Assembly: GCA_002726245.1 (NCBI GenBank)
Contig: PBSM01000145.1
Location: 1-64,000 of the forward strand
Length of the DNA: 64,000 nt
Direction: 5' to 3'
Source of the DNA: Planctomycetaceae bacterium
GTDB lineage: Bacteria; Planctomycetota; Planctomycetia; Pirellulales; Pirellulaceae
The first letter of the stretch is position 1, and every line of letters starts with the position of its first letter. Positions 1 to 64,000 of this stretch are shown here, piece after piece. A program made the translations under genes and the position numbers. The notes beneath the pieces were generated by a model. That model was not told the DNA's origin, did not search any database, and saw nothing but the letters and a program-made list of their open reading frames with translations.

Positions 1-1
1 T

Positions 2-220
2 ACGGAATGGGATGGAAATCGAGCGAGAAGGAACTGGCCTCAGGCAACAATAGCGGCGAAAGTTTCTTCACCCAGCCCCAGCTTCTTAACCGATCATCCC
101 GGCGGGCATTATCGCATGGCTGAGCCTTGTGATTTTGACGGCGACGGCCGAATCGAGGTGATCACCGGTGCCGATTTTGGCCCCGTGTTTTACTTCCGGC
201 GTTCGCTCAAGGATCGATAG
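2..220 (+). CDS. C-terminal end of an FG-GAP/VCBS-repeat protein (partial, 5' end outside window)
   Basis: The frame starting at base 2 is open from the window edge to a TAG at 218-220. The last third reads CDFDGDGRIEVITG followed by a short hydrophobic/aromatic tail. The D-F-D-G-D-G-R-I-E-V pattern is the calcium-binding loop of FG-GAP/VCBS propeller repeats, found in exported planctomycete proteins. Only about 72 codons are visible, so the rest of the architecture is unknown. The gene converges on the next one, which is on the minus strand. Seen: open frame and repeat motif. Inferred: extracellular propeller protein. Confidence 0.55.
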   Translation, partial: TEWDGNRARRNWPQATIAAKVSSPSPSFLTDHPGGHYRMAEPCDFDGDGRIEVITGADFGPVFYFRRSLKDR

Positions 221-344
221 AATCAAGATCAAGGTGCTGAGCATAGAGACTGTTGCTAAAGTCATCTCTCCCACAGGCACTGTCTGGTTCAAGCTCGAGC
301 TGAGCCGTGACATGTTGCGACGGATTGGAAAGTCCGCCTCGCTC

Positions 345-2147
345 TCACCGCCTTCGCACCAGCAGCTTGACGTGCCCCATGAGCCCGGCGGGGCCGGCAT
401 GATTAATGACGCGGACGCTGACCTGATTGCTCGCGCCAGGTTTGATGATCTCGGAAACATCCGTCAGGCCTGTCCTCATTCCTAGCCCTTGCTTCGTGTT
501 CATCAGCGCGATGATCTCTGGGCGCAGCCCCGGTCCGGGGGAAGTGCCGGCGGAATGTCCCCCGAACGCGAGCATGATCTCGTCACGTTGCGGATCAAGG
601 TCCCCGGGCGCGTCGAACTTGATCCTGTAGATTCCCACGCCGTTCGCCTTGGTGCCTTGTGACTGCCAGCACTTCAATGTGCTAATCAGCGGCCAGCTTC
701 CAAAAGCGAAATCATTGTTTGGCCGATACCAATGCTTGTTGTATCGGATCTGAAGCTGCGTATCGAAACGGAAATGCCAATACACTGGGAGTTCAGCGGC
801 GATCCTCCAGCCGTCCTGCTTTGCTTTGCCCCAGAACGCGGTATCCTTCGCCGCCATCTGCCGGTCATGCTCGGTATAGTCAGTTAGGTCCCATTTGGGT
901 GTGGGCTTCCATGAAAGATCTTGCGGCTGGTGGGCGTCGATGTTGGCCTGCCAGTATTTTCGCATCAGGGGCGTCGGTTCGGCCATGATCCAAGGCATTT
1001 CGCCGTAAAGCCACGCGTATTTATCCGACGCCGCCAGGGCGTTGTGTGCCGCGTGTTTGTGCCGCTGGGGGTCGCGCTGGTTGGCGCGCACGTCAGTGGG
1101 ACTAAAGCGATGCTCGCCCCATCCCGCGTCCGTCCAGATGGCTGTGCAGAAGCTGATTCGCCTACGGACCAGCTCCGGGGTCGTGCTGAGGATCGGCGCC
1201 AGCCGGAGTGCCTGATCGCGGACAACCAACATGTCCTGGTAGGTCGAATCGAGATAGGTGGCCTCGCAGGCCGACACGAGCGACGCCCGTTCGTCCAAGC
1301 CGACGAGTAGTCCGTCAAAGAACGCTGGCATGAGCGCGAAGCCGGTGTCGAGCAAGCTGCCCTTTGCTTCCCTCTCCAGCTCTCTCCTCAACGCGACGCG
1401 GTAAGCGCCTTCATACAGTGACGCAGCGACCATGAGTACGATCTGCGGGTACTCCCTGGTCAACGCCTTCCCGTACTGCTCACCTCGCTGCCGCACCTTT
1501 GCGGCAACCTCGCGAAACGATCGTGGCTCGGCTTCGCCCGCAACTTTGTAGCCCTCGTCGGCATACTGTCTGTAGTAGAACGGATACTTCCAGACGCCTT
1601 TGCCGCGTCCCCCGTACTGCTCCAAATCCAGTAGCACACCCTTGAAGCCGCACTCACGGGCGAGCCTCGCGGCCAGGCCCGTATTCGCACACACCGCCTC
1701 CCAGTCCTTGTCGTTGAACCAATCCGGTACCTTGCCTTCGACCCAAAGGGTCGAGCTAGTCCATAGGAAGTTGTCCGTCAGGTGTCCCCAGTCTTTGACC
1801 GATTTGAAGGCGTCTATCTCCGGCTTAACGTCTTCGTACGTCAGCGGCGGGATTCGCCACCATTGTCCGTTCCGCAGGACGAACATCACACCGTCGATCC
1901 CTTTGTCCTGCCAGGACGCGACTTTCGCATTCAGGAACGCGGCCTTTTTTCGAGCGTCTTCGATCCCCTCAAGTTCTCCGCAGACATGCCTGATCTCCCT
2001 CGCCCCACGTAGGAGCTTCTTGCCTGCAACATTGGAAAGAGGAATCCTCCCGCCCTCGGCAGGGCTGAGCGTCTCTTCGCAAATCGATGCGGACGGCATC
2101 GATGTGACCAGCAAGCCCATTGTCAACGGGATCACACCAAGCCTCAT
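345..2147 (-). CDS. Exported TIM-barrel glycosidase-like protein with C-terminal beta-sandwich
   Basis: About 600 residues from an ATG preceded by GAGAAG seven bases upstream; an in-frame GTG five codons earlier is the alternative start. The N-terminus (MRLGVIPLTMGLLVTS...) is a signal peptide. Residues about 60-430 carry the features of glycosidase-like TIM barrels: an acidic strand (GVLLDLEQYGG), a catalytic-type region and many aromatic residues. Residues about 470-600 look like a beta-sandwich carbohydrate-binding module (VGIYRIKFDAPGDLDP). No named family was recognised. It is the last gene of a minus-strand cluster with NeuB-like and GH109-type genes, so a role in glycan breakdown in the periplasm or outside is inferred from context. 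Confidence 0.6.
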   Translation of the reverse strand: MRLGVIPLTMGLLVTSMPSASICEETLSPAEGGRIPLSNVAGKKLLRGAREIRHVCGELEGIEDARKKAAFLNAKVASWQDKGIDGVMFVLRNGQWWRIPPLTYEDVKPEIDAFKSVKDWGHLTDNFLWTSSTLWVEGKVPDWFNDKDWEAVCANTGLAARLARECGFKGVLLDLEQYGGRGKGVWKYPFYYRQYADEGYKVAGEAEPRSFREVAAKVRQRGEQYGKALTREYPQIVLMVAASLYEGAYRVALRRELEREAKGSLLDTGFALMPAFFDGLLVGLDERASLVSACEATYLDSTYQDMLVVRDQALRLAPILSTTPELVRRRISFCTAIWTDAGWGEHRFSPTDVRANQRDPQRHKHAAHNALAASDKYAWLYGEMPWIMAEPTPLMRKYWQANIDAHQPQDLSWKPTPKWDLTDYTEHDRQMAAKDTAFWGKAKQDGWRIAAELPVYWHFRFDTQLQIRYNKHWYRPNNDFAFGSWPLISTLKCWQSQGTKANGVGIYRIKFDAPGDLDPQRDEIMLAFGGHSAGTSPGPGLRPEIIALMNTKQGLGMRTGLTDVSEIIKPGASNQVSVRVINHAGPAGLMGHVKLLVRRR

Positions 2148-2195
2148 CGGTCGTCTTCTCACGACTGGTTTCCCCAGAGCAAAGGAGACAGTTTT

Positions 2196-3196
2196 CTAAT
2201 CGCTGTCGCCGGTGATCGCCTCGATAATCTCATCTGCCAGGTCTGCATGCGGCCATTTGGTCAGATGATATTTTCGTTTCTTGAGTTCCTGCGCTGCGGG
2301 CAATGCCGCCACTTGAGGACATCCTTCACGGATGCCTCCGACGCGCCATGAATCCCGCCCATCGTAATGCACGGGATGCCCTTGTGAATCAACCCAACCT
2401 TCTTCGCCAGCGGCAAGGATTCGGTGTACAGATTGCCCTGGGGCGGCACCACCGCGAGGTTCCCCGGATTGTAGAACGTGACGGAGTTCTGCGCGTGCTC
2501 GACCATGTCCTGATAGATGGCTTCAAGCCATCGCGGATCGTTGCTGGCGGGGGTAGGCAGCCAGTGGCGCGGGAAATAGACGCCGAACGAAGCGCGGGCC
2601 ACTGGCAACTCGAACGGGCGGACATCGATCTTGAGCTTCAGTTCGGTCGGCGGCCGGTTCTTGGGCATCAGCCAAATCGTGCCTTCCTGGAGTCCGCTTT
2701 TGGCATCGCTATCGGCGTGGAACGTGATCCAGAAGGCGCGTTTTTCGTTTTCACCAACCCGGTCCAATTCCTTCGATAACCGGAGCGTCGACGTCGGCGC
2801 CCAATAGCCGGGCTGGTGCCACTTGCCCTTGAAATGCTGAGGATAACGCGCATACCGCTCGACCTCGCGGATCTTGACGTCGAGATCGACATCCGTGATC
2901 AGCACGCCGACGTTTTGCGTCTCTCCTGCGATGCCGTAGATCCCGAGTTGCACGGAGATGTATTCGCCTTTAGCCATGGACACCGAGACCGCATCGACCG
3001 CGTCTTTCGGGGCGACGGTCTTGGTTTCATCGAGGCGTCGCATCGTGTTGGCAAGAAACGGCGCGTACCCCTTTTTCTTCAGCGCCGCCGGCCATTCATT
3101 CGTGGGTCTTGCTTCCGGCTCGGCCGCAAAAGACAGCGGCGCGCCTAACAGCATGGCGGCGACAACAAGACAGTGATGCGATCGTTGTTGTTTCAT
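2196..3196 (-). pseudogene. Broken GH123/DUF4091-type glycosidase: internal deletion plus frameshift
   Basis: The first frame runs from ATG 3196 to TGA 2261 (311 codons): signal peptide, a beta-sandwich N-terminal domain (residues about 30-200), then only the start of a TIM barrel (FGVYFPRHWLPTP). The end of this frame is unlike protein (KWRHCPQRRNSRNENII). A -1/+1 shift at about 2305 gives a natural-looking tail (ALPAAQELKKRKYHLTKW, ending ITGDSD at TAG 2196-2198). Proteins with this N-terminal domain normally have a full barrel of roughly 300 further residues, so the barrel appears to be lost and the remaining tail out of frame. The ATG directly follows the TGA of the upstream gene. A sequencing error could explain the shift but not the missing barrel. 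Confidence 0.6.
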
Positions 3197-4573
3197 TCAT
3201 CGTACCCTTCTCTGCTCGACTCCGACGAATGATCTGCCGCCGGCATACTTGAACAGGTCACCGGTGCCCGCGGGCAATTTGAACGTGAACGCATGGTCCT
3301 TTAGCTCGTGTCTCTCGACCTTGCCGGTTTCGCGGCTCAGTCGCTCGATCGCGGTGACCTCGTCGGTGAAAGTTAAGGTCACTTGCGTCGCCAGTCCCGC
3401 ATGGTCAACGTCTGTCGCCCGGGAGTTGATCTTGTTGGCGACCATAAAGTACTCCTCGTTGCTCGCGTCCCGGAAGAAACCGACCATGAGATGGTCCTGG
3501 AACGGGTACGTGCGCCCCGTAAGGCCTGTCAACTTGCCCGTTCGCAATGTGTCTGATTCAGCGAAACCATAAAGAGGACCCGCCCAGGTATTGTGGGTTG
3601 TCAAATTGGTATGGTAGGTACGAATGTGCCTCAACTTGAGCAAAGCCGGACCAAGCTTTGCGACCTCGGCGTTGATTCTGGCGAGAAACTCGAAGTGCTT
3701 TGTTTTGCCGATGGCCTTTTTGTCTTTATACCGTACGTATCCAGTCGTTTCGTCCGTTGAACCCCACCGCCAGTCGATGAAGCCCGTGCAACCGTATGCC
3801 AGCGCACAGAATGTGTTGGCGCGCAATGTGGAATCGCTCCGTTTCCTCCCGGAGGCACCACGGGCCACGAAAAAGGCGATGCCGCGAGCCTTGCAGAATT
3901 CGGAACTGTATCCCAGACACGCGTACATCGCCGGGTTAATGTCGAGCGTCTTGCCGCTGGACGTGTGATACGGATACCACTGATAGATCATCCCGTCAGG
4001 CCGGATCACGTCCCACATGATCTTCCATTTCGGCTGGTCCGTCATGGGCACGCAGATGAGTGACAGGAGGCGCGGATGCGCAGCGCGCATCCACTTTACC
4101 TGTTCAGCAAACGTCTTCTGGTCCTGGGGGTCATACGGTTCATCAGCAAGCTGCACACCGACAAACTTGGGATCTCCGGCGAACCACTTAACACGATGCT
4201 GGAAATCGGGGAGACCCGACCAACCGGCCCCGAGAATCATGTACTGTACCTTCGCCTTTTGCGCCGCGCGAACGCCGGGATACCACATGTGGCCGCCCGC
4301 CGACATGCTGACATCATCCAGCAGGTTCAATCCGGCTTCCCGGAACACGTCCATATCGGGATCGACGATCAGCCCGGGCTTGGCATTCTCATACCAGTGC
4401 GGCAGGTACGCCATATCGTAGGACATGACACCCAACGTGAAGGGATGCGACTGCTGCCATTTTGCGTAACGGTCCTTGAACTTGGTGTTGCTGTCCTGCG
4501 CTATTATCCGGCCGCTGCCGGCGACTAACATGGCCGCCGCAAGCAACACCGCTGACAGACTGTTTGTCCTCAT
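3197..4573 (-). CDS. Exported TIM-barrel glycoside hydrolase-like protein
   Basis: 458 residues beginning with a Sec signal peptide (MRTNSLSAVLLAAAMLVAGS). The body looks like a glycosidase (alpha/beta)8 barrel. It has a strand/acid pair typical of beta-galactosidase-like barrels (FVGVQLADEPYDPQ, about residue 140), aromatic loops (QWYPYH, FIDWRWGS) and a short C-terminal beta domain (about 380-445). No CAZy family could be assigned. The stop codon abuts the ATG of the next, broken gene, so the two were one transcript. The start has 5'-AAAGGAGA-type purines upstream (4578-4590). Likely periplasmic or extracellular; substrate unknown. Confidence 0.6.
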   Translation of the reverse strand: MRTNSLSAVLLAAAMLVAGSGRIIAQDSNTKFKDRYAKWQQSHPFTLGVMSYDMAYLPHWYENAKPGLIVDPDMDVFREAGLNLLDDVSMSAGGHMWYPGVRAAQKAKVQYMILGAGWSGLPDFQHRVKWFAGDPKFVGVQLADEPYDPQDQKTFAEQVKWMRAAHPRLLSLICVPMTDQPKWKIMWDVIRPDGMIYQWYPYHTSSGKTLDINPAMYACLGYSSEFCKARGIAFFVARGASGRKRSDSTLRANTFCALAYGCTGFIDWRWGSTDETTGYVRYKDKKAIGKTKHFEFLARINAEVAKLGPALLKLRHIRTYHTNLTTHNTWAGPLYGFAESDTLRTGKLTGLTGRTYPFQDHLMVGFFRDASNEEYFMVANKINSRATDVDHAGLATQVTLTFTDEVTAIERLSRETGKVERHELKDHAFTFKLPAGTGDLFKYAGGRSFVGVEQRRVR

Positions 4574-4641
4574 ACCGAATCTCCTTTCAGATGACGAGGT
4601 AGACCAGCGCGGATTCTCAGCACTGTTGGCGAGCTTCTCGA

Positions 4642-5466
4642 TTACTCAAAGTCCACCTCGTGCAACTTGACCCGCAACGCGGACAGCGCCTTCTGCTCGT
4701 CTGGAACTGGGCACTTTTCTGACGAGCCCAGCATCACTTCCAGTCGGGTAATCTGCCGCACCAACTCCCCCAGCATCTCGGGAGTCATCGCGCCGGCGTG
4801 ATCGTCGCCGGGCATGCGGGTGTGATACGTAAAGTGCTTTTCCAGAACATCGGCACCGAGTGCAACCGCAGCTAAGCACGCCTCGATACCTCGACTGTGA
4901 TCGCTGTAGCCGATCCCATACTCGGGGAACTCGTCTTTGATTGTGCGCATCGCTCGCAGGTTGACGTTAGCGTCATCCGTCGGATATTGGCTCACGCAGT
5001 GCAGCAGGTAGAGGTTCTCAATCCGCTGCAGATGTTTGACCGCCTCACGGATCTCGCCCAGCGTCGAGCCTCCCGTGGACAGATAAACCGTTTTCACCTG
5101 GTCGGCGCGCGAGTTCACATAGTCGAGCAGGTCGAGGTGGACGATCCGACTGGACGCGAGCTTGAGGGAGTCCAGACCCATCTTGTCGACCAGGAAAACC
5201 GTTGACCGCACCGTGAACGTCGAGCTGAGAAACTCGATGCCTTTCTCCTTACATAGCGCTTGCATCTCGGAGTGGACCTCGGGCGGCATTTCGACGCCTT
5301 GGAACCACTCGTGCCACTGGTGGTCTTTGCCGAATTGGTCGGCCGTGTACGTCTGGAACTTGGCGATCGTGGCCCCGTTGGCGGCGGCCTCTTCCACCAT
5401 GCCTCGACAAACGTCCCAGCAGCCGTAGTGGTTCTCGCCGATTTCCGCAATGACGATGGTCTTCAT
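4642..5466 (-). CDS. N-acetylneuraminate synthase-like (NeuB TIM-barrel domain only)
   Basis: 274 residues, no signal peptide, hence cytoplasmic. NeuB-family motifs appear in order: EIGENHYG (8-15), KFQTY (36-40), SSTFTVRS (81-88), KLASSRI (102-108), STGGST (130-135), HCVSQYPT (156-163), GYSDHS (186-191), EKHFT (209-213) and DDHAG (221-225). Known members condense phosphoenolpyruvate with N-acetylmannosamine or a related sugar to form a nonulosonic acid. Typical NeuB proteins are about 350 residues with a C-terminal antifreeze-like (SAF) domain. This one ends right after the barrel, so the SAF lid is absent. It lies between the GH109-type gene and the TIM-barrel gene, which suggests a nonulosonic or amino-sugar theme. 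It might also be a diverged aldolase-type lyase. Confidence 0.8.
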   Translation of the reverse strand: MKTIVIAEIGENHYGCWDVCRGMVEEAAANGATIAKFQTYTADQFGKDHQWHEWFQGVEMPPEVHSEMQALCKEKGIEFLSSTFTVRSTVFLVDKMGLDSLKLASSRIVHLDLLDYVNSRADQVKTVYLSTGGSTLGEIREAVKHLQRIENLYLLHCVSQYPTDDANVNLRAMRTIKDEFPEYGIGYSDHSRGIEACLAAVALGADVLEKHFTYHTRMPGDDHAGAMTPEMLGELVRQITRLEVMLGSSEKCPVPDEQKALSALRVKLHEVDFE

Positions 5467-5500
5467 CGAGCCTCTCGTTTCATGCTCCAGCGTTTGAGAA

Positions 5501-5562
5501 TCAGCGGCCGGGCGCTAGCCCCCGGTTTCCGCGAGAACGGGCCGCTAGCGCGGTCCCGCTGA
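5501..5562. repeat. Imperfect palindrome with paired GCGCTAGC cores (REP-like class B)
   Basis: Two arms, TCAGCGG...GCGCTAGC on the left and their complements on the right, fill the gap between the NeuB-like and GH109-type genes. A 9-base direct repeat (CATGCTCCA) lies on either side, at 5481-5489 and 5565-5573. A better-paired relative with the same GGCGCTAGCC core lies at 41287-41356. No T-run follows, so it is not a classical terminator. Confidence 0.6.
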
Positions 5563-5563
5563 T

Positions 5564-6916
5564 TCATGCTCCAATGATGCCGAGGGGAGGGTTCGTTTTC
5601 CACTTGCCGCGGGTGAAGTCCGGAAACTCGACCGGGCGGCTCTTGTTGGCGACGGATCGTTCACTTAATCCCGACACCACGCTCCACGACGCCGCGTCAT
5701 AGACGTTCATGTCGGGCGGCGTGCCTGTGCGCAGGGCTTGGATCAGCCGATACAACTCCATGTAGTCCATTCCGCCATGCCCTTTCCCTTCGGCTCGTTC
5801 CAACAGCTCTTTCCAGAGGGGATGTTCATGTTCGGCCCGGTACTTTTCCGGCGACTGCCACTCGTGTCCAGCGCCGTCCCGTTCAATGTGAATCCTGTCC
5901 GGGTAGCCTTGGAAAATGCCCTTAGTTCCCTGGACCGTGTTGATGCGACTATAGGGCCGGGGCAACTGTGTGTCGTGACCCACCATGATCGTGCAACCAT
6001 TGACGGTGCGGATCATGCTGAAGTTGACGTCCCCGAGTGCATATTGGTGCTTGGCCAGCGGATGGTCCGCACCGAATCGCTTGGCATAGTGCAGGTTCAA
6101 TCCGCGCGACTTGCTACTCATCGAGACCAGGAAATCGAAGCGATCGCCGCGGTCGATGTTCATGCATTGAGCCACCGGTCCCAGTCCGTGCGTCGGGTAG
6201 AGGTTGCCGTTGCGGCGGAGCATGTGTTCCAGCCGCCACTCGATGCTCGGGCCCGGACCAAGCAACTCGCGGTCTTCGCGCAACTCGTGCATGTATCCCG
6301 CTTCGCCGTGAATCAGCTCGCCGAACAGGCCCTTGCGAACCATGTTCAGGACCATCATTTCCGTGCGCCCGTAACAGCAGTTCTCCAACATAACGCAATG
6401 CCGATCGTGTTTCTCCGACGTTTCGACCAACTGCCAGCACTCGTCGATGGTCACTGCGGCGGGCACTTCCGTGGCGGCGTGTTTGCCTGCCTTCATCGCG
6501 GCCACGCAAACCGGCACGTGCCACCTCCAGGGTGTGGCGGTGACGACCAGGTCCAAGTCTTCCCGTTCGCAAAGCTGTTTGAAATCGGTCTCGCCGGGGA
6601 AATAACCGGTTGGTTTGGGCTGCCCGGCGTCCTGCACCCAACGCTGGGCTTTTGCAACGCGCTCTTCGATGAGGTCACAAACCGCGAGAATCTCGACTCC
6701 CTCGAGTTCCAGCAACAACCGAACGAGGCTCGAGCCGCGTCCCCCGATCCCGACAAAACCGATCCGCACGGGATCGATGGGAGCTGCCTTTACGTGTGGC
6801 GCCGCACTCGATTTTGGCTCCTCAGCACTGGAGGCCGGCACGCCGCCAATCGCAAGCCCGGCACCAACGGTCGCCCCCAACTTCAAAACGTTCCTTCGAT
6901 CAAACTCGATCGCCAT
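5564..6916 (-). CDS. GH109-type alpha-N-acetylgalactosaminidase (Gfo/Idh/MocA fold, exported)
   Basis: 450 residues from the ATG at 6916, which has a strong AAAGGAG seven bases upstream; longer upstream starts are less likely. A twin-arginine signal (FDRRNVLKLGA, 5-15) leads into a Rossmann domain with GIGGRG (56-61) and the acidic end of strand 2 (CDL, 80-82). The C-terminal half carries GH109 hallmarks: ENCCYGR (178-184), YPTHGLGP (240-247), NIDRGDRFD and a final FTRGKWKTNPPLG. GH109 enzymes remove terminal alpha-GalNAc using tightly bound NAD+ in an oxidation/elimination mechanism. It heads the minus-strand cluster with the NeuB-like gene. A plain Gfo/Idh dehydrogenase is the alternative. 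Confidence 0.82.
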   Translation of the reverse strand: MAIEFDRRNVLKLGATVGAGLAIGGVPASSAEEPKSSAAPHVKAAPIDPVRIGFVGIGGRGSSLVRLLLELEGVEILAVCDLIEERVAKAQRWVQDAGQPKPTGYFPGETDFKQLCEREDLDLVVTATPWRWHVPVCVAAMKAGKHAATEVPAAVTIDECWQLVETSEKHDRHCVMLENCCYGRTEMMVLNMVRKGLFGELIHGEAGYMHELREDRELLGPGPSIEWRLEHMLRRNGNLYPTHGLGPVAQCMNIDRGDRFDFLVSMSSKSRGLNLHYAKRFGADHPLAKHQYALGDVNFSMIRTVNGCTIMVGHDTQLPRPYSRINTVQGTKGIFQGYPDRIHIERDGAGHEWQSPEKYRAEHEHPLWKELLERAEGKGHGGMDYMELYRLIQALRTGTPPDMNVYDAASWSVVSGLSERSVANKSRPVEFPDFTRGKWKTNPPLGIIGA

Positions 6917-7436
6917 CGTCTTCTCCTTTGTCATTGGTCGAGTGCTCGATACGATAGCCTCAAAGGCCACCGCTGTAAAACATCGTGTAGAGATCTTTGT
7001 GTTGTGGCACTCCAGCGCGAGTCCTTTGATGAGCGTTCACGGGATTCGGTCCTTGCGGAAAGAGCCTACGGACACACCAGCGGTGATTCTAACTCAGAGC
7101 AGGCGTTTCGCAATTCACTACAACTACTCTCCGCCCCGCCGTCTGCGGTGGAGGGCGGCGAGGTGATCCAAGCGGTTGACCTTGAATCTTCTGGACTATC
7201 TGAGTCGCCGCGGTGCCTCCTCGCCGGAGTACCACCAAGCCGAGTCGTCCGTGAACCAGTTCTTTCTGATAGGGTAGGTGGGCCGGCCTCGTGTCGCTCT
7301 GAATACTCTCAACCTCAAGACGGGAGAGACCCGTAGGACCGTCAAGTGCGCGCGATGCGGATCGTTTCCTCAGATCGCGCCAAGCTATGGCCGGTAGTTC
7401 GACTCCGATCATCGCGAGTGACTTCGCCTGGTTCGG
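6917..7436. other. Intergenic region, no supported gene
   Basis: This lies upstream of the GH109-type start and downstream of the WD40 gene's stop. It should hold the promoter of the 6916-345 cluster, but no convincing -35/-10 pair was seen. A short plus-strand frame at 7167-7277 (about 36 codons, ending EYHQAESSVNQFFLIG) has protein-like composition and may be a gene remnant. It has no start or partner and was not called. Confidence 0.5.
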
Positions 7437-8570
7437 CTACGTCTTGATCAGCGGCATTTCGTATAGCCCGACCACGCCCTCATTCCCGTAGGTCCGAGGA
7501 CCGGTCATCTGGGCAACTGCGATGTGACGGCCGTCGGGATGCAAGTCCATTCCATAGGCTGGGCCGGTCACCTTGACGCTGGCCAGTTTCTCGTCCTGGT
7601 CGGGTTTCCAGAACCAGATCTCGCCGGTCTGGGCACCGACACCGGCTGTCACGAAGAAACCCTGGGGATGGAAGGCCACGTGGTGGAAGATCGAGCTGTC
7701 AAAGGTCGATACCTGCTTGCGGATCTGATCGCCGGTCTTCCAGTCAAACTGCAGTACGAGCCCCGGACGGCCATAGCTGTCCCGCCCGCAGCAGAACATC
7801 ACCGCGCCGTCGGGGGTGAACGCCAAGTCGCGGACACCGCCATAGTTGATGTCCGTCCCACCTTTGTAGTTCGACAAGTCCTTGGCATCGAATTCACAGA
7901 GTTCCTTCCCGGCGTGGTACTCCCATTGCTTGATCTTTTGGTCGCCACGGTCACCAGTCAGCAGATGCTTGCCATCGGGATGGAACGCGGCACTGAACAC
8001 CGGGCAGGCGTGACCGGCAAGTTCCCTCGCGAGCAAGCCGTCGGTCGCCGACCACAATCGCACCATGCCGTCGCCTCCACCGGTGGCAACGAGTTCGCCG
8101 TCGTTGCTGATCGCCACGGTGCGCAGCGTGCCGTGGCCGGTCTCGATGCTCCACCGCACACCCGGTCGATCGCCCAAGGTGTCCCAGCAGATTAGCCGGC
8201 CGACGAGGTCTCCCGTGACGACCATTGACAGTGTTTCGTCAGTCCCTACAACGTGGGACGGATTGGCAATCCGTCTTACTGGCCGTTCCGGTAGCGGAAG
8301 TGGAGGCGGTGAAAGTTCAGGCGCAGGCGAAATCACGGACACGTCGGATGTGCCCCAACGCGCCGACGTCACCACCCAACTCTCGTGGTCGTGCCGCGAC
8401 TCAATCAAACCCGTGTTGATGTCGGTCAGATAGATCTTGCGGCCGCGTCCACCGGCAAAGCACCAGCGACCGGTGGGATCAATCACGCACGACATTAGCG
8501 GGACCTCGTGTTCGAATTCCCGAAGGAGTTTGGTGGCAGCCGGGCCGATCGTCTGTGCGGTGTATTCCAT
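7437..8570 (-). CDS. WD40-repeat beta-propeller protein
   Basis: 377 residues without a signal peptide. Repeated WD-type blades are visible, for example LRTVAISNDGELVATGGGDG then MVRLW (about 165-195), VFSAAFHPDGKHLLTGDRGD, and YGMDLHPDGRHIAVAQ near the end. Such propellers act as scaffolds; in planctomycetes they commonly sit next to DUF1501/DUF1549 genes. The start codon overlaps the stop of the DUF1501 gene (TGATG), so translation is probably coupled. Residues about 94-108 (RPVRRIANPSHV) do not fit a blade and come from a palindrome at 8257-8275 inside the gene. Function unknown beyond protein binding. Confidence 0.8.
   Translation of the reverse strand: MEYTAQTIGPAATKLLREFEHEVPLMSCVIDPTGRWCFAGGRGRKIYLTDINTGLIESRHDHESWVVTSARWGTSDVSVISPAPELSPPPLPLPERPVRRIANPSHVVGTDETLSMVVTGDLVGRLICWDTLGDRPGVRWSIETGHGTLRTVAISNDGELVATGGGDGMVRLWSATDGLLARELAGHACPVFSAAFHPDGKHLLTGDRGDQKIKQWEYHAGKELCEFDAKDLSNYKGGTDINYGGVRDLAFTPDGAVMFCCGRDSYGRPGLVLQFDWKTGDQIRKQVSTFDSSIFHHVAFHPQGFFVTAGVGAQTGEIWFWKPDQDEKLASVKVTGPAYGMDLHPDGRHIAVAQMTGPRTYGNEGVVGLYEMPLIKT
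8257..8275. repeat. Palindrome GACGGATT-GGC-AATCCGTC inside the WD40 gene
   Basis: Eight-base perfect arms with a three-base loop, kept in frame. The minus strand encodes RRIANPS and the plus strand would encode TDWQS. From memory, both peptides recur in planctomycete hypothetical proteins, which suggests a dispersed element that has landed between two propeller blades. Confidence 0.55.
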
Positions 8571-9853
8571 CAGGCCAGGACCTCCTTGATGACAGACGCC
8601 GCCGGATCGGCCACCGGGTTTTCCCGTCCGCCTAACCGCCAGGTGGCCGTCGGATCGAGCTTCATCGCCACCAGGATCGTGTTGAACAAGTCGCCAGCGT
8701 CAACCTGCCCGTCGACCACTTCGGTACCCAGGTCGTTGGTCTTGCCCAACACGACACCCGGCTTGATCCCGCATCCGGCAAACGCCATCGACCAGGCGTC
8801 GCCCCAATGGTCCCGGCCGCCGTAGTAGTTGATTCGCGGTGTCCGGCCCATCTCGCCCATGATGACCACGAGGGTCTCGTCCAGCAGACCGCGATCCTGG
8901 AAATCGTCCAGCAGCGTCACAAACGTCCGGTCGAACTCAAGACACCGCTGCCGCTGCCAGTGGAAGTTTTCGAAATGAGCGTCCCAGTCATGGTGCGCGA
9001 CTTTCACACAGTTGACGCCTGCTTCGAGCAACCGTCGGGCCAGCAAACAGTTGCGGCCGAAGTGGTGATCGCCGTATCGCTCGCGATCCGCCGCCGATTC
9101 CTGCTCCAAGTCAAAGATGTCCTGTCGCCGCATCAGCGCATCAGCCTTCCGGTAACTGTCGGAATAGGACTTGATCGCCTCCGGGGCCCGCCCTTTCAGG
9201 AACCGCGCGTCGGAGCGTTGCCGGATGCCGTCGCGGGCCGATGCCGTCGCGGCGTTGATCGCCTCTGGCCGCGCGATGTTGGCGGGCGGATTGCCGTCGA
9301 TGATCATCACGCCTTCGTATTTCGGACCCAGGAACCCGGCATCGCCGACATCGGTGTAAGCCTGGGGGTGATGCCTTCGCATCGTGACATAACCGGGCAG
9401 GAGATCGTCAGGACGTTCGAGCATCTTGGCGACCGCCGACCCCAGCACGGGATAACCGGGTACCTTTCGGCCCGACTGCAATAAATAGTGGCCACGGAAG
9501 TGACTGGTCTCGCCGGTATTGACGCTGCGGATCACCGCCAAGCGATGCATGATTTTTGCGGTGTGGGGCAGCAGTTCTCCGATCTGGACTCCCGGTAGAG
9601 ACGTGGCAATTGACCGGAAAGGGCCGCCATACTTCGAGTCCGGCTTCGGATCAAACGTCTCTAGTTGGCTGGCTCCTCCGGAAAGGAACAACAGCAGCAG
9701 CTTCTTTCTGGGAGACGCTGGTGCCGCGGCGCGCGCCGATAAGGTGGCGTGCCCCATCCTTGCCAATCCCAGGGCGCCTCCGACTGTCCCTTGCAGCATC
9801 GTTCGCCGCGAGAGGTGACGATTCGTCGGGCGGTCGTGTCCGGGCCGTTGCAT
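8570..9853 (-). CDS. DUF1501 protein (sulfatase/alkaline-phosphatase-like fold), exported
   Basis: 427 residues from the ATG at 9853 (AGGA ten bases upstream); a GTG seven codons earlier is the alternative. A twin-arginine signal (HLSRRTMLQGTVGG) is followed by the DUF1501 core: LLLLFLSGGASQLETFDPKP (metal-site region), RSVNTGETSHFRGHY, and the C-terminal VVIMGEMGRTPRIN followed by GGRDHW. Those histidines and aspartates match the alkaline-phosphatase-superfamily metal ligands. The biochemical role of DUF1501 is not established. It is co-transcribed with the DUF1549/DUF1553 gene upstream and coupled to the WD40 gene downstream. Confidence 0.88.
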   Translation of the reverse strand: MQRPGHDRPTNRHLSRRTMLQGTVGGALGLARMGHATLSARAAAPASPRKKLLLLFLSGGASQLETFDPKPDSKYGGPFRSIATSLPGVQIGELLPHTAKIMHRLAVIRSVNTGETSHFRGHYLLQSGRKVPGYPVLGSAVAKMLERPDDLLPGYVTMRRHHPQAYTDVGDAGFLGPKYEGVMIIDGNPPANIARPEAINAATASARDGIRQRSDARFLKGRAPEAIKSYSDSYRKADALMRRQDIFDLEQESAADRERYGDHHFGRNCLLARRLLEAGVNCVKVAHHDWDAHFENFHWQRQRCLEFDRTFVTLLDDFQDRGLLDETLVVIMGEMGRTPRINYYGGRDHWGDAWSMAFAGCGIKPGVVLGKTNDLGTEVVDGQVDAGDLFNTILVAMKLDPTATWRLGGRENPVADPAASVIKEVLA

Positions 9854-9880
9854 CAGTTCGTCCTGGCGTCGCACGTATTT

Positions 9881-9943
9881 CGTTTAACCCGTAGCCGAAG
9901 GCGAGGAGACTCACTGGCCTCGCCTTCGGCTACGGGTTAAACG
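9881..9943. repeat. REP-like palindrome class A, 26-bp perfect stem
   Basis: The left arm begins CGTTTAACCCGTAGCCGAAG (9881-9906) and its exact complement occupies 9918-9943, around an 11-base loop. It lies in the operon, two bases after the TAG of the DUF1549/DUF1553 gene and just before the DUF1501 start. Relatives occur at 23923-23989 and 58287-58346, and degenerate ones at 33388-33413 and 39940-40012. A stem this strong may attenuate read-through or protect mRNA. Confidence 0.8.
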
Positions 9944-9945
9944 AG

Positions 9946-11637
9946 CTAATGATTCAATCGGAATTCCGCGGACAGCAATTGTCCCCAGACAATCTGTCTC
10001 ACAACCTCGTGTCGCTGTTCTTGGTCACACGCCCCCTTCACCAACTCTGTCTCCTCCGCCCTCTCTTCGTCGGTAGGACGGCGAGACAGGACGGCCAAGT
10101 ACAACTCGTCGGCCAACTCATCGGGCTTGTCCAAGCGCGACAGCCGGTCCAGGAGGACAGACTCGTTCATGAACTTGATCATCTGTTCGCTGTTGAGCAG
10201 GAACAGAGCCTGATCGACCGAGGGTTGAAAGCCGTTGTCAGGCTGTCCGGGAAGGCGCGAGAACACGGTGAACAGCGGCTCCAGCTCCCGCTGGAGATCC
10301 CCGTAGACCTTCTTGTGGACCTGCCAGCGCAGGTCGGCCGGGCTCGCGTCCTCCTCCTTCATCTCGCGTTCGGCCCGCTCAATTCGCGACGGCAACCGCC
10401 CGGTCACCTGCAGCACGCTCCAGCCCAGTTGTTCTGGCGACAGTGGGCGCAGCGCGGCAACGGCGAATCGGGATGCATCGGGGACGCACGACTCTTTACC
10501 GGCGCATGGTAGCCGGCTCGACCGCTGGTAGGTCCTTGTCAGGGCGATGTCGCGCAACAGACGAGGGATGTCGTAGTCGGTATGTTCCAGGCGTTCGGCA
10601 AGCCGCTGGAGCAGTTCGGGGTGCGACGGCGGGTTGTCGGGATGGTGCATGTCCAGCGGATGCACGAGTCCCCGGCCAAGCATCACAGCCCAGATCCGGT
10701 TGGCGATGTTGCGGGAGAACCCTCTCGTCTCGCGCCGCGGGAGGAACTCGGCCAGCCGGGCTCGGCGGCTGTATGACGGAACACCCATCCGCCCTTTCTC
10801 TGGCTTGATCTTGTATTCCTTGTCCTCCACAAGCGGCGGATCTGCAATCATCTCGCTGCCGGGGAGTTGGGGGTTGGTCTTGCCCTCCATTCCGGTGAAG
10901 GCCGACGTGAACGAGACGTCGCCTTCGGCCCTCTCGGCGACAAAGTTCAGTTTCTTTTCATCATCACGAAAGTGCTTCAACCTGCTAACAAAGGCATACT
11001 GGCCGTAATAGTCGGCCTGACGATACGCCTCGATCCGCGGATCGTCGTGACACTGGGCACACTGCAAATCCGTCCCCAACATTAATCGGCCGACGTCGCG
11101 GGCCACCAGATGCGGTTCGACATCACGGACCAGATAAAACTTGGCCGCCGCCCCATTGGTTTCGTCGGTTCCGTCGCCAGCGAGCATCTCGCGGACCAAG
11201 TCGTCCCACGGCTTGTTCTGCCGGAAAGACGCGGCGAGCCAATCCCGCCACCGGGAACCCTCGACGTCGTAGGAAGGGATCGTTGCGATCCGACGTTCGA
11301 TCAGGATCGCGTCGAAGACACGGGCCATCTGCAAGGCGAATTCCGGACGATCCAGCAACGTATCGACCAGTTGCGATCGTTTGTCGCACGACGAATCCTC
11401 CAGGAACGCCTTGGTTTCTTCGGCCGTCGGTACGACTCCCACGAGGTCCAGGTACAGCCGTCGTACGAATTCGGCATCATCGGACGTCGCCGCCACCTTC
11501 GTACCGTCCCGCTGACAGGCTGCCTCGATGATCCGGTCGATCTGCTCGGGAAGCCGTTCCTCGGCGCGACCGATGGGAAGCGTCACGACAGCGGTCATCG
11601 CCAGGACGGTTGTGGGGTGAAGGGCCCGGCACGGCAT
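9946..11637 (-). CDS. DUF1549/DUF1553 cytochrome-c-like protein, exported
   Basis: 563 residues from ATG 11637. The frame is open further upstream, but that part only translates the palindrome at 11697-11756. A signal peptide (LHPTTVLAMTAVVTLPIG) precedes the DUF1549 domain (DDAEFVRRLYLDLVGVVPTA, about 50-70), one haem-binding motif CAQCH (LQCAQCHDDPRIEAYRQADY), then DUF1553 (NIANRIWAVMLGRGLVHPLD and a C-terminal LFLLNSEQM...RRPTDEE). The planctomycete pattern is a DUF1553 partner encoded directly before DUF1501. Role unknown; electron transfer or surface binding is suspected. It shares a divergent promoter region with the S9 peptidase gene. Confidence 0.88.
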   Translation of the reverse strand: MPCRALHPTTVLAMTAVVTLPIGRAEERLPEQIDRIIEAACQRDGTKVAATSDDAEFVRRLYLDLVGVVPTAEETKAFLEDSSCDKRSQLVDTLLDRPEFALQMARVFDAILIERRIATIPSYDVEGSRWRDWLAASFRQNKPWDDLVREMLAGDGTDETNGAAAKFYLVRDVEPHLVARDVGRLMLGTDLQCAQCHDDPRIEAYRQADYYGQYAFVSRLKHFRDDEKKLNFVAERAEGDVSFTSAFTGMEGKTNPQLPGSEMIADPPLVEDKEYKIKPEKGRMGVPSYSRRARLAEFLPRRETRGFSRNIANRIWAVMLGRGLVHPLDMHHPDNPPSHPELLQRLAERLEHTDYDIPRLLRDIALTRTYQRSSRLPCAGKESCVPDASRFAVAALRPLSPEQLGWSVLQVTGRLPSRIERAEREMKEEDASPADLRWQVHKKVYGDLQRELEPLFTVFSRLPGQPDNGFQPSVDQALFLLNSEQMIKFMNESVLLDRLSRLDKPDELADELYLAVLSRRPTDEERAEETELVKGACDQEQRHEVVRQIVWGQLLSAEFRLNH

Positions 11638-11696
11638 GGTGGTTGTTATCGTAACGTCCCGTGGACTGCACGTCAATGTTGCCGTCTGGGGCCATT

Positions 11697-11756
11697 CAAG
11701 CACGAAGCGCAAGCGAGTGCATCCCCGCTGATGCACTCGCTTGCGCTTCGTGCTTG
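11697..11756. repeat. 27-bp perfect palindrome between divergent genes (class C)
   Basis: The left arm begins CAAGCACGAAGCGCAAGCGA (11697-11723), the loop is six bases, and the exact complement fills 11730-11756. The genes on either side start at 11637 (minus) and 11811 (plus), so this cannot be a terminator for either. It sits where both promoters should be. Translation gives STKRKRV-like peptides, which I recall as common spurious planctomycete N-termini, so this is probably a dispersed element. Confidence 0.8.
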
Positions 11757-11810
11757 TATGCCGCTCGTTGCCGCACCACACTATGAGCACACCACCACAG
11801 GAATCCAACG

Positions 11811-14800
11811 ATGAAACATCAAAGAGCCCGGTTGATTTTCTTTGCAATACTGACCGTCTTTGTCGGGGCATCAGCACTGACCGCGGACGAACCGCGTGCG
11901 ATGACGCTAGTCGATCTGCTGAACATCCCGTCGCTCAGCAGCCCTCGTCTTTCGCCTGATGGCAGGCAGTTGCTCTACGTCCTGGAAAAAGCGGATTGGG
12001 AAGCCAACAAGCAAATCGGCCACATTTGGCGCACGGATGTGCCCGCCGGCGAGGCGGTTCAATTGACAAACGGAGCGCACGGCGAAAGCAGTCCTCGCTG
12101 GTCTCCGGATGGCCGCTGGGTCGCGTTTCTCGCTAACCGCGGCGAGGATGATGTCGAAGACAAAAAAGACCAGATCTTCCTCATCAGCAACCGCGGCGGT
12201 GAAGCTCAAGCGCTGACGAATCGGCCGAGCGGTGCGAAGGGCATTTCCTGGTCGCCGGACGGCAAGTTCATCTACTTCATTTCGCCTGATCCGAAATCCC
12301 CCGAACAACTCGAGCGCGAGAAGCTGAAAGACGACGTGTTTGCCTTCGACGAGAACTACCAACACGTTCACCTCTGGAAGACTGCGATTGCCGACAAGGC
12401 CGAGACGCGGATTACGCAGGGCGACTATTCCGTCCTCGACTATCAACTCTCAAACGACGGGATGAAGGTCGCGTATCATCGATCGGTCAATCCATTGTTC
12501 GGTGACTCGGATCAAGGCGAGGTTTGGGTCATGCACGCCGACGGAACCGGCGCCGTGCAGCTCACCCGAAACCACGTCCCTGAGACGTCGGCAAGACTCT
12601 CGCCGGACAACAAGCACGTCGTGTTTCTGGCCAAGGCGAACCAGAAGTTCGAATACTACTACAATGCCAACCTGTTCCTCGTGCCGGCAACCGGAGGCGA
12701 CGCAAAGCGACTACTGCCCGCCTTGCCGTATGAGATCTTAGCCGCCGATTGGTCCGAGGATGGACAGAGCATTTTCTTGACCGCGAACAGGGGAGTGCAA
12801 GTCGAACTGTTCCAACTGGATGTCGAATCGGCGAAACTGGAGCAATTGACCAGCGGCAATCATGCCATTCGCTCGTGGCATTATTGTGCCGCGGCCGACA
12901 GGCACGTGATGTCAATTGATCGGCCGGAAAACCCAGGCGACGTGCAGATGCTTGCAAGTCGTTCGGCCGCTGACGACAATCCCATGCCACGACAAGTCAC
13001 ACATGTGTTCGATGAAGTCACCGAACGCTTTCGGCTGCCCAGGCAGGAACGGACCACTTGGCGCGGCGCCGACGGCGTCGAAGTCGAGGGGTTGCTCTTC
13101 TATCCGCTCGATTATCAAAAGGGAAAGCGCTATCCGCTGGTCGTGCAGGCGCACGGCGGGCCAGCACATTCGGACCGGTTCGGATTCGGTGCGTGGCGCG
13201 ACTACATTCCGATTCTGACCGCTCGCGGGTACGCCATCATCAAGCCAAACTATCGCGGCAGCACCGGCTACGGAAATACATTCTTGCGAGACATGGTCGG
13301 CCACTACTTCAAGAATGCCCATCTAGACGTGATGGCGGGCGTCGACCACTTGATTCAAGCCGGAATCGCCGATGGCGACCGCATGGCGATGATGGGCTGG
13401 AGCGGCGGCGGCCACATGACCAACAAGATCATCACGTTCACGGATCGTTTCAAGGCGGCGTCTTCCGGAGCGGGCGCCGTGAATTGGATTTCGATGTATG
13501 GCCAAAGTGACGTGCGAATCTATCGGACACCCTGGTTCGGCGGCACTCCCTGGCAAGAGCAAGCTCCGATCGACGTGTTTTGGGAACACTCGCCGCTCAA
13601 GCACATTGCCAAAGTGAAGACGCCGACGATCGTCCTGGTTGGCGAAAAAGACGTGCGCGTGCCGATGCCGCAGTCCGTGGAACTCTACCGGGCGTTGAAA
13701 TCCAACGGCGTTGCCACCCACCTCTACGTCGCCCCGCGGGTGCCGCACGGCTGGAATGAACTTCGCCACCGACTGTTCAAAATGAATGTGGAACTTGATT
13801 GGTTCGAGAAACACGTCCGCGACAGAAAGTACACGTGGGAGAAGGCGCCCACGGTTGAATCCGGAAAACTTCGCGCAGGCGGGATCACGGTGACCGCTTT
13901 GAATGCGACGGAGACCGCTGCCGTCGAGCTTGACAACGGCACCAAGGTTCGCGTTGCGAAGCGAGTCGCGGTTAACGTCGATCCGAAGCGCGACCTACAC
14001 GGCCCGTGCGTGATCCGAGCGGCGAATGGGGATCTGTTGTTGAGCCATCAAGATTCCAACAAGCACGGCGGCGGAGATGGGTTTGCCCGACAGTGGCGCA
14101 GCACCGACAACGGATTTAACTGGAAAGACGAAGGGCCCGTTGCCGACTGGCGAAAGCGGAACATCGACTCGCTGTTTGGTGAATACGGACTCGCCGCAGA
14201 TGGCAGGCTCGTGATGATCGTTCAACGCCGCAAGGTGCTGGGAGGGAATCTCGGAATTGTCGGATCATGGCTACAAACGAGTACCGATCACGGAAGGACA
14301 TGGAAGGAGATCGGCCCCGTGGATGGCAGTCACGAATATGCCGTGATGTTCGGCCGCAGCATTATCCGTCACAAGGAAGTCATGTACGTCGGAGCCTGGT
14401 CGCGCCTGGGAAACTCGTTGTACATCAGCGAAGACAACGGGCTGACCTGGAAGAAACGCAGCGTTATCTTTCCCACAGACTATCCGGACTTCGCCAATTT
14501 GAAGAACGCCGGACCTCCGTTCTATCCCCATGTCGTTTTCTGCCCGGACGGCTCGCTGTTGGCCATGACTTATCACACACCGCCAAAGAACCATTGCTAC
14601 TCGCGCCGCAGCCACGACAACGGCAAGACCTGGGGCCCGATCGTCAAGGAAACGGGGCTCACGCTGTGGGCACCGCGCATGAATCGAATGGACGAGGACA
14701 CGCTGATCGTCACCGGAAGAGATATCCAGGAACGGGCAGCGGTGGCATGGTTTTCAACGGACAACGGCAAGAGTTGGGGGAACAAGTTGATACTCGACAA

Positions 14801-14972
14801 ACCGAAGTTCGCCGGAAGTTACGCCTACACCGATTCGATCGGCGCGCGCGACGGACAGTTTTGGGTTTTCACCAGCAGCCCTCAATCCGCGGGGAAGGGT
14901 GACATCGTTGGTGTGTTGCTCGAAGTGACCAGAACATTGGGCGGGTCAGCAACGATCGGGGGCTCGTTATAG
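11811..14972 (+). CDS. S9 prolyl-oligopeptidase-type peptidase fused to a sialidase-like Asp-box propeller
   Basis: 1053 residues. A signal peptide (1-25) is followed by a TolB/WD40-like propeller (about 40-400; repeated SPDG motifs) and an alpha/beta-hydrolase domain (about 410-680). The catalytic triad is visible: Ser531 in GWSGGG, Asp614 in GEKDVRVP and His646 in RVPHGW. S9 enzymes normally end near DWFEKHVRDRKYTWEKAP (about 685). Here the frame continues through a 70-residue linker into a second module with five Asp boxes, STDNGFNW (764) to STDNGKSW (982). That module resembles exo-sialidase propellers. Peptidase and glycan-binding or -cleaving activities are therefore on one exported chain. 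No stop or shift is seen at the joint. The last residues overlap the convergent DMT transporter gene. Confidence 0.82.
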   Translation: MKHQRARLIFFAILTVFVGASALTADEPRAMTLVDLLNIPSLSSPRLSPDGRQLLYVLEKADWEANKQIGHIWRTDVPAGEAVQLTNGAHGESSPRWSPDGRWVAFLANRGEDDVEDKKDQIFLISNRGGEAQALTNRPSGAKGISWSPDGKFIYFISPDPKSPEQLEREKLKDDVFAFDENYQHVHLWKTAIADKAETRITQGDYSVLDYQLSNDGMKVAYHRSVNPLFGDSDQGEVWVMHADGTGAVQLTRNHVPETSARLSPDNKHVVFLAKANQKFEYYYNANLFLVPATGGDAKRLLPALPYEILAADWSEDGQSIFLTANRGVQVELFQLDVESAKLEQLTSGNHAIRSWHYCAAADRHVMSIDRPENPGDVQMLASRSAADDNPMPRQVTHVFDEVTERFRLPRQERTTWRGADGVEVEGLLFYPLDYQKGKRYPLVVQAHGGPAHSDRFGFGAWRDYIPILTARGYAIIKPNYRGSTGYGNTFLRDMVGHYFKNAHLDVMAGVDHLIQAGIADGDRMAMMGWSGGGHMTNKIITFTDRFKAASSGAGAVNWISMYGQSDVRIYRTPWFGGTPWQEQAPIDVFWEHSPLKHIAKVKTPTIVLVGEKDVRVPMPQSVELYRALKSNGVATHLYVAPRVPHGWNELRHRLFKMNVELDWFEKHVRDRKYTWEKAPTVESGKLRAGGITVTALNATETAAVELDNGTKVRVAKRVAVNVDPKRDLHGPCVIRAANGDLLLSHQDSNKHGGGDGFARQWRSTDNGFNWKDEGPVADWRKRNIDSLFGEYGLAADGRLVMIVQRRKVLGGNLGIVGSWLQTSTDHGRTWKEIGPVDGSHEYAVMFGRSIIRHKEVMYVGAWSRLGNSLYISEDNGLTWKKRSVIFPTDYPDFANLKNAGPPFYPHVVFCPDGSLLAMTYHTPPKNHCYSRRSHDNGKTWGPIVKETGLTLWAPRMNRMDEDTLIVTGRDIQERAAVAWFSTDNGKSWGNKLILDKPKFAGSYAYTDSIGARDGQFWVFTSSPQSAGKGDIVGVLLEVTRTLGGSATIGGSL

Positions 14973-15871
14973 CCAGGCAACGCTCGGTGGGCTGAGCCCG
15001 ATGACGAGGCGCCTGGCTGAGGACCGACAACCGGGTGAAGCAGGCTCAACGAGCAAACGGCGATTGTCAGCCCGGCGATGCTCAAGCGGCTGAGGCGTTC
15101 GTCAAGGAAGAACATGGCCACCATAGTCGTGAACAACAAGCTGCCCGCGGCCGTCATCGGGAAGACCACGAAGCCTGGAAGTGACTTGAGCGCCGTGAGG
15201 ATAAAGTAGGTCTGTGATAGGTTCGCGAGGCCGAGAGCAATTCCGGCAGCGAATTCTCTGTTGGTTGGCATCCGTCGGCGCAGGGCGAGCAGGACAACCG
15301 ATGCAAGCCCGGACAGGCCAAAGGTCAACAAGATAAAGGTAGGCCGTTCATTAGGTTGACAGAGGTGTTTGAACATCTCCAGCGACAGTCGGCAGCAGCC
15401 ACCCATCAGGAAAAACATGGCCAATAAGAGCAGCGCATAGGGCGGCGGTTTGCTGCCTTCCAAACGGGCTGCCCGACGGGCAACCAATGTCAAAGATGCA
15501 CATGCCAGCAGAATGCCGACGGCTTGCAGAATGCTCGGTCGTTCGTGCCAAAACACGATGCCGCACAGTACCGGAACAAGGATCGATAGCCGAGACACCA
15601 CGGTCGTGTTGGCAGCTCCTTTCCAACTCGTGGTGATGATCAAGAAGAAAAAGGCGACGAAATAGAAAACTCCACCCATCGTGCCCGTCATCAACGAATT
15701 GGCGGTGAACGGCATTTGTTCGGTGGACAAGAAAAACGCCGTGATCGCCACGCCGGCAACGATGTAATTCAATGCTCCAATCGTGATCACATCATCTTTG
15801 CGCACCTGCGACCAACGGACGCAGAGGACGAAAAAAGAACTAAAGACGATGTGCAACAGGACAAAAAACAT
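14882..15871 (-). CDS. EamA-type DMT permease, about ten transmembrane segments
   Basis: 329 residues, mostly hydrophobic helices from the first residue (MFFVLLHIVFSSFFVLCVRW), arranged as two EamA-like repeats. A typical inner segment is VSRLSILVPVLCGIVFWHER, matched in the second half by MTAAGSLLFTTMVAMFFLDE. Members export or import small metabolites across the inner membrane; the substrate is not predictable. The family fold ends near residue 280 (LLHPVVG). The last 45 or so polar residues translate an inverted repeat and 91 bases antisense to the S9-sialidase gene, so the true ancestral stop was probably earlier. Confidence 0.75.
   Translation of the reverse strand: MFFVLLHIVFSSFFVLCVRWSQVRKDDVITIGALNYIVAGVAITAFFLSTEQMPFTANSLMTGTMGGVFYFVAFFFLIITTSWKGAANTTVVSRLSILVPVLCGIVFWHERPSILQAVGILLACASLTLVARRAARLEGSKPPPYALLLLAMFFLMGGCCRLSLEMFKHLCQPNERPTFILLTFGLSGLASVVLLALRRRMPTNREFAAGIALGLANLSQTYFILTALKSLPGFVVFPMTAAGSLLFTTMVAMFFLDERLSRLSIAGLTIAVCSLSLLHPVVGPQPGASSSGSAHRALPGYNEPPIVADPPNVLVTSSNTPTMSPFPAD
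14971..15018. repeat. Inverted repeat at the convergent gene ends
   Basis: AGCCAGGC (14971-14978) pairs with GCCTGGCT (15011-15018), with an inner GGGCTGAGCCC. It lies exactly at the stop of the S9-sialidase gene and within the 3' end of the DMT gene. It could act as a terminator in both directions, but no T-run follows. Confidence 0.45.
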
Positions 15872-16208
15872 TAGTGAGGGCCGGGGATGATCGGACAGGT
15901 CGCCGGGCGGTTGTGAGGGTGTGAAACGGGCAGGAGGGTGGTTGTACCAGATGTGACGTATTGGGACAAACGTGAGGTTTCATATGAGACATAGGGAGAA
16001 CATTGGGAGAATTGGGTCTCTGTAGGGTTTTCTGAGCGATCAGTGTGATAGCTGTATTTCCCCTGAAAACGGGGGATTCGATGTTCGTTGGGTTCGATTC
16101 CCATCATGCGGACACGAAGTCCGTGTGCGTCCGCCGTCGGTGTTGACGCAGCTTAACGTACGGGTTGGGGAGCAATCAAACACGAACTACCGCCAGGAGC
16201 AAAGCACG
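15872..16208. other. Intergenic region between divergent genes, with a tRNA T-arm-like remnant
   Basis: No gene is supported. At about 16087-16106 the plus strand reads TTGGGTTCGATTCCCAT, the pattern of a tRNA T-stem-loop (GTTCGATTC). A possible anticodon-like hairpin (TCCCC/GGGGA) lies 35 bases upstream. No acceptor-stem partner for the bases after the T-arm is present upstream, so a complete tRNA is excluded. A small hairpin CGGAC/GTCCG follows at 16109-16123. Promoters for both neighbours should lie here, but none could be defined. Confidence 0.45.
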
Positions 16209-19076
16209 ATGAGATGCCCACTGCGATGCGTGCCGACGACGGCGATCATGACGTTGTTCGCGCTGACACCAGCGCACGGCCAGGAAGCACGCGAGCTGAA
16301 CATCACAATCGGCAGGTCGCTGCAGCTTGGCGATGTGAGCAAGGCTGGAGAGGTTGACTTAGTCGTCTCGCCAACCGGCGCGGTTGCAGCGTTTGTGCCC
16401 ACAACGCGTTGGCCCGGCCGCGAAGGACGGTTGTGGATGGCATACCGCGTCTCTGCCGACGGCGGTAAGACGTGGTCTGGTCAGTTTGAAGCGCCGATGC
16501 TCGATCGGTCGGCCGCGGTGGTTGGTGCCGGCCGGACGGCGGGTGAGAACCCCAGGGGCGCCGTCAAGCGAGCCGGTCTTTGGGAGCACATGATCCGTCC
16601 GCCGACGTGGTTTGCGGCTAGATTTGCGCGGTTCGGCAATGACCTGCTGAGCTATCAAGTCGAAGCATTGCGGGCCGACGTGCCGGAAGCGGTTGTGCTT
16701 GCGAAGGACGAGCACGGCGTCGCGCATCGCACCGAAAAGGTCTTGCCGCTCTTTGATCGCGGTCAAATGATTCGGTTAAGCGAAAGTGAACTGCTGCTGG
16801 CGATGCACGGCCGGTTCAAAGGCGATACGAAGTCGCGGGCATTTCTCATCCGTTCGCTCGACGGCGGGCGTCTGTGGCGAACCTTCGGAACGATCGGCCA
16901 CCACGCAGACGATCCTGACCCGGAGTTGCCAGGAAAGTTCGCGGGCTACAGCGAGCCCAGCATCGCCAAACTGCCAAGCGGGAGGCTGCTGGCGGTGATG
17001 CGGGCGGACGATTCGGATAAGCCGCCATTCAAACCGCTCTACGTCAGTTGGTCGGATGATCGGGGTGCCAACTGGTCGAGGCCCCTGCCAACTTCGCCGC
17101 ATCTTTCCGGTACGCCGACGCTCGTTGTGCTGGATGGCGGGGTGGTGGCTTGTGCGCACGCACAGCCGGCCTTGCGAGTCGCATTCAGCATGGACGAAGG
17201 TCGAACCTGGAGCACAGACCAGGCGATTTCCGGCACGTCAAAGCAAACCAACGGCCGAATCGACATGGTCAAGGTTGCTCCAAACAAGCTGCTGCTGGCC
17301 TCCATCGCGCGCGGCGGGACTCGCGTTTTCCCGATCACCGTGGAGCCAGGGGCAGCGGGGCGGTCGGGAGACCGCCCCGAAACAAGGAAGGAGAAAGCGG
17401 GAGACCGTGAGATTCTCAAGATCACGCGCGGCAAGCCAGTCAAGTTGGGACCGTATGGTTATGTCAACAACGCGACGCTGGGCGTTTCGCCCACGGGTGT
17501 AATTGCGGCTGGTGTCGCCATCAAGCACTGGCCCGGCATGCATGAGCAGTGGATCGCTTATCGCGTTTCAAAAGACAGCGGAAAGACGTGGACCGAGCCG
17601 ATGCAGGGGTTCGGCCCGGTGCGATCCGGCGTCGAAGCCTGGGCGACGTTGCGTGGCGGTGGCGCGCTTCAGGTTGGCGGCTGGGGCATGCCCGCCGCCC
17701 GAAATCGCGAAGGTTGGTGGGAGACGATCCTGACGCGCTTCAGCGACGACATGTTGCACTATCAGATCGAACCGATCCGAGTGTACATGCCGGACGCCGC
17801 GTTGGTGATCAGTGAACCGTCACCGCTTTTCATGTCCGGCCCGCAATTCGGAACGGGCAAGGTCATTCAACTTCCCAACGGCGATCTCCTGGCTCCGATG
17901 CAGGGAAGGTTCAAAGGGGATACAAAGCACCGCGCGATTGTCAGCCGCTCGGTCGATCGCGGGCGAACGTGGCGGTACCACGGCACGATCGCTTACGACC
18001 CTGTGGACTCGCACCCGGACCTACCCGGCCAATACCTCGGCCACGCCGAAGCGAGTATCGCCCTGTTGCCCAACGGGCAATTGCTGAGCGTGATGCGCAC
18101 GCAGTACTCGCACTTGCCCGGCGAGTATCGCCCGCTGCACGTGTGCTGGTCGGATGATTGGGGAAAGACGTGGACCAAGCCCGTGCCGACGACTCCGCAC
18201 TTGATGAACATCCATCCGAATCTGATCGTATTGGACAACGGCGTGGTGGCGTGCGTTTATGGCCGTCCGGGGTTTCACGCGGCCTTCAGCCTGGACAACG
18301 GCCGTACTTGGCAGGACCGCATCAGCTTCTCGCATCGTCCAGAACCCAAGATCACCGGCCAAGTGCATGCCAACAAGATCGGCCCCAACAAGCTGATGGT
18401 CATCGGCGGCGTAGGTACGGGCGGCACCCAGGTCTTTCCGGTGACCGTCGAGCGGTTGAAAGCATCAACGGCGTCGGTGGCGTTGACTGGCACGGTCCTG
18501 GATGAGAAAGGCGATCCAATTGCCGGTGCTTTGGTCGAGCGCGGCTCCAACCGCTACGCGGCCGACGACTGGCTCGAACATGAATCGGACCTGGATCCCT
18601 GGAAAAGCGGTCCCCTGACCGTCGGCAATCCCAAGCTGGCGTTCCGGTCGATTCAACCAGGTGACAATCATCCAACGGCGCGGACGGACGATAAAGGGCG
18701 CTTCCGTTTTGATGCCGTCAGCCTGGACGAATACGTGCTTACTGTGGAAGCGGACGGATACGCACCACAGCACCGGCACGTCAAGGTTGGGCCGCAGCCG
18801 GAACTATACGAGTTCTCGCTGAAGCCTGGACGACTCGTCCGCGGACGGGTCGTTGATTCGCAGGGCAAGCCGATCAGCGGCGTGTGCGTTGTGTTGAATC
18901 GCTGGCACTGCCACACGGATCGACGTGGATACTATCACTGGTCCGCCGAAGCGCCGCTGGCGGAGCAAGTAGCCGTGAAGGCTCACAAGCGGTACACCGG
19001 CCCGCACAAGGCATTTAAGGGCACCATTCCGTTTTCGCAACTCGAACGTCAGCCGATTACTCTGCAGAACCAATAA
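16209..19076 (+). CDS. Tandem-duplicated sialidase-like protein with C-terminal carboxypeptidase-regulatory-like repeats
   Basis: 955 residues from ATG 16209, which has AGGAG nine bases upstream; a longer in-frame start at 16125 lacks a signal peptide. After the signal peptide come two homologous Asp-box propellers (about 25-415 and 425-800). Each has four boxes in the same order, for example SADGGKTW/SKDSGKTW and SLDGGRLW/SVDRGRTW, and shared blocks such as GRFKGDTK. The linker (GAAGRSGDRPETRKEKAGDR) is built on a palindrome at 17357-17378. The C-terminus (about 805-955) has two carboxypeptidase-regulatory-like beta-sandwiches (LTGTVLDEKGDPIAGALVER; RGRVVDSQGKPISGVCVV). An exported glycan-active or glycan-binding protein is likely; activity is unproven. 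Confidence 0.78.
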   Translation: MRCPLRCVPTTAIMTLFALTPAHGQEARELNITIGRSLQLGDVSKAGEVDLVVSPTGAVAAFVPTTRWPGREGRLWMAYRVSADGGKTWSGQFEAPMLDRSAAVVGAGRTAGENPRGAVKRAGLWEHMIRPPTWFAARFARFGNDLLSYQVEALRADVPEAVVLAKDEHGVAHRTEKVLPLFDRGQMIRLSESELLLAMHGRFKGDTKSRAFLIRSLDGGRLWRTFGTIGHHADDPDPELPGKFAGYSEPSIAKLPSGRLLAVMRADDSDKPPFKPLYVSWSDDRGANWSRPLPTSPHLSGTPTLVVLDGGVVACAHAQPALRVAFSMDEGRTWSTDQAISGTSKQTNGRIDMVKVAPNKLLLASIARGGTRVFPITVEPGAAGRSGDRPETRKEKAGDREILKITRGKPVKLGPYGYVNNATLGVSPTGVIAAGVAIKHWPGMHEQWIAYRVSKDSGKTWTEPMQGFGPVRSGVEAWATLRGGGALQVGGWGMPAARNREGWWETILTRFSDDMLHYQIEPIRVYMPDAALVISEPSPLFMSGPQFGTGKVIQLPNGDLLAPMQGRFKGDTKHRAIVSRSVDRGRTWRYHGTIAYDPVDSHPDLPGQYLGHAEASIALLPNGQLLSVMRTQYSHLPGEYRPLHVCWSDDWGKTWTKPVPTTPHLMNIHPNLIVLDNGVVACVYGRPGFHAAFSLDNGRTWQDRISFSHRPEPKITGQVHANKIGPNKLMVIGGVGTGGTQVFPVTVERLKASTASVALTGTVLDEKGDPIAGALVERGSNRYAADDWLEHESDLDPWKSGPLTVGNPKLAFRSIQPGDNHPTARTDDKGRFRFDAVSLDEYVLTVEADGYAPQHRHVKVGPQPELYEFSLKPGRLVRGRVVDSQGKPISGVCVVLNRWHCHTDRRGYYHWSAEAPLAEQVAVKAHKRYTGPHKAFKGTIPFSQLERQPITLQNQ
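17357..17378. repeat. Palindrome GGGGCGGT-CGGGAG-ACCGCCCC at the joint of two duplicated domains
   Basis: Eight-base perfect arms around a six-base loop, translated in frame as part of the linker between the two propellers of the duplicated sialidase-like gene. Its position exactly between the duplicates suggests a link with the duplication or insertion at a tolerant site. Confidence 0.6.
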
Positions 19077-19123
19077 GGCCCAGGCCCACAGAACTGTCGT
19101 GGCTTTTGTCGGAATATCTCGCG

Positions 19124-21484
19124 TCACTTTTGATGTCCATCTTGTCGGTTTTGCAGTTCCACAACTCGCACCAAGTGCTTTTCGTTGTTGTCCTGGTTCG
19201 ACGCCCCCTTCTCGCCTGTCGAGAATAGAACCAAGGGTGTATCGACCTCGTTGTGGCCCGTAGGACGTTCCAGGGTGACGCCCGCGTGCGGCAAGGTCGA
19301 ATCGGGCGGGAACAGCGGCAAGGAACGGAATCGCTCGCCGCGGTCGTCGGAACAGAGCAGCACGACCTCGCCGCGCACACCGCCACGAACCGAGGAACCG
19401 CGAAGTCCCGCCAAGTAGATTCGGTCGCGCGTGTCTATTGTGATCGTGCCGCTGCCGCTGGTCGGCTTCATTTCCGGTTGATTCAATCTCGACGCCGGAT
19501 CGAATGAGCGCCACTGTTTGCCATCGTGATGATGGATCATCAGACCACACGACGATTCGGCGGTCGCCAGGCAGACCCACGGGCGATTTTTGGAGTCGCA
19601 GACGATGTTCTTTACCTTCAACGGCTGATCTGATGCTTCAAAGAACACGTCCGTGGACGGCGAAACCGGAAGATCGAGTTCCCTGCCGTCGGCAAGTCTC
19701 CAGGAGCTTCCAGCATCATCAGACATCAGATGACCGGCAACAAGCGCTGAGCCGTTGTAATAGATGTCGTAGGCCAGATGTAGCGAGTTGTCTCGCGCAA
19801 TGGTGAGCGACGCGTGGTAAGCCGTGTAGTCATTCCAATTGGGCGGGCATGTGGCCAAAGCGACGGGATCACTCCAACTGCCGCCTTTAGTCTTCCGCTG
19901 ATAGAGCAACCGGAACGGATGCTTGGGGCGCGGGCCGCCGCGATAGACGATGTGAAGCGTGTCGTCACGATCACACACCAGACTTGGGTAAGTCGGGTAC
20001 GAACCGAAACGTCCCAACTTTATCCACTGACTCGTATCGTTCGGCTTGGCAGAGCGGAAGTGACGAAACTGCGACTCGGCATGCGGACCGAACAAGATGT
20101 GAAGGTGGCCCTGGCTGTCGCAGGTCAGTGCCGGGCCGCCGTGATTGTCGAGCCCGCTGCCGAGATGCACGGGGCGGCTCCAGTTGCCAGTCTTCCGGTC
20201 CCGCGTCGCAATCATCGTGCGTGATCCGCTGTCCAGCCACGCGACATGAGTGGTCGCGTCGAACGTCACGATCTTGTTCGCGTTGGCGTATCGAGTCGCA
20301 CGCGTCGATCCGTGTGCGGACAACAGTTTGACGTCGCCGACCGTGAGCCGCCAAGAAGACTGGCTTTGGGGAAGAGCCGGGCTTCTTAGAGCGGTCGTCT
20401 CCGCATCCAATCGGATCTTCGCCAAATAGATGCTCGGTCGCTCCTCGTGAGACGAATAGTAACTCATCCAGAGCAAGCCATCGTGCCAGACCATCCCGGC
20501 ATAACTGGTGTCGCCTCCACTGGGCAATTCGAGCACGGGCTCGTAATGATCTCTGGTCATCGCGGCCAGCACGGTCTTCTTGAACTGGAAGCCTTCAGGT
20601 CGATGATATCGCCGGCCGCTGCCCCACAGGCTTCCACCGACTTCCACAAAGTTCGGACCGCCAATCGTACAAACGTGAGGCGTCCCGGGAGGGTGATCCT
20701 TCGCGTGCCGGACTTTATGCCAGTTCCAATCGGTGTACGGTGGCTGGCTGGTACCAATCCATGCCTGACGCACCAGTGCCAACATGCTGTTGTCACGGAG
20801 CACGCGGACCGTGATCTCGGTTGGCATGGTCGGGTGCTTTCCCTCCCGTCCTTGATGATAGTCGTCAGGGATGGCGAACCGCGTGACCTGTTGCCAGTGG
20901 ACGCCATCCTTGCTTGTGAACAGAATGGCCCGGTGTGGGTTCAGCAGTTTCGAGACGCCGTAGGCCCGGTCTTCGTGCCACGAGACGCGCCACATCCAGT
21001 GACCATCGGTCAGATGTTCGCCGTCGGCTTTGAACTGCATCGTTTCCAGAGGTCTCCATTCTTTCCCATCGCTCGAAAACGCAACTCGCGAGTCACGAGT
21101 TTTCATTTCTTGGTCCTCGTAGAGACACGCTCCCGCGATGACCATCAACCGGCCGTCCGGAGTCACGGACAGCTTGGGATCACGAAGATCGCGGTCCTCG
21201 ACCGCAAACAAACCCTCGGACCGCCACTCGCGGCCGTCGTCCGAGACAATGACTCGAACCTTGCCGTTCTCGCCGTGCTCGTGCGCGTCCGACTCGCGGA
21301 ATGTGCAATACCAGCGATCGCCAAACCTCGCCAAATCCGTGAACGAGTTGTACTTGGCCTGGTCCCAGATCTTCTGCACCGAAACGAGCTGCGGCTGCTC
21401 GGACGCCAACTCGCCGGCGCAGGCGGCGAGTGCCCACGCCATCAGACCGATCCCAATCGCAGCTTTCGTCGTTCGCGTTGACAT
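19124..21484 (-). CDS. Two-propeller exported protein: sialidase-like domain plus BNR_4-type domain
   Basis: 786 residues from ATG 21484; a TTG 20 codons earlier is possible but would bury the signal. The signal (AIGIGLMAWALAACAGE) contains LAAC, a plausible lipobox, so this may be an outer-surface lipoprotein. Residues about 35-380 form an Asp-box propeller (SDDGREW, SSDGKEW, SKDGVHW). Residues about 400-770 match BNR_4-type proteins related to polysaccharide lyases (SGLDNHGGPALTCDSQGHLH, PSLVCDRDDTLHIVYRGG). It is last in a minus-strand operon with the phosphoesterase and a second sialidase-like gene. A lyase or hydrolase on an acidic glycan is inferred. Confidence 0.72.
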   Translation of the reverse strand: MSTRTTKAAIGIGLMAWALAACAGELASEQPQLVSVQKIWDQAKYNSFTDLARFGDRWYCTFRESDAHEHGENGKVRVIVSDDGREWRSEGLFAVEDRDLRDPKLSVTPDGRLMVIAGACLYEDQEMKTRDSRVAFSSDGKEWRPLETMQFKADGEHLTDGHWMWRVSWHEDRAYGVSKLLNPHRAILFTSKDGVHWQQVTRFAIPDDYHQGREGKHPTMPTEITVRVLRDNSMLALVRQAWIGTSQPPYTDWNWHKVRHAKDHPPGTPHVCTIGGPNFVEVGGSLWGSGRRYHRPEGFQFKKTVLAAMTRDHYEPVLELPSGGDTSYAGMVWHDGLLWMSYYSSHEERPSIYLAKIRLDAETTALRSPALPQSQSSWRLTVGDVKLLSAHGSTRATRYANANKIVTFDATTHVAWLDSGSRTMIATRDRKTGNWSRPVHLGSGLDNHGGPALTCDSQGHLHILFGPHAESQFRHFRSAKPNDTSQWIKLGRFGSYPTYPSLVCDRDDTLHIVYRGGPRPKHPFRLLYQRKTKGGSWSDPVALATCPPNWNDYTAYHASLTIARDNSLHLAYDIYYNGSALVAGHLMSDDAGSSWRLADGRELDLPVSPSTDVFFEASDQPLKVKNIVCDSKNRPWVCLATAESSCGLMIHHHDGKQWRSFDPASRLNQPEMKPTSGSGTITIDTRDRIYLAGLRGSSVRGGVRGEVVLLCSDDRGERFRSLPLFPPDSTLPHAGVTLERPTGHNEVDTPLVLFSTGEKGASNQDNNEKHLVRVVELQNRQDGHQK

Positions 21485-21540
21485 GGACTTTCGCTCACTC
21501 TGGACTAAATACGTGATAGGACGGCGGACGACCAAGTTAC

Positions 21541-22848
21541 TCAAGCGCTGATGGGCAACAGCTCGATGTTTGTGCGTGCCTTGTTTAGCTGGAAACGGAT
21601 TACGTACACCCGGTTGGGAGCCTTGCCGCTCTGGCAGTAAGAAACCAGAATCGACTCGTCATCGAGCACTAACCCGCCAGGATACCCGTAACAGGATGTA
21701 TCAAGCGGTATGTCTTTGCTCCACGTTCGACCGTCGTCCTTGCTGATCCAGACCCGCAGGCTGCCCCAGGTCGCGACTGTCACTAGCGTGCCGTCTCGGA
21801 GTACAAAGATCTGCGGTGCCTTGAACTTCGGCCGGGGGACCAGTTTGGTCGGCGATTCGGTCCATGTGGCCCCCTTGTCTTTGGAATACAGCACACCGCC
21901 GTCCGGACGAGTGACCATGATGAGCCGGCCGTCTCTCAACTCGGCGATCGCCGGCTCGTCAACAGGCTTGTCCATTTGACGACGAATCACGGAAACCACC
22001 TTCCACGTCTTTCCGGAATCGTCAGATCGGTGCACGGCCCCAAAGAGCCCGCTAGGACTGTTGCAATACGTCGCCCACAGGATGCCGTCATCAGCCAGTT
22101 GGATTGATCGACCATGGGCTCGTTCATACGTAGCCCCGCCGGGAGGCTCGATCCAGATGGGTTCCGACCACGTCTTTCCATTGTCGCCGGAGCGAACGAC
22201 AAGCTGCTGCGTATTCAGCCCGCGAATGTCCTTTTCGAATCCCCGCGGCGCTTGCGGATATCCGTACCAGGACGCCTGAACATTGACGAAGCACAGCACC
22301 GTTCCATCGCGACACGTGAAGAGTGCGTCGGGCCGGTCGTCGAGCCGGTGATCGATCACGGTGGCCGGCTTGGACCAGGTTCTTCCATTGTCGGTGGACC
22401 GACAGACCATGGAGCGTCCGCCGGTGGGAGCTACGTGATCGACCGGCCAGCCTTCGGAGGCATATTGCTTTTTCAGATCGGGATGAAACTGTCTCGGCGA
22501 TGCGAAGGACGCGTGCCAGTAACCGGCCGAATGCGCCAGCAGAAGATCGCCGTTGGGCATCCGCTCGATGGCTTCGGCCCAGCCAATGAAATCTCCAAGT
22601 CCGGGAAACCGGTCGGGCCGGTTGTGGTCGAACCCGGTCACACAGATGCGTGCCTCCTCGGCTGACAGCTTTTTCGGTGCAGCCTTCGAATCGCGCTGGT
22701 CGCGATCATCGCTCCATGCCGAAATCGGAATCAAGGCCGTGCTCGTAGCGGCCAGGCCGAAGCTGCCCGTGATGGAGAGCCAGTCGCGCCGTGAGAGTTC
22801 CAGGTGATTCATCATCGGCTGCCGTTGCCTATGCGGGGACCTTTTCAT
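21541..22848 (-). CDS. Sialidase-like Asp-box propeller, Tat-exported
   Basis: 435 residues. A twin-arginine signal (LELSRRDWLSITGSFGLAAT) is followed by a single propeller with five Asp boxes: STDNGRTW, SGDNGKTW, SDDSGKTW, SKDKGATW and SKDDGRTW. The usual sialidase RIP motif was not seen near the N-terminus, so hydrolysis of sialosides is uncertain. The gene begins seven bases after the stop of the metallophosphoesterase gene and is followed 56 bases later by the two-propeller gene, so the three are an operon. Confidence 0.75.
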   Translation of the reverse strand: MKRSPHRQRQPMMNHLELSRRDWLSITGSFGLAATSTALIPISAWSDDRDQRDSKAAPKKLSAEEARICVTGFDHNRPDRFPGLGDFIGWAEAIERMPNGDLLLAHSAGYWHASFASPRQFHPDLKKQYASEGWPVDHVAPTGGRSMVCRSTDNGRTWSKPATVIDHRLDDRPDALFTCRDGTVLCFVNVQASWYGYPQAPRGFEKDIRGLNTQQLVVRSGDNGKTWSEPIWIEPPGGATYERAHGRSIQLADDGILWATYCNSPSGLFGAVHRSDDSGKTWKVVSVIRRQMDKPVDEPAIAELRDGRLIMVTRPDGGVLYSKDKGATWTESPTKLVPRPKFKAPQIFVLRDGTLVTVATWGSLRVWISKDDGRTWSKDIPLDTSCYGYPGGLVLDDESILVSYCQSGKAPNRVYVIRFQLNKARTNIELLPISA

Positions 22849-22855
22849 TCTCGAC

Positions 22856-23872
22856 TCATCCCGTCACCCACTCCGGCAGTGGCAGTTGGTAGGACCGCTG
22901 GCCGCCGAATCCCTTGATGTCCAGCCTGTCGGCGATCGTGATTGCGGCGTAGCTGCATTTCCAGTGCGTGGCGGCCATCGTGATGTAGTTCGTACCGTCG
23001 TACACGGTCCAGCGGTTGCGGTGCTTGTGACCGAAGAAACACGCCAGCACCCGGCCGTCCTCGGCGAACAGCTTGCGGACTTCCCAGCCGTTGTCGATGT
23101 AAGAGTGTTGCTTGCCGACGGCTGCGAACGGATTGTCGCCGCCTTGACCGGAACCGCGCTCGGGTGTGTGGTGCAGTTCCTCATGGCAGAAGACGATCTT
23201 CGGCTTCTGTCGATGCTTGGCCAGGTCTTCCGCCAGCCACTCCTTCTGCATGGCATCGATCCAGTAGCCGCCGACCAACCCATCTTTGCCTCGCGGCGGC
23301 GATGATTTATCTGCAGGGTTATTGCCGTCGAGCACGATGAAATGAAAGTCGCGAACATCGAACGAGTAGTAACGGTGTTTGGTGTCGGTGACATCGAGGA
23401 ACTCTTGCTTTGTGATGTCCTCGCCCGCGTGTCCACGGCCAATCAAGTGGTCGGGGGTAATCTCCTCGTCGCCGCCTTTCAGCCATCCCACATCGTGATT
23501 TCCCATCACGTGGTAACGCGGACATTTCAACTGGCCGAACACCGCGACATGGTGCTTCAACGCTTCGAGCTGTCCATCGTGCATTTTGTGCGTGGTCTGG
23601 CCCTCGGAGATCTGGCAGCCAAAGTCACCCAGATCGATTGCGAAGTCCGGTTTGAATTGCTTCATCTGGTCGACGAACTGTTTGAAGTTCGCTTCGTTGC
23701 CAGCCGCACGGCGACCCAACAAGTGTGGGTCGGCGTTCAAGCCAAATCGCAGCGTCGTTGATTCTGTTACCGCACCAAGCGACGCCGACGCTCCAACCAC
23801 TGCCAGACCAGCGGCACCGTGCGTGATGAAGTCGCGTCGATTTATATCACGATTCGATTTTCGAGAAGACAT
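22856..23872 (-). CDS. Tat-exported metallophosphoesterase
   Basis: 338 residues from ATG 23872 (AAGGA about ten bases upstream). A twin-arginine signal (NRRDFITHGAAGLAV) precedes the calcineurin-like fold. Metal-site motifs are complete: D48-P-H50, D80-LGD83, GNHD (124-127), a mid-domain HEELHH and the C-terminal GHKHR. Such enzymes cleave phosphate mono- or diesters, including nucleotides and phospholipid headgroups; the substrate is unknown. It is first in an operon with two Asp-box propeller genes, so removal of phosphate substituents from a glycan or released sugar is a reasonable guess. A class A palindrome lies just upstream. Confidence 0.83.
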   Translation of the reverse strand: MSSRKSNRDINRRDFITHGAAGLAVVGASASLGAVTESTTLRFGLNADPHLLGRRAAGNEANFKQFVDQMKQFKPDFAIDLGDFGCQISEGQTTHKMHDGQLEALKHHVAVFGQLKCPRYHVMGNHDVGWLKGGDEEITPDHLIGRGHAGEDITKQEFLDVTDTKHRYYSFDVRDFHFIVLDGNNPADKSSPPRGKDGLVGGYWIDAMQKEWLAEDLAKHRQKPKIVFCHEELHHTPERGSGQGGDNPFAAVGKQHSYIDNGWEVRKLFAEDGRVLACFFGHKHRNRWTVYDGTNYITMAATHWKCSYAAITIADRLDIKGFGGQRSYQLPLPEWVTG

Positions 23873-23922
23873 GTTTAACGGTTCCTTCGTACGATTCATT
23901 CAGCCGCGGATCACGCAGAATA

Positions 23923-23989
23923 GTTTAACCCGTAGCCGCAGGCGAGGCGAATGCCAGAGTGCGTCCTCGCCTGCGGCTACGGGTTAAAC
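23923..23989. repeat. REP-like palindrome class A, 25-bp stem
   Basis: The left arm begins GTTTAACCCGTAGCCGCAGG (23923-23947). Its exact complement fills 23965-23989, with a 17-base loop. It lies between the divergently transcribed phosphoesterase (start 23872) and DUF1592 (start 24095) genes, so it is not a terminator for either. Confidence 0.8.
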
Positions 23990-24094
23990 GAAAATGACTT
24001 GACTTGCCCATCGACGTTCCAGCTCGGCTATAATGTCGGACCAGTCAGCACAAACTCGCATCACGCGAGATCGCCGAATTGACGAAAGATCGAA

Positions 24095-27000
24095 ATGGCA
24101 ATGCACATTCAACGCACGCTCATGTGTTTTGCGGTGGGCGTTCTCTTCGGTCCCGTCATCATGGTCGGTGACGAACCTGCATCATTCGACAAGCTTGGCG
24201 CAGAGTACAAACAGGACGTCCGGCCGCTTCTGAAGCGATTTTGTTTGGAATGTCATTCGAGTGAACAGAAAAAAGGTGAATTAGATCTCCAGAAGTTTAC
24301 GACGCTGGCCGAGGTGCGGCGTAGGACAAAGGCATGGCTCAGGGTTGCCGAGATGCTGGACAATGGCGAGATGCCACCGAAGGACTCGGTGCAGCCTTCA
24401 CTCAAGCAACGGAAGGAACTGCGAGGGTGGGTCGAGCGGTATCTTCATGCCGAGGCGTTGGCCAGCGCGGGCGATCCGGGGCCGGTCGTTCTGCGGCGAC
24501 TCAATAATGCCGAGTACACGTACACGATTCGCGACCTGACGGGCGTCGAGCTCGACCCGACGCGCGAGTTTCCCATCGACGGTGCGGCGGGAGAAGGCTT
24601 CACCAACACGGGTGACGCGCTGGTGATGTCGCCGGCCCTGTCGCGAAAGTATCTTCATGCAGGCAAGGAGATCGCTCGGCATGCGGTGCTGTTGCCGGAT
24701 GGATTTCGCTCCTCTCCGTACGCGACACGGCGCGAGTGGACGGATGAAATCCTCGCGCAGATTCGGACCTTGTATGGAGAGTTCGTTGAGTCCGTGGATC
24801 TTGGAAACGGTCGGGCGGTGGGCTACATCAACGGTCACGTCGATACTCGACTTGGACACGCGGGTCGCTTGCCGTTGGAGAAATACTTCGCCGCGACGCT
24901 CGCCCAGCGGGATGCGGTCACGACGGGCGGCAAGACGATCGAAGCCGTGGCTCGTGAGCGCGGTCTGAATGCGCGGTATCTCGGTACGCTCTGGTCGAGT
25001 CTCACAGGGTCGAAACCTTCGCTCCTTTTGGACGGTCTGCGTGCTCGCTGGCGCAGGGCAAAGCCGCAGGATGCCGCGGCGCTGGCCGCCGATGTCACGA
25101 CTTGGCAGCGGGGGCTGTGGTCGTTCAATCCCATCGGCCTCAAGGGTCGGAAGGGAAGCCGGTCGCAATGGCTGGAACCTGTCAACCCAATGGTGACAAA
25201 ACAGGAACTGCGTTTCAAAATCCCCGCGACGAAGGACGGCGAGGAGCCAAAGGAATTCGTCATTTCGCTGGTCGCGACCGATGCGGGGGACGGTAACGAG
25301 CATGATTTCGTCGTCTGGCGGCAGCCACGGTTGGTTGCAGAAGGGAAGCCGGACATTCTGTTGCGCGACTGGGTGTCAGCCGACGGCAAAGCGATCGACG
25401 CGGCCTCGGTTTGTGTTCGCGCGCCAGCGGTCATCACGATTCGCATTCCCGCCGATTTAGCCGGTCGAGAGCTTGTGACCGCGGCCGCGCTCGAACCGAA
25501 AACGGCGGGCGAAGGGAGTGTGCAAGCTGATGTCGTGGCGGGCACGCCCGAGACCAAGCCCGGCCTGCTGCCCAGCGAGGTCACCGTGAAGTTCTCGCAA
25601 GTGACCCAGGTATTCTCGGATCATCGCAACGTATCCATCTCGCGACCGATTATCGTCGCCGAAAAGAGCGCGGCGCGCGCCGCGTTCGAGTCGGCAATGA
25701 ACGCGCACCGCAGCCTGTTTCCGGCTGCACTTTGTTACACGCAGATCGTGCCGGTCGATGAACTCCACACGACCACGTTGTTCTATCGAGAGGACAGTCA
25801 CCTCGCGCGGCTGATGCTCGATGATGCACAGAAGTCTCGGCTCAACCGGCTCTGGCGGGAACTGCGATTCGTCAGTCAGAGCGCCTTAATTCGCGTCGAT
25901 GTCCTGGAGGACCTCTTGACAGGGATGCGCGGAAATGCTCAATACGCGGGAATCGAACCACTCCGCGGGCCCGTCAACCAGGCTGCGGTCACGTTCCGCA
26001 AGGAACTCGCCGCCGCCGAACCAAGACAAGTCGATGCGCTGGTTGACTTCGCCAACCGTGCCTATCGCCGCCCGCTGACCGATGTGGAAGCCAGCGAATT
26101 GCGTGGCCTGTATCGCCAACTGCGCGAGCAAGACCTGCCACACGACGAGGCGTTTCGGTTGACCCTGGCTCGAGTCTTTGTTTCCACACCGTTCTTGTTT
26201 CGCCTCGAAAAGACGCCCGGCGGAAACGCCGCCGCGCCGGTCTCCGATTGGGAACTTGCCAGCCGGCTGAGCTACTTCCTCTGGTCGTCGCAGCCGGACG
26301 AGGAGCCGCGCGCGTTGGCTGCCGATCGCACGCTGCACACACCCGAGATGCTGGCGAAGCAGGCCCGGCGCATGCTGACCGACGCACGTGTGCGACGGCT
26401 GGCCAGCGAGTTCGCTTGCCAGTGGCTGGACATCTATGGCTTCGCGGAGAACGTCGAAAAGAGTGAGGAGGTGTTCCCGGAGTTTGCTCGGTTGCGTCGA
26501 GAAATGTACGAAGAACCGGTGCGGTTTTTTGAGGACATGTTTCGCAACGACGGCTCGATCCTGGATGTGCTCAATGCTGATCACGCGTTGTTGAGTGAAT
26601 CGTTGGCAAAGCACTACGACATCGACGGCGTGAGCGGGCCGGAGTGGCGGCGCGTAACGGGGGTTCGCCGACAAGGGCGGGGCGGCGTGCTGGGGATGGC
26701 GTCGATTCTGGCCAAACAGTCCGGCGCGGCACGCACCAGCCCAATCCTTCGCGGCAACTGGGTCTTCGAGACGCTTCTGGGCGAGCGGCTGCCTAAGCCG
26801 CCGGCCAGTGTTCCTGACCTACCCGACAGCGTGCCCACTGGTTTGACGGCGCGGCAGTTGATCGAGCGCCACAGTACCGAGCCGGAATGTGCCAAGTGCC
26901 ACGCGCGAATTGACCCGTATGGATTTGCCTTGGAACAATACGATGCCATCGGACGGCTACGTGAAAGTGAAGCGGACACCAAGACGAAGCTCGTCGATGG

Positions 27001-27250
27001 CAAGACCATCGAGGGGATCGAGGGGCTTCGAGAATATCTATTGAAAGACCGTCGTCACGATTTCGTTCGTCAGTTTTGTCGCAAGTTGCTAGGATATTCA
27101 CTGGGCCGCGAGGTTCAGCTTTCCGACGAGCCTTTGCTGGAGGAAATGCAGCAGAAACTGGCGGCCGGTGGATACCGAGTTGGCACGGCGGTCGAGACAA
27201 TTGTGCTGAGTAAGCAGTTTCGAATGATCCGAGGGAAGAAGCGACCATGA
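24095..27250 (+). CDS. Large DUF1592-family cytochrome-c-type protein (DUF1587/1592/1588/1585 set), exported
   Basis: 1051 residues with a signal peptide. An N-terminal planctomycete cytochrome domain has haem motif C50-LE-C53-H54 (FCLECHSSEQKKGELDLQ). DUF1587-like sequence follows (LRRLNNAEYTYTIRDLTGVE, about 132-151), then DUF1595/DUF1592 blocks (AYRRPLTDVEASELR; LASRLSYFLWSSQPDEEP) and DUF1588 (GVLGMASILAKQSGAARTSP). A second haem motif is C932-AK-C935-H936 in the CHARIDPYGFALE region. DUF1585 ends the protein. The function of these proteins is unproven; periplasmic electron transfer or glycan processing has been suggested. It overlaps the DUF1552 start by four bases (ATGA). The start has GAAAGATCG upstream. 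Confidence 0.88.
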   Translation: MAMHIQRTLMCFAVGVLFGPVIMVGDEPASFDKLGAEYKQDVRPLLKRFCLECHSSEQKKGELDLQKFTTLAEVRRRTKAWLRVAEMLDNGEMPPKDSVQPSLKQRKELRGWVERYLHAEALASAGDPGPVVLRRLNNAEYTYTIRDLTGVELDPTREFPIDGAAGEGFTNTGDALVMSPALSRKYLHAGKEIARHAVLLPDGFRSSPYATRREWTDEILAQIRTLYGEFVESVDLGNGRAVGYINGHVDTRLGHAGRLPLEKYFAATLAQRDAVTTGGKTIEAVARERGLNARYLGTLWSSLTGSKPSLLLDGLRARWRRAKPQDAAALAADVTTWQRGLWSFNPIGLKGRKGSRSQWLEPVNPMVTKQELRFKIPATKDGEEPKEFVISLVATDAGDGNEHDFVVWRQPRLVAEGKPDILLRDWVSADGKAIDAASVCVRAPAVITIRIPADLAGRELVTAAALEPKTAGEGSVQADVVAGTPETKPGLLPSEVTVKFSQVTQVFSDHRNVSISRPIIVAEKSAARAAFESAMNAHRSLFPAALCYTQIVPVDELHTTTLFYREDSHLARLMLDDAQKSRLNRLWRELRFVSQSALIRVDVLEDLLTGMRGNAQYAGIEPLRGPVNQAAVTFRKELAAAEPRQVDALVDFANRAYRRPLTDVEASELRGLYRQLREQDLPHDEAFRLTLARVFVSTPFLFRLEKTPGGNAAAPVSDWELASRLSYFLWSSQPDEEPRALAADRTLHTPEMLAKQARRMLTDARVRRLASEFACQWLDIYGFAENVEKSEEVFPEFARLRREMYEEPVRFFEDMFRNDGSILDVLNADHALLSESLAKHYDIDGVSGPEWRRVTGVRRQGRGGVLGMASILAKQSGAARTSPILRGNWVFETLLGERLPKPPASVPDLPDSVPTGLTARQLIERHSTEPECAKCHARIDPYGFALEQYDAIGRLRESEADTKTKLVDGKTIEGIEGLREYLLKDRRHDFVRQFCRKLLGYSLGREVQLSDEPLLEEMQQKLAAGGYRVGTAVETIVLSKQFRMIRGKKRP

Positions 27251-28551
27251 GATCACATAACGCACACCCCAATTCCCGTCGTACCTTCCTTCGCGGCCTC
27301 GGCGTAACCATGGCGCTGCCGTGGATGGAGTCGCTCTCGGTTTGGGGCGATGAAAACGCGAAGCCGGAGAGCCAGGCCCCCGTGCGTTTGGCAGTGCTGT
27401 TTGCGGGCAACGGCTTTCACAGCACGGAGTGGCGGGCGAAGGGCACGGGCAAGCAGATGGAACTCGGACAGGTGCTCGCGCCGCTGACCGATTTCCGCGA
27501 GAGAATGCTCTTCATCCGCGGCCTGTACAACGCGGAAGCGCTCAAGGGAAACATCCACAGTTCACAGACCGGCAATCTGCTTTCCGGCTCGCCGCTCGCC
27601 AACGGTGGCCGGATTCGTTCCGGCACGAGCTTCGACCAGCTCGTCGCTCAGCAATACGGACCATCGACCAAGGTGCCGAGCCTCGTCCTCGGGTGCGAGC
27701 GGTCGGTTCCCGGGATTCATAAGAACTACTCGCTGCTCTACAGCTCGCACATTTCGTGGAGTTCTCCGAACTGCCCGACACCGCTGGAACTCTATCCAGC
27801 CCTTGCGTTCGATCGGCTCTTCAAGGATGACGCGGAGAAGGGGGACAAGAGCGTGCTCGACGCGGTGATCACCGAAGGAAAGCGTTTTCGGCGGGACATC
27901 AGTTCGACCGATCGACGCAAGCTCGACGAGTACCTCAACTCGGTGCGGGAAGTCGAGCGGCGGATCGAACGTGCTGGCAAGAACGGCGAGTTGCAAGGCT
28001 GGCGGCCGACGCTCGATAAGCCCAATATCCCGCGCCCGGCGGACGGCGTTCCGCAGAACATCGCCGAGCATATGCGGCTGATGTGCGACATTCTTGTTCT
28101 GGCGTTTCAAACCGACGCGACGCGCGTGTGTACGCTGAAGCTCAACAACGACATCAGCTATCTGCGGTTCCCGCATCTGGGGATCGACGTCGGCCACCAC
28201 TCCCTGTCGCACCAAAACAACGCCGATTATTTGAAAGTGAACCAGTTCTTCGTCGAGCAGTTAGGCTACATCGCCCGCAAGCTGGACGCGATCCAGGAAG
28301 GCGAACGCACGGCGCTGGACAACTCCATGCTCATGTTCTGCTCCAGCATGCTGACCGGCGGTCATGACGCCACGCAACTGCCCGTCGTTCTGCTCGGCGG
28401 CGGTGGCGGGCAGATTCATGGTGGCCGGGTACTCGACTACCGCGACAAGCCCAACCGCAAGATGTGTAGCCTCTACCTGTCGCTGCTTGACAAATATGGA
28501 ATCCACCTGAAGGAGTTCGGCGACTCAAACCAACGGCTGGCCGAGGTGTGA
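27247..28551 (+). CDS. DUF1552 protein, Tat-exported
   Basis: 434 residues. A twin-arginine signal (NSRRTFLRGLGVTMALPWME) is followed by the DUF1552 body, including RLAVLFAGNGFHSTEW, NIHSSQTGNLLSGSPLANGG, the charged helix YLNSVREVERRIERAGK and MLMFCSSMLTGGHDATQLPV. It is distantly related in role to DUF1501 and always pairs with DUF1592-type genes. Its start overlaps the stop of the 1051-residue gene, which implies translational coupling. Molecular function is not known. Confidence 0.88.
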   Translation: MRSHNAHPNSRRTFLRGLGVTMALPWMESLSVWGDENAKPESQAPVRLAVLFAGNGFHSTEWRAKGTGKQMELGQVLAPLTDFRERMLFIRGLYNAEALKGNIHSSQTGNLLSGSPLANGGRIRSGTSFDQLVAQQYGPSTKVPSLVLGCERSVPGIHKNYSLLYSSHISWSSPNCPTPLELYPALAFDRLFKDDAEKGDKSVLDAVITEGKRFRRDISSTDRRKLDEYLNSVREVERRIERAGKNGELQGWRPTLDKPNIPRPADGVPQNIAEHMRLMCDILVLAFQTDATRVCTLKLNNDISYLRFPHLGIDVGHHSLSHQNNADYLKVNQFFVEQLGYIARKLDAIQEGERTALDNSMLMFCSSMLTGGHDATQLPVVLLGGGGGQIHGGRVLDYRDKPNRKMCSLYLSLLDKYGIHLKEFGDSNQRLAEV

Positions 28552-28689
28552 CGAGCCTCTCGTACTTCTGTCGTTGTATTGCGTCTAAGCTAAGCGACCA
28601 GACAACAAACGATGGGATGCGACGGTCTTGGGTCGTTTCGCACTTACCGAACGGAAGCGTTTCCGTTCTACTTACGAGAGGACACATCC

Positions 28690-30201
28690 ATGCCGTTGAA
28701 CCGAAGGCAGTTTCTGACAACGAGTGCACTGGGCGTTACGGTGGCGTCTGGCTCACGGGTTGTGGGCGGAAGTCTGAGTGACGCAAGCTGGCGTAAGCGG
28801 CGGCTCGAACTGGCGCAGCGAAGGCGACGGATCATCTACAACGATGATGGGGACGCTCGCTACAAAGGTTACTATGGCCCGGCTCCGAAAGACGAAGCCG
28901 AGTTTCTCAAGCGGCGGTTCAACTGGACGATCGACACGCAGATCGACAGCTTCTTCTGGTGCATCGGCGACGGACAGGAGCCGCCGTGGGGACAACCGCT
29001 GCCAGAAGGCATCGACGATTGCAACACGACGATGCTGGGCGCCGCGCGCAAGGCGGGACAGGAAGCCGTCATCTCGATGCGGATGAACGACATCCACGAC
29101 GCCTTCGGCACGGTCAACTATCCGTTCAAACTAAAGAACCGGCGTATGCTCATCGAGCCGACCGGAGCCAAAGGCAAGTATCCGTCGAGCGATGTACGTT
29201 ACTACACTTGGTCCGCACTGAACTACGCTTTCCCGGAAGTTCGCGAGCACAAGTTCGCCTACCTCGCCAAGACCTGCGCGAAGTACGTGCCGGACGGGTT
29301 GGAGTTGGACTTCTTTCGCCATCCCACGTTCTTCAAGGAAGGTGAGGAAGCAAGAAACCTTCCCGTAATGACTGAGTTCGTCCGCCGCATCCGTAAGCGA
29401 CTGGATGAAATCGGCAAGGCGCGCGGCAAACCGATCCTGCTCATCGCGCGTTTGGCCGACACACCTGAAAAGTCCGTCAAGATGGGACTCGACGGTCCCA
29501 CGTGGCTCAAAGAGCGGCTGTTGGACGTGTTGATCGTGGGTGGCGGATACGCGCCGTTCTGGACTGCGTGGACCGAGTATCGCGACTTGGCCGCCAAGCA
29601 CGACATCCCAGCCTATCCGTGTTTCAACTGTTCGCTGGCATCTCATTTCGGCCGCGTCGAAGTCATGCGCGGCATTGCCAGCAACTGGTGGCACCTGGGC
29701 GCCGCGGGCGTGTACTTGTTCAACCCGTTCGTTCCGGTCGACGGGAAGAAGATCCCGGCCAAGACGATGTACGCCGAGCTGAACCGGCTGGGCGATCCGA
29801 AGACGCTAGTGGGTCTCGACAAGGTCTTTTGCCAGGACTACTTCAGCGACAATTCGGTGCTGATGCAACGGATGACGGCCGACCCCCCGCTGCCGACGGC
29901 CATTTCAAAAACCCCGAAGGCGATTCCGCTGTTGGTCGGTGATGACCTGTCAAAAACACCATCCGATAGGCGAGCCACGTGCCAACTCCGCTTGTTGACC
30001 GAACCGGCCCAAGCGCCGCTGACGGTCAAGTTGAACGGCCAAGACATCGGCACTGCCAAGGACAACTTTCAACAATTCGAGGTACCGCCGGAGACGATCC
30101 GTCACGGCAACAACAAGCTGATCGTCGCCAGCGGCGATGGCCAATCGACTCAATTGCGTCGAGTGCAACTGTGGGTGCGTATGAAGAAGGGAAGCTCGTA
30201 G
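28690..30201 (+). CDS. Tat-exported TIM-barrel glycosidase-like protein (paralogue 1)
   Basis: 503 residues from ATG 28690 (GAGAGG eight bases upstream); an in-frame ATG at 28612 has no export signal. The twin-arginine signal is PLNRRQFLTTSALGVTVAS. The body begins IIYNDDGDARY and reads like a glycosidase barrel: AVISMRMNDIHD (about 135-146), PDGLELDFFRHPTFF (acidic strand, about 207-221), ILLIARLADTPE and LDVLIVGGGYAPF. A C-terminal beta-sandwich (about 400-500) ends in ANNK-like surface strands. It shares this order with the genes at 30203-31807 and 42095-43741. No CAZy family was recognised. Convergent with the next gene, with one base between the stops. Confidence 0.65.
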   Translation: MPLNRRQFLTTSALGVTVASGSRVVGGSLSDASWRKRRLELAQRRRRIIYNDDGDARYKGYYGPAPKDEAEFLKRRFNWTIDTQIDSFFWCIGDGQEPPWGQPLPEGIDDCNTTMLGAARKAGQEAVISMRMNDIHDAFGTVNYPFKLKNRRMLIEPTGAKGKYPSSDVRYYTWSALNYAFPEVREHKFAYLAKTCAKYVPDGLELDFFRHPTFFKEGEEARNLPVMTEFVRRIRKRLDEIGKARGKPILLIARLADTPEKSVKMGLDGPTWLKERLLDVLIVGGGYAPFWTAWTEYRDLAAKHDIPAYPCFNCSLASHFGRVEVMRGIASNWWHLGAAGVYLFNPFVPVDGKKIPAKTMYAELNRLGDPKTLVGLDKVFCQDYFSDNSVLMQRMTADPPLPTAISKTPKAIPLLVGDDLSKTPSDRRATCQLRLLTEPAQAPLTVKLNGQDIGTAKDNFQQFEVPPETIRHGNNKLIVASGDGQSTQLRRVQLWVRMKKGSS

Positions 30202-30202
30202 A

Positions 30203-31807
30203 TCAACGCGCGGGTCGTCGCCAGGGCGGAACGACGGTCACCTCCAGTTCGTCGATCAAGATGTCTTCCTTCCCGTGACTGTCCAGCGATCGGACGGTGG
30301 CCTGGAGCACGTTGTCGCCGAAGACGGCAGGCGGCGACGAGAGCGGAATCATGAACTGCCGGTGCGGCGGGAGCGGTCTTCCGAACTTGGCGTCCCGACC
30401 CTTGGCGTGCCAGATCGTTTTGATGTTCTTCGGGGATACGGCTGATCCGTTGATCGCGAAGACCAGCTTGTCCTCGCGAACTGATTGCGACGCCCTCACG
30501 ATTAACTCGGCGACTGCGCTGGTCGCGCCGAGGTCTTCGGCGATACGAAAACGATACTCGCCACGGCTGCCAACCTTGCGGGTCAGCACAATGCGATCGT
30601 TCTTCGCAAAGCCCGAAGGAGAACCTGCGGACCAGAGTGGATAAAACAGATAATGCCGCGGCAAGGCATCGAACTGGTCGGTGCCGCGTAACTGACGCAG
30701 CCAGGCCAGCGCCGTCGGGTAACCGCTCGCCGCCCAGGGATAGTTGCTACGCCGCCGCCCCCAGTGGTACTGGTAGTTGAACTGCGATATGCCGTCGGCC
30801 CCGGCAGCATACATGTTGCGCGCCGCGGCGCGGTAGTTTTCTGGCCGCATGATCCCCACATCATCGCCTCGGCACAGCAGGGGATGGACCGCCGGGTAGA
30901 CCATACACTTCGAGTTGCGGGCAAGCGCCGTAAATTCTTCGTACTTCGCGTTGAAGTCCGTGTAGAAGAAATCGCAGGGGGCCACGTAGTCGATCAGGCG
31001 TTCCTCGATCCACGTGGGCACGTCATACCCCAACGCGTGACACTCTTCGAGCGTCTGCGGAACGCGTACGCCCAACAGCAACGGTCGGCCTTTCTTCTCC
31101 GCTGTCTCGTCCAGTTTCTTGCGCACTCGGCGCAGAAACTTCGTCATGATCGGGTGGCTCTCCCGCGCCTTCGCTCTGGGGAAACAGTGCATCCAGCGCG
31201 TGTAGGTGAATTCAAAGCCGTCCACCTCGAAGCGGCGCAGGATCTCTTCGAGCAGGACAAAGACCCACTCGCGCAGTTCGTCATGCGTGTAGTCCATCGC
31301 CGCGTCGCCAAAATCCGGGTTCCACAAGTCCGTCCGCCGGGCGATCAAACCTTGTTGCCCACCGCCGTGGCGGTCCGCCATGCGGAACGTCGCCAGAAGC
31401 TTCATGTCTCGCCGGTGGCATTGTTCGATGGCGATCTTGATGGGCGGACCGTCTTCGCGCGGGATTTTGTCCACTTGGCCCGTGAAATGCGCGTGGTCCG
31501 GATGCTCCGGCCAAAACCAGCCCACACCCTGTTTCTGAAAGATATCCTGAGCGAACACGTCAACGCCGCTGGCCGCCAGCATGTCAACGTAGCCGCGCAG
31601 GTGAGCGGCGCTGGCAGTGTCGGGAAGCACACTCTTGGCATCGCTATTGGCGTCCGAGACATAGACGATGCGGATCTCGCCGCGTTGCTTCGGCCGACGC
31701 GAGAGCCCCTGCTCATCCGCCTCGGTTCGCGAGCACAGTGACAGTAGAGTAACTCCGAGAATCACAAGAGTTAACACTGTCGGTGAAGAGACTCTTAGAT
31801 TCGTCAT
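30203..31807 (-). CDS. Exported TIM-barrel glycosidase-like protein (paralogue 2)
   Basis: 534 residues with a Sec signal (SPTVLTLVILGVTLLSLCS). Barrel motifs parallel those of the 28690 and 42095 genes: KLLATFRMADRHGG, VDGFEFTYTRWMHCFP (acidic strand), LLLGVRVPQTLEECHALGYD and LIDYVAPCDFFYTD. A beta-sandwich domain follows (about 400-530). The start overlaps the stop of a 38-residue membrane peptide gene (ATGA) and has GAGG seven bases upstream, so it is the last gene of a long minus-strand run. Substrate and catalytic residues are not assigned. Confidence 0.65.
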   Translation of the reverse strand: MTNLRVSSPTVLTLVILGVTLLSLCSRTEADEQGLSRRPKQRGEIRIVYVSDANSDAKSVLPDTASAAHLRGYVDMLAASGVDVFAQDIFQKQGVGWFWPEHPDHAHFTGQVDKIPREDGPPIKIAIEQCHRRDMKLLATFRMADRHGGGQQGLIARRTDLWNPDFGDAAMDYTHDELREWVFVLLEEILRRFEVDGFEFTYTRWMHCFPRAKARESHPIMTKFLRRVRKKLDETAEKKGRPLLLGVRVPQTLEECHALGYDVPTWIEERLIDYVAPCDFFYTDFNAKYEEFTALARNSKCMVYPAVHPLLCRGDDVGIMRPENYRAAARNMYAAGADGISQFNYQYHWGRRRSNYPWAASGYPTALAWLRQLRGTDQFDALPRHYLFYPLWSAGSPSGFAKNDRIVLTRKVGSRGEYRFRIAEDLGATSAVAELIVRASQSVREDKLVFAINGSAVSPKNIKTIWHAKGRDAKFGRPLPPHRQFMIPLSSPPAVFGDNVLQATVRSLDSHGKEDILIDELEVTVVPPWRRPAR

Positions 31808-31920
31808 CGGGAAACCTCATTGATAGTGCGGTCACTCATCAACCCAATAGGAACACAGATCAGCGCGCAGCTCGCCAGCGCGAAGAAGACAATTCGGACA
31901 ACTCGAAACCAATCGCACAT
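31804..31920 (-). CDS. Small membrane peptide (38 residues) coupled to a glycosidase-like gene
   Basis: ATG 31920 is preceded by a strong AAAGGAAC seven bases upstream. The frame encodes MCDWFRVVRIVFFALASCAL then ICVPIGLMSDRTINEVSR and a TGA that overlaps the ATG of the next gene (ATGA). Residues 6-28 form one transmembrane helix with a basic N-terminal flank, so the C-terminal ten residues would be outside the cytoplasm. The good ribosome site, the coupling and the membrane helix support a real gene. The alternative is the leftover signal sequence of a deleted exported gene. No homologue is recognised. Confidence 0.5.
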   Translation of the reverse strand: MCDWFRVVRIVFFALASCALICVPIGLMSDRTINEVSR

Positions 31921-31946
31921 TGAACGTTCCTTTCGGTGGCGACTGA

Positions 31947-33304
31947 TCACAGCAGTTCGCGAATCGGTTGCCCCTGATTGAGAACCGGGATCGGGCGGCT
32001 CAGGGGGTCGTAGAAGGTTGTCCGGTAGTCGACTCCCAGCACATGGTACATCGTGGCGAACAGTTCTTTCGCGTGCAGTGCACGGTTGCGCGGATAGGCC
32101 CCGATGCGGTCACTGGCGCCGACGACCTGGCCGGTCTTGAGCCCACCGCCGGCGATCAGGCAGGAAAAACAGTTCGCCCAGTGGTCGCGCCCGCTGTAGC
32201 CCGTTGTGTCGTTCTCGGTGACTTGCCCGATTTTAGGAGTGCGGCCGAATTCGCCCATCACCATCACCAGGGTCTGCTCCAACAGTCCGCGCTGCGACAA
32301 GTCGGCAAGCAACATCGACACGGCCCGGTCCAACGGCGGCAACAACCTTTCTTTGAGTGTCGAGAAGTTCTTCTTGTGTGTGTCCCAATCCTGCCGCAGC
32401 CCGCATTGCATCATGATGAACGTCACGCCGGCTTCGACTAGGCGCCGGGACAACAGCGCCCCCTGTCCCCATTCGTGTGAACCGTATTGCTCGCGGAGTG
32501 CCGACGGTTCGCGGCCCAGATCGAATGCCTTCCGGACGCGGTCACTTTCGAGCATGGTGAACGCGCTTTCCGAAAACTCGCGCATACGTTTCACGGATTC
32601 ACTCGATGCGGACTTCGTGAGGACCGGCTCCAGTTGACCCAGTAGGCCGTAACGATTCCGCAACCGCGAGGCGGGCACATCTTGGGGCAGCTTCAGCGCA
32701 GGAACTTCGTAGTCGCCGTCCGCCGTGTTCGGCGGGTTGCCGCTTCCGAACGGCTCATAACGCGGGCCAAGATACGATGCCGCGCAAATGGTGAGCCGCC
32801 GTAAGCGTGATGAAAGCTCCAGGGAATCGCCACATACGGCGGTATCGCCTCGCGCCGCGCCCTGCGCAAACGCGCGACGATCGAGACGAACGACGGGTTC
32901 TCGATGACCGCCCGCGCCGTACCTGGCCGCGAGCCCATCCAGCCGGTCAGCATCTGGTGTTCGGCCGGAGCGTGGCTCGGATTGCTGTGATAAAGCGAAC
33001 GGATCAGCGCGAAGTGCTCTGCCTGAGTGGCCAGGAGCGGCAATTGATCGGAGATTCGAAGCGCCGGTACCGATGTGTCGATCGGGACAAACTGTCCGCG
33101 TACCTCCGCCGGCGCATCCGGCTTTGGGTCGAAAGTATCGAGATGCGACGGGCCGCCATCCAGAAAGAACACGATGCAGGCTTTGTCCGGCGGAGCCGCG
33201 TCCGAAGGGGCCGCGCGGGCGGAGCGTCTCGCCACGGCGCCGGTAACACCCAGGGTCGATGCACACAAAAAGCTCCGCCGGGAACAGATCAGAAGGTCGC
33301 TCAT
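31947..33304 (-). pseudogene. DUF1501 gene split by a frameshift
   Basis: From ATG 33304 a twin-arginine-like signal (LICSRRSFLCASTLGVTGAV) and the DUF1501 N-terminal core (ACIVFFLDGGPSHLDTFDPK) run in one frame to about 32785 (HHAYGGSPFA). The fold then continues in another frame (AASYLGPRYEPFG) to the normal C-terminus, including VMVMGEFGRTPKIG, GYSGRDHW and a stop at 31947. One base appears to be missing at about 32777-32790. Residue order and spacing on both sides match intact DUF1501, so this is one gene. Whether it is dead or a sequencing error cannot be told. It sits alone, without a DUF1549/1553 partner. Confidence 0.75.
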
Positions 33305-33387
33305 TTCGCGGATTATACTACGCGGGGGCAAATCTGTCCGGCTTGATCGTCGCCTTTCGCAAAAGTGGTTCAGCCGATCAATTGCGT

Positions 33388-33413
33388 CGTTTGACCCGTA
33401 GTTGCAGGCGAGG
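33388..33413. repeat. Half of a class A palindrome
   Basis: CGTTTGACCCGTAGTTGCAG and the following GCGAGG match the left arm of the class A palindromes at 9881 and 23923. The right arm is not present. It lies upstream of the DUF1501 pseudogene start and looks like a decayed copy. Confidence 0.5.
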
Positions 33414-33457
33414 CATGCCCCCCTCGACATGGCCTGCCCGAATCATGGTTACGATCT

Positions 33458-35065
33458 TCAATCTCCTCTCGCCTTCAGCTTCGGCGGCATCGGCGCAAAG
33501 GCGTAGAACTCAAGCTGCGGGGTTTGGAATGGTTTATAGTCCGGATCGCTGCGGTTCATGTTGAAACGAACGACCAGTTGATACGAGAGATGCGGATTGC
33601 TGATTCTGTTGAAGCGAGCCGGTAGTTCGACGCTGGCCTTTCCCGCAACGTCGGTTTTCGGTCTGAGGATCGTGCCGCCGTCCTTCATTCGTTGTGCCAA
33701 CGGCGTTGCATTCCACGAGTCATACCCAGGCTTATACCGCTCGACATACCAGAACTCCAGTTGCTTGTCCGGCAGCGGCTTGCCGTCCTGCGTCAGGCTG
33801 ACGGTGAAGCTGTTGAGCCAGCGGCGGCGGTCCGTGTCATAGTCGCGCGCGACCCGGATCTTTGTGCCCTTCGTCAGCCGGTTGACCTTCAGGCGAAACG
33901 TGTGCAGGTTGACGTAGTTTTCGTGCCGCCGACCGTGGCCGATCGGATCGTCCCCTCCGAAATGGCCGGCACACACGATACGGCCGTCGGCAAGCGCATG
34001 AATCCAAGGCTGGTAGACTTCCCCGTTTCCTTGAACTCCCGTCAGCGGAATCCACGTTTGTCCCAGGTCGTCCGACCAGAAGTAGCTGCCCGGTCGCCGA
34101 CATCCGACCAGCATACCTTCTTTGGTCAGGCATACCGTTTCGGGCACGGTTCCGCTCCGCGCGGACTCCAAAGGACCGGGCATGAATCGCGTCCCGTTGC
34201 GATAGACCAGCTGCCGACCCGGCCTGGCGAAGATGCTGTTGTTGACAAACAGCAGGTTTCCATCGGGCAATTCGACGAAGTCTGTTTCCGAGACGTTCTG
34301 TCCGTCCAGGATGAGCAGCGGACCTTGCCAAGTTTCGCCTTGGTCGAAGCTGAAAAACAACGACATCTTCATGTCGTTGCTGGTATCGAGCTGCATGGCG
34401 GTGCGCAGCGGGCGGTCCGTCCCTTTTCCCCACCGTGGTTTGTATGGCATGCACAAGACCAACGTCCCATCACGCAACGTCCGCAACCGGTGCGAGTAAT
34501 AGGCGAAGCGATCCGTGCAAAACGGCGCGGCCGGCTGCCACGTTTTCCCGTTGTCCGCCGAGACACGAAGAATGTCGTTCGTCTTGATCGCCGCATCGAG
34601 CGAGTAGCAAGCCCAGTTGAACCGCAGGAAGCGACCGTCGGTGGTGCGGGCCGAAGCGAATTGGTGGACGCTGTGCTGGTGGCGATATGGTTCGCGCGAG
34701 ATCACCTTCCAAGTCTTCAGGTCATCGGACGATTCCAACAGCACCGCTTCCATCAAGTGCTGCGACTTGTCGTAACCGGCTGGTAGTCCCATCCCGAACC
34801 AGCGTTCCGGCGAGGTCTGCGGTAACGGTTGATCGGGGCGGCTGACTTCTTCGCAGCCGATGTACCACTGGCCCTTCTCACCGGGGAAGAACGACACCCA
34901 CGCCGCATATCCCGGCGGACGGTTCGACCGGTAGACCACCTGAGACTTGAATTCAACCGCCTCCACCGCCCGTTCCGCCGCGACTGCCAGCCCGCCGGTG
35001 GATCCCGCCGTGACGGCGCAACTCAACGTTGCAAGAATACGAAGTATGCCACGATGGTGTTTCAT
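33458..35065 (-). CDS. Sialidase-like Asp-box propeller with C-terminal Ig-like domain, exported
   Basis: 535 residues with a signal peptide (ILRILATLSCAVTAGSTGGL). The propeller (about 35-390) carries SADNGKTW, SFDQGETW and SDDLGQTW plus a degenerate box (SSDDLKTW). Residues about 395-535 form an extra beta domain (TVSLTQDGKPLPDKQLEFWY, FNMNRSDPDYKPF). The ATG lies inside the 3' end of the TauD-like gene (four-base ATGA overlap), with GGAG seven bases upstream, so translation is coupled to it. This places the protein in a seven-gene minus-strand run with the enolase-superfamily gene. Sialoside hydrolysis is possible but unproven. Confidence 0.75.
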   Translation of the reverse strand: MKHHRGILRILATLSCAVTAGSTGGLAVAAERAVEAVEFKSQVVYRSNRPPGYAAWVSFFPGEKGQWYIGCEEVSRPDQPLPQTSPERWFGMGLPAGYDKSQHLMEAVLLESSDDLKTWKVISREPYRHQHSVHQFASARTTDGRFLRFNWACYSLDAAIKTNDILRVSADNGKTWQPAAPFCTDRFAYYSHRLRTLRDGTLVLCMPYKPRWGKGTDRPLRTAMQLDTSNDMKMSLFFSFDQGETWQGPLLILDGQNVSETDFVELPDGNLLFVNNSIFARPGRQLVYRNGTRFMPGPLESARSGTVPETVCLTKEGMLVGCRRPGSYFWSDDLGQTWIPLTGVQGNGEVYQPWIHALADGRIVCAGHFGGDDPIGHGRRHENYVNLHTFRLKVNRLTKGTKIRVARDYDTDRRRWLNSFTVSLTQDGKPLPDKQLEFWYVERYKPGYDSWNATPLAQRMKDGGTILRPKTDVAGKASVELPARFNRISNPHLSYQLVVRFNMNRSDPDYKPFQTPQLEFYAFAPMPPKLKARGD

Positions 35066-35925
35066 TCTTCTTGCTCCTTGATCCCGCTAGGATCAGCGCG
35101 ATAGAACGGTGCATCGCCCTTGATGGTCACGCGCAGGCCTCGTCGGCGATTCGGGTAGTAGTCCCACAGGGCGTGATGCTGGGCACAGCGATTGTCCCAA
35201 AACGCGACCGAGCCCGGCTGCCAATGGAAACGGCACTGGAGCTCCGGTTGCTCGATATGCCGAAACAGCATCTGAAGTACTGCGTCGCTCTCGCGCTGCG
35301 TGAGTTGGACAATCCGCGTGGTAAAGATGCGGTTCACGAACAGCGCTTGGCGGCCGCTAACTGGGTGTGTGCGCACGACCGGATGCTCGGATCTTGGATA
35401 GGTTCGCCCCTCCTCGTGCATGTCGTCGTAGCGACCGCGATAGACGTGTTCGCCGTCATGTACAGCAGTCATCCCCGCAAGGAATCGCTGCATCGGCGTG
35501 GACAGCGAATCAAGGGCCGCATGCATGTTAGCAAACAACGTGTCGCCGCCCACCGGTGGCGTTTCGAGCATGTAGAGTATGGTCCCCAGCGGCGGTTCGG
35601 AGTCGCAGGAGACATCCGAGTGCCAATCCTCGCCGGCGATGCGTTTCGTGTTCTCGTCGGCAAAAATCTCCATGATTTCCGGGTGACCCTCGACGAGCCT
35701 CGGCCAGGCGGGATGAATGTGCAATTCGCCGAAATGACGGCCCAGCGCCTTTTGTTGCTCCGGCGTCATCTTCTGGTCGCGAAAGAACAACACGCAGTGC
35801 TCGGCGAGCGCTGTGTTGAGCATCTCGATCAAGCGATCGTCGAGCGGCTGCGCCAGGTCGATACCCCGCACCTCGGCACCGCAGTGCGGCGTCACCTGCG
35901 TCAATTCGAGAGTTTGCGGTTTCAT
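35062..35925 (-). CDS. TauD/TfdA-type Fe(II)/2-oxoglutarate dioxygenase
   Basis: 287 residues from ATG 35925; a TTG five codons earlier is possible. No signal peptide, so cytoplasmic. The facial triad is visible as H102-S-D104 (WHSDVSC) and H250 (CAQHHALWDY). R265 (RRGLRVTI) would bind the 2-oxoglutarate carboxylate. PFAM-type blocks include VLFFRDQKMTPEQQKALGRH and FVNRIFTTRI. Relatives hydroxylate taurine, alkylsulfates, chloroacids and similar small molecules. The odd feature is its setting: it is translationally coupled to a sialidase-like gene, inside a run that also holds an enolase-superfamily enzyme. It may process a released sulfated or sulfonated sugar, but that is inference. Confidence 0.85.
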   Translation of the reverse strand: MKPQTLELTQVTPHCGAEVRGIDLAQPLDDRLIEMLNTALAEHCVLFFRDQKMTPEQQKALGRHFGELHIHPAWPRLVEGHPEIMEIFADENTKRIAGEDWHSDVSCDSEPPLGTILYMLETPPVGGDTLFANMHAALDSLSTPMQRFLAGMTAVHDGEHVYRGRYDDMHEEGRTYPRSEHPVVRTHPVSGRQALFVNRIFTTRIVQLTQRESDAVLQMLFRHIEQPELQCRFHWQPGSVAFWDNRCAQHHALWDYYPNRRRGLRVTIKGDAPFYRADPSGIKEQEE

Positions 35926-35963
35926 ATTGCTGCTGGCCAACAGCCATCCTGTTAGTCATACGA

Positions 35964-37181
35964 CTACGGCAATCGCCAGAGTACGACCTCGGTGGCGGTC
36001 GTTTCAGGAGGTTGGCGCAAATATGCGGTCAGGGCGGAGGCGGTGATCAAACTTCGATCCTTGAGCTGCAAGGTAACTGGCCAGCCAACGTACAAATCTG
36101 CCGATGCCGTCAAGCGGATCGGATGATCGCGATCCCATGTCTCTCCGCCGTCATTGCTGACAATCGCGTACGCGCCCCAGGGCAGGTGATAATTCGAGTA
36201 AGTGGCCAGAATGCGGCCGTCTTCAAGCTGCGTCAAGTAGACATGGACTTCGGCCGTGTTGACCATCACACGCGGCTTGGACCAATGCTCGCCGTCGTCT
36301 GACGACTCGGTGATGACCGTATCCTCAAATCCCTCACCCTTGGTTTTCGGAATCTGCCGACGGAGTGCGGCCAGCAATCGCCCGTCCTTCAGCCGAATGG
36401 CCGCGACCTCTCCGAAGGCGGCGTAGCTCCAATCGACGGCGCCTTCTGAGAACTGCCACGTTTTGCCGTCCTTCGACCGACACAACTGTAAGTTCGGGCT
36501 GCCGTCGCCGCTGTCGCTCCAATCGGATTTGACTGCGCGGATAAACAACAGGGAACCATCCTTTTCAACGATCATGTTGCGCGGATAGTCCGCTCCGGGA
36601 AGATCATACAATTCCCACGTCCGTCCGCCGTCAGTGCTGCGGGCCATGTTGATCGATTCCTTGTACTTCGAACCCGGCCCGAAGTAACCCTTCTGCGCCG
36701 ACATCACCAGCATGCCATTGGGCAGCGCCGTGAGACTCGGCTCTTTGCCGAACAACGGCGTCTTGTTGATCTCTTGCCAGGTGAGTCCCTGATCGGCGGA
36801 CTGGTAGACGTGGATCAGAAATCGCTTCTTCGTAGGGTCGGGATCGTTGTTATTGCGGCAGGCGGCCAGCACGAGTTTGCCGTCGGGTAACTCCGCGAGT
36901 CCCGCCTTGTAATTCCCGCGCGGACCGACGCGCACTCGAATTGCACGTTCGCGACGTTCGAAGACGATTTGTTGGCGGTCTTGTCCGGTGTACCCGGTAA
37001 TTCCGGAGGGATACTTGCTGTAGTCATAGCCTTTCAGCAAATCCGCGTTGCGCTCTTGATCGGCCCTCGATTTTCCAACCGGTTGCGTTTCTTGAGCGGA
37101 AACCGGCGAGCCAGCCAAGACGACAGTGCTTGCGATGACGATTACCGCGGTGCTATACATGCTGCTCGGATGATGGTCCAT
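35964..37181 (-). CDS. Sialidase-like Asp-box propeller, exported
   Basis: 405 residues from ATG 37181 (AGGAG eight bases upstream); an earlier in-frame ATG at 37238 has no signal. Signal peptide MDHHPSSMYSTAVIVIASTV. Asp boxes: SADQGLTW, STDGGRTW, a shortened SKDGKTW, SSDDGEHW and SNDGGETW. The blade sequence GNYKAGLAELPDGKLVLAAC is like that of bacterial exo-sialidases, though the RIP motif is not evident (ERAIRVRVG lies where it might be). It sits between the TauD-like and enolase-superfamily genes. Confidence 0.75.
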   Translation of the reverse strand: MDHHPSSMYSTAVIVIASTVVLAGSPVSAQETQPVGKSRADQERNADLLKGYDYSKYPSGITGYTGQDRQQIVFERRERAIRVRVGPRGNYKAGLAELPDGKLVLAACRNNNDPDPTKKRFLIHVYQSADQGLTWQEINKTPLFGKEPSLTALPNGMLVMSAQKGYFGPGSKYKESINMARSTDGGRTWELYDLPGADYPRNMIVEKDGSLLFIRAVKSDWSDSGDGSPNLQLCRSKDGKTWQFSEGAVDWSYAAFGEVAAIRLKDGRLLAALRRQIPKTKGEGFEDTVITESSDDGEHWSKPRVMVNTAEVHVYLTQLEDGRILATYSNYHLPWGAYAIVSNDGGETWDRDHPIRLTASADLYVGWPVTLQLKDRSLITASALTAYLRQPPETTATEVVLWRLP

Positions 37182-37247
37182 TCGAATGCTCCTAGAAGAT
37201 CGTGTGTCGTGCGGGCCAAGAACCATGCGTTTCATCAAGTTGGGTGG

Positions 37248-38567
37248 TCACCACCCTTTCCAGCTTCCGTCGGCGTGTCGGTACTGACGATAGGCCATGC
37301 GCCGGTCGTAAGGTAACTTGGCAATGTCCTTTTCTTTGACTTCGATGCCCAGGCCGGGACGTTCGGGGAGATTCACGAAACCGTCCTTGAGGCGAAAGTC
37401 GTGGTCGATGAACTCGTCGAAGCGGCGGAACCACTTGCCGGACACTTCCTGGATCAAGAAGTTGCGGAGCACCGCGTCGGCTTGCAGCAGAGCCGCGAAG
37501 TGGATCGGCCCACTGGCGTTGTGCGGCGCCATCAGCATCTGCGCTTCGTCGGCCAGGCGCGAAATGTGCAGGAAGTTGTCGATGCCGAAACTGTGACTGA
37601 TATCCGGCTGCAGAAAGGCACAGGCGCGCTTGTCGATGACTTCTTTGAAATCGCGATAGGAGAACAGTTTTTCGCCGGTGGCGATCGGGACGGGACTCTT
37701 CTGAGAAATCTCCTTCAGGACTTCGACCGAACCGACCTTGCAGGGTTCTTCGAGAAACAACGGCCGATAGGGCGCCACCATCTGGGCAAACGCGATGCTC
37801 AATTCGGGAGCGGGGCTGCCGTGTGTGTCGAGCAGCAGTTCGATGTCCGGCCCGACTTCTTCCCGGACCGCTTGGACAATGGCAGCGCAGTGTTTCAACT
37901 CGCGGCGGTCCATGGCCCACGTGCGCCCTTCCAGCGGATTCCCTTTCAAGCCTCGCGCGCCAGCTTCGACGGCCGCACGCGCCTGCGCTCGAGCTTGATC
38001 GATGGAGTCGAAGTTCAACCCTCCGTTGTCATAGATCAGAATGCGGTCTCGCTGGCGGCCGCCCAGCAGCCGATGGACCGGAACTTGCAAGGCCTTGCCT
38101 GCGATGTCATAAACCGCCATGTTGACCGCTGCGACGGCACTGCCCAAGATCGGGCCGCCTTTCCACGGCAGTCGATTGGTAAGGTCATCGCAGATAGCCG
38201 TCCCATCCAGCGGATCGCGGCCGATCAGCAGTTCCTCCCACTGATGTAGCGCGGTGCGGACGATCGGCGAAATCCACTCGCCGCTCCCTTCGCCCCATCC
38301 GGACAGACCGGCGTCGGTTTCCAATTTCAGAAAGAGCCATGTTTTGAAGCCGCTGGAAATTGGCTGCTTGGTCTTCGGATCCAGTCGCACCGGCCCGGTG
38401 GCGACGTTGAACATGTAGGTTTTCAGCCGTGTGATCTTCAACCCCGACGGCTTCGCGCGGGCCGGTTCCGTTGCGTTGGCTTGCGTTGCCAAAACCGCCA
38501 TGGCGGCGCCGATGGCCGAACGCGTGAGAAAGCCTCGTCGACCAATGTTCGTGTGGTTGTCGCTCAT
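37248..38567 (-). CDS. Enolase-superfamily (mandelate racemase/galactonate dehydratase-like) enzyme with Tat signal
   Basis: 439 residues. The twin-arginine signal is TNIGRRGFLTRSAIGAAMAV. The muconate-lactonizing N-domain is followed by a barrel with the expected metal ligands: D247 (LLLDTHG), E273 (FLEEP) and E299 (ATGEK). D322 (LQPDIS) and H349 (APHN) form the His/Asp dyad. Members abstract the alpha-proton of acid sugars and dehydrate or epimerise them. Export of this fold is unusual but typical of planctomycete homologues. It heads the minus-strand run with sialidase-like genes, fitting catabolism of a released aldonic or uronic acid. Its leader contains a tandem 32-base duplication (38565-38628). 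Confidence 0.82.
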   Translation of the reverse strand: MSDNHTNIGRRGFLTRSAIGAAMAVLATQANATEPARAKPSGLKITRLKTYMFNVATGPVRLDPKTKQPISSGFKTWLFLKLETDAGLSGWGEGSGEWISPIVRTALHQWEELLIGRDPLDGTAICDDLTNRLPWKGGPILGSAVAAVNMAVYDIAGKALQVPVHRLLGGRQRDRILIYDNGGLNFDSIDQARAQARAAVEAGARGLKGNPLEGRTWAMDRRELKHCAAIVQAVREEVGPDIELLLDTHGSPAPELSIAFAQMVAPYRPLFLEEPCKVGSVEVLKEISQKSPVPIATGEKLFSYRDFKEVIDKRACAFLQPDISHSFGIDNFLHISRLADEAQMLMAPHNASGPIHFAALLQADAVLRNFLIQEVSGKWFRRFDEFIDHDFRLKDGFVNLPERPGLGIEVKEKDIAKLPYDRRMAYRQYRHADGSWKGW

Positions 38568-38628
38568 GGTTCGCCTCGCTGATATAAGGATGTTTGCATG
38601 GTTCGCCTCGCTGATATAAGGATGTTTG
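38565..38628. repeat. Perfect tandem duplication of 32 bases covering leader, ribosome site and ATG
   Basis: Two identical 32-base units (38565-38596 and 38597-38628) lie head to tail at the start of the enolase-superfamily gene. On the minus strand each carries GAGGCGAACC followed by ATG, so the initiation region exists twice. The outer ATG opens a short frame (MQTSLYQRGEP) that overlaps the real start. This is probably a recent slippage or recombination event that may alter expression. Confidence 0.85.
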
Positions 38629-38702
38629 CACGGATTCGCCGTTTAGCGTAACCTAACCCTGCGAGGCTGCAACCAAAGGACTCGATAGTCGAGTTTGTCG
38701 AG

Positions 38703-39932
38703 ATGAAGTACGTAGCAGTTTGCTTTGTGTGCCTCAGTGCAATCCTGTGGGCTACGCAGATCGCCATCGGCGAAGAGGCGAATCCATCGCCGGTGTTCGC
38801 CACAAAGGGCTGGTCCACGATCGCAATGGGAGGCGTCGAAGTCAGTCCCCAGCAGCTTCGAGCGATGCAAGAGGGCGACTACATCCTGCACGCCAAAGAG
38901 GGCCGGCTAAGGAAGGTGCCTGTTCAGAAGACACGACTACCTCACGATCCGTGCGGGCACGTGCAGCGATTGGCGTTGTTCGTTGGTGCGGACAAAACCA
39001 TTTACGCAGCTCAGTGTTCAGTGTTGTCGCAATCCACCGACGGCGGGAAAACGTGGACACATCTGCGCAGGGAAACATCGGGCAGTGACGTGCCAGAGAA
39101 CCACTTTATGCAAATGCGCGTCCTTGCCGACGGAAGCTGGATTCAGGGCAGGACGGTGAAGCCTGGACAGATTGCCTTCTTCAAGTCGAAAGACATGGGA
39201 CAATCGTGGCAGGAAGTCAGCCGGATCGGCAAGACCCTGGAAACCGAGGATGTGCGGCTCGGCAGCCCGGAGGTGCTTCGCGACGGTTCACTGGTCGTGC
39301 CGGTGACCGCCGTGTACTCAAAAGAAGACGAGTGGACCGACGTCAGGTCCGTCTTCTATCGATCCGAGGACGGCGGCAAGACGTTGTCCGGGCCGACAAC
39401 CATCGGCCACTGGGGCCATGAAATCAACGTCGCTCAATTGCCGTCGGGACGGTTGCTGGCGGTCATCCGTTATCAGCGACCGCTGCTTCCCTCGGATCCA
39501 TCCAACATCCTGGAACTCACCGGCGCTAAGCGTTGGAATCATTCCTTTCCGTACAAACACGTGTTCGTCGCCGATTCAATCGATGGCGGTAAAACGTGGT
39601 CTCGAAACCGACAAGTCACCACCGAGTGCGGGCAATGTCATGGCGCGGCTGTCGGTCTGCGAAACAAGCGAGTCGTGATGGTCTACGATCATCGCTACCC
39701 GCGGCCCATGAGCAGTGCACGCGCGGTTGTCAGCGACGACGAAGGGAAAATGTGGCGTGATGAAGTCTACTATTTGTCCAACGGCCTGGTGGCCGGCTTT
39801 GCCCGGACAATCACGCTTGACGGCGAAGAAATGCTCACGCTCACTGGCTCGTACTACGGTGAAAAACTCGGCTGGAACGACGTAACGGGGAACACGCAGT
39901 TTCACATCATCCGCTGGCGGCTTCAGAACTAG
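38703..39932 (+). CDS. Sialidase-like Asp-box propeller, exported
   Basis: 409 residues with a signal peptide (MKYVAVCFVCLSAILWATQI). Five Asp-box-type motifs: STDGGKTW, SKDMGQSW, SEDGGKTL, SIDGGKTW and SDDEGKMW. Conserved blade blocks include GSPEVLRDGSLVVPVTAVYS and QLPSGRLLAVIRYQ. A CGQCHG motif (about 309-314) looks like a haem site but lies within a propeller strand and is most likely coincidental. It is divergent from the enolase-superfamily gene, so the two share a promoter region (38629-38702). A degenerate palindrome follows the stop. Confidence 0.75.
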   Translation: MKYVAVCFVCLSAILWATQIAIGEEANPSPVFATKGWSTIAMGGVEVSPQQLRAMQEGDYILHAKEGRLRKVPVQKTRLPHDPCGHVQRLALFVGADKTIYAAQCSVLSQSTDGGKTWTHLRRETSGSDVPENHFMQMRVLADGSWIQGRTVKPGQIAFFKSKDMGQSWQEVSRIGKTLETEDVRLGSPEVLRDGSLVVPVTAVYSKEDEWTDVRSVFYRSEDGGKTLSGPTTIGHWGHEINVAQLPSGRLLAVIRYQRPLLPSDPSNILELTGAKRWNHSFPYKHVFVADSIDGGKTWSRNRQVTTECGQCHGAAVGLRNKRVVMVYDHRYPRPMSSARAVVSDDEGKMWRDEVYYLSNGLVAGFARTITLDGEEMLTLTGSYYGEKLGWNDVTGNTQFHIIRWRLQN

Positions 39933-39939
39933 GCTACTT

Positions 39940-40012
39940 CGTTTTAGCGGCAAGTCGAAGGCGTCGGCTCTTTTGCGTTTCAAGCCGTCGCCTTTGGCTC
40001 GGACTTAAACGA
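39940..40012. repeat. Degenerate class A palindrome
   Basis: CGTTTTAGCGGCAAGTCGAA on the left and CGCCTTTGGCTCGGACTTAA then ACG on the right are imperfect complements. They keep the outer CGTTT/AAACG and the inner AAGGCG/CGCCTT of class A. It lies between two same-direction sialidase-like genes. Confidence 0.6.
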
Positions 40013-40047
40013 ATTACGGTGACTCCATCACTCATAGAGAAGCTACG

Positions 40048-41271
40048 ATGTCGCGAATTCAAATTCTGGCGGTGATTTCCTGTACGGCCTCTGCTTTGAC
40101 GCCGGCCGGCGTGTGTGGCGACGAACGGTCAGATGCCCCGCCCATCGAGATCGTCGGTCGTCTATTCAACCACAAGGATGAAGTGAAGCTTGGCCTTCCG
40201 ATAGTCAAGGGAGAACATCAGGTCCTTTATCGCGCGACCGGGGATAGTTACAAGTTCTGTCACCAGCAGAATCTCGCCGTCTGGCAGGGAAAGCTCTTCC
40301 TCATGTGGTCCAACGGTATCACGCACGAAGATCATAACGGCCAGCGCATTCTGTACTGCCACACACAGAACGGCAGTAAGTGGTCGCAACCAGCCGTACT
40401 GACCGAGGATCACGATGGACCGAGCCCGCTGGCCTGTGTTTCCGCGGGATGGCACGACGCCGGAGACACGCTGGTCGCCTACTACACAGCGATCATGGAA
40501 AAGCGACCGGGGATCGATGAGCGGAACGCCCTCTTCTATCTAACGTCGAAGGATGGCAAGACGTGGAGCAAGCCAACGGAATTGGCTCAAGGCTTCTTCA
40601 TCGAAGGCCCGCGACGTCTGCCGAGTGGGCGACTGTTGACGAATGGCCAATGGGCCGACCGGCAACCGAGGCTGCGATTCACCGATTCAAGTGACGGCCT
40701 CAGCGGCTGGAAGGATGGTAAGATCCCCCGCGTCGAGAACGTGTTCACCTTTCCCGAACCAAGCTGGTTCGTCCGAGCGGACGGCACGATTGTGATGATC
40801 TTTCGAACCAAGAGCGGCGATCCGTGGATCTACGCCAGCGTGAGCAAAGACAACGGCGAGTCGTGGTCCAGGCCGGTGAAGACCAACTTTCCTGACGCCA
40901 CGGCCCGTGCCTTCGCGGGAAACCTGCCGGACGGAACGACATTTATCATCAGCAACCCCAGTCGCGTTCCAAGTTCCACGCACCCCAGCATCGGTCGCCG
41001 CAATCCGCTTACGATTGCGCTGAGCAAGGACGGCGTCCTCTTTGATCGTGCCTTCGTGATCCGATCCGAGCAAACGAGCATACGGTTCAAGGGAACGAAC
41101 AAACTCGACGGCTGGCAGTATCCCTCGGCCGTCGTTTGGAAAGAGCATCTCTATGTCGCTTATTCGATCAACAAGGAAGACGAGGGTGTCACGCGCATCG
41201 CCTTGCGTGACCTGCAAACCGTTGCCGATGATCTTCCAGGACCTGATTGCCCTCGCCGCGTGATCCCCTAA
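40048..41271 (+). CDS. BNR/sialidase-superfamily propeller, exported
   Basis: 407 residues with a signal peptide (ILAVISCTASALTPAGVCG). Asp boxes are fewer and weaker than in the neighbours: TQNGSKW, SKDGKTW and SKDNGESW. Shared features include LFNHKDEVKLGLPIVKGEHQ at the N-terminus, HQQNLAVWQGKLFLMWSNG and GRNPLTIALSKDG-like blades near the C-terminus. It follows another sialidase-like gene in the same direction, with a palindrome between them. It may bind rather than cleave its glycan. Confidence 0.68.
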   Translation: MSRIQILAVISCTASALTPAGVCGDERSDAPPIEIVGRLFNHKDEVKLGLPIVKGEHQVLYRATGDSYKFCHQQNLAVWQGKLFLMWSNGITHEDHNGQRILYCHTQNGSKWSQPAVLTEDHDGPSPLACVSAGWHDAGDTLVAYYTAIMEKRPGIDERNALFYLTSKDGKTWSKPTELAQGFFIEGPRRLPSGRLLTNGQWADRQPRLRFTDSSDGLSGWKDGKIPRVENVFTFPEPSWFVRADGTIVMIFRTKSGDPWIYASVSKDNGESWSRPVKTNFPDATARAFAGNLPDGTTFIISNPSRVPSSTHPSIGRRNPLTIALSKDGVLFDRAFVIRSEQTSIRFKGTNKLDGWQYPSAVVWKEHLYVAYSINKEDEGVTRIALRDLQTVADDLPGPDCPRRVIP

Positions 41272-41286
41272 AGTGCAGTTATGACC

Positions 41287-41356
41287 TGAGCGGCACGGCG
41301 CTAGCCGCCGGTATTGCACCTATTCGAAGAACCGGCGGCTAGCGCCTTGCCGCTCA
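41287..41356. repeat. Near-perfect REP-like palindrome class B
   Basis: The left arm begins TGAGCGGCACGGCGCTAGCC (41287-41312) and pairs with 41331-41356 at 25 of 26 positions, around an 18-base loop. It starts 16 bases after the stop of the propeller gene. Same GGCGCTAGCC core as 5501-5562. Confidence 0.8.
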
Positions 41357-41424
41357 CACCGGAAAAGAAAAGGTTCCAGAAACCGTTGATTAACTCAGAA
41401 TCTTATACGAATCATTCGAGCATC

Positions 41425-41901
41425 GGGATCAAACGCGGGTGGCCGGAGCCGAAGATCCGGACCGTTCTGTCCAAACTTTTGGATCAACACCGGTTGGTCG
41501 GTCGTGCGCTGGGTCGCCGCAAGGCGGACGATGCGTGGGTCGTGCAGATGAACCAGACCATCAACAAGTCCACTCAGGAGCAGGCAGCGGATGCCATCGC
41601 GGCCGCCCTCGCCGAAGGCATGGACCCCGAAGCGGTGGGCGAGGCCATCTCACTGGCCGCCAATCAACTGGTCCTCCGCTCAACCTCCTCCCGCACGCAC
41701 GGCAACTCCCTCGGTGGACACCGTTCCGATGCGACTGGCTCGAATCAGCGTCGATGGCGGGCACACGTGGGTCCACGGCAACGAGCAAGGCATACTGCTG
41801 ATGACCAAATCGACCAAGTACGTGCTGGCTCCGCCGCCCTCGCCGAAGGCATGGACCCCGAAGCGGTGGGCCGTCGCATTCCTTTGCCACTGCGACGGTA
41901 G
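41425..41901 (+). pseudogene. Decayed mosaic of gene fragments with a 39-bp direct repeat
   Basis: One frame is protein-like from about 41430 to 41690 (GWPEPKIRTVLSKLLDQHRL, then helical EQAADAIAAALAEGMDPEAV and GEAISLAANQLVLRS) and then loses coding character. A second frame is protein-like at about 41725-41825 (MRLARISVDGGHTWVHGNEQ). Neither has a proper start or full domain. The AEGMDPEAVGEAISLA stretch resembles uncharacterised planctomycete secreted proteins as I recall them. A 39-base segment is repeated exactly at 41602-41640 and 41833-41871. The region reads as a scrambled remnant of at least two genes. Confidence 0.55.
41602..41871 (+). repeat. Pair of identical 39-bp direct repeats (41602-41640, 41833-41871)
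   Basis: Both copies start GCCGCCCTCGCCGAAGGCAT and end AAGCGGTGGGC. They are 231 bases apart (start to start) and unlike outside the unit. The first lies in the coding-like AEGMDPEAVG segment. The second is fused to unrelated sequence, which points to a local duplication or recombination. Confidence 0.8.
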
Positions 41902-41982
41902 AACTCGCTGAAAACCACTTCCACACCGTATACTGCATTGGCGATTTCGCCGTGAAGGGTGTCTTTTGGCACTTGGAATGAT

Positions 41983-42076
41983 CGTTTAACCGCGACCCAG
42001 CGGGGAGCGCGTGAAACGGCGCTGCACGACGAAATGAAGTTAGCTTCCGCGCTCCCCGCTGGGTCGCGGTTAAACG
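41983..42076. repeat. REP-like palindrome, 28-bp perfect stem (class A variant)
   Basis: The left arm begins CGTTTAACCGCGACCCAGCG (41983-42010) and its exact complement fills 42049-42076, with a 38-base loop. It shares the CGTTTAACC/GGTTAAACG ends of class A but has a different inner sequence. It lies just upstream of the TIM-barrel gene at 42095. Confidence 0.8.
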
Positions 42077-42094
42077 ACTCTACGGTATAGAAAC

Positions 42095-43741
42095 ATGACA
42101 CGCAGACGCACACAAAACCGACCGCGGCTCGCCGAACTTGAAACGGATCTCTTGTCCCGGCGGTCATTCCTGGCCGCCGCGTCGGCCGCGGGCGCGCACT
42201 GGGCGACGGCGCGTGCCGGCAGTGCGAAGAGCGAATCCGATCCTGCTTCGATCGAGGCTCGGCGAAAGGCTGCCTGGCGGCGACGGCCTTTGATTCTGGA
42301 TGACGACGGCGATCTCGTGTACGCCGATGAGACTCGAAAAGGTCCCGCCGCGTTTCTCTCGCTGCGGATGCACGACTGCCGCGCGGCCGGGGTCAACAGC
42401 CTCGCCTGGTGCATCATGTGGGGAATCGCCAAGAAAGGAAAAACGCCGGTCCGTTACTGGCAGACGCAGAAGCTGGGCACTCCCTTTCAGAAGAACATGC
42501 CCGATCCGACACCCGTGATTGCGAAATTCTGCCGCGAGCACGAGATCGAAGTCGTCGGCTCAATTCGCATGAACGATTGCCACGACGGGTATGGCCTGCC
42601 GTTTCCCAAACTGGTTTACCCACTGAAAGTCGAGCATCCGGAAATGCTGATTGGCGACGAAAGCCAGCGAGGCGGCGTCGCGGACGGACTCGCGGCGGCC
42701 ATGTGGTCCGGGCTGGACTACGCGCACCAGAAGGTGCGAGACGATCGGCTGTGGTGGATCGAAAACACGGCCAAGCAGTATGACCTGGACGGCGTGGACT
42801 TGAACTTCTTCCGCATGCCGTTCTATTTCAAGCTCGGCGAGGAAGAACAGAACACGCCGTTGATGACCGATTTCATTCGCCAAGCGCGAAAGCGATTGGA
42901 CGCCGTCAGCCGGCACCGCGGTCGGCCCGTGCTGCTCGGTGTGCGCGTGCCGGGCACGATCGAGACCTGCAACCGGATCGGCTTCGACATCGAAACCTGG
43001 TTGCGCGAGCGGCTCGTGGATCGTCTGCTCACCGGCGGCGGCTACGTCTGTTACTCGACGCCCGCCGAAGAGCTGATCAAGCTGGGACATCGCTTTGACG
43101 TGCCCGTCTATCCGTGCATCAATTGTCCGGCCAACTACACGCTCGGTGGTGGCAATCTCCGCGCTGCCGCGTCGAACTTTTGGTCGGCCGGTGCCGACGG
43201 AATCTACCTCTGGAACTTCCAATACATCCCCGCCCCAGGATCACTCGGCTACGGCCGCCCGGCAAACGAGCAATACAAGAAGCACTTGCCGGAGATCGAC
43301 GATCCCGAAAAGCTGAGACACTTAGACAAGTCGTTCACGGTCAACCGGCGAGTGTGGAAGCAATACCAACGGGCCAGTGCCCCGGCGCCACTGCCCGTCG
43401 CTTTGGGCCAGCGCGCCGGCGAGACCGCGCGGACGATTCCGATCCGCATCGGCGACGACATCCCCAGTGCACTGCGCGCCGGTAAGCTGCGGGACGTCGT
43501 GCTGCGGATTCAAACATCGGGCGCCGCAAAAGGAGATGCCCTGGCCGTGACGCTCAACGACGCGCCGTCGAAGGTCACCGAAAACAGCGGTGACAACCGG
43601 TTTTCACTTCCGCTCGAACCCCGCACGGTCAAACAAGGAATCAATCAACTCAAACTCAAAACCGCTCGCCGCGGTACGTCAGCCAAGAACGCAATTGCCA
43701 TCGAACACATCAACGTGGACGTGCGGTATCAACAAGAGTAA
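42095..43741 (+). CDS. Tat-exported TIM-barrel glycosidase-like protein (paralogue 3)
   Basis: 548 residues. Twin-arginine signal ETDLLSRRSFLAAASAAGAH. The body begins RRRPLILDDDGDLVY and follows the same order as the genes at 28690 and 30203: VVGSIRMNDCHDGYGLP (about 152-168), DGVDLNFFRMPFYFKLGE (acidic strand), VLLGVRVPGTIETCNRIGFD, VDRLLTGGGYVCYS and a C-terminal beta-sandwich (LRIQTSGAAKGDALAVTLND). The three proteins define one family that I cannot name. A hydrolase or a sugar-binding barrel is likely. The nearby start of the palindrome (41983-42076) leaves only 18 bases of leader. Confidence 0.65.
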   Translation: MTRRRTQNRPRLAELETDLLSRRSFLAAASAAGAHWATARAGSAKSESDPASIEARRKAAWRRRPLILDDDGDLVYADETRKGPAAFLSLRMHDCRAAGVNSLAWCIMWGIAKKGKTPVRYWQTQKLGTPFQKNMPDPTPVIAKFCREHEIEVVGSIRMNDCHDGYGLPFPKLVYPLKVEHPEMLIGDESQRGGVADGLAAAMWSGLDYAHQKVRDDRLWWIENTAKQYDLDGVDLNFFRMPFYFKLGEEEQNTPLMTDFIRQARKRLDAVSRHRGRPVLLGVRVPGTIETCNRIGFDIETWLRERLVDRLLTGGGYVCYSTPAEELIKLGHRFDVPVYPCINCPANYTLGGGNLRAAASNFWSAGADGIYLWNFQYIPAPGSLGYGRPANEQYKKHLPEIDDPEKLRHLDKSFTVNRRVWKQYQRASAPAPLPVALGQRAGETARTIPIRIGDDIPSALRAGKLRDVVLRIQTSGAAKGDALAVTLNDAPSKVTENSGDNRFSLPLEPRTVKQGINQLKLKTARRGTSAKNAIAIEHINVDVRYQQE

Positions 43742-43756
43742 CGGTCGCCACGACGA

Positions 43757-45040
43757 CTAAATGCGCCGCTCTTCTTCGATCTCCGCGCGTTCAATGTCAT
43801 AGCTTGGGCCGTCAATGTAGTCTTCGATCCAACGGATCACGGTGACGCTCTTTTCACCGGTCAACCATCCTCGCGCTTGCTCGCGGAGCTTTCGGTAATG
43901 GTCGCTGGCGTTGCCGCACCAACCGTGAGAATGAAAATGGGCGTATAAGCCTCTGCGTATGCTTTCGTCCTTGCCGTACCTTGCGACGAAGTCACGAGTT
44001 AGTCGGCCAGCGCTCGACTCGTCGAGTGTCTTTGGCAGAACGCGGGTCAGCCAATACCCGTGCTGTTCGACGTTTTCATCGACCCAATCAAAGAGCACTT
44101 CCGCTGGAACAAACTGAATTGGTCCAGGATTATCGTCACCGATGATTCGATGCCCACCCGCTGCCAACCAATGCTGGCGAAGATAATCTCCGCGTTCACG
44201 AGCCTCGCGGTACACACCTGCGATGCACGCCCACGCTGTTTTCGGATCCTTGCGAAGTGAGGTCGTTAGGATCGCCTCTTCGTTGGTATCTAGATCTTCG
44301 AGTATTGACCAGCCATGCATGGCGACGCGGAACACTTGCCTGAATAGATCCCACTCGCGATGCGGGAACTGATTGATGAACGCCTTGGCGAGCCGAGACC
44401 AGTAGTAACTCGCGGAGTGGACGACTCGACCATCCGCCATCGCGTCCGCCGTAAGCAGTTCAAACAACAGTTCTTCGGGTAGTGGCCTTTCGTTCTCTTT
44501 CTCCATGTAGAAGGTGTGGCACATTTGCACCGCGTTACTCCACAGAGTCCCAACGCCATCTTCGAGTTGTAGGCCGATCAACTCTTTGACAATTCCTTCG
44601 TCAAGCTGTTGTAGTTGGCGATCAAACCACCAGCGTTCAAGTCGGTCCTTGCTTTGCAATCCGCCTCGGCATTGGTCAATGACTCGTCGTGCAATGACGT
44701 CGGTCATCCCCGAATTCACAACGAAATCCGAAAACCGATCAGCCGTGGCCGGATCAAGCATCACGGACTCCCACTCTTCCGCATTTCGGTTGAAGATCGC
44801 CCGGAGATATCCGCCCAAGAACGATGGCGATGCGTCCGTTTTGTGCGTCGCGTATTGTTCCAGGAGCTTGGGCACCCATAAACGCTGAGGATCGTCCCAA
44901 CCAATCCGATACGCAAAAGAATAGGCTGGACTCGAATCCTCACGGACAAGCCAAGGAAGTTCAGAGATCAGGAGTTCTGCATCGTTTCGAACGGATTCCG
45001 CCAACTCGTCGAGCTTCCGATCGACCAGCTTCGATTCATT
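43757..45040 (-). pseudogene. 3' fragment of a large helical-repeat protein (5' end lost at a junction)
   Basis: The frame is open from a TGA at 45041-45043 to its stop at 43757 (about 427 codons) and has no credible start; a TTG at 45004 is the best available. The first residues (ESKLVDRKLDELAESVRNDA) sit mid-helix, as if cut from a longer protein. The rest is all-helical and polar, ending EDYIDGPSYDIERAEIEEER. Similar C-termini, as I recall, occur on large ATPase-type (STAND/NACHT-like) proteins of defence islands, but no domain is certain. At the same point another gene on the plus strand is also missing its 5' end. Confidence 0.5.
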
Positions 45041-45041
45041 T

Positions 45042-45353
45042 CAGGTTCCGGCCAAGATCGTTTACCTGATCAACGGCACGTCACGGAAGTACGAGATTGC
45101 CGGGCAGACGATCGAGTTCAAGCGAGTCGGGCCGAAGGAGCTGATCGCCAAAAAGCCCGCCACCAACCTTGTGATTCAGGCGTTACGGCACTTGGGGAAG
45201 GAGCGCGTGGACGACGACGTAATTCGACGGCTGCGCCAGCGGTTGAGCATCGCGCATCGCAAATCGCTGCTCAAGGATGTACGGTATTCGGCGGATTGGA
45301 TTTTCGAGATTATCAAGAAGATCGCCCACCACGCGGACGACGCCGATGGATAA
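45042..45353 (+). pseudogene. 5'-truncated DUF6088/AbiEi-like antitoxin gene
   Basis: From 45042 the frame reads QVPAKIVYLINGTSRKYEIA, then TIEFKRVGPKELIAKKPATN and LVIQALRHLGKERVDDDVIR, ending HHADDADG at TAA 45351-45353. This is the C-terminal half of DUF6088-type proteins, which partner AbiEii nucleotidyltransferases. Full-length members are about 200 residues and begin with a DNA-binding winged helix; roughly the first 100 residues are missing here. A GTG at 45171 or other internal codon could start a shorter product. Its stop overlaps the toxin start by eight bases, so the original gene order is kept. Confidence 0.65.
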
Positions 45354-46353
45354 AGTTGCCACAATGGCCGCGAACACTCGCGCTGATCTTTTTCGCGAGA
45401 CCGCCGCGCGCCGACGGCTACCGCCCGGACTGGTCGAAAAGGACTTCTGGGTTTGCTGGGTGCTCAAGCACTTGTTCTCGATCGACGCTTTCGTGGGACA
45501 TCTGTTGTTCAAGGGCGGCACGACGCTGTCGAAGGTGTTTCACTTGACGGAGCGGTTCTCTGAAGACATTGATTTGGCGGTTGATTGGGAGATGTTGGGC
45601 TTCGTCGGCACGCGCAGCCCGCACGCCGAAATGTCGAAGTCCAAGCAGGCTAAACTGCTGGTCGAGTGCCAGAAGTACATCGCCGGTGAGTTCATTGATA
45701 CAGTTCAGCAGCGGGTCGCGTCGATCTTGGGCGATTCGGGCTCTACGGCAACTTCGTGGGAGTTGTCTATCGATTCCGATGACCCGCACTCGGTGCATTT
45801 CCGCTACCCGTCCGTTGTCGAGCAACTCGGATACTTGAAAGCATCCGTCGTTTTGGAATTGGGAACACATGCCGAATTTATACCGCACGACCGTTACACG
45901 ATTCGGCCGCTAGCCGTCGACGAGTTTACCAACATGTTTGACGAACCGAACTGCCGAGTGCTGGCGATCACGGCGGAGCGTTCCTTCTGGGAAAAGGCGA
46001 CCATTTTGCACCAGGAGTTTCATCGGCCGAAGGACAAACCCGTTCCGGGCGGTTACTCGCGGCATTACTACGACGTGGCGATGATGGGTCGGGCGGACGT
46101 CAAGCAGTGGGCGCTGGCCGACATGGAGTTGCTGGCTCGCGTCGTGTCTCACAAGGAGCAGTTCTATCCGCGACGCTGGGCGCGCTACGACTTGGCTGTC
46201 GCCGGCAGCTTCTGCCTGCTGCCTTCAAACGTTTGTGCGGATGCGATCCGTCGCGATTACGAAGAGATGAAAGTGATGATCTTCGGCGAGGCGCCAAGCT
46301 TCGATGAGATTCTCGCAACGCTGAAAGAGCTGGAAAAAGCAGTCAATCAGTGA
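45346..46353 (+). CDS. AbiEii/AbiGii-type nucleotidyltransferase toxin
   Basis: 335 residues from ATG 45346, which overlaps the stop of the antitoxin fragment. The nucleotidyltransferase core is intact: KGGTTLSK (56-63), SEDIDLAV (72-79), and a downstream RSFWEKATILHQEF (about 211-224) with the conserved Glu/Lys. Family members (type IV toxin-antitoxin or AbiE abortive-infection toxins) transfer nucleotides to tRNA or other targets. The partner gene upstream lacks its DNA-binding half, so regulation and neutralisation are doubtful. The C-terminus (EEMKVMIFGEAPSFDEILAT) is complete. It is probably silent, attenuated, or driven by a foreign promoter across the junction. Confidence 0.85.
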   Translation: MDKVATMAANTRADLFRETAARRRLPPGLVEKDFWVCWVLKHLFSIDAFVGHLLFKGGTTLSKVFHLTERFSEDIDLAVDWEMLGFVGTRSPHAEMSKSKQAKLLVECQKYIAGEFIDTVQQRVASILGDSGSTATSWELSIDSDDPHSVHFRYPSVVEQLGYLKASVVLELGTHAEFIPHDRYTIRPLAVDEFTNMFDEPNCRVLAITAERSFWEKATILHQEFHRPKDKPVPGGYSRHYYDVAMMGRADVKQWALADMELLARVVSHKEQFYPRRWARYDLAVAGSFCLLPSNVCADAIRRDYEEMKVMIFGEAPSFDEILATLKELEKAVNQ

Positions 46354-46406
46354 CTCAATTTCACTCGGACATCTTTGTCCTGGGCCGGCGAATGATGCGT
46401 TTGAGC

Positions 46407-47684
46407 TTACTCTTGGCCATGCCTCCCATTCTTCTCTCGCCGCTTCCTCTGAAACTCCTCGTAGATTTGCCGCCAGCGCGGACCGACGCGACCGATCTTG
46501 CCCTTTTTCTCGCGGACTTCGTGGATCAGACGCCGATCGACCTCATCGCGCGGCCACGCTCCGACCTGGTCGAGCACCTGCCGATAAGCCTGTTCGGCGG
46601 GCTGCGGTTTGATTACCGCATCTTCGGGGCCGCCGAAGGGTTTGCGGGCGATGTATTGTTCGGCTTCGGCACCGTATGCCCCATACTTCGACTGACGGTT
46701 CTCTGTGCCGTAGATCATCACCAATGACAATTCGTCGAGATCGTCGGACGGGCGGCGCGGTCCGAGATTGCCCTCGCAGAACACTTGCGGGTCCATCCTC
46801 ACATCTTCCCATCGTTGGTGTTTCGGAATGATGTTGATCTCCGGCTTGCCGAGACTTGAATCCGGACCGGGACGGAAAAAGTTGCCGACGAAGTTGATCC
46901 GCGCGTAGCCGGTGAACTTCGATGAGTTCCAGTAGTTGTAGATGACGTTGTTGACAACGTCGAAGCGATAGTCGTCCAGGGGGTATTTCGGTTTCACGGT
47001 GGGACCGGCGATGATGGGGTTGCGGTCCAGGTTTCCGGTGAACAGGCAATGGTGCGTGGTAACGCGGGCGCTGCCGCCGGCCTGCAGGCTGCCCATTGAG
47101 TGCGGACCTTTTTCGTGACCTTCGACGGCTCCCTCGGCCATGATGCACCACGCGAGCGTGACGTCGCGGCTGTCCCACACGTCGATGTTTTCGTCCAGTG
47201 CCCAGGCCGTCGAGACGTGGTCGATCAGTACGCGGTGGCTGTTGTAAATACCCATCGTGTCGTAGCCACCGCGGCTGCGGATGTGTCGAACGATCACATC
47301 TTCGCAACCGGAAAACGCCAGCCCGCCCTGGACCGTAGTGCCGCCATGCGGCACCGCCGAGAGGCCATCGATCGTGACGCGCCCGGACTCGACGAGAATG
47401 CGCTTGTCCAGCTTGATCGTGCCACCGACTTTGAACTTGACCTTCCGTGGTTCCTTGACGGCCAGTGCTGCGCGCAGCGAACCAGGACCGGAATCGTTCA
47501 GGTTGGTCACCCAGATCACTCGCCCGCCTTCACCCCCTTTGCTCGTTGCGCCATACCCTTCACGTTTGAGTGTCTGTACTTCGACCGGGATTGACGGCGC
47601 GGAATCCCGGCTCTCCGCTACCGCGGTGGAAACGACAACGATGCAGAGCAGAGCAACGGCGGCAATGGGCACTCTCGTAGTCAT
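46407..47684 (-). CDS. Pectate-lyase-like right-handed beta-helix protein, exported
   Basis: 425 residues from ATG 47684 (GGAG nine bases upstream); an earlier ATG lacks export features. Signal peptide TTRVPIAAVALLCIVVVSTA. The N-terminal block (GYGATSKGGEGGRVIWVTNL, then SGPGSLRAAL) and the coil sequence (GGLAFSGCEDVIVRHIRSRG; VLIDHVSTAWALDENIDVWD) are typical of pectate lyase 1/3-like proteins in planctomycetes. The C-terminal tail is very basic (EEFQRKRREKNGRHGQE). Such enzymes cleave polygalacturonate by beta-elimination. It converges with the AbiEii gene. Confidence 0.8.
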   Translation of the reverse strand: MTTRVPIAAVALLCIVVVSTAVAESRDSAPSIPVEVQTLKREGYGATSKGGEGGRVIWVTNLNDSGPGSLRAALAVKEPRKVKFKVGGTIKLDKRILVESGRVTIDGLSAVPHGGTTVQGGLAFSGCEDVIVRHIRSRGGYDTMGIYNSHRVLIDHVSTAWALDENIDVWDSRDVTLAWCIMAEGAVEGHEKGPHSMGSLQAGGSARVTTHHCLFTGNLDRNPIIAGPTVKPKYPLDDYRFDVVNNVIYNYWNSSKFTGYARINFVGNFFRPGPDSSLGKPEINIIPKHQRWEDVRMDPQVFCEGNLGPRRPSDDLDELSLVMIYGTENRQSKYGAYGAEAEQYIARKPFGGPEDAVIKPQPAEQAYRQVLDQVGAWPRDEVDRRLIHEVREKKGKIGRVGPRWRQIYEEFQRKRREKNGRHGQE

Positions 47685-47871
47685 CGATACAACTCCGGAA
47701 TAATGAAACGCGTCGATGGACGGATGCTCTGTGTGGTCATGACTCACTGACTCCCACGAATCGTCATTGTAGCGAAGCAGGCTGTCATTTGCGTCGAGCG
47801 GTTCGCTCGCAATTCCCGTGATGCTACAATCAGCGCACGCTTGCCGATGAAAACTGGAAAAGGTCGTAACA

Positions 47872-49488
47872 ATGATGAAAACAAGCTCAACCGTCTTCGT
47901 TGTGGCCGCCGTGTTCTGTTTGGCAACGGCAACGGCGGCAGGAGACGAGACCGATGGTGGACCGCTGACTGAGCCGCTGGATCAGGATCAGGTGCAAATT
48001 ACTTGGCGGAACCTGGCCAACGAGCAGGTCATGTTTCCGCTAGTGATGAAAGACATGCCGGTCAAGATTGGGTGCGAGCGACAACTGTTTCTCGACAACT
48101 ACCTCATCGCCGAATCGGAAAACGTCACCCGGCAAGTCCATCAGCCGCAGCGCTACGAGGGCAATCCGATTCTCACCGCACACGCTGGTAAGGCGGGCAA
48201 TCGCGAGTACCTGGCTGTCGCGGCACACGTGATGCAATTCGAATCGTCTCCGCGTTTTCGGATGTGGTATCAGTCCTATCCCGCATGGCACGATTGGGGC
48301 AAAGGCCAGAAGATTCGATTCGCGAGCAGCTACGCGGTCTCGGAAGACGGAATGAATTGGAGCAAGCCGAACCTGGACCTGCACAGGATTGAAGACTCGG
48401 AATTGCAAAACGTTGTTATCCCCTATGGGATCATGCATGGCGTGTTCTACGAGCCGGACGAACCAGATCCACAGAAGCGTTTCAAGGCCCTGGTCTGCGT
48501 GGAAGCTCGCAAAGTTGAAAACGGAGAGTTAACGCGGCAGTACACGATTCCCGAAGGCTATTACCTGCATTGGTCTCCCGATGGGATTCATTGGAAAGGA
48601 GACCTGTCGCGATACGTCATTCCCAGTTTGTTAGGACAATACGGACTGCCACAGAACGGAGTCGGTGATACCAGCCGTTTTTGGCGTGACCCACTGCGCA
48701 GCAGATACATAGGCGATGTTAAGTTTGTGTTGACGGGCACGAATCGCTGTCGTGGCGTCATGGAGAGCGACGACTTGATTCATTGGTCACGCCCAACTCC
48801 CACATTCATGGCCCGTCGTACTGACCATCAAATATATGGGCACCGCGGCTTCGTTTATCAGGGCATGTACATCGGCATGCGATGGATTTACGTGCTCGAT
48901 CGCGGCAAGCATCATTCGACGAATGTTGAATTGGACTGCAGCCGCGACGGTCGCGTTTGGACCCGCGTCGGCACCGGTCAGCCATTCATGGACTTCAACC
49001 CAAATCGCGACACTTGGGACGCCGGTAAGATGAGGCCCGTCGCCATGCTGGAAGTCGAAGATGAAATCTGGATCTACTACAACGGAAAGCCAACGGATGT
49101 TGAGATCAACAACTCGCAGTTTCCCGATTCTCAGCGAGTCGGCAATTCCGTTGGACTGGCGAAACTTCCGCGCGACCGGTTTGCCTCCATCAACGCCGGT
49201 GACGAGGTCGGCACGCTGATCACCCGGCCTCTCGACTTCGAGGGACACCGGTTGCACGTCAATGCAGCGGTCGCTGAGGGCGGCGAAGTGCGCGTGGAAG
49301 TCGTGACCCACGACGGAAAACCAATTCCGGGCTACTCCGTGACCGACTGTGTGCCGATCGGCGGAGACGGCATCGACTTGCCGGTCTCTTGGAAGGCAAA
49401 GGCCAAGTTGGTTGGCTTAGATCATGCTCAAGTGCGATTTCGATTCCGTTTGAACAAAGCGAAGCTGTTTTCGTTTTGGATCGATTGA
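47872..49488 (+). CDS. GH32/43-like five-bladed propeller protein, exported (paralogue A)
   Basis: 538 residues; two adjacent ATGs (47872, 47875) with AAAAGG upstream. Signal peptide SSTVFVVAAVFCLATATAAG. A hallmark N-terminal strand CERQLFLDNYLIAES (about 68-82) is followed by blades with SEDGMNWSKPNLDL, SPDGIHWKGD and SDDLIHWSRP, and a C-terminal beta-sandwich (about 430-535) beginning TRPLDFEGHRLHVNA. The fold resembles the GH32/GH43/GH68 propeller group. Genes at 49544 and 54309 have the same layout. Substrate unknown. Confidence 0.72.
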   Translation: MMKTSSTVFVVAAVFCLATATAAGDETDGGPLTEPLDQDQVQITWRNLANEQVMFPLVMKDMPVKIGCERQLFLDNYLIAESENVTRQVHQPQRYEGNPILTAHAGKAGNREYLAVAAHVMQFESSPRFRMWYQSYPAWHDWGKGQKIRFASSYAVSEDGMNWSKPNLDLHRIEDSELQNVVIPYGIMHGVFYEPDEPDPQKRFKALVCVEARKVENGELTRQYTIPEGYYLHWSPDGIHWKGDLSRYVIPSLLGQYGLPQNGVGDTSRFWRDPLRSRYIGDVKFVLTGTNRCRGVMESDDLIHWSRPTPTFMARRTDHQIYGHRGFVYQGMYIGMRWIYVLDRGKHHSTNVELDCSRDGRVWTRVGTGQPFMDFNPNRDTWDAGKMRPVAMLEVEDEIWIYYNGKPTDVEINNSQFPDSQRVGNSVGLAKLPRDRFASINAGDEVGTLITRPLDFEGHRLHVNAAVAEGGEVRVEVVTHDGKPIPGYSVTDCVPIGGDGIDLPVSWKAKAKLVGLDHAQVRFRFRLNKAKLFSFWID

Positions 49489-49543
49489 CGGTCTCGCAAG
49501 GACTCTTCTAACCCGTGGCAAACGTTGCCGGAAGGTTTCGAAC

Positions 49544-51070
49544 ATGAAACAACTCCTCACTCGCTTGACGATTCTGGTCGCCGGCTCGCTAAGCCCGATG
49601 CTGGACGAGCTTACTGCCGCCGAACCAATCAACATCGGCGCGCGGCGGGAGCTGTTCTTGGATGACTATCTGATCGACCGCTTCGTGGGCAAGGCCGAAC
49701 TACGACTGAACAGGCCGACAGAACGGCAAGGCGTTTTCACCTGCGACAAACCGTGGGAAGGCAACCATTCCGGCTACGCCACGTTCATTCAGGACGGCCA
49801 TACCTATCGCATGTACTACAAGGGAGCCAACTGGCGGGCGTTGGGAAAAGCAACGCACGACGACTTCACCTGCTATGCCGAGAGCAAGGACGGCATCCAC
49901 TGGACGAGGCCAGAATTAGGGATCGTCGAGTTCAATGGATCGAAGAAGAACAACATCATCCTGTCGGGCGAGGTCGCGAACACCTTCGTCCCCTTCAAAG
50001 ACGCCAACCCCGACTGCAAGCCGGACGAGCAATACAAAGCACTGGCGGTCTTCGGCAATCCTGTCAGAGGACTCTACGTTTTCGCGTCGCCCGACGGCGT
50101 CCACTGGAGACGGACGGGCAGCGAGCCGTTGATCACCAAAGGCAAATTCGACTCGCAAAACCTGGCGTTCTGGGACTCGGATCGTGGCCGTTACGTGGCG
50201 TACTTCCGCGAGATGCGCGGACCGAATGACGAGTTCGGACCGAAGGGCCCACAGCTTGGTCTCGACCCGAAGGGCCCGGCCCGCGACGTATTGACCAGTA
50301 CGTCGCCGGACTTTCTCCACTGGACCGAACCCCAGTGGCTGAAATACCCAGGCTCGCCCCGGATGCAGATCTATCTCAACCAGATTCGCCCGTACTACCG
50401 TGCGCCGCATTTGTTCGTGGGTTTTCCGGGCCGATTCATGGCCGGCCGTGAAATCGAGAAGGACCTGCCGATCACCGAACACCCGTCGTACAAATTCGGT
50501 TCCATCACCGAAACGCTGTTCATGACAAGCCGGGATGGTCTGCACTTTCGGCGCTGGGGCGAGGCCTTTATCCGGCCGGGTCCCCGCAAAGAACGTTGGA
50601 TCTACGCCGGCACGTTTCCGACGTACGGTCTGCTGGTGACCAAATCGAACTTGGCCGGCGCACCGGACGAGTTGTCCTTGTATGTCAACGACGGCGGCGG
50701 CTGGAGCCAACGCGGCAAAGCCTCGCGGTTTAGACGCTACACGCTGCGGATCGACGGATTCGTGTCGGTCAATGCTCCGTTGAGCGGCGGCGAAGTGGTT
50801 ACGAAACCGTTGACGTTTACTGGCTCGAAGCTCGCAATGAACTTCGCGACGTCCGCGGCTGGCAGCGTGCGGGTCGAGATTCAGAATGAGTCGGGCAACC
50901 CAATTGAAGGGCTCGCGCTCGATGATTGCCCGGAGATATTCGGCGACGAAATTGACCGAGTCGTGACCTTCAAGCAGGGCAGCGACCTGAGCTATCTGGT
51001 GGGCAAGCCAATACGTCTACGGTTCGTGCTCAAGGATGCGGATCTCTACTCGATCCAATTCAGGCCGTAA
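49544..51070 (+). CDS. GH32/43-like five-bladed propeller protein, exported (paralogue B)
   Basis: 508 residues with a signal peptide. RRELFLDDYLIDRF (about 34-47) matches the paralogue A strand. Further blade motifs are ESKDGIHWTRPELG, SPDGVHWRRTGSEP and SRDGLHFRRWGEAF, with catalytic-type acidic residues in QNLAFWDSDRGRYVAYFREM. The beta-sandwich ends in IRLRFVLKDADLYSIQF, like A (VRFRFRLNKAKLFSFWI) and C. It follows A by 55 bases in the same direction, so the two are probably a tandem duplication in one transcript. Confidence 0.72.
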   Translation: MKQLLTRLTILVAGSLSPMLDELTAAEPINIGARRELFLDDYLIDRFVGKAELRLNRPTERQGVFTCDKPWEGNHSGYATFIQDGHTYRMYYKGANWRALGKATHDDFTCYAESKDGIHWTRPELGIVEFNGSKKNNIILSGEVANTFVPFKDANPDCKPDEQYKALAVFGNPVRGLYVFASPDGVHWRRTGSEPLITKGKFDSQNLAFWDSDRGRYVAYFREMRGPNDEFGPKGPQLGLDPKGPARDVLTSTSPDFLHWTEPQWLKYPGSPRMQIYLNQIRPYYRAPHLFVGFPGRFMAGREIEKDLPITEHPSYKFGSITETLFMTSRDGLHFRRWGEAFIRPGPRKERWIYAGTFPTYGLLVTKSNLAGAPDELSLYVNDGGGWSQRGKASRFRRYTLRIDGFVSVNAPLSGGEVVTKPLTFTGSKLAMNFATSAAGSVRVEIQNESGNPIEGLALDDCPEIFGDEIDRVVTFKQGSDLSYLVGKPIRLRFVLKDADLYSIQFRP

Positions 51071-51363
51071 ATCTGCATGCCATCGCCACGCGAGGTGACT
51101 CGAATGCAACACGTCCCGCCCGACAACGTCCACTAAGCGATCGCGAAGTCTTGCAGAAGCTGCCGCCGGACGCACGGGGCTGACCAGACACCCGCTCGAT
51201 TGGAATACTGGCTTTCGTGGGGAAGTGGTAAGGACGGCCACGGGCACTCCTGCGCGTCTGCAGCCGATTCGGATCTCAATGCCCAAGTTCGTGCAGACGA
51301 GTTTACCCCAAGCCCGTTAAACTCAGTTGGTGCGTTTGAGCAGTCAAAGGAGTGTAGAAGTAA
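51071..51363. other. Intergenic region before the CHAT locus, no supported gene
   Basis: A short plus-strand frame ending at about 51183 (RQRPLSDREVLQKLPPDARG) is protein-like and may be the tail of a lost gene. Otherwise there is nothing but the leader of the following gene, whose ATG at 51364 has GGAG twelve bases upstream (AAAGGAGTGTAGAAGTAA). Confidence 0.4.
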
Positions 51364-52520
51364 ATGGCAGACGAACCCGAAGCTGATCCGCCGGTTGATG
51401 CCGAGCAAGAGTACGCACGACGCAAGTCTGTGGAACGTCAAGAATACGAACTCAAGCGGCAACTCGCCGAAGCTCGGCGAGCCCAAGAGAAACGGTGGAA
51501 ACGGGGTTGGCAAGCCCTGGGATCCGCTTTGGCACGATGGGCCTCGAACTGCAACCATGAGACGGCCAACGAAGTTGCGGATGCGGTCGTGAATTTGGGG
51601 CAAGACATTCGAGAACTTGGATTCGCAGACAAAGCACGAACTGCCGTTAAGCGACTGGATCGATTGCATGAAAGAGACCCCACGGGCGATTTAGTCAATC
51701 TCTGCGACTTGCCAGAAGTCAGAATCATCTGTCGGTGGCTTCTTCACGTCTTGGAAGGCGCGAACGCTGCTGACATTGCCACCCGCATCGAACAACTGCC
51801 TCCGTCAGTTGATTTCGCGCGAAGCACCGAACCAGCAAGCTTCGAGATCATGCACGCTCCTCAATTGAACAGGACTGACGAACTCGAATTCAAAGAATCG
51901 GATGAGCGTTCAAGAAAGTGGAAACATCTAGCCAACCGATTTCGTGCGGTTCTCTCTAACCACGACGGCGACGATCATCCCGATTCCGAGATCAAGGAAA
52001 TCTGCGTTGAAGGTGCGATCCTAGCGTCGCAGATTTCGCAGGACGGAAATTCGTGGCTTCCAGCCCCGCCGCGATACGGAAATATCGGCAACCACCGGAG
52101 CCCGACGATTGGACATCTTGGGGTGAAATCTGGCAAGTCGGCCTGCGCCAAATCCTCTCTTCCTATCCATTTCCTCAAGAATTGCTGGCCGGTTTGCACA
52201 CGTACGATCCGTGGAAATACGGAACTGCTTCTTGCGACACGGATTGGAGGGCAGGAGTACGGCGATTGGCCGACTTCCGTGATTGGCAGGCGCAAAAATC
52301 ACAAGAGGCAAGAGAACAACGCAAGTTCCATAACGCCCTAAACGAGCAACGAGAGTCAATTGAGAAATGCGCTTCGCGTCTGGAGTATCTCGCCGAACGT
52401 CTCGAACAGGAATGGGACGAAGTGGCCGAAGACCGACCGGCACGGGGGCGTTTCGTGGCTACCCACGGTGGAGAGGCTGCAAGGCGTTGGTGGATGCGAT
52501 CGGATCCGGTGTATTCGTGA
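51364..52520 (+). pseudogene. N-terminal and middle parts of a frameshifted CHAT-protease gene
   Basis: From ATG 51364 a charged coiled-coil start (RKSVERQEYELKRQLAEARR) and an all-helical region run in one frame. Near 52050-52085 the coding-like sequence moves to a second frame (RKYRQPPEPDDWTSWGEIWQ, then LRQILSSYPFPQELLAGLHT), which ends at TGA 52518-52520. Around 52465-52485 it moves again, into the CHAT-containing frame. Both shifts equal one missing base. Amino-acid character changes cleanly at each point, so one original gene of about 685 codons is likely. No poly-A or other slippery site was seen. Confidence 0.6.
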
Positions 52521-53425
52521 TTGACGATTCGTCGGTGCTTGAACAAATCACATCGTATCGTGACACACACCAGTATCACCAAGTGTTTCTCGTAATAGTA
52601 CAGCACTGGCTACCGCATTTGCGTTCGGATGTCGGAGGGCGGTCGATGCGCTATCCGGACGACCATCTTGAACCGAACGGCCCGATCCTTGCGAAGCGGT
52701 ATTCTCACCCGATGCGAGTGTTAGCGGAGATCGTCCGACGGCGAGATCGTTCCGAAACGAAGATCAGCGATGTGCCGCAACGCGACCTAGCGGTTGAAGT
52801 CCCGGCTGACGTGGGAGTTGAGATGCCAGCTACCAAAGTGAGAATTCTGTTCTTGGCGGCCGATCCCAGCGATCAAGCGCGACTGCGATTGACCCAAGAG
52901 CACCGCGAAATTGACGAGAAGATTCGACTATCCGATGGTCGTGAACATCTCGAACTAGATGAACGGCTAGCGGTTCGCGTTACCGATTTGCAAGACGCAC
53001 TACTGAGAACAAAACCGAGAGCCGTCCATTTCAGTGGCCACGGCTCGACGAACGCTATTTGTTTTGAGGATGCCGATGGCAATGCCGAATCGATCGGTAA
53101 CGCGGAGTTGGCGGAACTTTTCGATATATTGAAGAAGAACATCCGCGTTGTTGTGCTCAACGCCTGCCATACAGAATCACAAGCTACGGCGATCGCCGAA
53201 CATATTGACTGCACGATTGGGATGAACGACAAGATTGGAGATGCCGCAGCCATCGCATTCGCGGCCGCGTTTTATCGTGCGCTTGGCTATGGCGAATCAG
53301 TGCAAACGGCCTTCGACCTGGGATGCAACGAACTTCGGCTATTGAAGATTCCCGAATCGCACAAGCCGCAACTCAAGACGCGCAAAGATGCAGATGCATC
53401 GGAATTACGACTGATCTCCTCGTAG
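52367..53425 (+). CDS. CHAT-domain (caspase-like) cysteine protease, C-terminal part of a frameshifted gene
   Basis: The frame is open from 52367, but genuine coding begins near 52480 (ALVDAIGSGVFVIDDSSVLE). The CHAT core runs from RILFLAADPSDQARLRLTQE to the C-terminus. Catalytic His lies in VHFSGHGS (codon 53039-53041) and Cys in LNACHTES (codon 53165-53167). The motifs IGMNDKIGDAAAIAFAAAFY and RALGYGESVQTAFDLGCNEL complete the fold. CHAT proteases act in several prokaryotic defence and cell-death systems as effectors activated by a sensor. The N-terminal helical region is probably the sensor or adaptor, now out of frame. If expressed alone, the piece would lack its normal start. Confidence 0.75.
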   Translation: MRFASGVSRRTSRTGMGRSGRRPTGTGAFRGYPRWRGCKALVDAIGSGVFVIDDSSVLEQITSYRDTHQYHQVFLVIVQHWLPHLRSDVGGRSMRYPDDHLEPNGPILAKRYSHPMRVLAEIVRRRDRSETKISDVPQRDLAVEVPADVGVEMPATKVRILFLAADPSDQARLRLTQEHREIDEKIRLSDGREHLELDERLAVRVTDLQDALLRTKPRAVHFSGHGSTNAICFEDADGNAESIGNAELAELFDILKKNIRVVVLNACHTESQATAIAEHIDCTIGMNDKIGDAAAIAFAAAFYRALGYGESVQTAFDLGCNELRLLKIPESHKPQLKTRKDADASELRLISS

Positions 53426-53547
53426 CTTTCACGGCGGATCACTTTCCGTGGAATGGGGCCCTTCGCAGAAGTCTTGCAGGGCCGTAGTGATCATGGGAAA
53501 CTAAAGATACTAGACTAGTGGTTCCTCGTCACGCACGGAGTCGCATC

Positions 53548-53757
53548 ATGGCCACTGCCAATCAGAATGAACGCCCCGTTCCTCCGCTGGAATACCACGG
53601 AAAGCTCGTTGCGTGGAGTCACGATGGGACGAGAATCGTAGCGTCAGGTGATTTGTTCGCGGAGGTTAAGGCGAAAGCGCATGCCGCAGGAGAGTCCCGG
53701 CCGCGTTACGAACGGATTCCGCCAGCCGACGCTCGGTTTGTCGGTGGTCATCGATGA
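53548..53757 (+). CDS. Small DUF5678-like protein
   Basis: 69 residues from ATG 53548 (GGAG eight bases upstream). The core EYHGKLVAWSHDGTRIVASG, followed by LFAEVKAKAHAAGE, matches the DUF5678 pattern of a short beta-rich domain with a helical end. Function unknown. The last base pairs overlap the start of the aspartic-protease-like gene (ATGA), so the two are coupled. This pairing is common enough in bacteria to suggest a module. No signal peptide. Confidence 0.72.
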   Translation: MATANQNERPVPPLEYHGKLVAWSHDGTRIVASGDLFAEVKAKAHAAGESRPRYERIPPADARFVGGHR

Positions 53758-54212
53758 ACTTTCCGTATCTTCGGTACGCGACGCGGGACGGTGGGATTGT
53801 CTACCGGCCCGTGGTGCCGGTTGATCTTGCAGGACCGGACGGCGAAGTCGACTTCTATGGTCTGGTCGATACGGGATCGGATGACAGCCTCATCCCGCGC
53901 TTTGTTGCCAATGAACTGGGACTTGAGATTGACGACGGCCAGATCACGGAAGTCGTTGGTCTCGGCAGCGAACGTGTCGCCGTGGCCTCGGCCCAGGTTG
54001 AACTCCGAATCAGCGACGGATCGGAATCCGTCAGTTGGCACGCTACCGTCGGCGTTGTCGGGACTGACGAAGAAGATGCCGACTTTGTGATCCTAGGACA
54101 CAATTCGTGTCTCGATTTCTTCACGGCGATTTTTGATGGGGACCATCGACTGCTGCAGCGCGCCGCTAATTCGAAACTCCCCAGAACGAGCGAATTGGCA
54201 GGCGAATCGTGA
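53754..54212 (+). CDS. Retropepsin-like aspartic protease domain protein
   Basis: 152 residues, cytoplasmic by lack of a signal. The catalytic motif is D39-T-G-S-D43 in YGLVDTGSDDSLIPRF. The hydrophobic partner motif DFVILGHNSCLDFF (about 115-128) is like the ILG motif of single-domain retropepsin-like proteases, which act as dimers. The flanking strands (VVPVDLAGPDGEVDFYG; VVGLGSERVAVASAQVELRI) fit the fold. It is coupled to the DUF5678-like gene. The substrate is unknown; this pair may be a toxin-antitoxin-like or quality-control module, but that is speculation. Confidence 0.75.
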   Translation: MNFPYLRYATRDGGIVYRPVVPVDLAGPDGEVDFYGLVDTGSDDSLIPRFVANELGLEIDDGQITEVVGLGSERVAVASAQVELRISDGSESVSWHATVGVVGTDEEDADFVILGHNSCLDFFTAIFDGDHRLLQRAANSKLPRTSELAGES

Positions 54213-54308
54213 TACTCGCTCAAGCCGGCGCCTTCGGCTAGGTGCTAACAACTGATCGTGGCCGCGCGCGGAAGTACTTCGGCAAACCAGCGTCTCAGGT
54301 TAACAGCG

Positions 54309-55826
54309 ATGAACCACACCTCGACCCAAATCGCTACTTTCTGCGTCGCCGTATTTCTTGCAGGTGCAACGCTGGCGGAACCCGAACCGCGGCGCGTCAT
54401 CGACGTTGGCTCGAAGAAACAGCTCTTTATCGATGAATTGTTCATCCAGTCGAGTCGCGGGGTGACGTTGACCATGAACACGCCTTCTCGCGATGGCAGA
54501 GTGCTGCTCACGAACGACCAACCTTGGGAGAGCGGATCGGAGACGTATATCGGCGTTTACAGTAGCGTCATCAAAGAAAACGGCGTCGTGCGGCTGTGGT
54601 ACGATTCGCGGCGCGGCGGCGATCAGTTGTACGACCGGGTTGCTTACGCCGAGTCGAAGGACGGCCTGCATTTCACCAAACCTATCCTGAGGCTCCACGA
54701 AATCGATGGCTCGAAAGAAAACAACGTCGTGATTCCCGGCATTATTGGCGGTTGTGCTGTATGGATTGATCCCACAGCGCCGCCGGAACATCGCTACAAG
54801 ACGCAGGCGAAAGTCTATCCCTCGCGCGAGTTCCACATGCACAGTTCGCCGGACGGTCTTCGCTGGAGGTTGTTCGCCCGGCTCAACCCCGGTCGCGGCG
54901 GCTGGGACACGCAAAGCGTCGCGTTTTGGGATCCCAACATCGACCGCTACGCGCTTTTCACGCGCTATTGGATGTCGCATCGGCACGGGACGGCGAAAGC
55001 GCCCGACAACTTCCGCACGGTCCGGCGGCTGGAATCGGATGACCTGAAGAGTTGGGACAAGCAAAGCATCGTCATGCAGCCGGATGAAGCCGACCGAATG
55101 TTGCACCCGACACCGCCGGGCCAGCCGCCGATCGACTATTACGGAGCCGATGTGTTTCGCTACGTGGAGGCCGATCGTGTTTACATCATGCTGGCCCAGG
55201 CGTACTGGCACTGGAAGCCGTGCGCGCCGCAAAAGGGACTCGGTCCGGCCGGTTTCGACGTGCGTTTAGCGGTGAGCCGCGACGGGATCAAATTCCGTCG
55301 GGCCGGCGCGCGAAAACCATTCATGTCGATGGGCCCGGCCGGCCGGTTCGATTCCAAGTTCGTCTGGGCCATGCCCGATCCCGTGCGCATGGGCGACGAA
55401 TTGTGGATCTACTACGTCGGCTCGAATCGCGACCATGACGGTTACATCGATGCCGCAGCCCCCGGTGGAAAACATCTCACGGGAATCAGCCGCGCCGTCC
55501 TGCGGTTGGACGGCTTCGTTTCCGCCGACGCGGATTACACGGGCGGAGAGATCACCACGCCGCTGATCAAGTTCAGCGGCAAGCGACTGGAACTGAATGT
55601 GGAAACCAGCGGCGGTGGATCGGTGATCGTCGAGTTGCTCGACGAGAACGACAATCCGATTCCAGGTTTCTCGAAAGACGACGCGACGCCCGTCAACGGC
55701 AACGCAGTTCGCATGCCCGTCCGCTGGGACGATCGCGCTGAAGTCAGCACACTCACCGGAAGACCCGTAAGAATCCGTTTCCACATGCGCGACTGCAAGG
55801 TTTACGCATTTCAGTTTGCGGACTGA
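54309..55826 (+). CDS. GH32/43-like five-bladed propeller protein, exported (paralogue C)
   Basis: 505 residues from ATG 54309; a GTG at 54258 is the longer alternative but lacks a signal. Signal peptide STQIATFCVAVFLAGATLA. The hallmark strand is KKQLFIDELFIQSSRGVTL. Blade motifs include ESKDGLHFTKPILR, SPDGLRWRLFARLN, SDDLKSWDKQ and SRDGIKFRRAG. The C-terminal beta-sandwich ends RFHMRDCKVYAFQFAD, as in A and B. The gene ends in TGA at 55824-55826; the frame continues past it into an EF-hand relic. Confidence 0.72.
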   Translation: MNHTSTQIATFCVAVFLAGATLAEPEPRRVIDVGSKKQLFIDELFIQSSRGVTLTMNTPSRDGRVLLTNDQPWESGSETYIGVYSSVIKENGVVRLWYDSRRGGDQLYDRVAYAESKDGLHFTKPILRLHEIDGSKENNVVIPGIIGGCAVWIDPTAPPEHRYKTQAKVYPSREFHMHSSPDGLRWRLFARLNPGRGGWDTQSVAFWDPNIDRYALFTRYWMSHRHGTAKAPDNFRTVRRLESDDLKSWDKQSIVMQPDEADRMLHPTPPGQPPIDYYGADVFRYVEADRVYIMLAQAYWHWKPCAPQKGLGPAGFDVRLAVSRDGIKFRRAGARKPFMSMGPAGRFDSKFVWAMPDPVRMGDELWIYYVGSNRDHDGYIDAAAPGGKHLTGISRAVLRLDGFVSADADYTGGEITTPLIKFSGKRLELNVETSGGGSVIVELLDENDNPIPGFSKDDATPVNGNAVRMPVRWDDRAEVSTLTGRPVRIRFHMRDCKVYAFQFAD

Positions 55827-55922
55827 CAGTTTACCGGATTCGTATTGCTCACGAAGAGAAGAGTTGAAGAACTCGATGTCAATCGCGACGGCTTGATCAC
55901 GCCTGATGAACTCGACGGCTGA
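55827..55922 (+). pseudogene. EF-hand relic in frame after the paralogue C stop
   Basis: Reading on from the TGA of the previous gene, the same frame gives LLTKRRVEELDVNRDGLITP then DELDG and a TGA at 55920-55922. DVNRDGLITPDE is a canonical 12-residue EF-hand loop (D1, N3, D5, I8, E12). There is no start codon and no second hand. It is either the tail of a deleted calcium-binding protein or a lost C-terminal extension of paralogue C. Confidence 0.5.
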
Positions 55923-55945
55923 CGAGCGACAGGAGGAGCTGATAA

Positions 55946-58261
55946 ATGCTGAGGATGATACTCTTGATCGTGCTGGTGGTCTTCAGCGGTTCAGCATGTT
56001 TCGCAGAGAACCTTGCCCTGAAGCGGCCGTACACGTTTAGCCATCCGCCCAACTACGGCGGTTGCACCGACGCGGGCGATGCGACCGACCTGACCGACGG
56101 CGTCTACAATGGGTCGGTCTGGTCCAACAAAGGCACGGTCGGGTGGGTCTCGGGTGCGCAGTCCAAGAGTATCGAGATTGACCTGGGGCAAATCTGCTCG
56201 ATCGACGAGCTGGCCTTCGAGAGTGGTGCGGACACGCGTTCGCAAGTCACCTTTCCGCTCGCCGTGATGGTCTTCTTAAGTGACGACGGGAAGACGTACA
56301 GCTACGCGGGCGACCTGATTAACGAGTCGATCAATCAGGAAAAGCATGCGATTCACACCTTCAGGCTCGAGGGACTTGCCGATCAGGCCCGCTTCGTGCG
56401 GCTGCAGACAATCAGCGGCGGCTACTATGTTTTTGTTGACGAGATTGAAGTGCTCGGAGCAAAGACGAAGGGCTTGACGCCGAAGACGCGAGATCTGACG
56501 CAGGACGCTATCAAACAGTCCGCGAAAGACCGCATACCTCGGCTAAGACAGAAGAATTCCTCGCTGACGTTTCTCGGACTCGCCGAGTCGCGGCTGGCCG
56601 AAGAGGACGGGAAGCACAAGGCAGCGGTTAGCCAGGCGCGGGCCGCTCTGAAGCGGCTTCGGACCGAGATCATGGCCCGTTCCGAGGCCGAGAAAGTTAA
56701 CTTCCGCCGCGGTGCACCATTTACAAAGCTGGACAGCAGAATCAGCCAGGAGATGGGCGAATACCTGGCTGCCACCGGGCGCTCCGGTTTATTGGTCAGG
56801 TCGGCCAACCCCTGGGCTCCGCTGTTGCCGTTCGACTGGGACGCTTCGGCGATAGCTTCCAGGCCGCTGATGATGATGCGGAACGAGTGGGGGGAATTGG
56901 CCTTCAACCTGACCAATGCCACATCGGACCCGATGGAACTGTCAATCACGGTTGCCGACCTGCAAGCCGGCACGATCCGGGTCCCTTCGACCTCGATCAA
57001 TCTGCGCGAGGCAAAGTTCGTCGAGGCGTACGGCTTTCGGCTGCGCGCCGATGCCCTGATGCCGCTCGAAGGCCAACTGAATATTCCCGCTGGGATGACC
57101 AAGCAACTCTGGCTCACCCTTGACTCACGAGGCCTGAATCCCGGGAAGTACAAAGGGACGATCTCGCTGGCCGGCAGCGAGGTCTCCGCCACGAAGATCT
57201 TCACCTTCACGATCACACCGGTCGCGATGCCCAAGCAGCCGACGCTCAACGTCACGAACTTCTCCTACATGCACTGGCCGATTGCCAAGGCGGACCCGAA
57301 AGGCGTCGCTAAGGATCTTCGCGAGCACTACGCCAACGCCCAGCAAGTGATTTCGCCCTATCTTCCGTATTTCGAAGCCGATGCTGAAGGCAATTTCACC
57401 AAGCCGATGGACTTCTCCAAAATGGACGAGTACATGGAGTTGCTGCCCGAGACGCGCCTCTGGATTCTCTGGACCGGCTTTGATTGGGACCACCGCAAGA
57501 TGCATCCCAAAGAGGGCGACGCGCGAAGGACAAAGGTCTTCACGCGCTGGCTGAAGGACGTGATCGCGCACATGAAGGAGAAGGGCTATGGCTACGAGGA
57601 CTTTGCGTTCACGTGGATTGATGAGCCGAGCCAGAAGAACATGCGCGAGATCGTGAAGCCCTCCAGCGAGTTGTTGCGTCGGATCGATCCGCAGGCGCAG
57701 ATCTGGATGACCATCTCCGTCGACAACACTGCAGACAGTCTGGCCGAGTTCGAAGGGCTGATCGACATCTGGTGCCCGAACGAGTCGAAACTGGGCTGGG
57801 ACTTCTGGCAGAACAAGCGGACGTGGTTCTACGGCTCGTCCAGCGAAAAGGGGAGGTCGCCGACCGGCCACTACCGCTACAAGCTCTGGCAGGCATTCAA
57901 GCATGGCTGCGTGGGGAACGGGTTCTGGGTCTATACCGACAGCTCCGATCTGTGGGACGACTATGCCGGCACACCCACCTACTCGGTCGTCTATGACAGC
58001 CCGGATGGCGTTGTTTCCAGCAAGCGTTGGGAGGCTTACCGAGCCGGTGTCGAAGACTACGAACTTTGCAAGATGCTAAAAGACGCCATCGTCGCCGCCA
58101 AAACAGCAGGCAAGGGCGACACGGCCGAGATCAAAGCGACGCAAGAGGCGCTCGATAAGTGGGTCAATCAGGTGCTGAACAAACGCAACGACCCGACGGT
58201 GGCTGAGCAGGCGCATCGGGCGTTTTTGGAGCATCTGGTCGTTCTCGCGGCGAGTGAATAG
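55946..58261 (+). CDS. Discoidin (F5/8 type C) plus GH123/DUF4091-type TIM-barrel protein, exported
   Basis: 771 residues; ATG 55946 has AGGAGGAG eight to ten bases upstream. Signal peptide RMILLIVLVVFSGSACFAEN. Residues about 20-170 are an F5/8C-type carbohydrate-binding domain (NLALKRPYTFSHPPNYGGCT, SIEIDLGQICSIDELAFESG). A helical hairpin follows (about 185-245), then a beta-sandwich (about 290-420) and a TIM barrel with YEDFAFTWIDEPSQKNMREI, whose Asp-Glu pair (DE) corresponds to the GH123-like catalytic pair. It is an intact relative of the broken gene at 2196-3196. GH123 enzymes act on beta-GalNAc, though this group is diverse. Confidence 0.72.
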   Translation: MLRMILLIVLVVFSGSACFAENLALKRPYTFSHPPNYGGCTDAGDATDLTDGVYNGSVWSNKGTVGWVSGAQSKSIEIDLGQICSIDELAFESGADTRSQVTFPLAVMVFLSDDGKTYSYAGDLINESINQEKHAIHTFRLEGLADQARFVRLQTISGGYYVFVDEIEVLGAKTKGLTPKTRDLTQDAIKQSAKDRIPRLRQKNSSLTFLGLAESRLAEEDGKHKAAVSQARAALKRLRTEIMARSEAEKVNFRRGAPFTKLDSRISQEMGEYLAATGRSGLLVRSANPWAPLLPFDWDASAIASRPLMMMRNEWGELAFNLTNATSDPMELSITVADLQAGTIRVPSTSINLREAKFVEAYGFRLRADALMPLEGQLNIPAGMTKQLWLTLDSRGLNPGKYKGTISLAGSEVSATKIFTFTITPVAMPKQPTLNVTNFSYMHWPIAKADPKGVAKDLREHYANAQQVISPYLPYFEADAEGNFTKPMDFSKMDEYMELLPETRLWILWTGFDWDHRKMHPKEGDARRTKVFTRWLKDVIAHMKEKGYGYEDFAFTWIDEPSQKNMREIVKPSSELLRRIDPQAQIWMTISVDNTADSLAEFEGLIDIWCPNESKLGWDFWQNKRTWFYGSSSEKGRSPTGHYRYKLWQAFKHGCVGNGFWVYTDSSDLWDDYAGTPTYSVVYDSPDGVVSSKRWEAYRAGVEDYELCKMLKDAIVAAKTAGKGDTAEIKATQEALDKWVNQVLNKRNDPTVAEQAHRAFLEHLVVLAASE

Positions 58262-58286
58262 GAGAGTGTTGTTTCTGAACCAGGCC

Positions 58287-58346
58287 GTTGAACCTGCAGC
58301 CGAAGGCGAGGTCGGCGCTTTCCTCGCCTTCGGCTACGGGTTAAAC
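58287..58346. repeat. REP-like palindrome class A, 25-bp near-perfect stem
   Basis: The left arm begins GTTGAACCTGCAGCCGAAGG (58287-58311) and pairs with 58322-58346 (ending TACGGGTTAAAC), with a 10-base loop. It lies between two same-direction genes, 26 bases after the stop of the discoidin-GH gene. Confidence 0.8.
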
Positions 58347-58386
58347 AATGCAGTGGAGCCGCAACCCAAGACAGGGAGAATTCGCG

Positions 58387-60183
58387 ATGTTGTGGAGGAA
58401 GACCCGGAAATCAATGTGCTGCCCGATTATCGGATTGACCCTGGCACTCGTACTTTGTGGCATGTTGCCTGTTTGGGCCGCAGAGCGGGTCGCTTTGGAC
58501 GTTGAACTCAACGATCCGCAAGCAGCCAATCAGTGGGTGCTTCCGCCGAACAGCGGGGCATCGGTCAGCGGCGGCGAGTTGATCCTCGACACCGTCAACC
58601 GAAACGGCGTGCGCATTTTTCTGCGGAAACCGACGCTCAGCGATCTCACGCTGACTTGCAAGGTGCTCGTCGAATCCAAAGGGCCGGGCGTGCGGGCCTT
58701 CGAGGTCTGTTTCCACTCGGCCGGCATTGCCTCGCACCAATTCGTCCACGTCAACCGCGGCGCGGCAATTCTTGGTTGGGTCAGTCGTGAAAGTCTCTGG
58801 AATAAAGCGGCCAGCGTGGCCAACGCGCGAAAAGAGGACGCCTGGCTCGACGTCAAGGTCGAATGTGAAAAGCAGCAAATCCGCTTCTACCTCGACGGCC
58901 GCCTGGTGCTCGAAGGGACTGACTCGCATTGGCAGTCCGGCCGAATCGGATTCGGCTCCAGCCAGGCCCTCGTGCGCGTGAAGGACATCCGAGTCGAAGG
59001 AACACCGGCGACACTCGACAAGCCGTGGCGAGATGACGCGCCGAAGGTGCCGGTGTTGTTCGGAACGTTTCACGAGTTGGAGCCCAAACGCCGGCACACC
59101 AAGGTCTCCGGGAAGTTGGACATTTCCGCGAGCGAGCCGTTCATCATCAGCAGCCGCATCACCAACCCGAAGCTCGGCGCCCACGAGCAGCCTCATCTGT
59201 TCAAGATGCCCTGCGGCGACATCCATCTCGTGTTTCACTCCGACGGCGATATCCACGGAGCGACGCGCGTGGTGCTGCGGTCCTGCGACAAGGGAAAGAC
59301 ATGGGAGCCGATGCCGATCAGCGTCAATCGCCATGAGGCGGTCGGCGTGCTCACCGACGGCACCGTGCTCGTGTACGACGACTATGCGTTCCGCAAGGAA
59401 GGCAATCTATTCGTTGGCCAGATGTGTGTTTCCAAAGACGGCGGCCGGACGTTCGGGCCTGTCGAGCTGGCTTCCTTCCATCGCGCGGACGCGGCGGGCT
59501 CAGTAGCCGCCGGAACGCATTGGAAAGCCAAGGACCTGGACAAGTACCGGACCACTTCGGCCAAGTGGTCGGACCAGTTGTGCCATGCCTTGTGGCGGAG
59601 CGTCCTTCAAAAGCAAGACGGAACGCTGATCGCCTGCGCCCATACCCGTTACAAAGGCGACAAGAAAGGCAAACTACGCGTTGTCTGCTACCACTCCACC
59701 GACGGCGGCCGAACCTGGGGCTCGGAATCGACCGTGGCCTACGATCTTGACGTCGGCGGCGAAGGCTTTGTCGAACCGGTGATGTCGCTTTGTTCGAACG
59801 GAGACGTGCTCTGCATGATGCGTCATGGATTGTGGCAGGCTCGGTCCACAGACGGTGGCAAGACCTGGCAGCCATACAAGACGCTCGAAGTCCGCGGTGT
59901 CGATCCCGATCTCTGCCTGATGACCGACGGGATCCTGGCGTGCAGCTACGGTCGGCCCGGCAACCGGATCATGTTCAGCATCGACGGCACCGGCCGGGAG
60001 TGGACCGACCGGCTCCAGATCTACGAGTACCAGCGCGGCAGCTTCGGCTACACGGGCATCGTCGAAGTCCAGCCCGGCAAACTTCTCTACGTCTATGATC
60101 GTCGCGACGCCTATGCCGAGTATGACGGCGAGCAAACCACGGCGATCCAAGGTGTGTATATCACCGTGAAACGAAAAGGCTAA
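58387..60183 (+). CDS. Concanavalin-like domain plus sialidase-like Asp-box propeller, exported
   Basis: 598 residues from ATG 58387 (GGGAG eight bases upstream); an ATG at 58348 lies in the palindrome. Signal peptide SMCCPIIGLTLALVLCGMLP. Residues about 45-215 form a laminin-G/DUF1080-like beta-sandwich (ILDTVNRNGVRIFLRKPTLS; IRFYLDGRLVLEG). Residues about 225-595 form the propeller with SCDKGKTW, SKDGGRTF, STDGGRTW, STDGGKTW and SIDGTGREW. The first domain probably binds glycan. It is followed eight bases later by the 979-residue gene, so the two are co-transcribed. Confidence 0.75.
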   Translation: MLWRKTRKSMCCPIIGLTLALVLCGMLPVWAAERVALDVELNDPQAANQWVLPPNSGASVSGGELILDTVNRNGVRIFLRKPTLSDLTLTCKVLVESKGPGVRAFEVCFHSAGIASHQFVHVNRGAAILGWVSRESLWNKAASVANARKEDAWLDVKVECEKQQIRFYLDGRLVLEGTDSHWQSGRIGFGSSQALVRVKDIRVEGTPATLDKPWRDDAPKVPVLFGTFHELEPKRRHTKVSGKLDISASEPFIISSRITNPKLGAHEQPHLFKMPCGDIHLVFHSDGDIHGATRVVLRSCDKGKTWEPMPISVNRHEAVGVLTDGTVLVYDDYAFRKEGNLFVGQMCVSKDGGRTFGPVELASFHRADAAGSVAAGTHWKAKDLDKYRTTSAKWSDQLCHALWRSVLQKQDGTLIACAHTRYKGDKKGKLRVVCYHSTDGGRTWGSESTVAYDLDVGGEGFVEPVMSLCSNGDVLCMMRHGLWQARSTDGGKTWQPYKTLEVRGVDPDLCLMTDGILACSYGRPGNRIMFSIDGTGREWTDRLQIYEYQRGSFGYTGIVEVQPGKLLYVYDRRDAYAEYDGEQTTAIQGVYITVKRKG

Positions 60184-60191
60184 GCCCGATC

Positions 60192-63131
60192 ATGAAAACG
60201 ACGGCGCTTACGATCTTGATGGTGGGTATCACGGACTTGTGCAGCGCCTCGCTAGCACTGGCGGCCGGCGTGCGGGCAGAGGGTGACCGTATTGTCGTCG
60301 AGACGGATCACATGGCATACGCGGTAGGGACCGACGGGCTCAACAAGGCGTTCACGGACAAACGCACAGGCCGGGGCCATCTGGACGGCGAGCCGGTTCC
60401 ATTCATGTTCGTCGAAAAGGACGGCCAATGGATCCCGTCCACTGCAGTGAAGTGGGCTCGTGGATTCCTGCACGTGACCTTTGCTGACACGGAAATTCGG
60501 GCCAAGGTCCACGTACGTGCTTTTGCGAACTACTTGACGCTGGAGCTGACGGCCGTCAATGACCACGCCATCAGCGAAATCCATCTCGTGCGCGTGCCGC
60601 TGAAGATTGCGCAGACGATCGGTAGCAGCCTGGTCCACTGCCGCGACGAGACGTATGCCGCGGCCATCATCCCGTTGAATATCGAGACGCACTGCTATGT
60701 TGCTCCTTTGAAGCGTGCGGCGGTCGGGCAACCTCGGCCGGCCATGGTCTATGGCGGCGCACGCGGGCATGTCGGCCCCAAGGGCGGTGAACATCCGGTG
60801 CTCATCGCCCACGCCAACCGCAGGCTTCGCCTGGACGGGGCGAAAGTTGCTGTGCTCGGATGTCCGACCGAAAAGCTGCTGGACATTATCGAGCAGATCG
60901 AGATCGACAACGGCCTGCCCCACCCAACGATCGACGGCGTCTGGGCGCGGAGGTCTCCCGAACAGATGAAGTCGATACTTTACACGGACATCTCCGAGGC
61001 GACCACCGACGAAGTGATCGCTTATGCGAAGGCGGGAGGATTCCGCACCATCCACATCAATCGCCCGGTTTGGTGCGCGTCCAACGGGAGTTATCTGATC
61101 AACCGCAAGAACTTCTCCAGCGGCGAGGCGGGTCTGTTGGCCGTGAGCCGCAAGATTCACGCGGCAGGACTGAAGTTCGGGATGCACAACTGGGAGATGG
61201 TCATTTATAAACACGACCCGCTGGTCCGCCCGGTCCCGGCGAAGAGCTTTCTGATGTATCCCGACCGCCGCCGCATGCTGGCCGCGGACATCGGGCCGGA
61301 CGACACCTTCATCCCCACCACGACGTCGCCCAATGGACTGTTGGCAAAGGGCGACAAAGCGGTGCATTACGGTCGCGATCTGCGGATCGGCGACGAGATC
61401 ATCATCTACGGCGACCTCAAGCGGACTAAACCTTACGGTTTCACGGACTGTATACGCGGCGCCCTTGGGACCAAGCGTACGGCGCACACTGCGGGCACGG
61501 CGATCGACAACTTCGCCGAGTTCTATTGGTCCTACTACAAACCGGATTTGCAGGGCGAACTGTTCGACCGGATCATGCGGGCCGAAGCCGCGCTGCTCGA
61601 CAAGTTCGAGGTCGATTACTACTACCCCGACGGGTCCGGCGAGAACACGAACCAATACCCGCCGGTGCTGCCCGACTGGTATGTGCGGGGCCTGGCCGCC
61701 GTCAAGCGATACCACTACCCCCGCCGCGAGGTGCGGTTCGCTCACGGTGCAGTCTCCAATTTTGCCTGGCACGTGCTGACGCAGGGCAATCACAGCGACT
61801 CGGTGCAGAACGGCGTCATCGAGCACTTCAACCGCAGCCTGGCCGAGTCGGCACACTTCAGAGCGGACCTGCAACCGTACGACCTGGGCTGGTTCGGCTA
61901 CTTCACCCACAACGTGACGGGCCCCGCCACGCGGCCGCGTGAGATGGCGTACGCCTGGTGCAAGGCTGTGGCCCACGGGGCGCCGATCAGCCTATCGACC
62001 GACAAACGCCGCCTGGACGGCAACGGCCGGACGCAGGAGATCTTCTCCATGATCCGCAACTGGGAGGAGTTGAAGATCGCGGGTTACTTTCCGGAGCATC
62101 TCCGCGAGCAATTGAAACAGCCCAATCGCGAATTCGCTCTGGAGCAAACGCGCGACGGCAAGTGGCAAGTCCGTCCGGTGACCTACGCACCGGAAACGTA
62201 CGTGGCGGGCGTTGATGGTAAGCAGAACGTTTGGAGTTTCCACAGCGACCATCCTGCTCAACCGATGCGTGTCTCGATCGAGCCGATGCCGCAACTGGCC
62301 GCATACGGAGATGCGGAGAACGTCGTGCTGATCAAACCGGGACCGTTGAATCTCGCGACGACCGGCGCCGGTCCTATGTGGGGGCCCCGCGAGGCCCCCA
62401 GTATGGAACTGGCGCTCCAAAAATCGAACGAGCAATCCCCCGGGGGCGGCGAGTCCTTCGAAGTCACCGCCACGAACAAGGGAAAACAACCGCTGGGTTG
62501 GGCGTGTGCCGAGGTCATTCTCGACAAGACGAAAGACCTCCTGGGTCACCGCGCTCTGGGGGCCTGGGTCAAGGGCGACGGTTCGGACGCCTATCTGCAC
62601 TTCACCATCGAGTCCGGCCGGCAATCGGCGCGCGACTACTACACGCGCCTGGACTTCACAGGCTGGAAATACGTCCGGATGCACGAATCCGCCGGCGGAG
62701 AGATCTATGACTTCAAGTTTCCCTTCAGCAACTATTGGGCGCTTGGAATCATGAGCTTCGAGGCGGTCGATCGGCTCTACGTCTTCATCACGAACCTGCC
62801 TCCAGGCGAGACCGCCGCGGTCAGCTTTGGTCGGCTGGAAGCGCTCAAAGAAACTCCTCGCCCGGTCCACAATCCTGGCCTGACGGTGCAGGGTAAGTCC
62901 ATCACGTTTCCCGTCAACCTCGAACCGGGCTGGTACCTCGAGTATGCGGGCGACGGTGCGGTGCGCGTGTTCGATCCGAACGGGTTCGTCAAAGCCAAGG
63001 CGAAGCCAAAAGGGGCCGTGCCGACGATCGGAAAAGGAAACAACGACGTCGCGTTCTTCTGCGATCCGGGAAAGGACCGTGGCCAAACGGCAAAGGTTAC
63101 GTTCATCACACGGGGCAAGCCGCTGCAGTAG
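60192..63131 (+). CDS. Large exported TIM-barrel protein of unknown glycosidase family
   Basis: 979 residues with a Sec signal (ALTILMVGITDLCSASLALA). An N-terminal beta-sandwich (about 30-270) is followed by a barrel (about 270-650) with RTIHINRPVWCAS, GLKFGMHNWEMVIYKHDPLV, a mid-barrel insertion and FEVDYYYPDGSGENTNQY, whose acidic residues fit a catalytic strand. The C-terminal third is beta-rich (WVKGDGSDAYLHFTIESGRQ). A palindrome (62379-62400) is translated in frame as GPMWGPREAPSM in this part. The family was not recognised. It is linked to the sialidase-like gene upstream by an eight-base gap. Confidence 0.65.
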   Translation: MKTTALTILMVGITDLCSASLALAAGVRAEGDRIVVETDHMAYAVGTDGLNKAFTDKRTGRGHLDGEPVPFMFVEKDGQWIPSTAVKWARGFLHVTFADTEIRAKVHVRAFANYLTLELTAVNDHAISEIHLVRVPLKIAQTIGSSLVHCRDETYAAAIIPLNIETHCYVAPLKRAAVGQPRPAMVYGGARGHVGPKGGEHPVLIAHANRRLRLDGAKVAVLGCPTEKLLDIIEQIEIDNGLPHPTIDGVWARRSPEQMKSILYTDISEATTDEVIAYAKAGGFRTIHINRPVWCASNGSYLINRKNFSSGEAGLLAVSRKIHAAGLKFGMHNWEMVIYKHDPLVRPVPAKSFLMYPDRRRMLAADIGPDDTFIPTTTSPNGLLAKGDKAVHYGRDLRIGDEIIIYGDLKRTKPYGFTDCIRGALGTKRTAHTAGTAIDNFAEFYWSYYKPDLQGELFDRIMRAEAALLDKFEVDYYYPDGSGENTNQYPPVLPDWYVRGLAAVKRYHYPRREVRFAHGAVSNFAWHVLTQGNHSDSVQNGVIEHFNRSLAESAHFRADLQPYDLGWFGYFTHNVTGPATRPREMAYAWCKAVAHGAPISLSTDKRRLDGNGRTQEIFSMIRNWEELKIAGYFPEHLREQLKQPNREFALEQTRDGKWQVRPVTYAPETYVAGVDGKQNVWSFHSDHPAQPMRVSIEPMPQLAAYGDAENVVLIKPGPLNLATTGAGPMWGPREAPSMELALQKSNEQSPGGGESFEVTATNKGKQPLGWACAEVILDKTKDLLGHRALGAWVKGDGSDAYLHFTIESGRQSARDYYTRLDFTGWKYVRMHESAGGEIYDFKFPFSNYWALGIMSFEAVDRLYVFITNLPPGETAAVSFGRLEALKETPRPVHNPGLTVQGKSITFPVNLEPGWYLEYAGDGAVRVFDPNGFVKAKAKPKGAVPTIGKGNNDVAFFCDPGKDRGQTAKVTFITRGKPLQ
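62379..62400. repeat. Palindrome TGGGGGCC-CCGCGA-GGCCCCCA inside a gene
   Basis: Eight-base perfect arms around a six-base loop, kept in frame in the C-terminal beta-rich part of the 979-residue gene and read as WGPREAPS. It is the third such in-frame palindrome in the window, after 8257 and 17357. Confidence 0.55.
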
Positions 63132-63229
63132 AACTCTCCATGAAGTACGACGAAGAGAACGAGCGGTCGTCCCGACTATCGATGCAGCGAAGCAACGGTA
63201 GCCACAAGACCGATGGAAGTAGGTGGGGG

Positions 63230-64000
63230 ATGAAGGCGAAGAGATTAAGTCTTTGCCTACTTGGTGCGCTGACTCTTACAGGTTTTGCAATGCCCCCGAC
63301 CGCTGCCGGCCCGCGTGAGGCGGAGCCAGCAAGTGGCATCACCTTGTCGGCAAACACCCCTTCTTCCAGCATCAGCACTTTTGCCTTAGGCGAGCAGGTA
63401 AAGCTCTCATTTCGTGCAGCAGGTATGAAACCGGGGCAAGATGATCTGAAACTCGCGCTACACTTTGTTGATGAAATGGACCAGACGGTGAAGAAGCAGT
63501 CGCTCGAGGTCAAAGCCGATGCGGACGGGGATTGGGTAAAGGAGGTCGCTGCTCCCTGCGCGAAGATGGGTTTCTGGCGAGTGTTCGTCGCCCTTTCCAA
63601 TGGGGTGACGCTGCCGAAGGAGGGTGTCAGCCAGCGCGGAGGCTACATCACATACGCCGTGGTGCCTGATCCGACCAAGCGAAAGCTGTACGGCGAGAAA
63701 GAGACCTTTTTCGGCATGAACGGGCTCTTTAGTCGGCAGGCGAACGTGATGCCCTACTTGGGTCTTCGCTGGATGTATGAGCCCTCGACAATCGCCGTCA
63801 GGCAATATGGCTATGCCTGGGGTCAGATGGAGCCGGATCATCCGGGGCAGTTTGCAGAAGACCGAGCAGCCGCCCGGGCGCAGGGGAAGCGGTTTCCGCT
63901 AAACCTCTTTGTTCACAACTCCGCCTATTTCGTGAATGGCCAGCGGAAACCCTGGAAGGTTTACTCGCTGCCGACTCTTTTCTACGCGCCTCCGCAATGG
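63230..64000 (+). CDS. Exported protein with N-terminal beta-sandwich and glycosidase-like barrel (partial, runs off window)
   Basis: 257 codons are visible from ATG 63230; the frame is open to the end of the window. The same frame also contains ATGs at 63140 and 63182, but only 63230 gives a clean signal peptide (RLSLCLLGALTLTGFAMPPT). Residues about 35-150 look like a beta-sandwich (ITLSANTPSSSISTFALGEQ; WVKEVAAPCAKMGFWRVFVA). From about 160 a barrel begins (LYGEKETFFGMNGLFSRQAN; LGLRWMYEPS; YGYAWGQMEP), in the style of GH39-like or related barrels. The catalytic residues lie outside the window. Confidence 0.55.
   Translation, partial: MKAKRLSLCLLGALTLTGFAMPPTAAGPREAEPASGITLSANTPSSSISTFALGEQVKLSFRAAGMKPGQDDLKLALHFVDEMDQTVKKQSLEVKADADGDWVKEVAAPCAKMGFWRVFVALSNGVTLPKEGVSQRGGYITYAVVPDPTKRKLYGEKETFFGMNGLFSRQANVMPYLGLRWMYEPSTIAVRQYGYAWGQMEPDHPGQFAEDRAAARAQGKRFPLNLFVHNSAYFVNGQRKPWKVYSLPTLFYAPPQW

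What the first reader, a model, noticed from the sequence alone, without database searches (positions are those of the whole stretch)
11811..14972. S9 peptidase with intact triad fused to a sialidase-like propeller
One uninterrupted frame carries Ser531/Asp614/His646 of a prolyl-oligopeptidase-type peptidase and, past the usual end of that family, a propeller with five Asp boxes. Proteases and sialidase-like enzymes normally occur as separate chains. A combined enzyme could act on glycoproteins such as mucins, where glycans shield the peptide. I know of no described example of this architecture, but I could not search.
Basis: partly seen in the sequence, partly recalled or inferred. Interest (0 to 1): 0.6.

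Follow-up and report, generated by a model that had tools for sequence, protein, structure and literature searches.

The report
Peptidase fused to sialidase-fold propeller
One gene in a planctomycete draft genome joins a normal S9 serine peptidase to a complete sialidase-shaped module that elsewhere is a separate protein; the join looks real but was found in only this genome, and the second module lacks most of the residues that make a true sialidase work.

Summary
Window 11811-14972 is one open frame (1053 aa): signal peptide, an S9 peptidase with Ser531/Asp614/His646, a ~20-residue low-confidence linker, and a complete six-bladed propeller with five Asp boxes. The S9 half is 55-65% identical to stand-alone ~680-aa peptidases, mostly of Acidobacteriota, which stop near the joint. 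The propeller half is 71% identical to a stand-alone 382-aa protein of another planctomycete. So two complete proteins were joined at a natural domain boundary. Both halves have the window's codon usage and planctomycete-type genes flank the gene, which argues against an assembly chimera; reads could not be checked. No second example turned up in about 1,000 sampled planctomycete and acidobacterial genomes; no same-genus genome was held. A new two-domain combination of known parts, known from one genome.

The parts
11811..14972 (+). whole frame, 1053 aa, S9 peptidase plus sialidase-fold propeller
11811..11885 (+). probable N-terminal signal peptide (MKHQRARLIFFAILTVFVGASALTA)
   Evidence: sequence inspection; helix 6-19 in the model
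11892..13010 (+). N-terminal beta-propeller of the S9 peptidase (PD40 repeats)
13023..13850 (+). S9 catalytic alpha/beta-hydrolase domain; Ser531 codon 13401-13403, Asp614 13650-13652, His646 13746-13748
13851..13916 (+). linker, residues 681-702, pLDDT under 50 from 683 to 702; the fusion joint
13917..14939 (+). complete six-bladed sialidase-fold propeller; Asp boxes at residues 764, 824, 873, 934, 982 (codons from 14100, 14280, 14427, 14610, 14754)

Best explanation
A real gene fusion. The gene of a secreted S9 oligopeptidase, of a subfamily mainly found in Acidobacteriota and probably gained by horizontal transfer, became joined in frame to a gene for a secreted planctomycete propeller protein, whose signal peptide was lost or overwritten in the joint. 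The product is exported once, by the peptidase's signal peptide. The S9 half most likely trims short peptides by the usual Ser-Asp-His chemistry behind its gating propeller. The second propeller, on a flexible linker, most likely serves as a glycan- or ligand-recognition module (or acts on a sugar other than an ordinary sialoside), holding the peptidase near glycosylated material. Shown: the continuous frame, both complete domains, the boundary, the stand-alone relatives, the altered sialidase site. Inferred: export, transfer, peptide trimming, ligand binding.
For: Intact triad and S9 domain. S9 relatives at 55-65% end close to residue 680. The propeller relative at 71% in G282 is a separate 382-aa protein with its own hydrophobic N-terminus, and it aligns from just behind the linker. 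The S9 half lies with the acidobacterial/gemmatimonad sequences, support 0.96. GC3 0.710 and 0.714 for the two halves and codon likelihood within the range of the other window genes. Propeller model pLDDT 84; GH33 folds at Z 33-36 over more than 300 residues. Linker 683-702 has low confidence in the full-length model. C-terminal additions to S9 peptidases recur: several planctomycete and acidobacterial S9 chains carry an FGE-sulfatase-like domain.
Against: Only one genome, a draft of 356 contigs, has the fusion, and no same-genus genome was held to confirm it. Reads could not be mapped. No ligand or substrate of the propeller family is known. Nothing shows that the two halves need each other, or that the propeller has been under selection since the joining.
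Confidence: 0.6

Rival explanations
1. Assembly artefact: two separate genes of one or two planctomycetes were joined by misassembly of the draft genome.
For: Draft of 356 contigs with a single occurrence; each half exists alone elsewhere.
Against: The join is in frame, at a domain boundary, with the second signal peptide gone; both halves share GC3 and codon usage with the window; planctomycete-type genes lie on both sides, so a foreign S9 gene would need two false joins.
Confidence: 0.12
2. A working bifunctional glycopeptidase: the propeller removes a terminal sugar (sialic acid or another nonulosonic acid) and the peptidase then cuts the bared peptide.
For: Sialidase fold at Z about 35; the sialidase Tyr is kept as Y1006 and a set of polar residues (H730, Q747, D748 and others) is shared with the 71% and 36% relatives.
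Against: Arg1, Asp, Glu and Arg2 of GH33 are all replaced; S9 enzymes exclude long peptides (PMC3827171).
Confidence: 0.1
3. A neutral, recent read-through: the propeller is a passenger on a working peptidase and does nothing for it.
For: Singleton distribution; flexible linker and low overall pTM of 0.65.
Against: The propeller frame and its family-specific residues are intact over 360 residues at 30% divergence from G282, though that divergence may be older than the fusion.
Confidence: 0.18

Closest known systems
Stand-alone S9 peptidases of Acidobacteriota/Gemmatimonadota (L061-L073; nearest solved relative by sequence 8wt1)
   Same: Same subfamily over residues 1-680, 55-65% identity, intact triad; 8wt1 E 1e-71
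   Different: They end close to residue 680 and carry no second propeller
G282 stand-alone BNR_2 propeller (L120:12128-13270)
   Same: 71% identical over nearly the whole propeller
   Different: Own signal peptide, separate gene; no S9 gene noticed among the larger ORFs of the 18 kb fetched around it
S9 peptidase with C-terminal FGE-sulfatase-like domain (L115, L128, L130, and by sequence L141-L148)
   Same: S9 peptidase with an extra C-terminal domain in the same phyla; formylglycine-generating sulfatase is listed with bacterial POPs in PMC4522959
   Different: The added domain is a different one, about 225 aa
GH33 sialidases (1EUR, BTSA 4BBW)
   Same: Six-bladed fold, Asp boxes, Tyr
   Different: Arg1, Asp, Glu, Arg2 not present
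Subtilisin-BNR chain NP_824495.1 (PMC2605481)
   Same: A serine protease and BNR repeats in one chain
   Different: Family S8, not S9

Membership tests
Peptidase family S9 (PF00326) | alpha/beta-hydrolase domain above the Pfam cut-off | tested here: met
   150.2 bits against 22.6
Peptidase family S9 (PF00326) | Ser-Asp-His triad in that order | tested here: met
   S531, D614, H646, conserved in the alignment
Peptidase family S9 (PF00326) | N-terminal beta-propeller | tested here: met
   PD40 repeats and strand pattern
Peptidase family S9 (PF00326) | peptidase activity on short peptides | not testable with these tools
   needs expression and assay
Dipeptidyl-peptidase Dpp5 (NF053518) | score above the equivalog cut-off | tested here: not met
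   222 bits against 900
BNR_2 repeat-like domain (PF13088) | score above cut-off, Asp boxes | tested here: met
   59.8 bits against 31.4; five boxes
GH33 sialidase | six-bladed propeller fold | tested here: met
   Z 33-36 to GH33 structures over more than 300 residues, 13-21% identity
GH33 sialidase | catalytic Arg1, Asp, Glu, Arg2 at the family positions | tested here: not met
   H730/G731, Q747, Y905, Y921 by profile mapping to 4BBW
GH33 sialidase | nucleophilic Tyr | tested here: met
   Y1006, by its column in A1 and its distance behind the fifth Asp box
GH33 sialidase | third Arg of the triad | tested here: inconclusive
   an Arg of GRDIQER (from 968) lies in the right blade, register not fixed

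The most novel reading that the evidence does not exclude
The propeller belongs to a sialidase-fold family with its own active site (H730, Q747, D748, Y905, Y921, Y1006) acting on a sugar not yet assigned, and the fusion is a two-step glycopeptide enzyme.
Probability: 0.1. Interest if true: 0.55.

Novelty: new variant of a known kind. Interest (0 to 1): 0.27.

Why it matters
It adds a sialidase-fold module to the domains found appended to S9 peptidases and points to a small planctomycete propeller family whose presumed active site differs from GH33. If the two halves cooperate it would be a natural single-chain design for working on glycopeptides; as a single unconfirmed case it is mainly a lead, and a caution against reading 'BNR' as 'sialidase'.

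Tried and rejected
Search for other S9+BNR chains: long-frame S9 hits from planctomycetes and Acidobacteriota were fetched and their C-terminal tails read; tails were short, of the FGE-sulfatase type or similar length, or in one case (L076) led into another hydrolase-like chain. Frames of about 1,100 aa hit weakly by the propeller in Acidobacteriota were not followed further. Synteny between the window and G282: only paralogues at 25-44% identity besides the propeller itself. Literature: no paper in the library with S9 family peptidase, sialidase and fusion together; a search for sialidase and peptidase domains in one chain gave nothing of this kind. A dN/dS comparison with G282 was started, the locus file was not found under that name, and it was not pursued.

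Full report
Observation. The frame 11811-14972 encodes 1053 residues without a stop. Pfam finds Peptidase_S9 at 467-670 (E 7.6e-44), PD40 repeats in the N-terminal part and BNR_2 at 861-1023 (E 3.5e-16), each above its cut-off.

The two halves have different stand-alone relatives. The S9 half (1-680) matches, at 55-65% identity over its length, peptidases of Acidobacteriota and a Gemmatimonadetes genome and of one other planctomycete, G810; over the catalytic domain about twenty acidobacterial matches reach 66-79%. Relatives whose ends were read stop within about 30 residues of position 680. Other planctomycete S9 peptidases are mostly near 30-35% identical over their length. In a tree of 21 sequences the S9 half groups with the acidobacterial and gemmatimonad sequences (support 0.96), which suggests transfer but rests on few sequences.

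The propeller half matches one protein closely: a stand-alone 382-aa protein of G282, same class but outside the window's order, 71% identical, with its own hydrophobic N-terminus. A second relative in G032, 35% identical, is also stand-alone. In the alignment the G282 protein begins to match just behind the linker. So the fusion joins a whole peptidase to a whole propeller, with the inner signal peptide lost or overwritten.

Is it an assembly error? It cannot be excluded without reads. Against it: the join is in frame at a domain boundary; GC3 is 0.710 in the S9 half and 0.714 in the propeller, and codon likelihoods (-1.046, -1.097) lie within those of 31 window genes (mean -1.071, sd 0.070); and planctomycete-type genes lie on both sides (DUF1549/DUF1553 upstream; further BNR genes and DUF1592, DUF1552 and DUF1501 genes downstream).

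Is it found elsewhere? Not in 98 relatives, 297 genomes of the class, 297 of the acidobacterial phylum or 392 of the planctomycete phylum; these sets overlap, roughly 1,000 distinct genomes by their handles. The searches would miss fusions whose propeller is under about 25% identical, and only the best few candidates of each genome were scored. No genome of the same genus was held. Several long-frame S9 proteins that were fetched carried instead a C-terminal domain of about 225 aa resembling FGE-sulfatase, an association already listed for bacterial POPs (PMC4522959). The main text of that survey, which counts 105 bacterial architectures, does not mention BNR or sialidase; its supplementary tables were not read. 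A subtilisin-BNR chain is listed in PMC2605481.

What the propeller is. The model (pLDDT 84, pTM 0.87) is a propeller that covers the sialidase fold from end to end; the best solved match is 5hx0, a protein of unknown function (Z 38.9), then GH33 sialidases at Z 33-36 with about 17% identity. Through the profile of 21 relatives aligned with the BTSA structure sequence, the GH33 Arg1, Asp, Glu and Arg2 positions hold H730/G731, Q747, Y905 and Y921; the Tyr position is kept as Y1006 (which residues are catalytic in GH33 is established knowledge of the family, not a tool result). The same residues are present in the 71% relative, so this is a family trait and not damage to this copy. An ordinary sialidase is therefore unlikely; a binding module or an enzyme for another sugar remains possible.

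How it works. The N-terminus looks like a signal peptide, so the protein is probably exported (inference from sequence). Oligopeptidase B acts on peptides up to about 30 residues because longer ones prevent domain closure, and the authors argue that this holds for the family (PMC3827171). Trimming of short (glyco)peptides is the likely activity. In the full-length model the linker 683-702 has pLDDT under 50 and overall pTM is 0.65, which fits two independently folded parts on a tether; the propeller part of that model rests on a single relative and is less certain than the separate model. The role of the second propeller as a ligand-recognition part is inference.

Verdict. The fusion is as described and probably real, made of known parts, in one genome; the mucin hypothesis is not supported by the propeller's residues or by the usual S9 size limit.

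Noticed in passing
L115:814-3630, L128:1370-4381, L130:1428-4238; tails of L141-L148: S9 peptidases of several planctomycetes and acidobacteria carry a C-terminal FGE-sulfatase-like (SUMF1) domain of about 225 aa (Pfam hits for L128 and L130 above cut-off, L115 below); recurrent, unlike the window fusion.
   Followed up: partly
window 4642-5466 (-): NeuB-family (nonulosonic acid synthase) gene about 6 kb upstream of the fusion, next to a GH109-like oxidoreductase gene (5564-6970).
   Followed up: no
window 16125-38567: Row of sialidase-like paralogues: BNR_2 protein with a carboxypeptidase-regulatory domain (16125-19076), BNR_4-containing 806-aa protein (19124-21544), BNR_2 genes at 21541-22848, 33458-35065 and 35964-37238.
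   Followed up: no
window 345-4573 (-): Three neighbouring ORFs without a significant Pfam match (only weak GH94 and GH123_N hints, below cut-off).
   Followed up: no
window 14882-14972: The 3' end of the fusion gene overlaps the 3' end of a convergent EamA transporter gene by 91 bases.
   Followed up: no
L069:1764-15840: Four S9 peptidase genes in a row in one acidobacterial contig.
   Followed up: no
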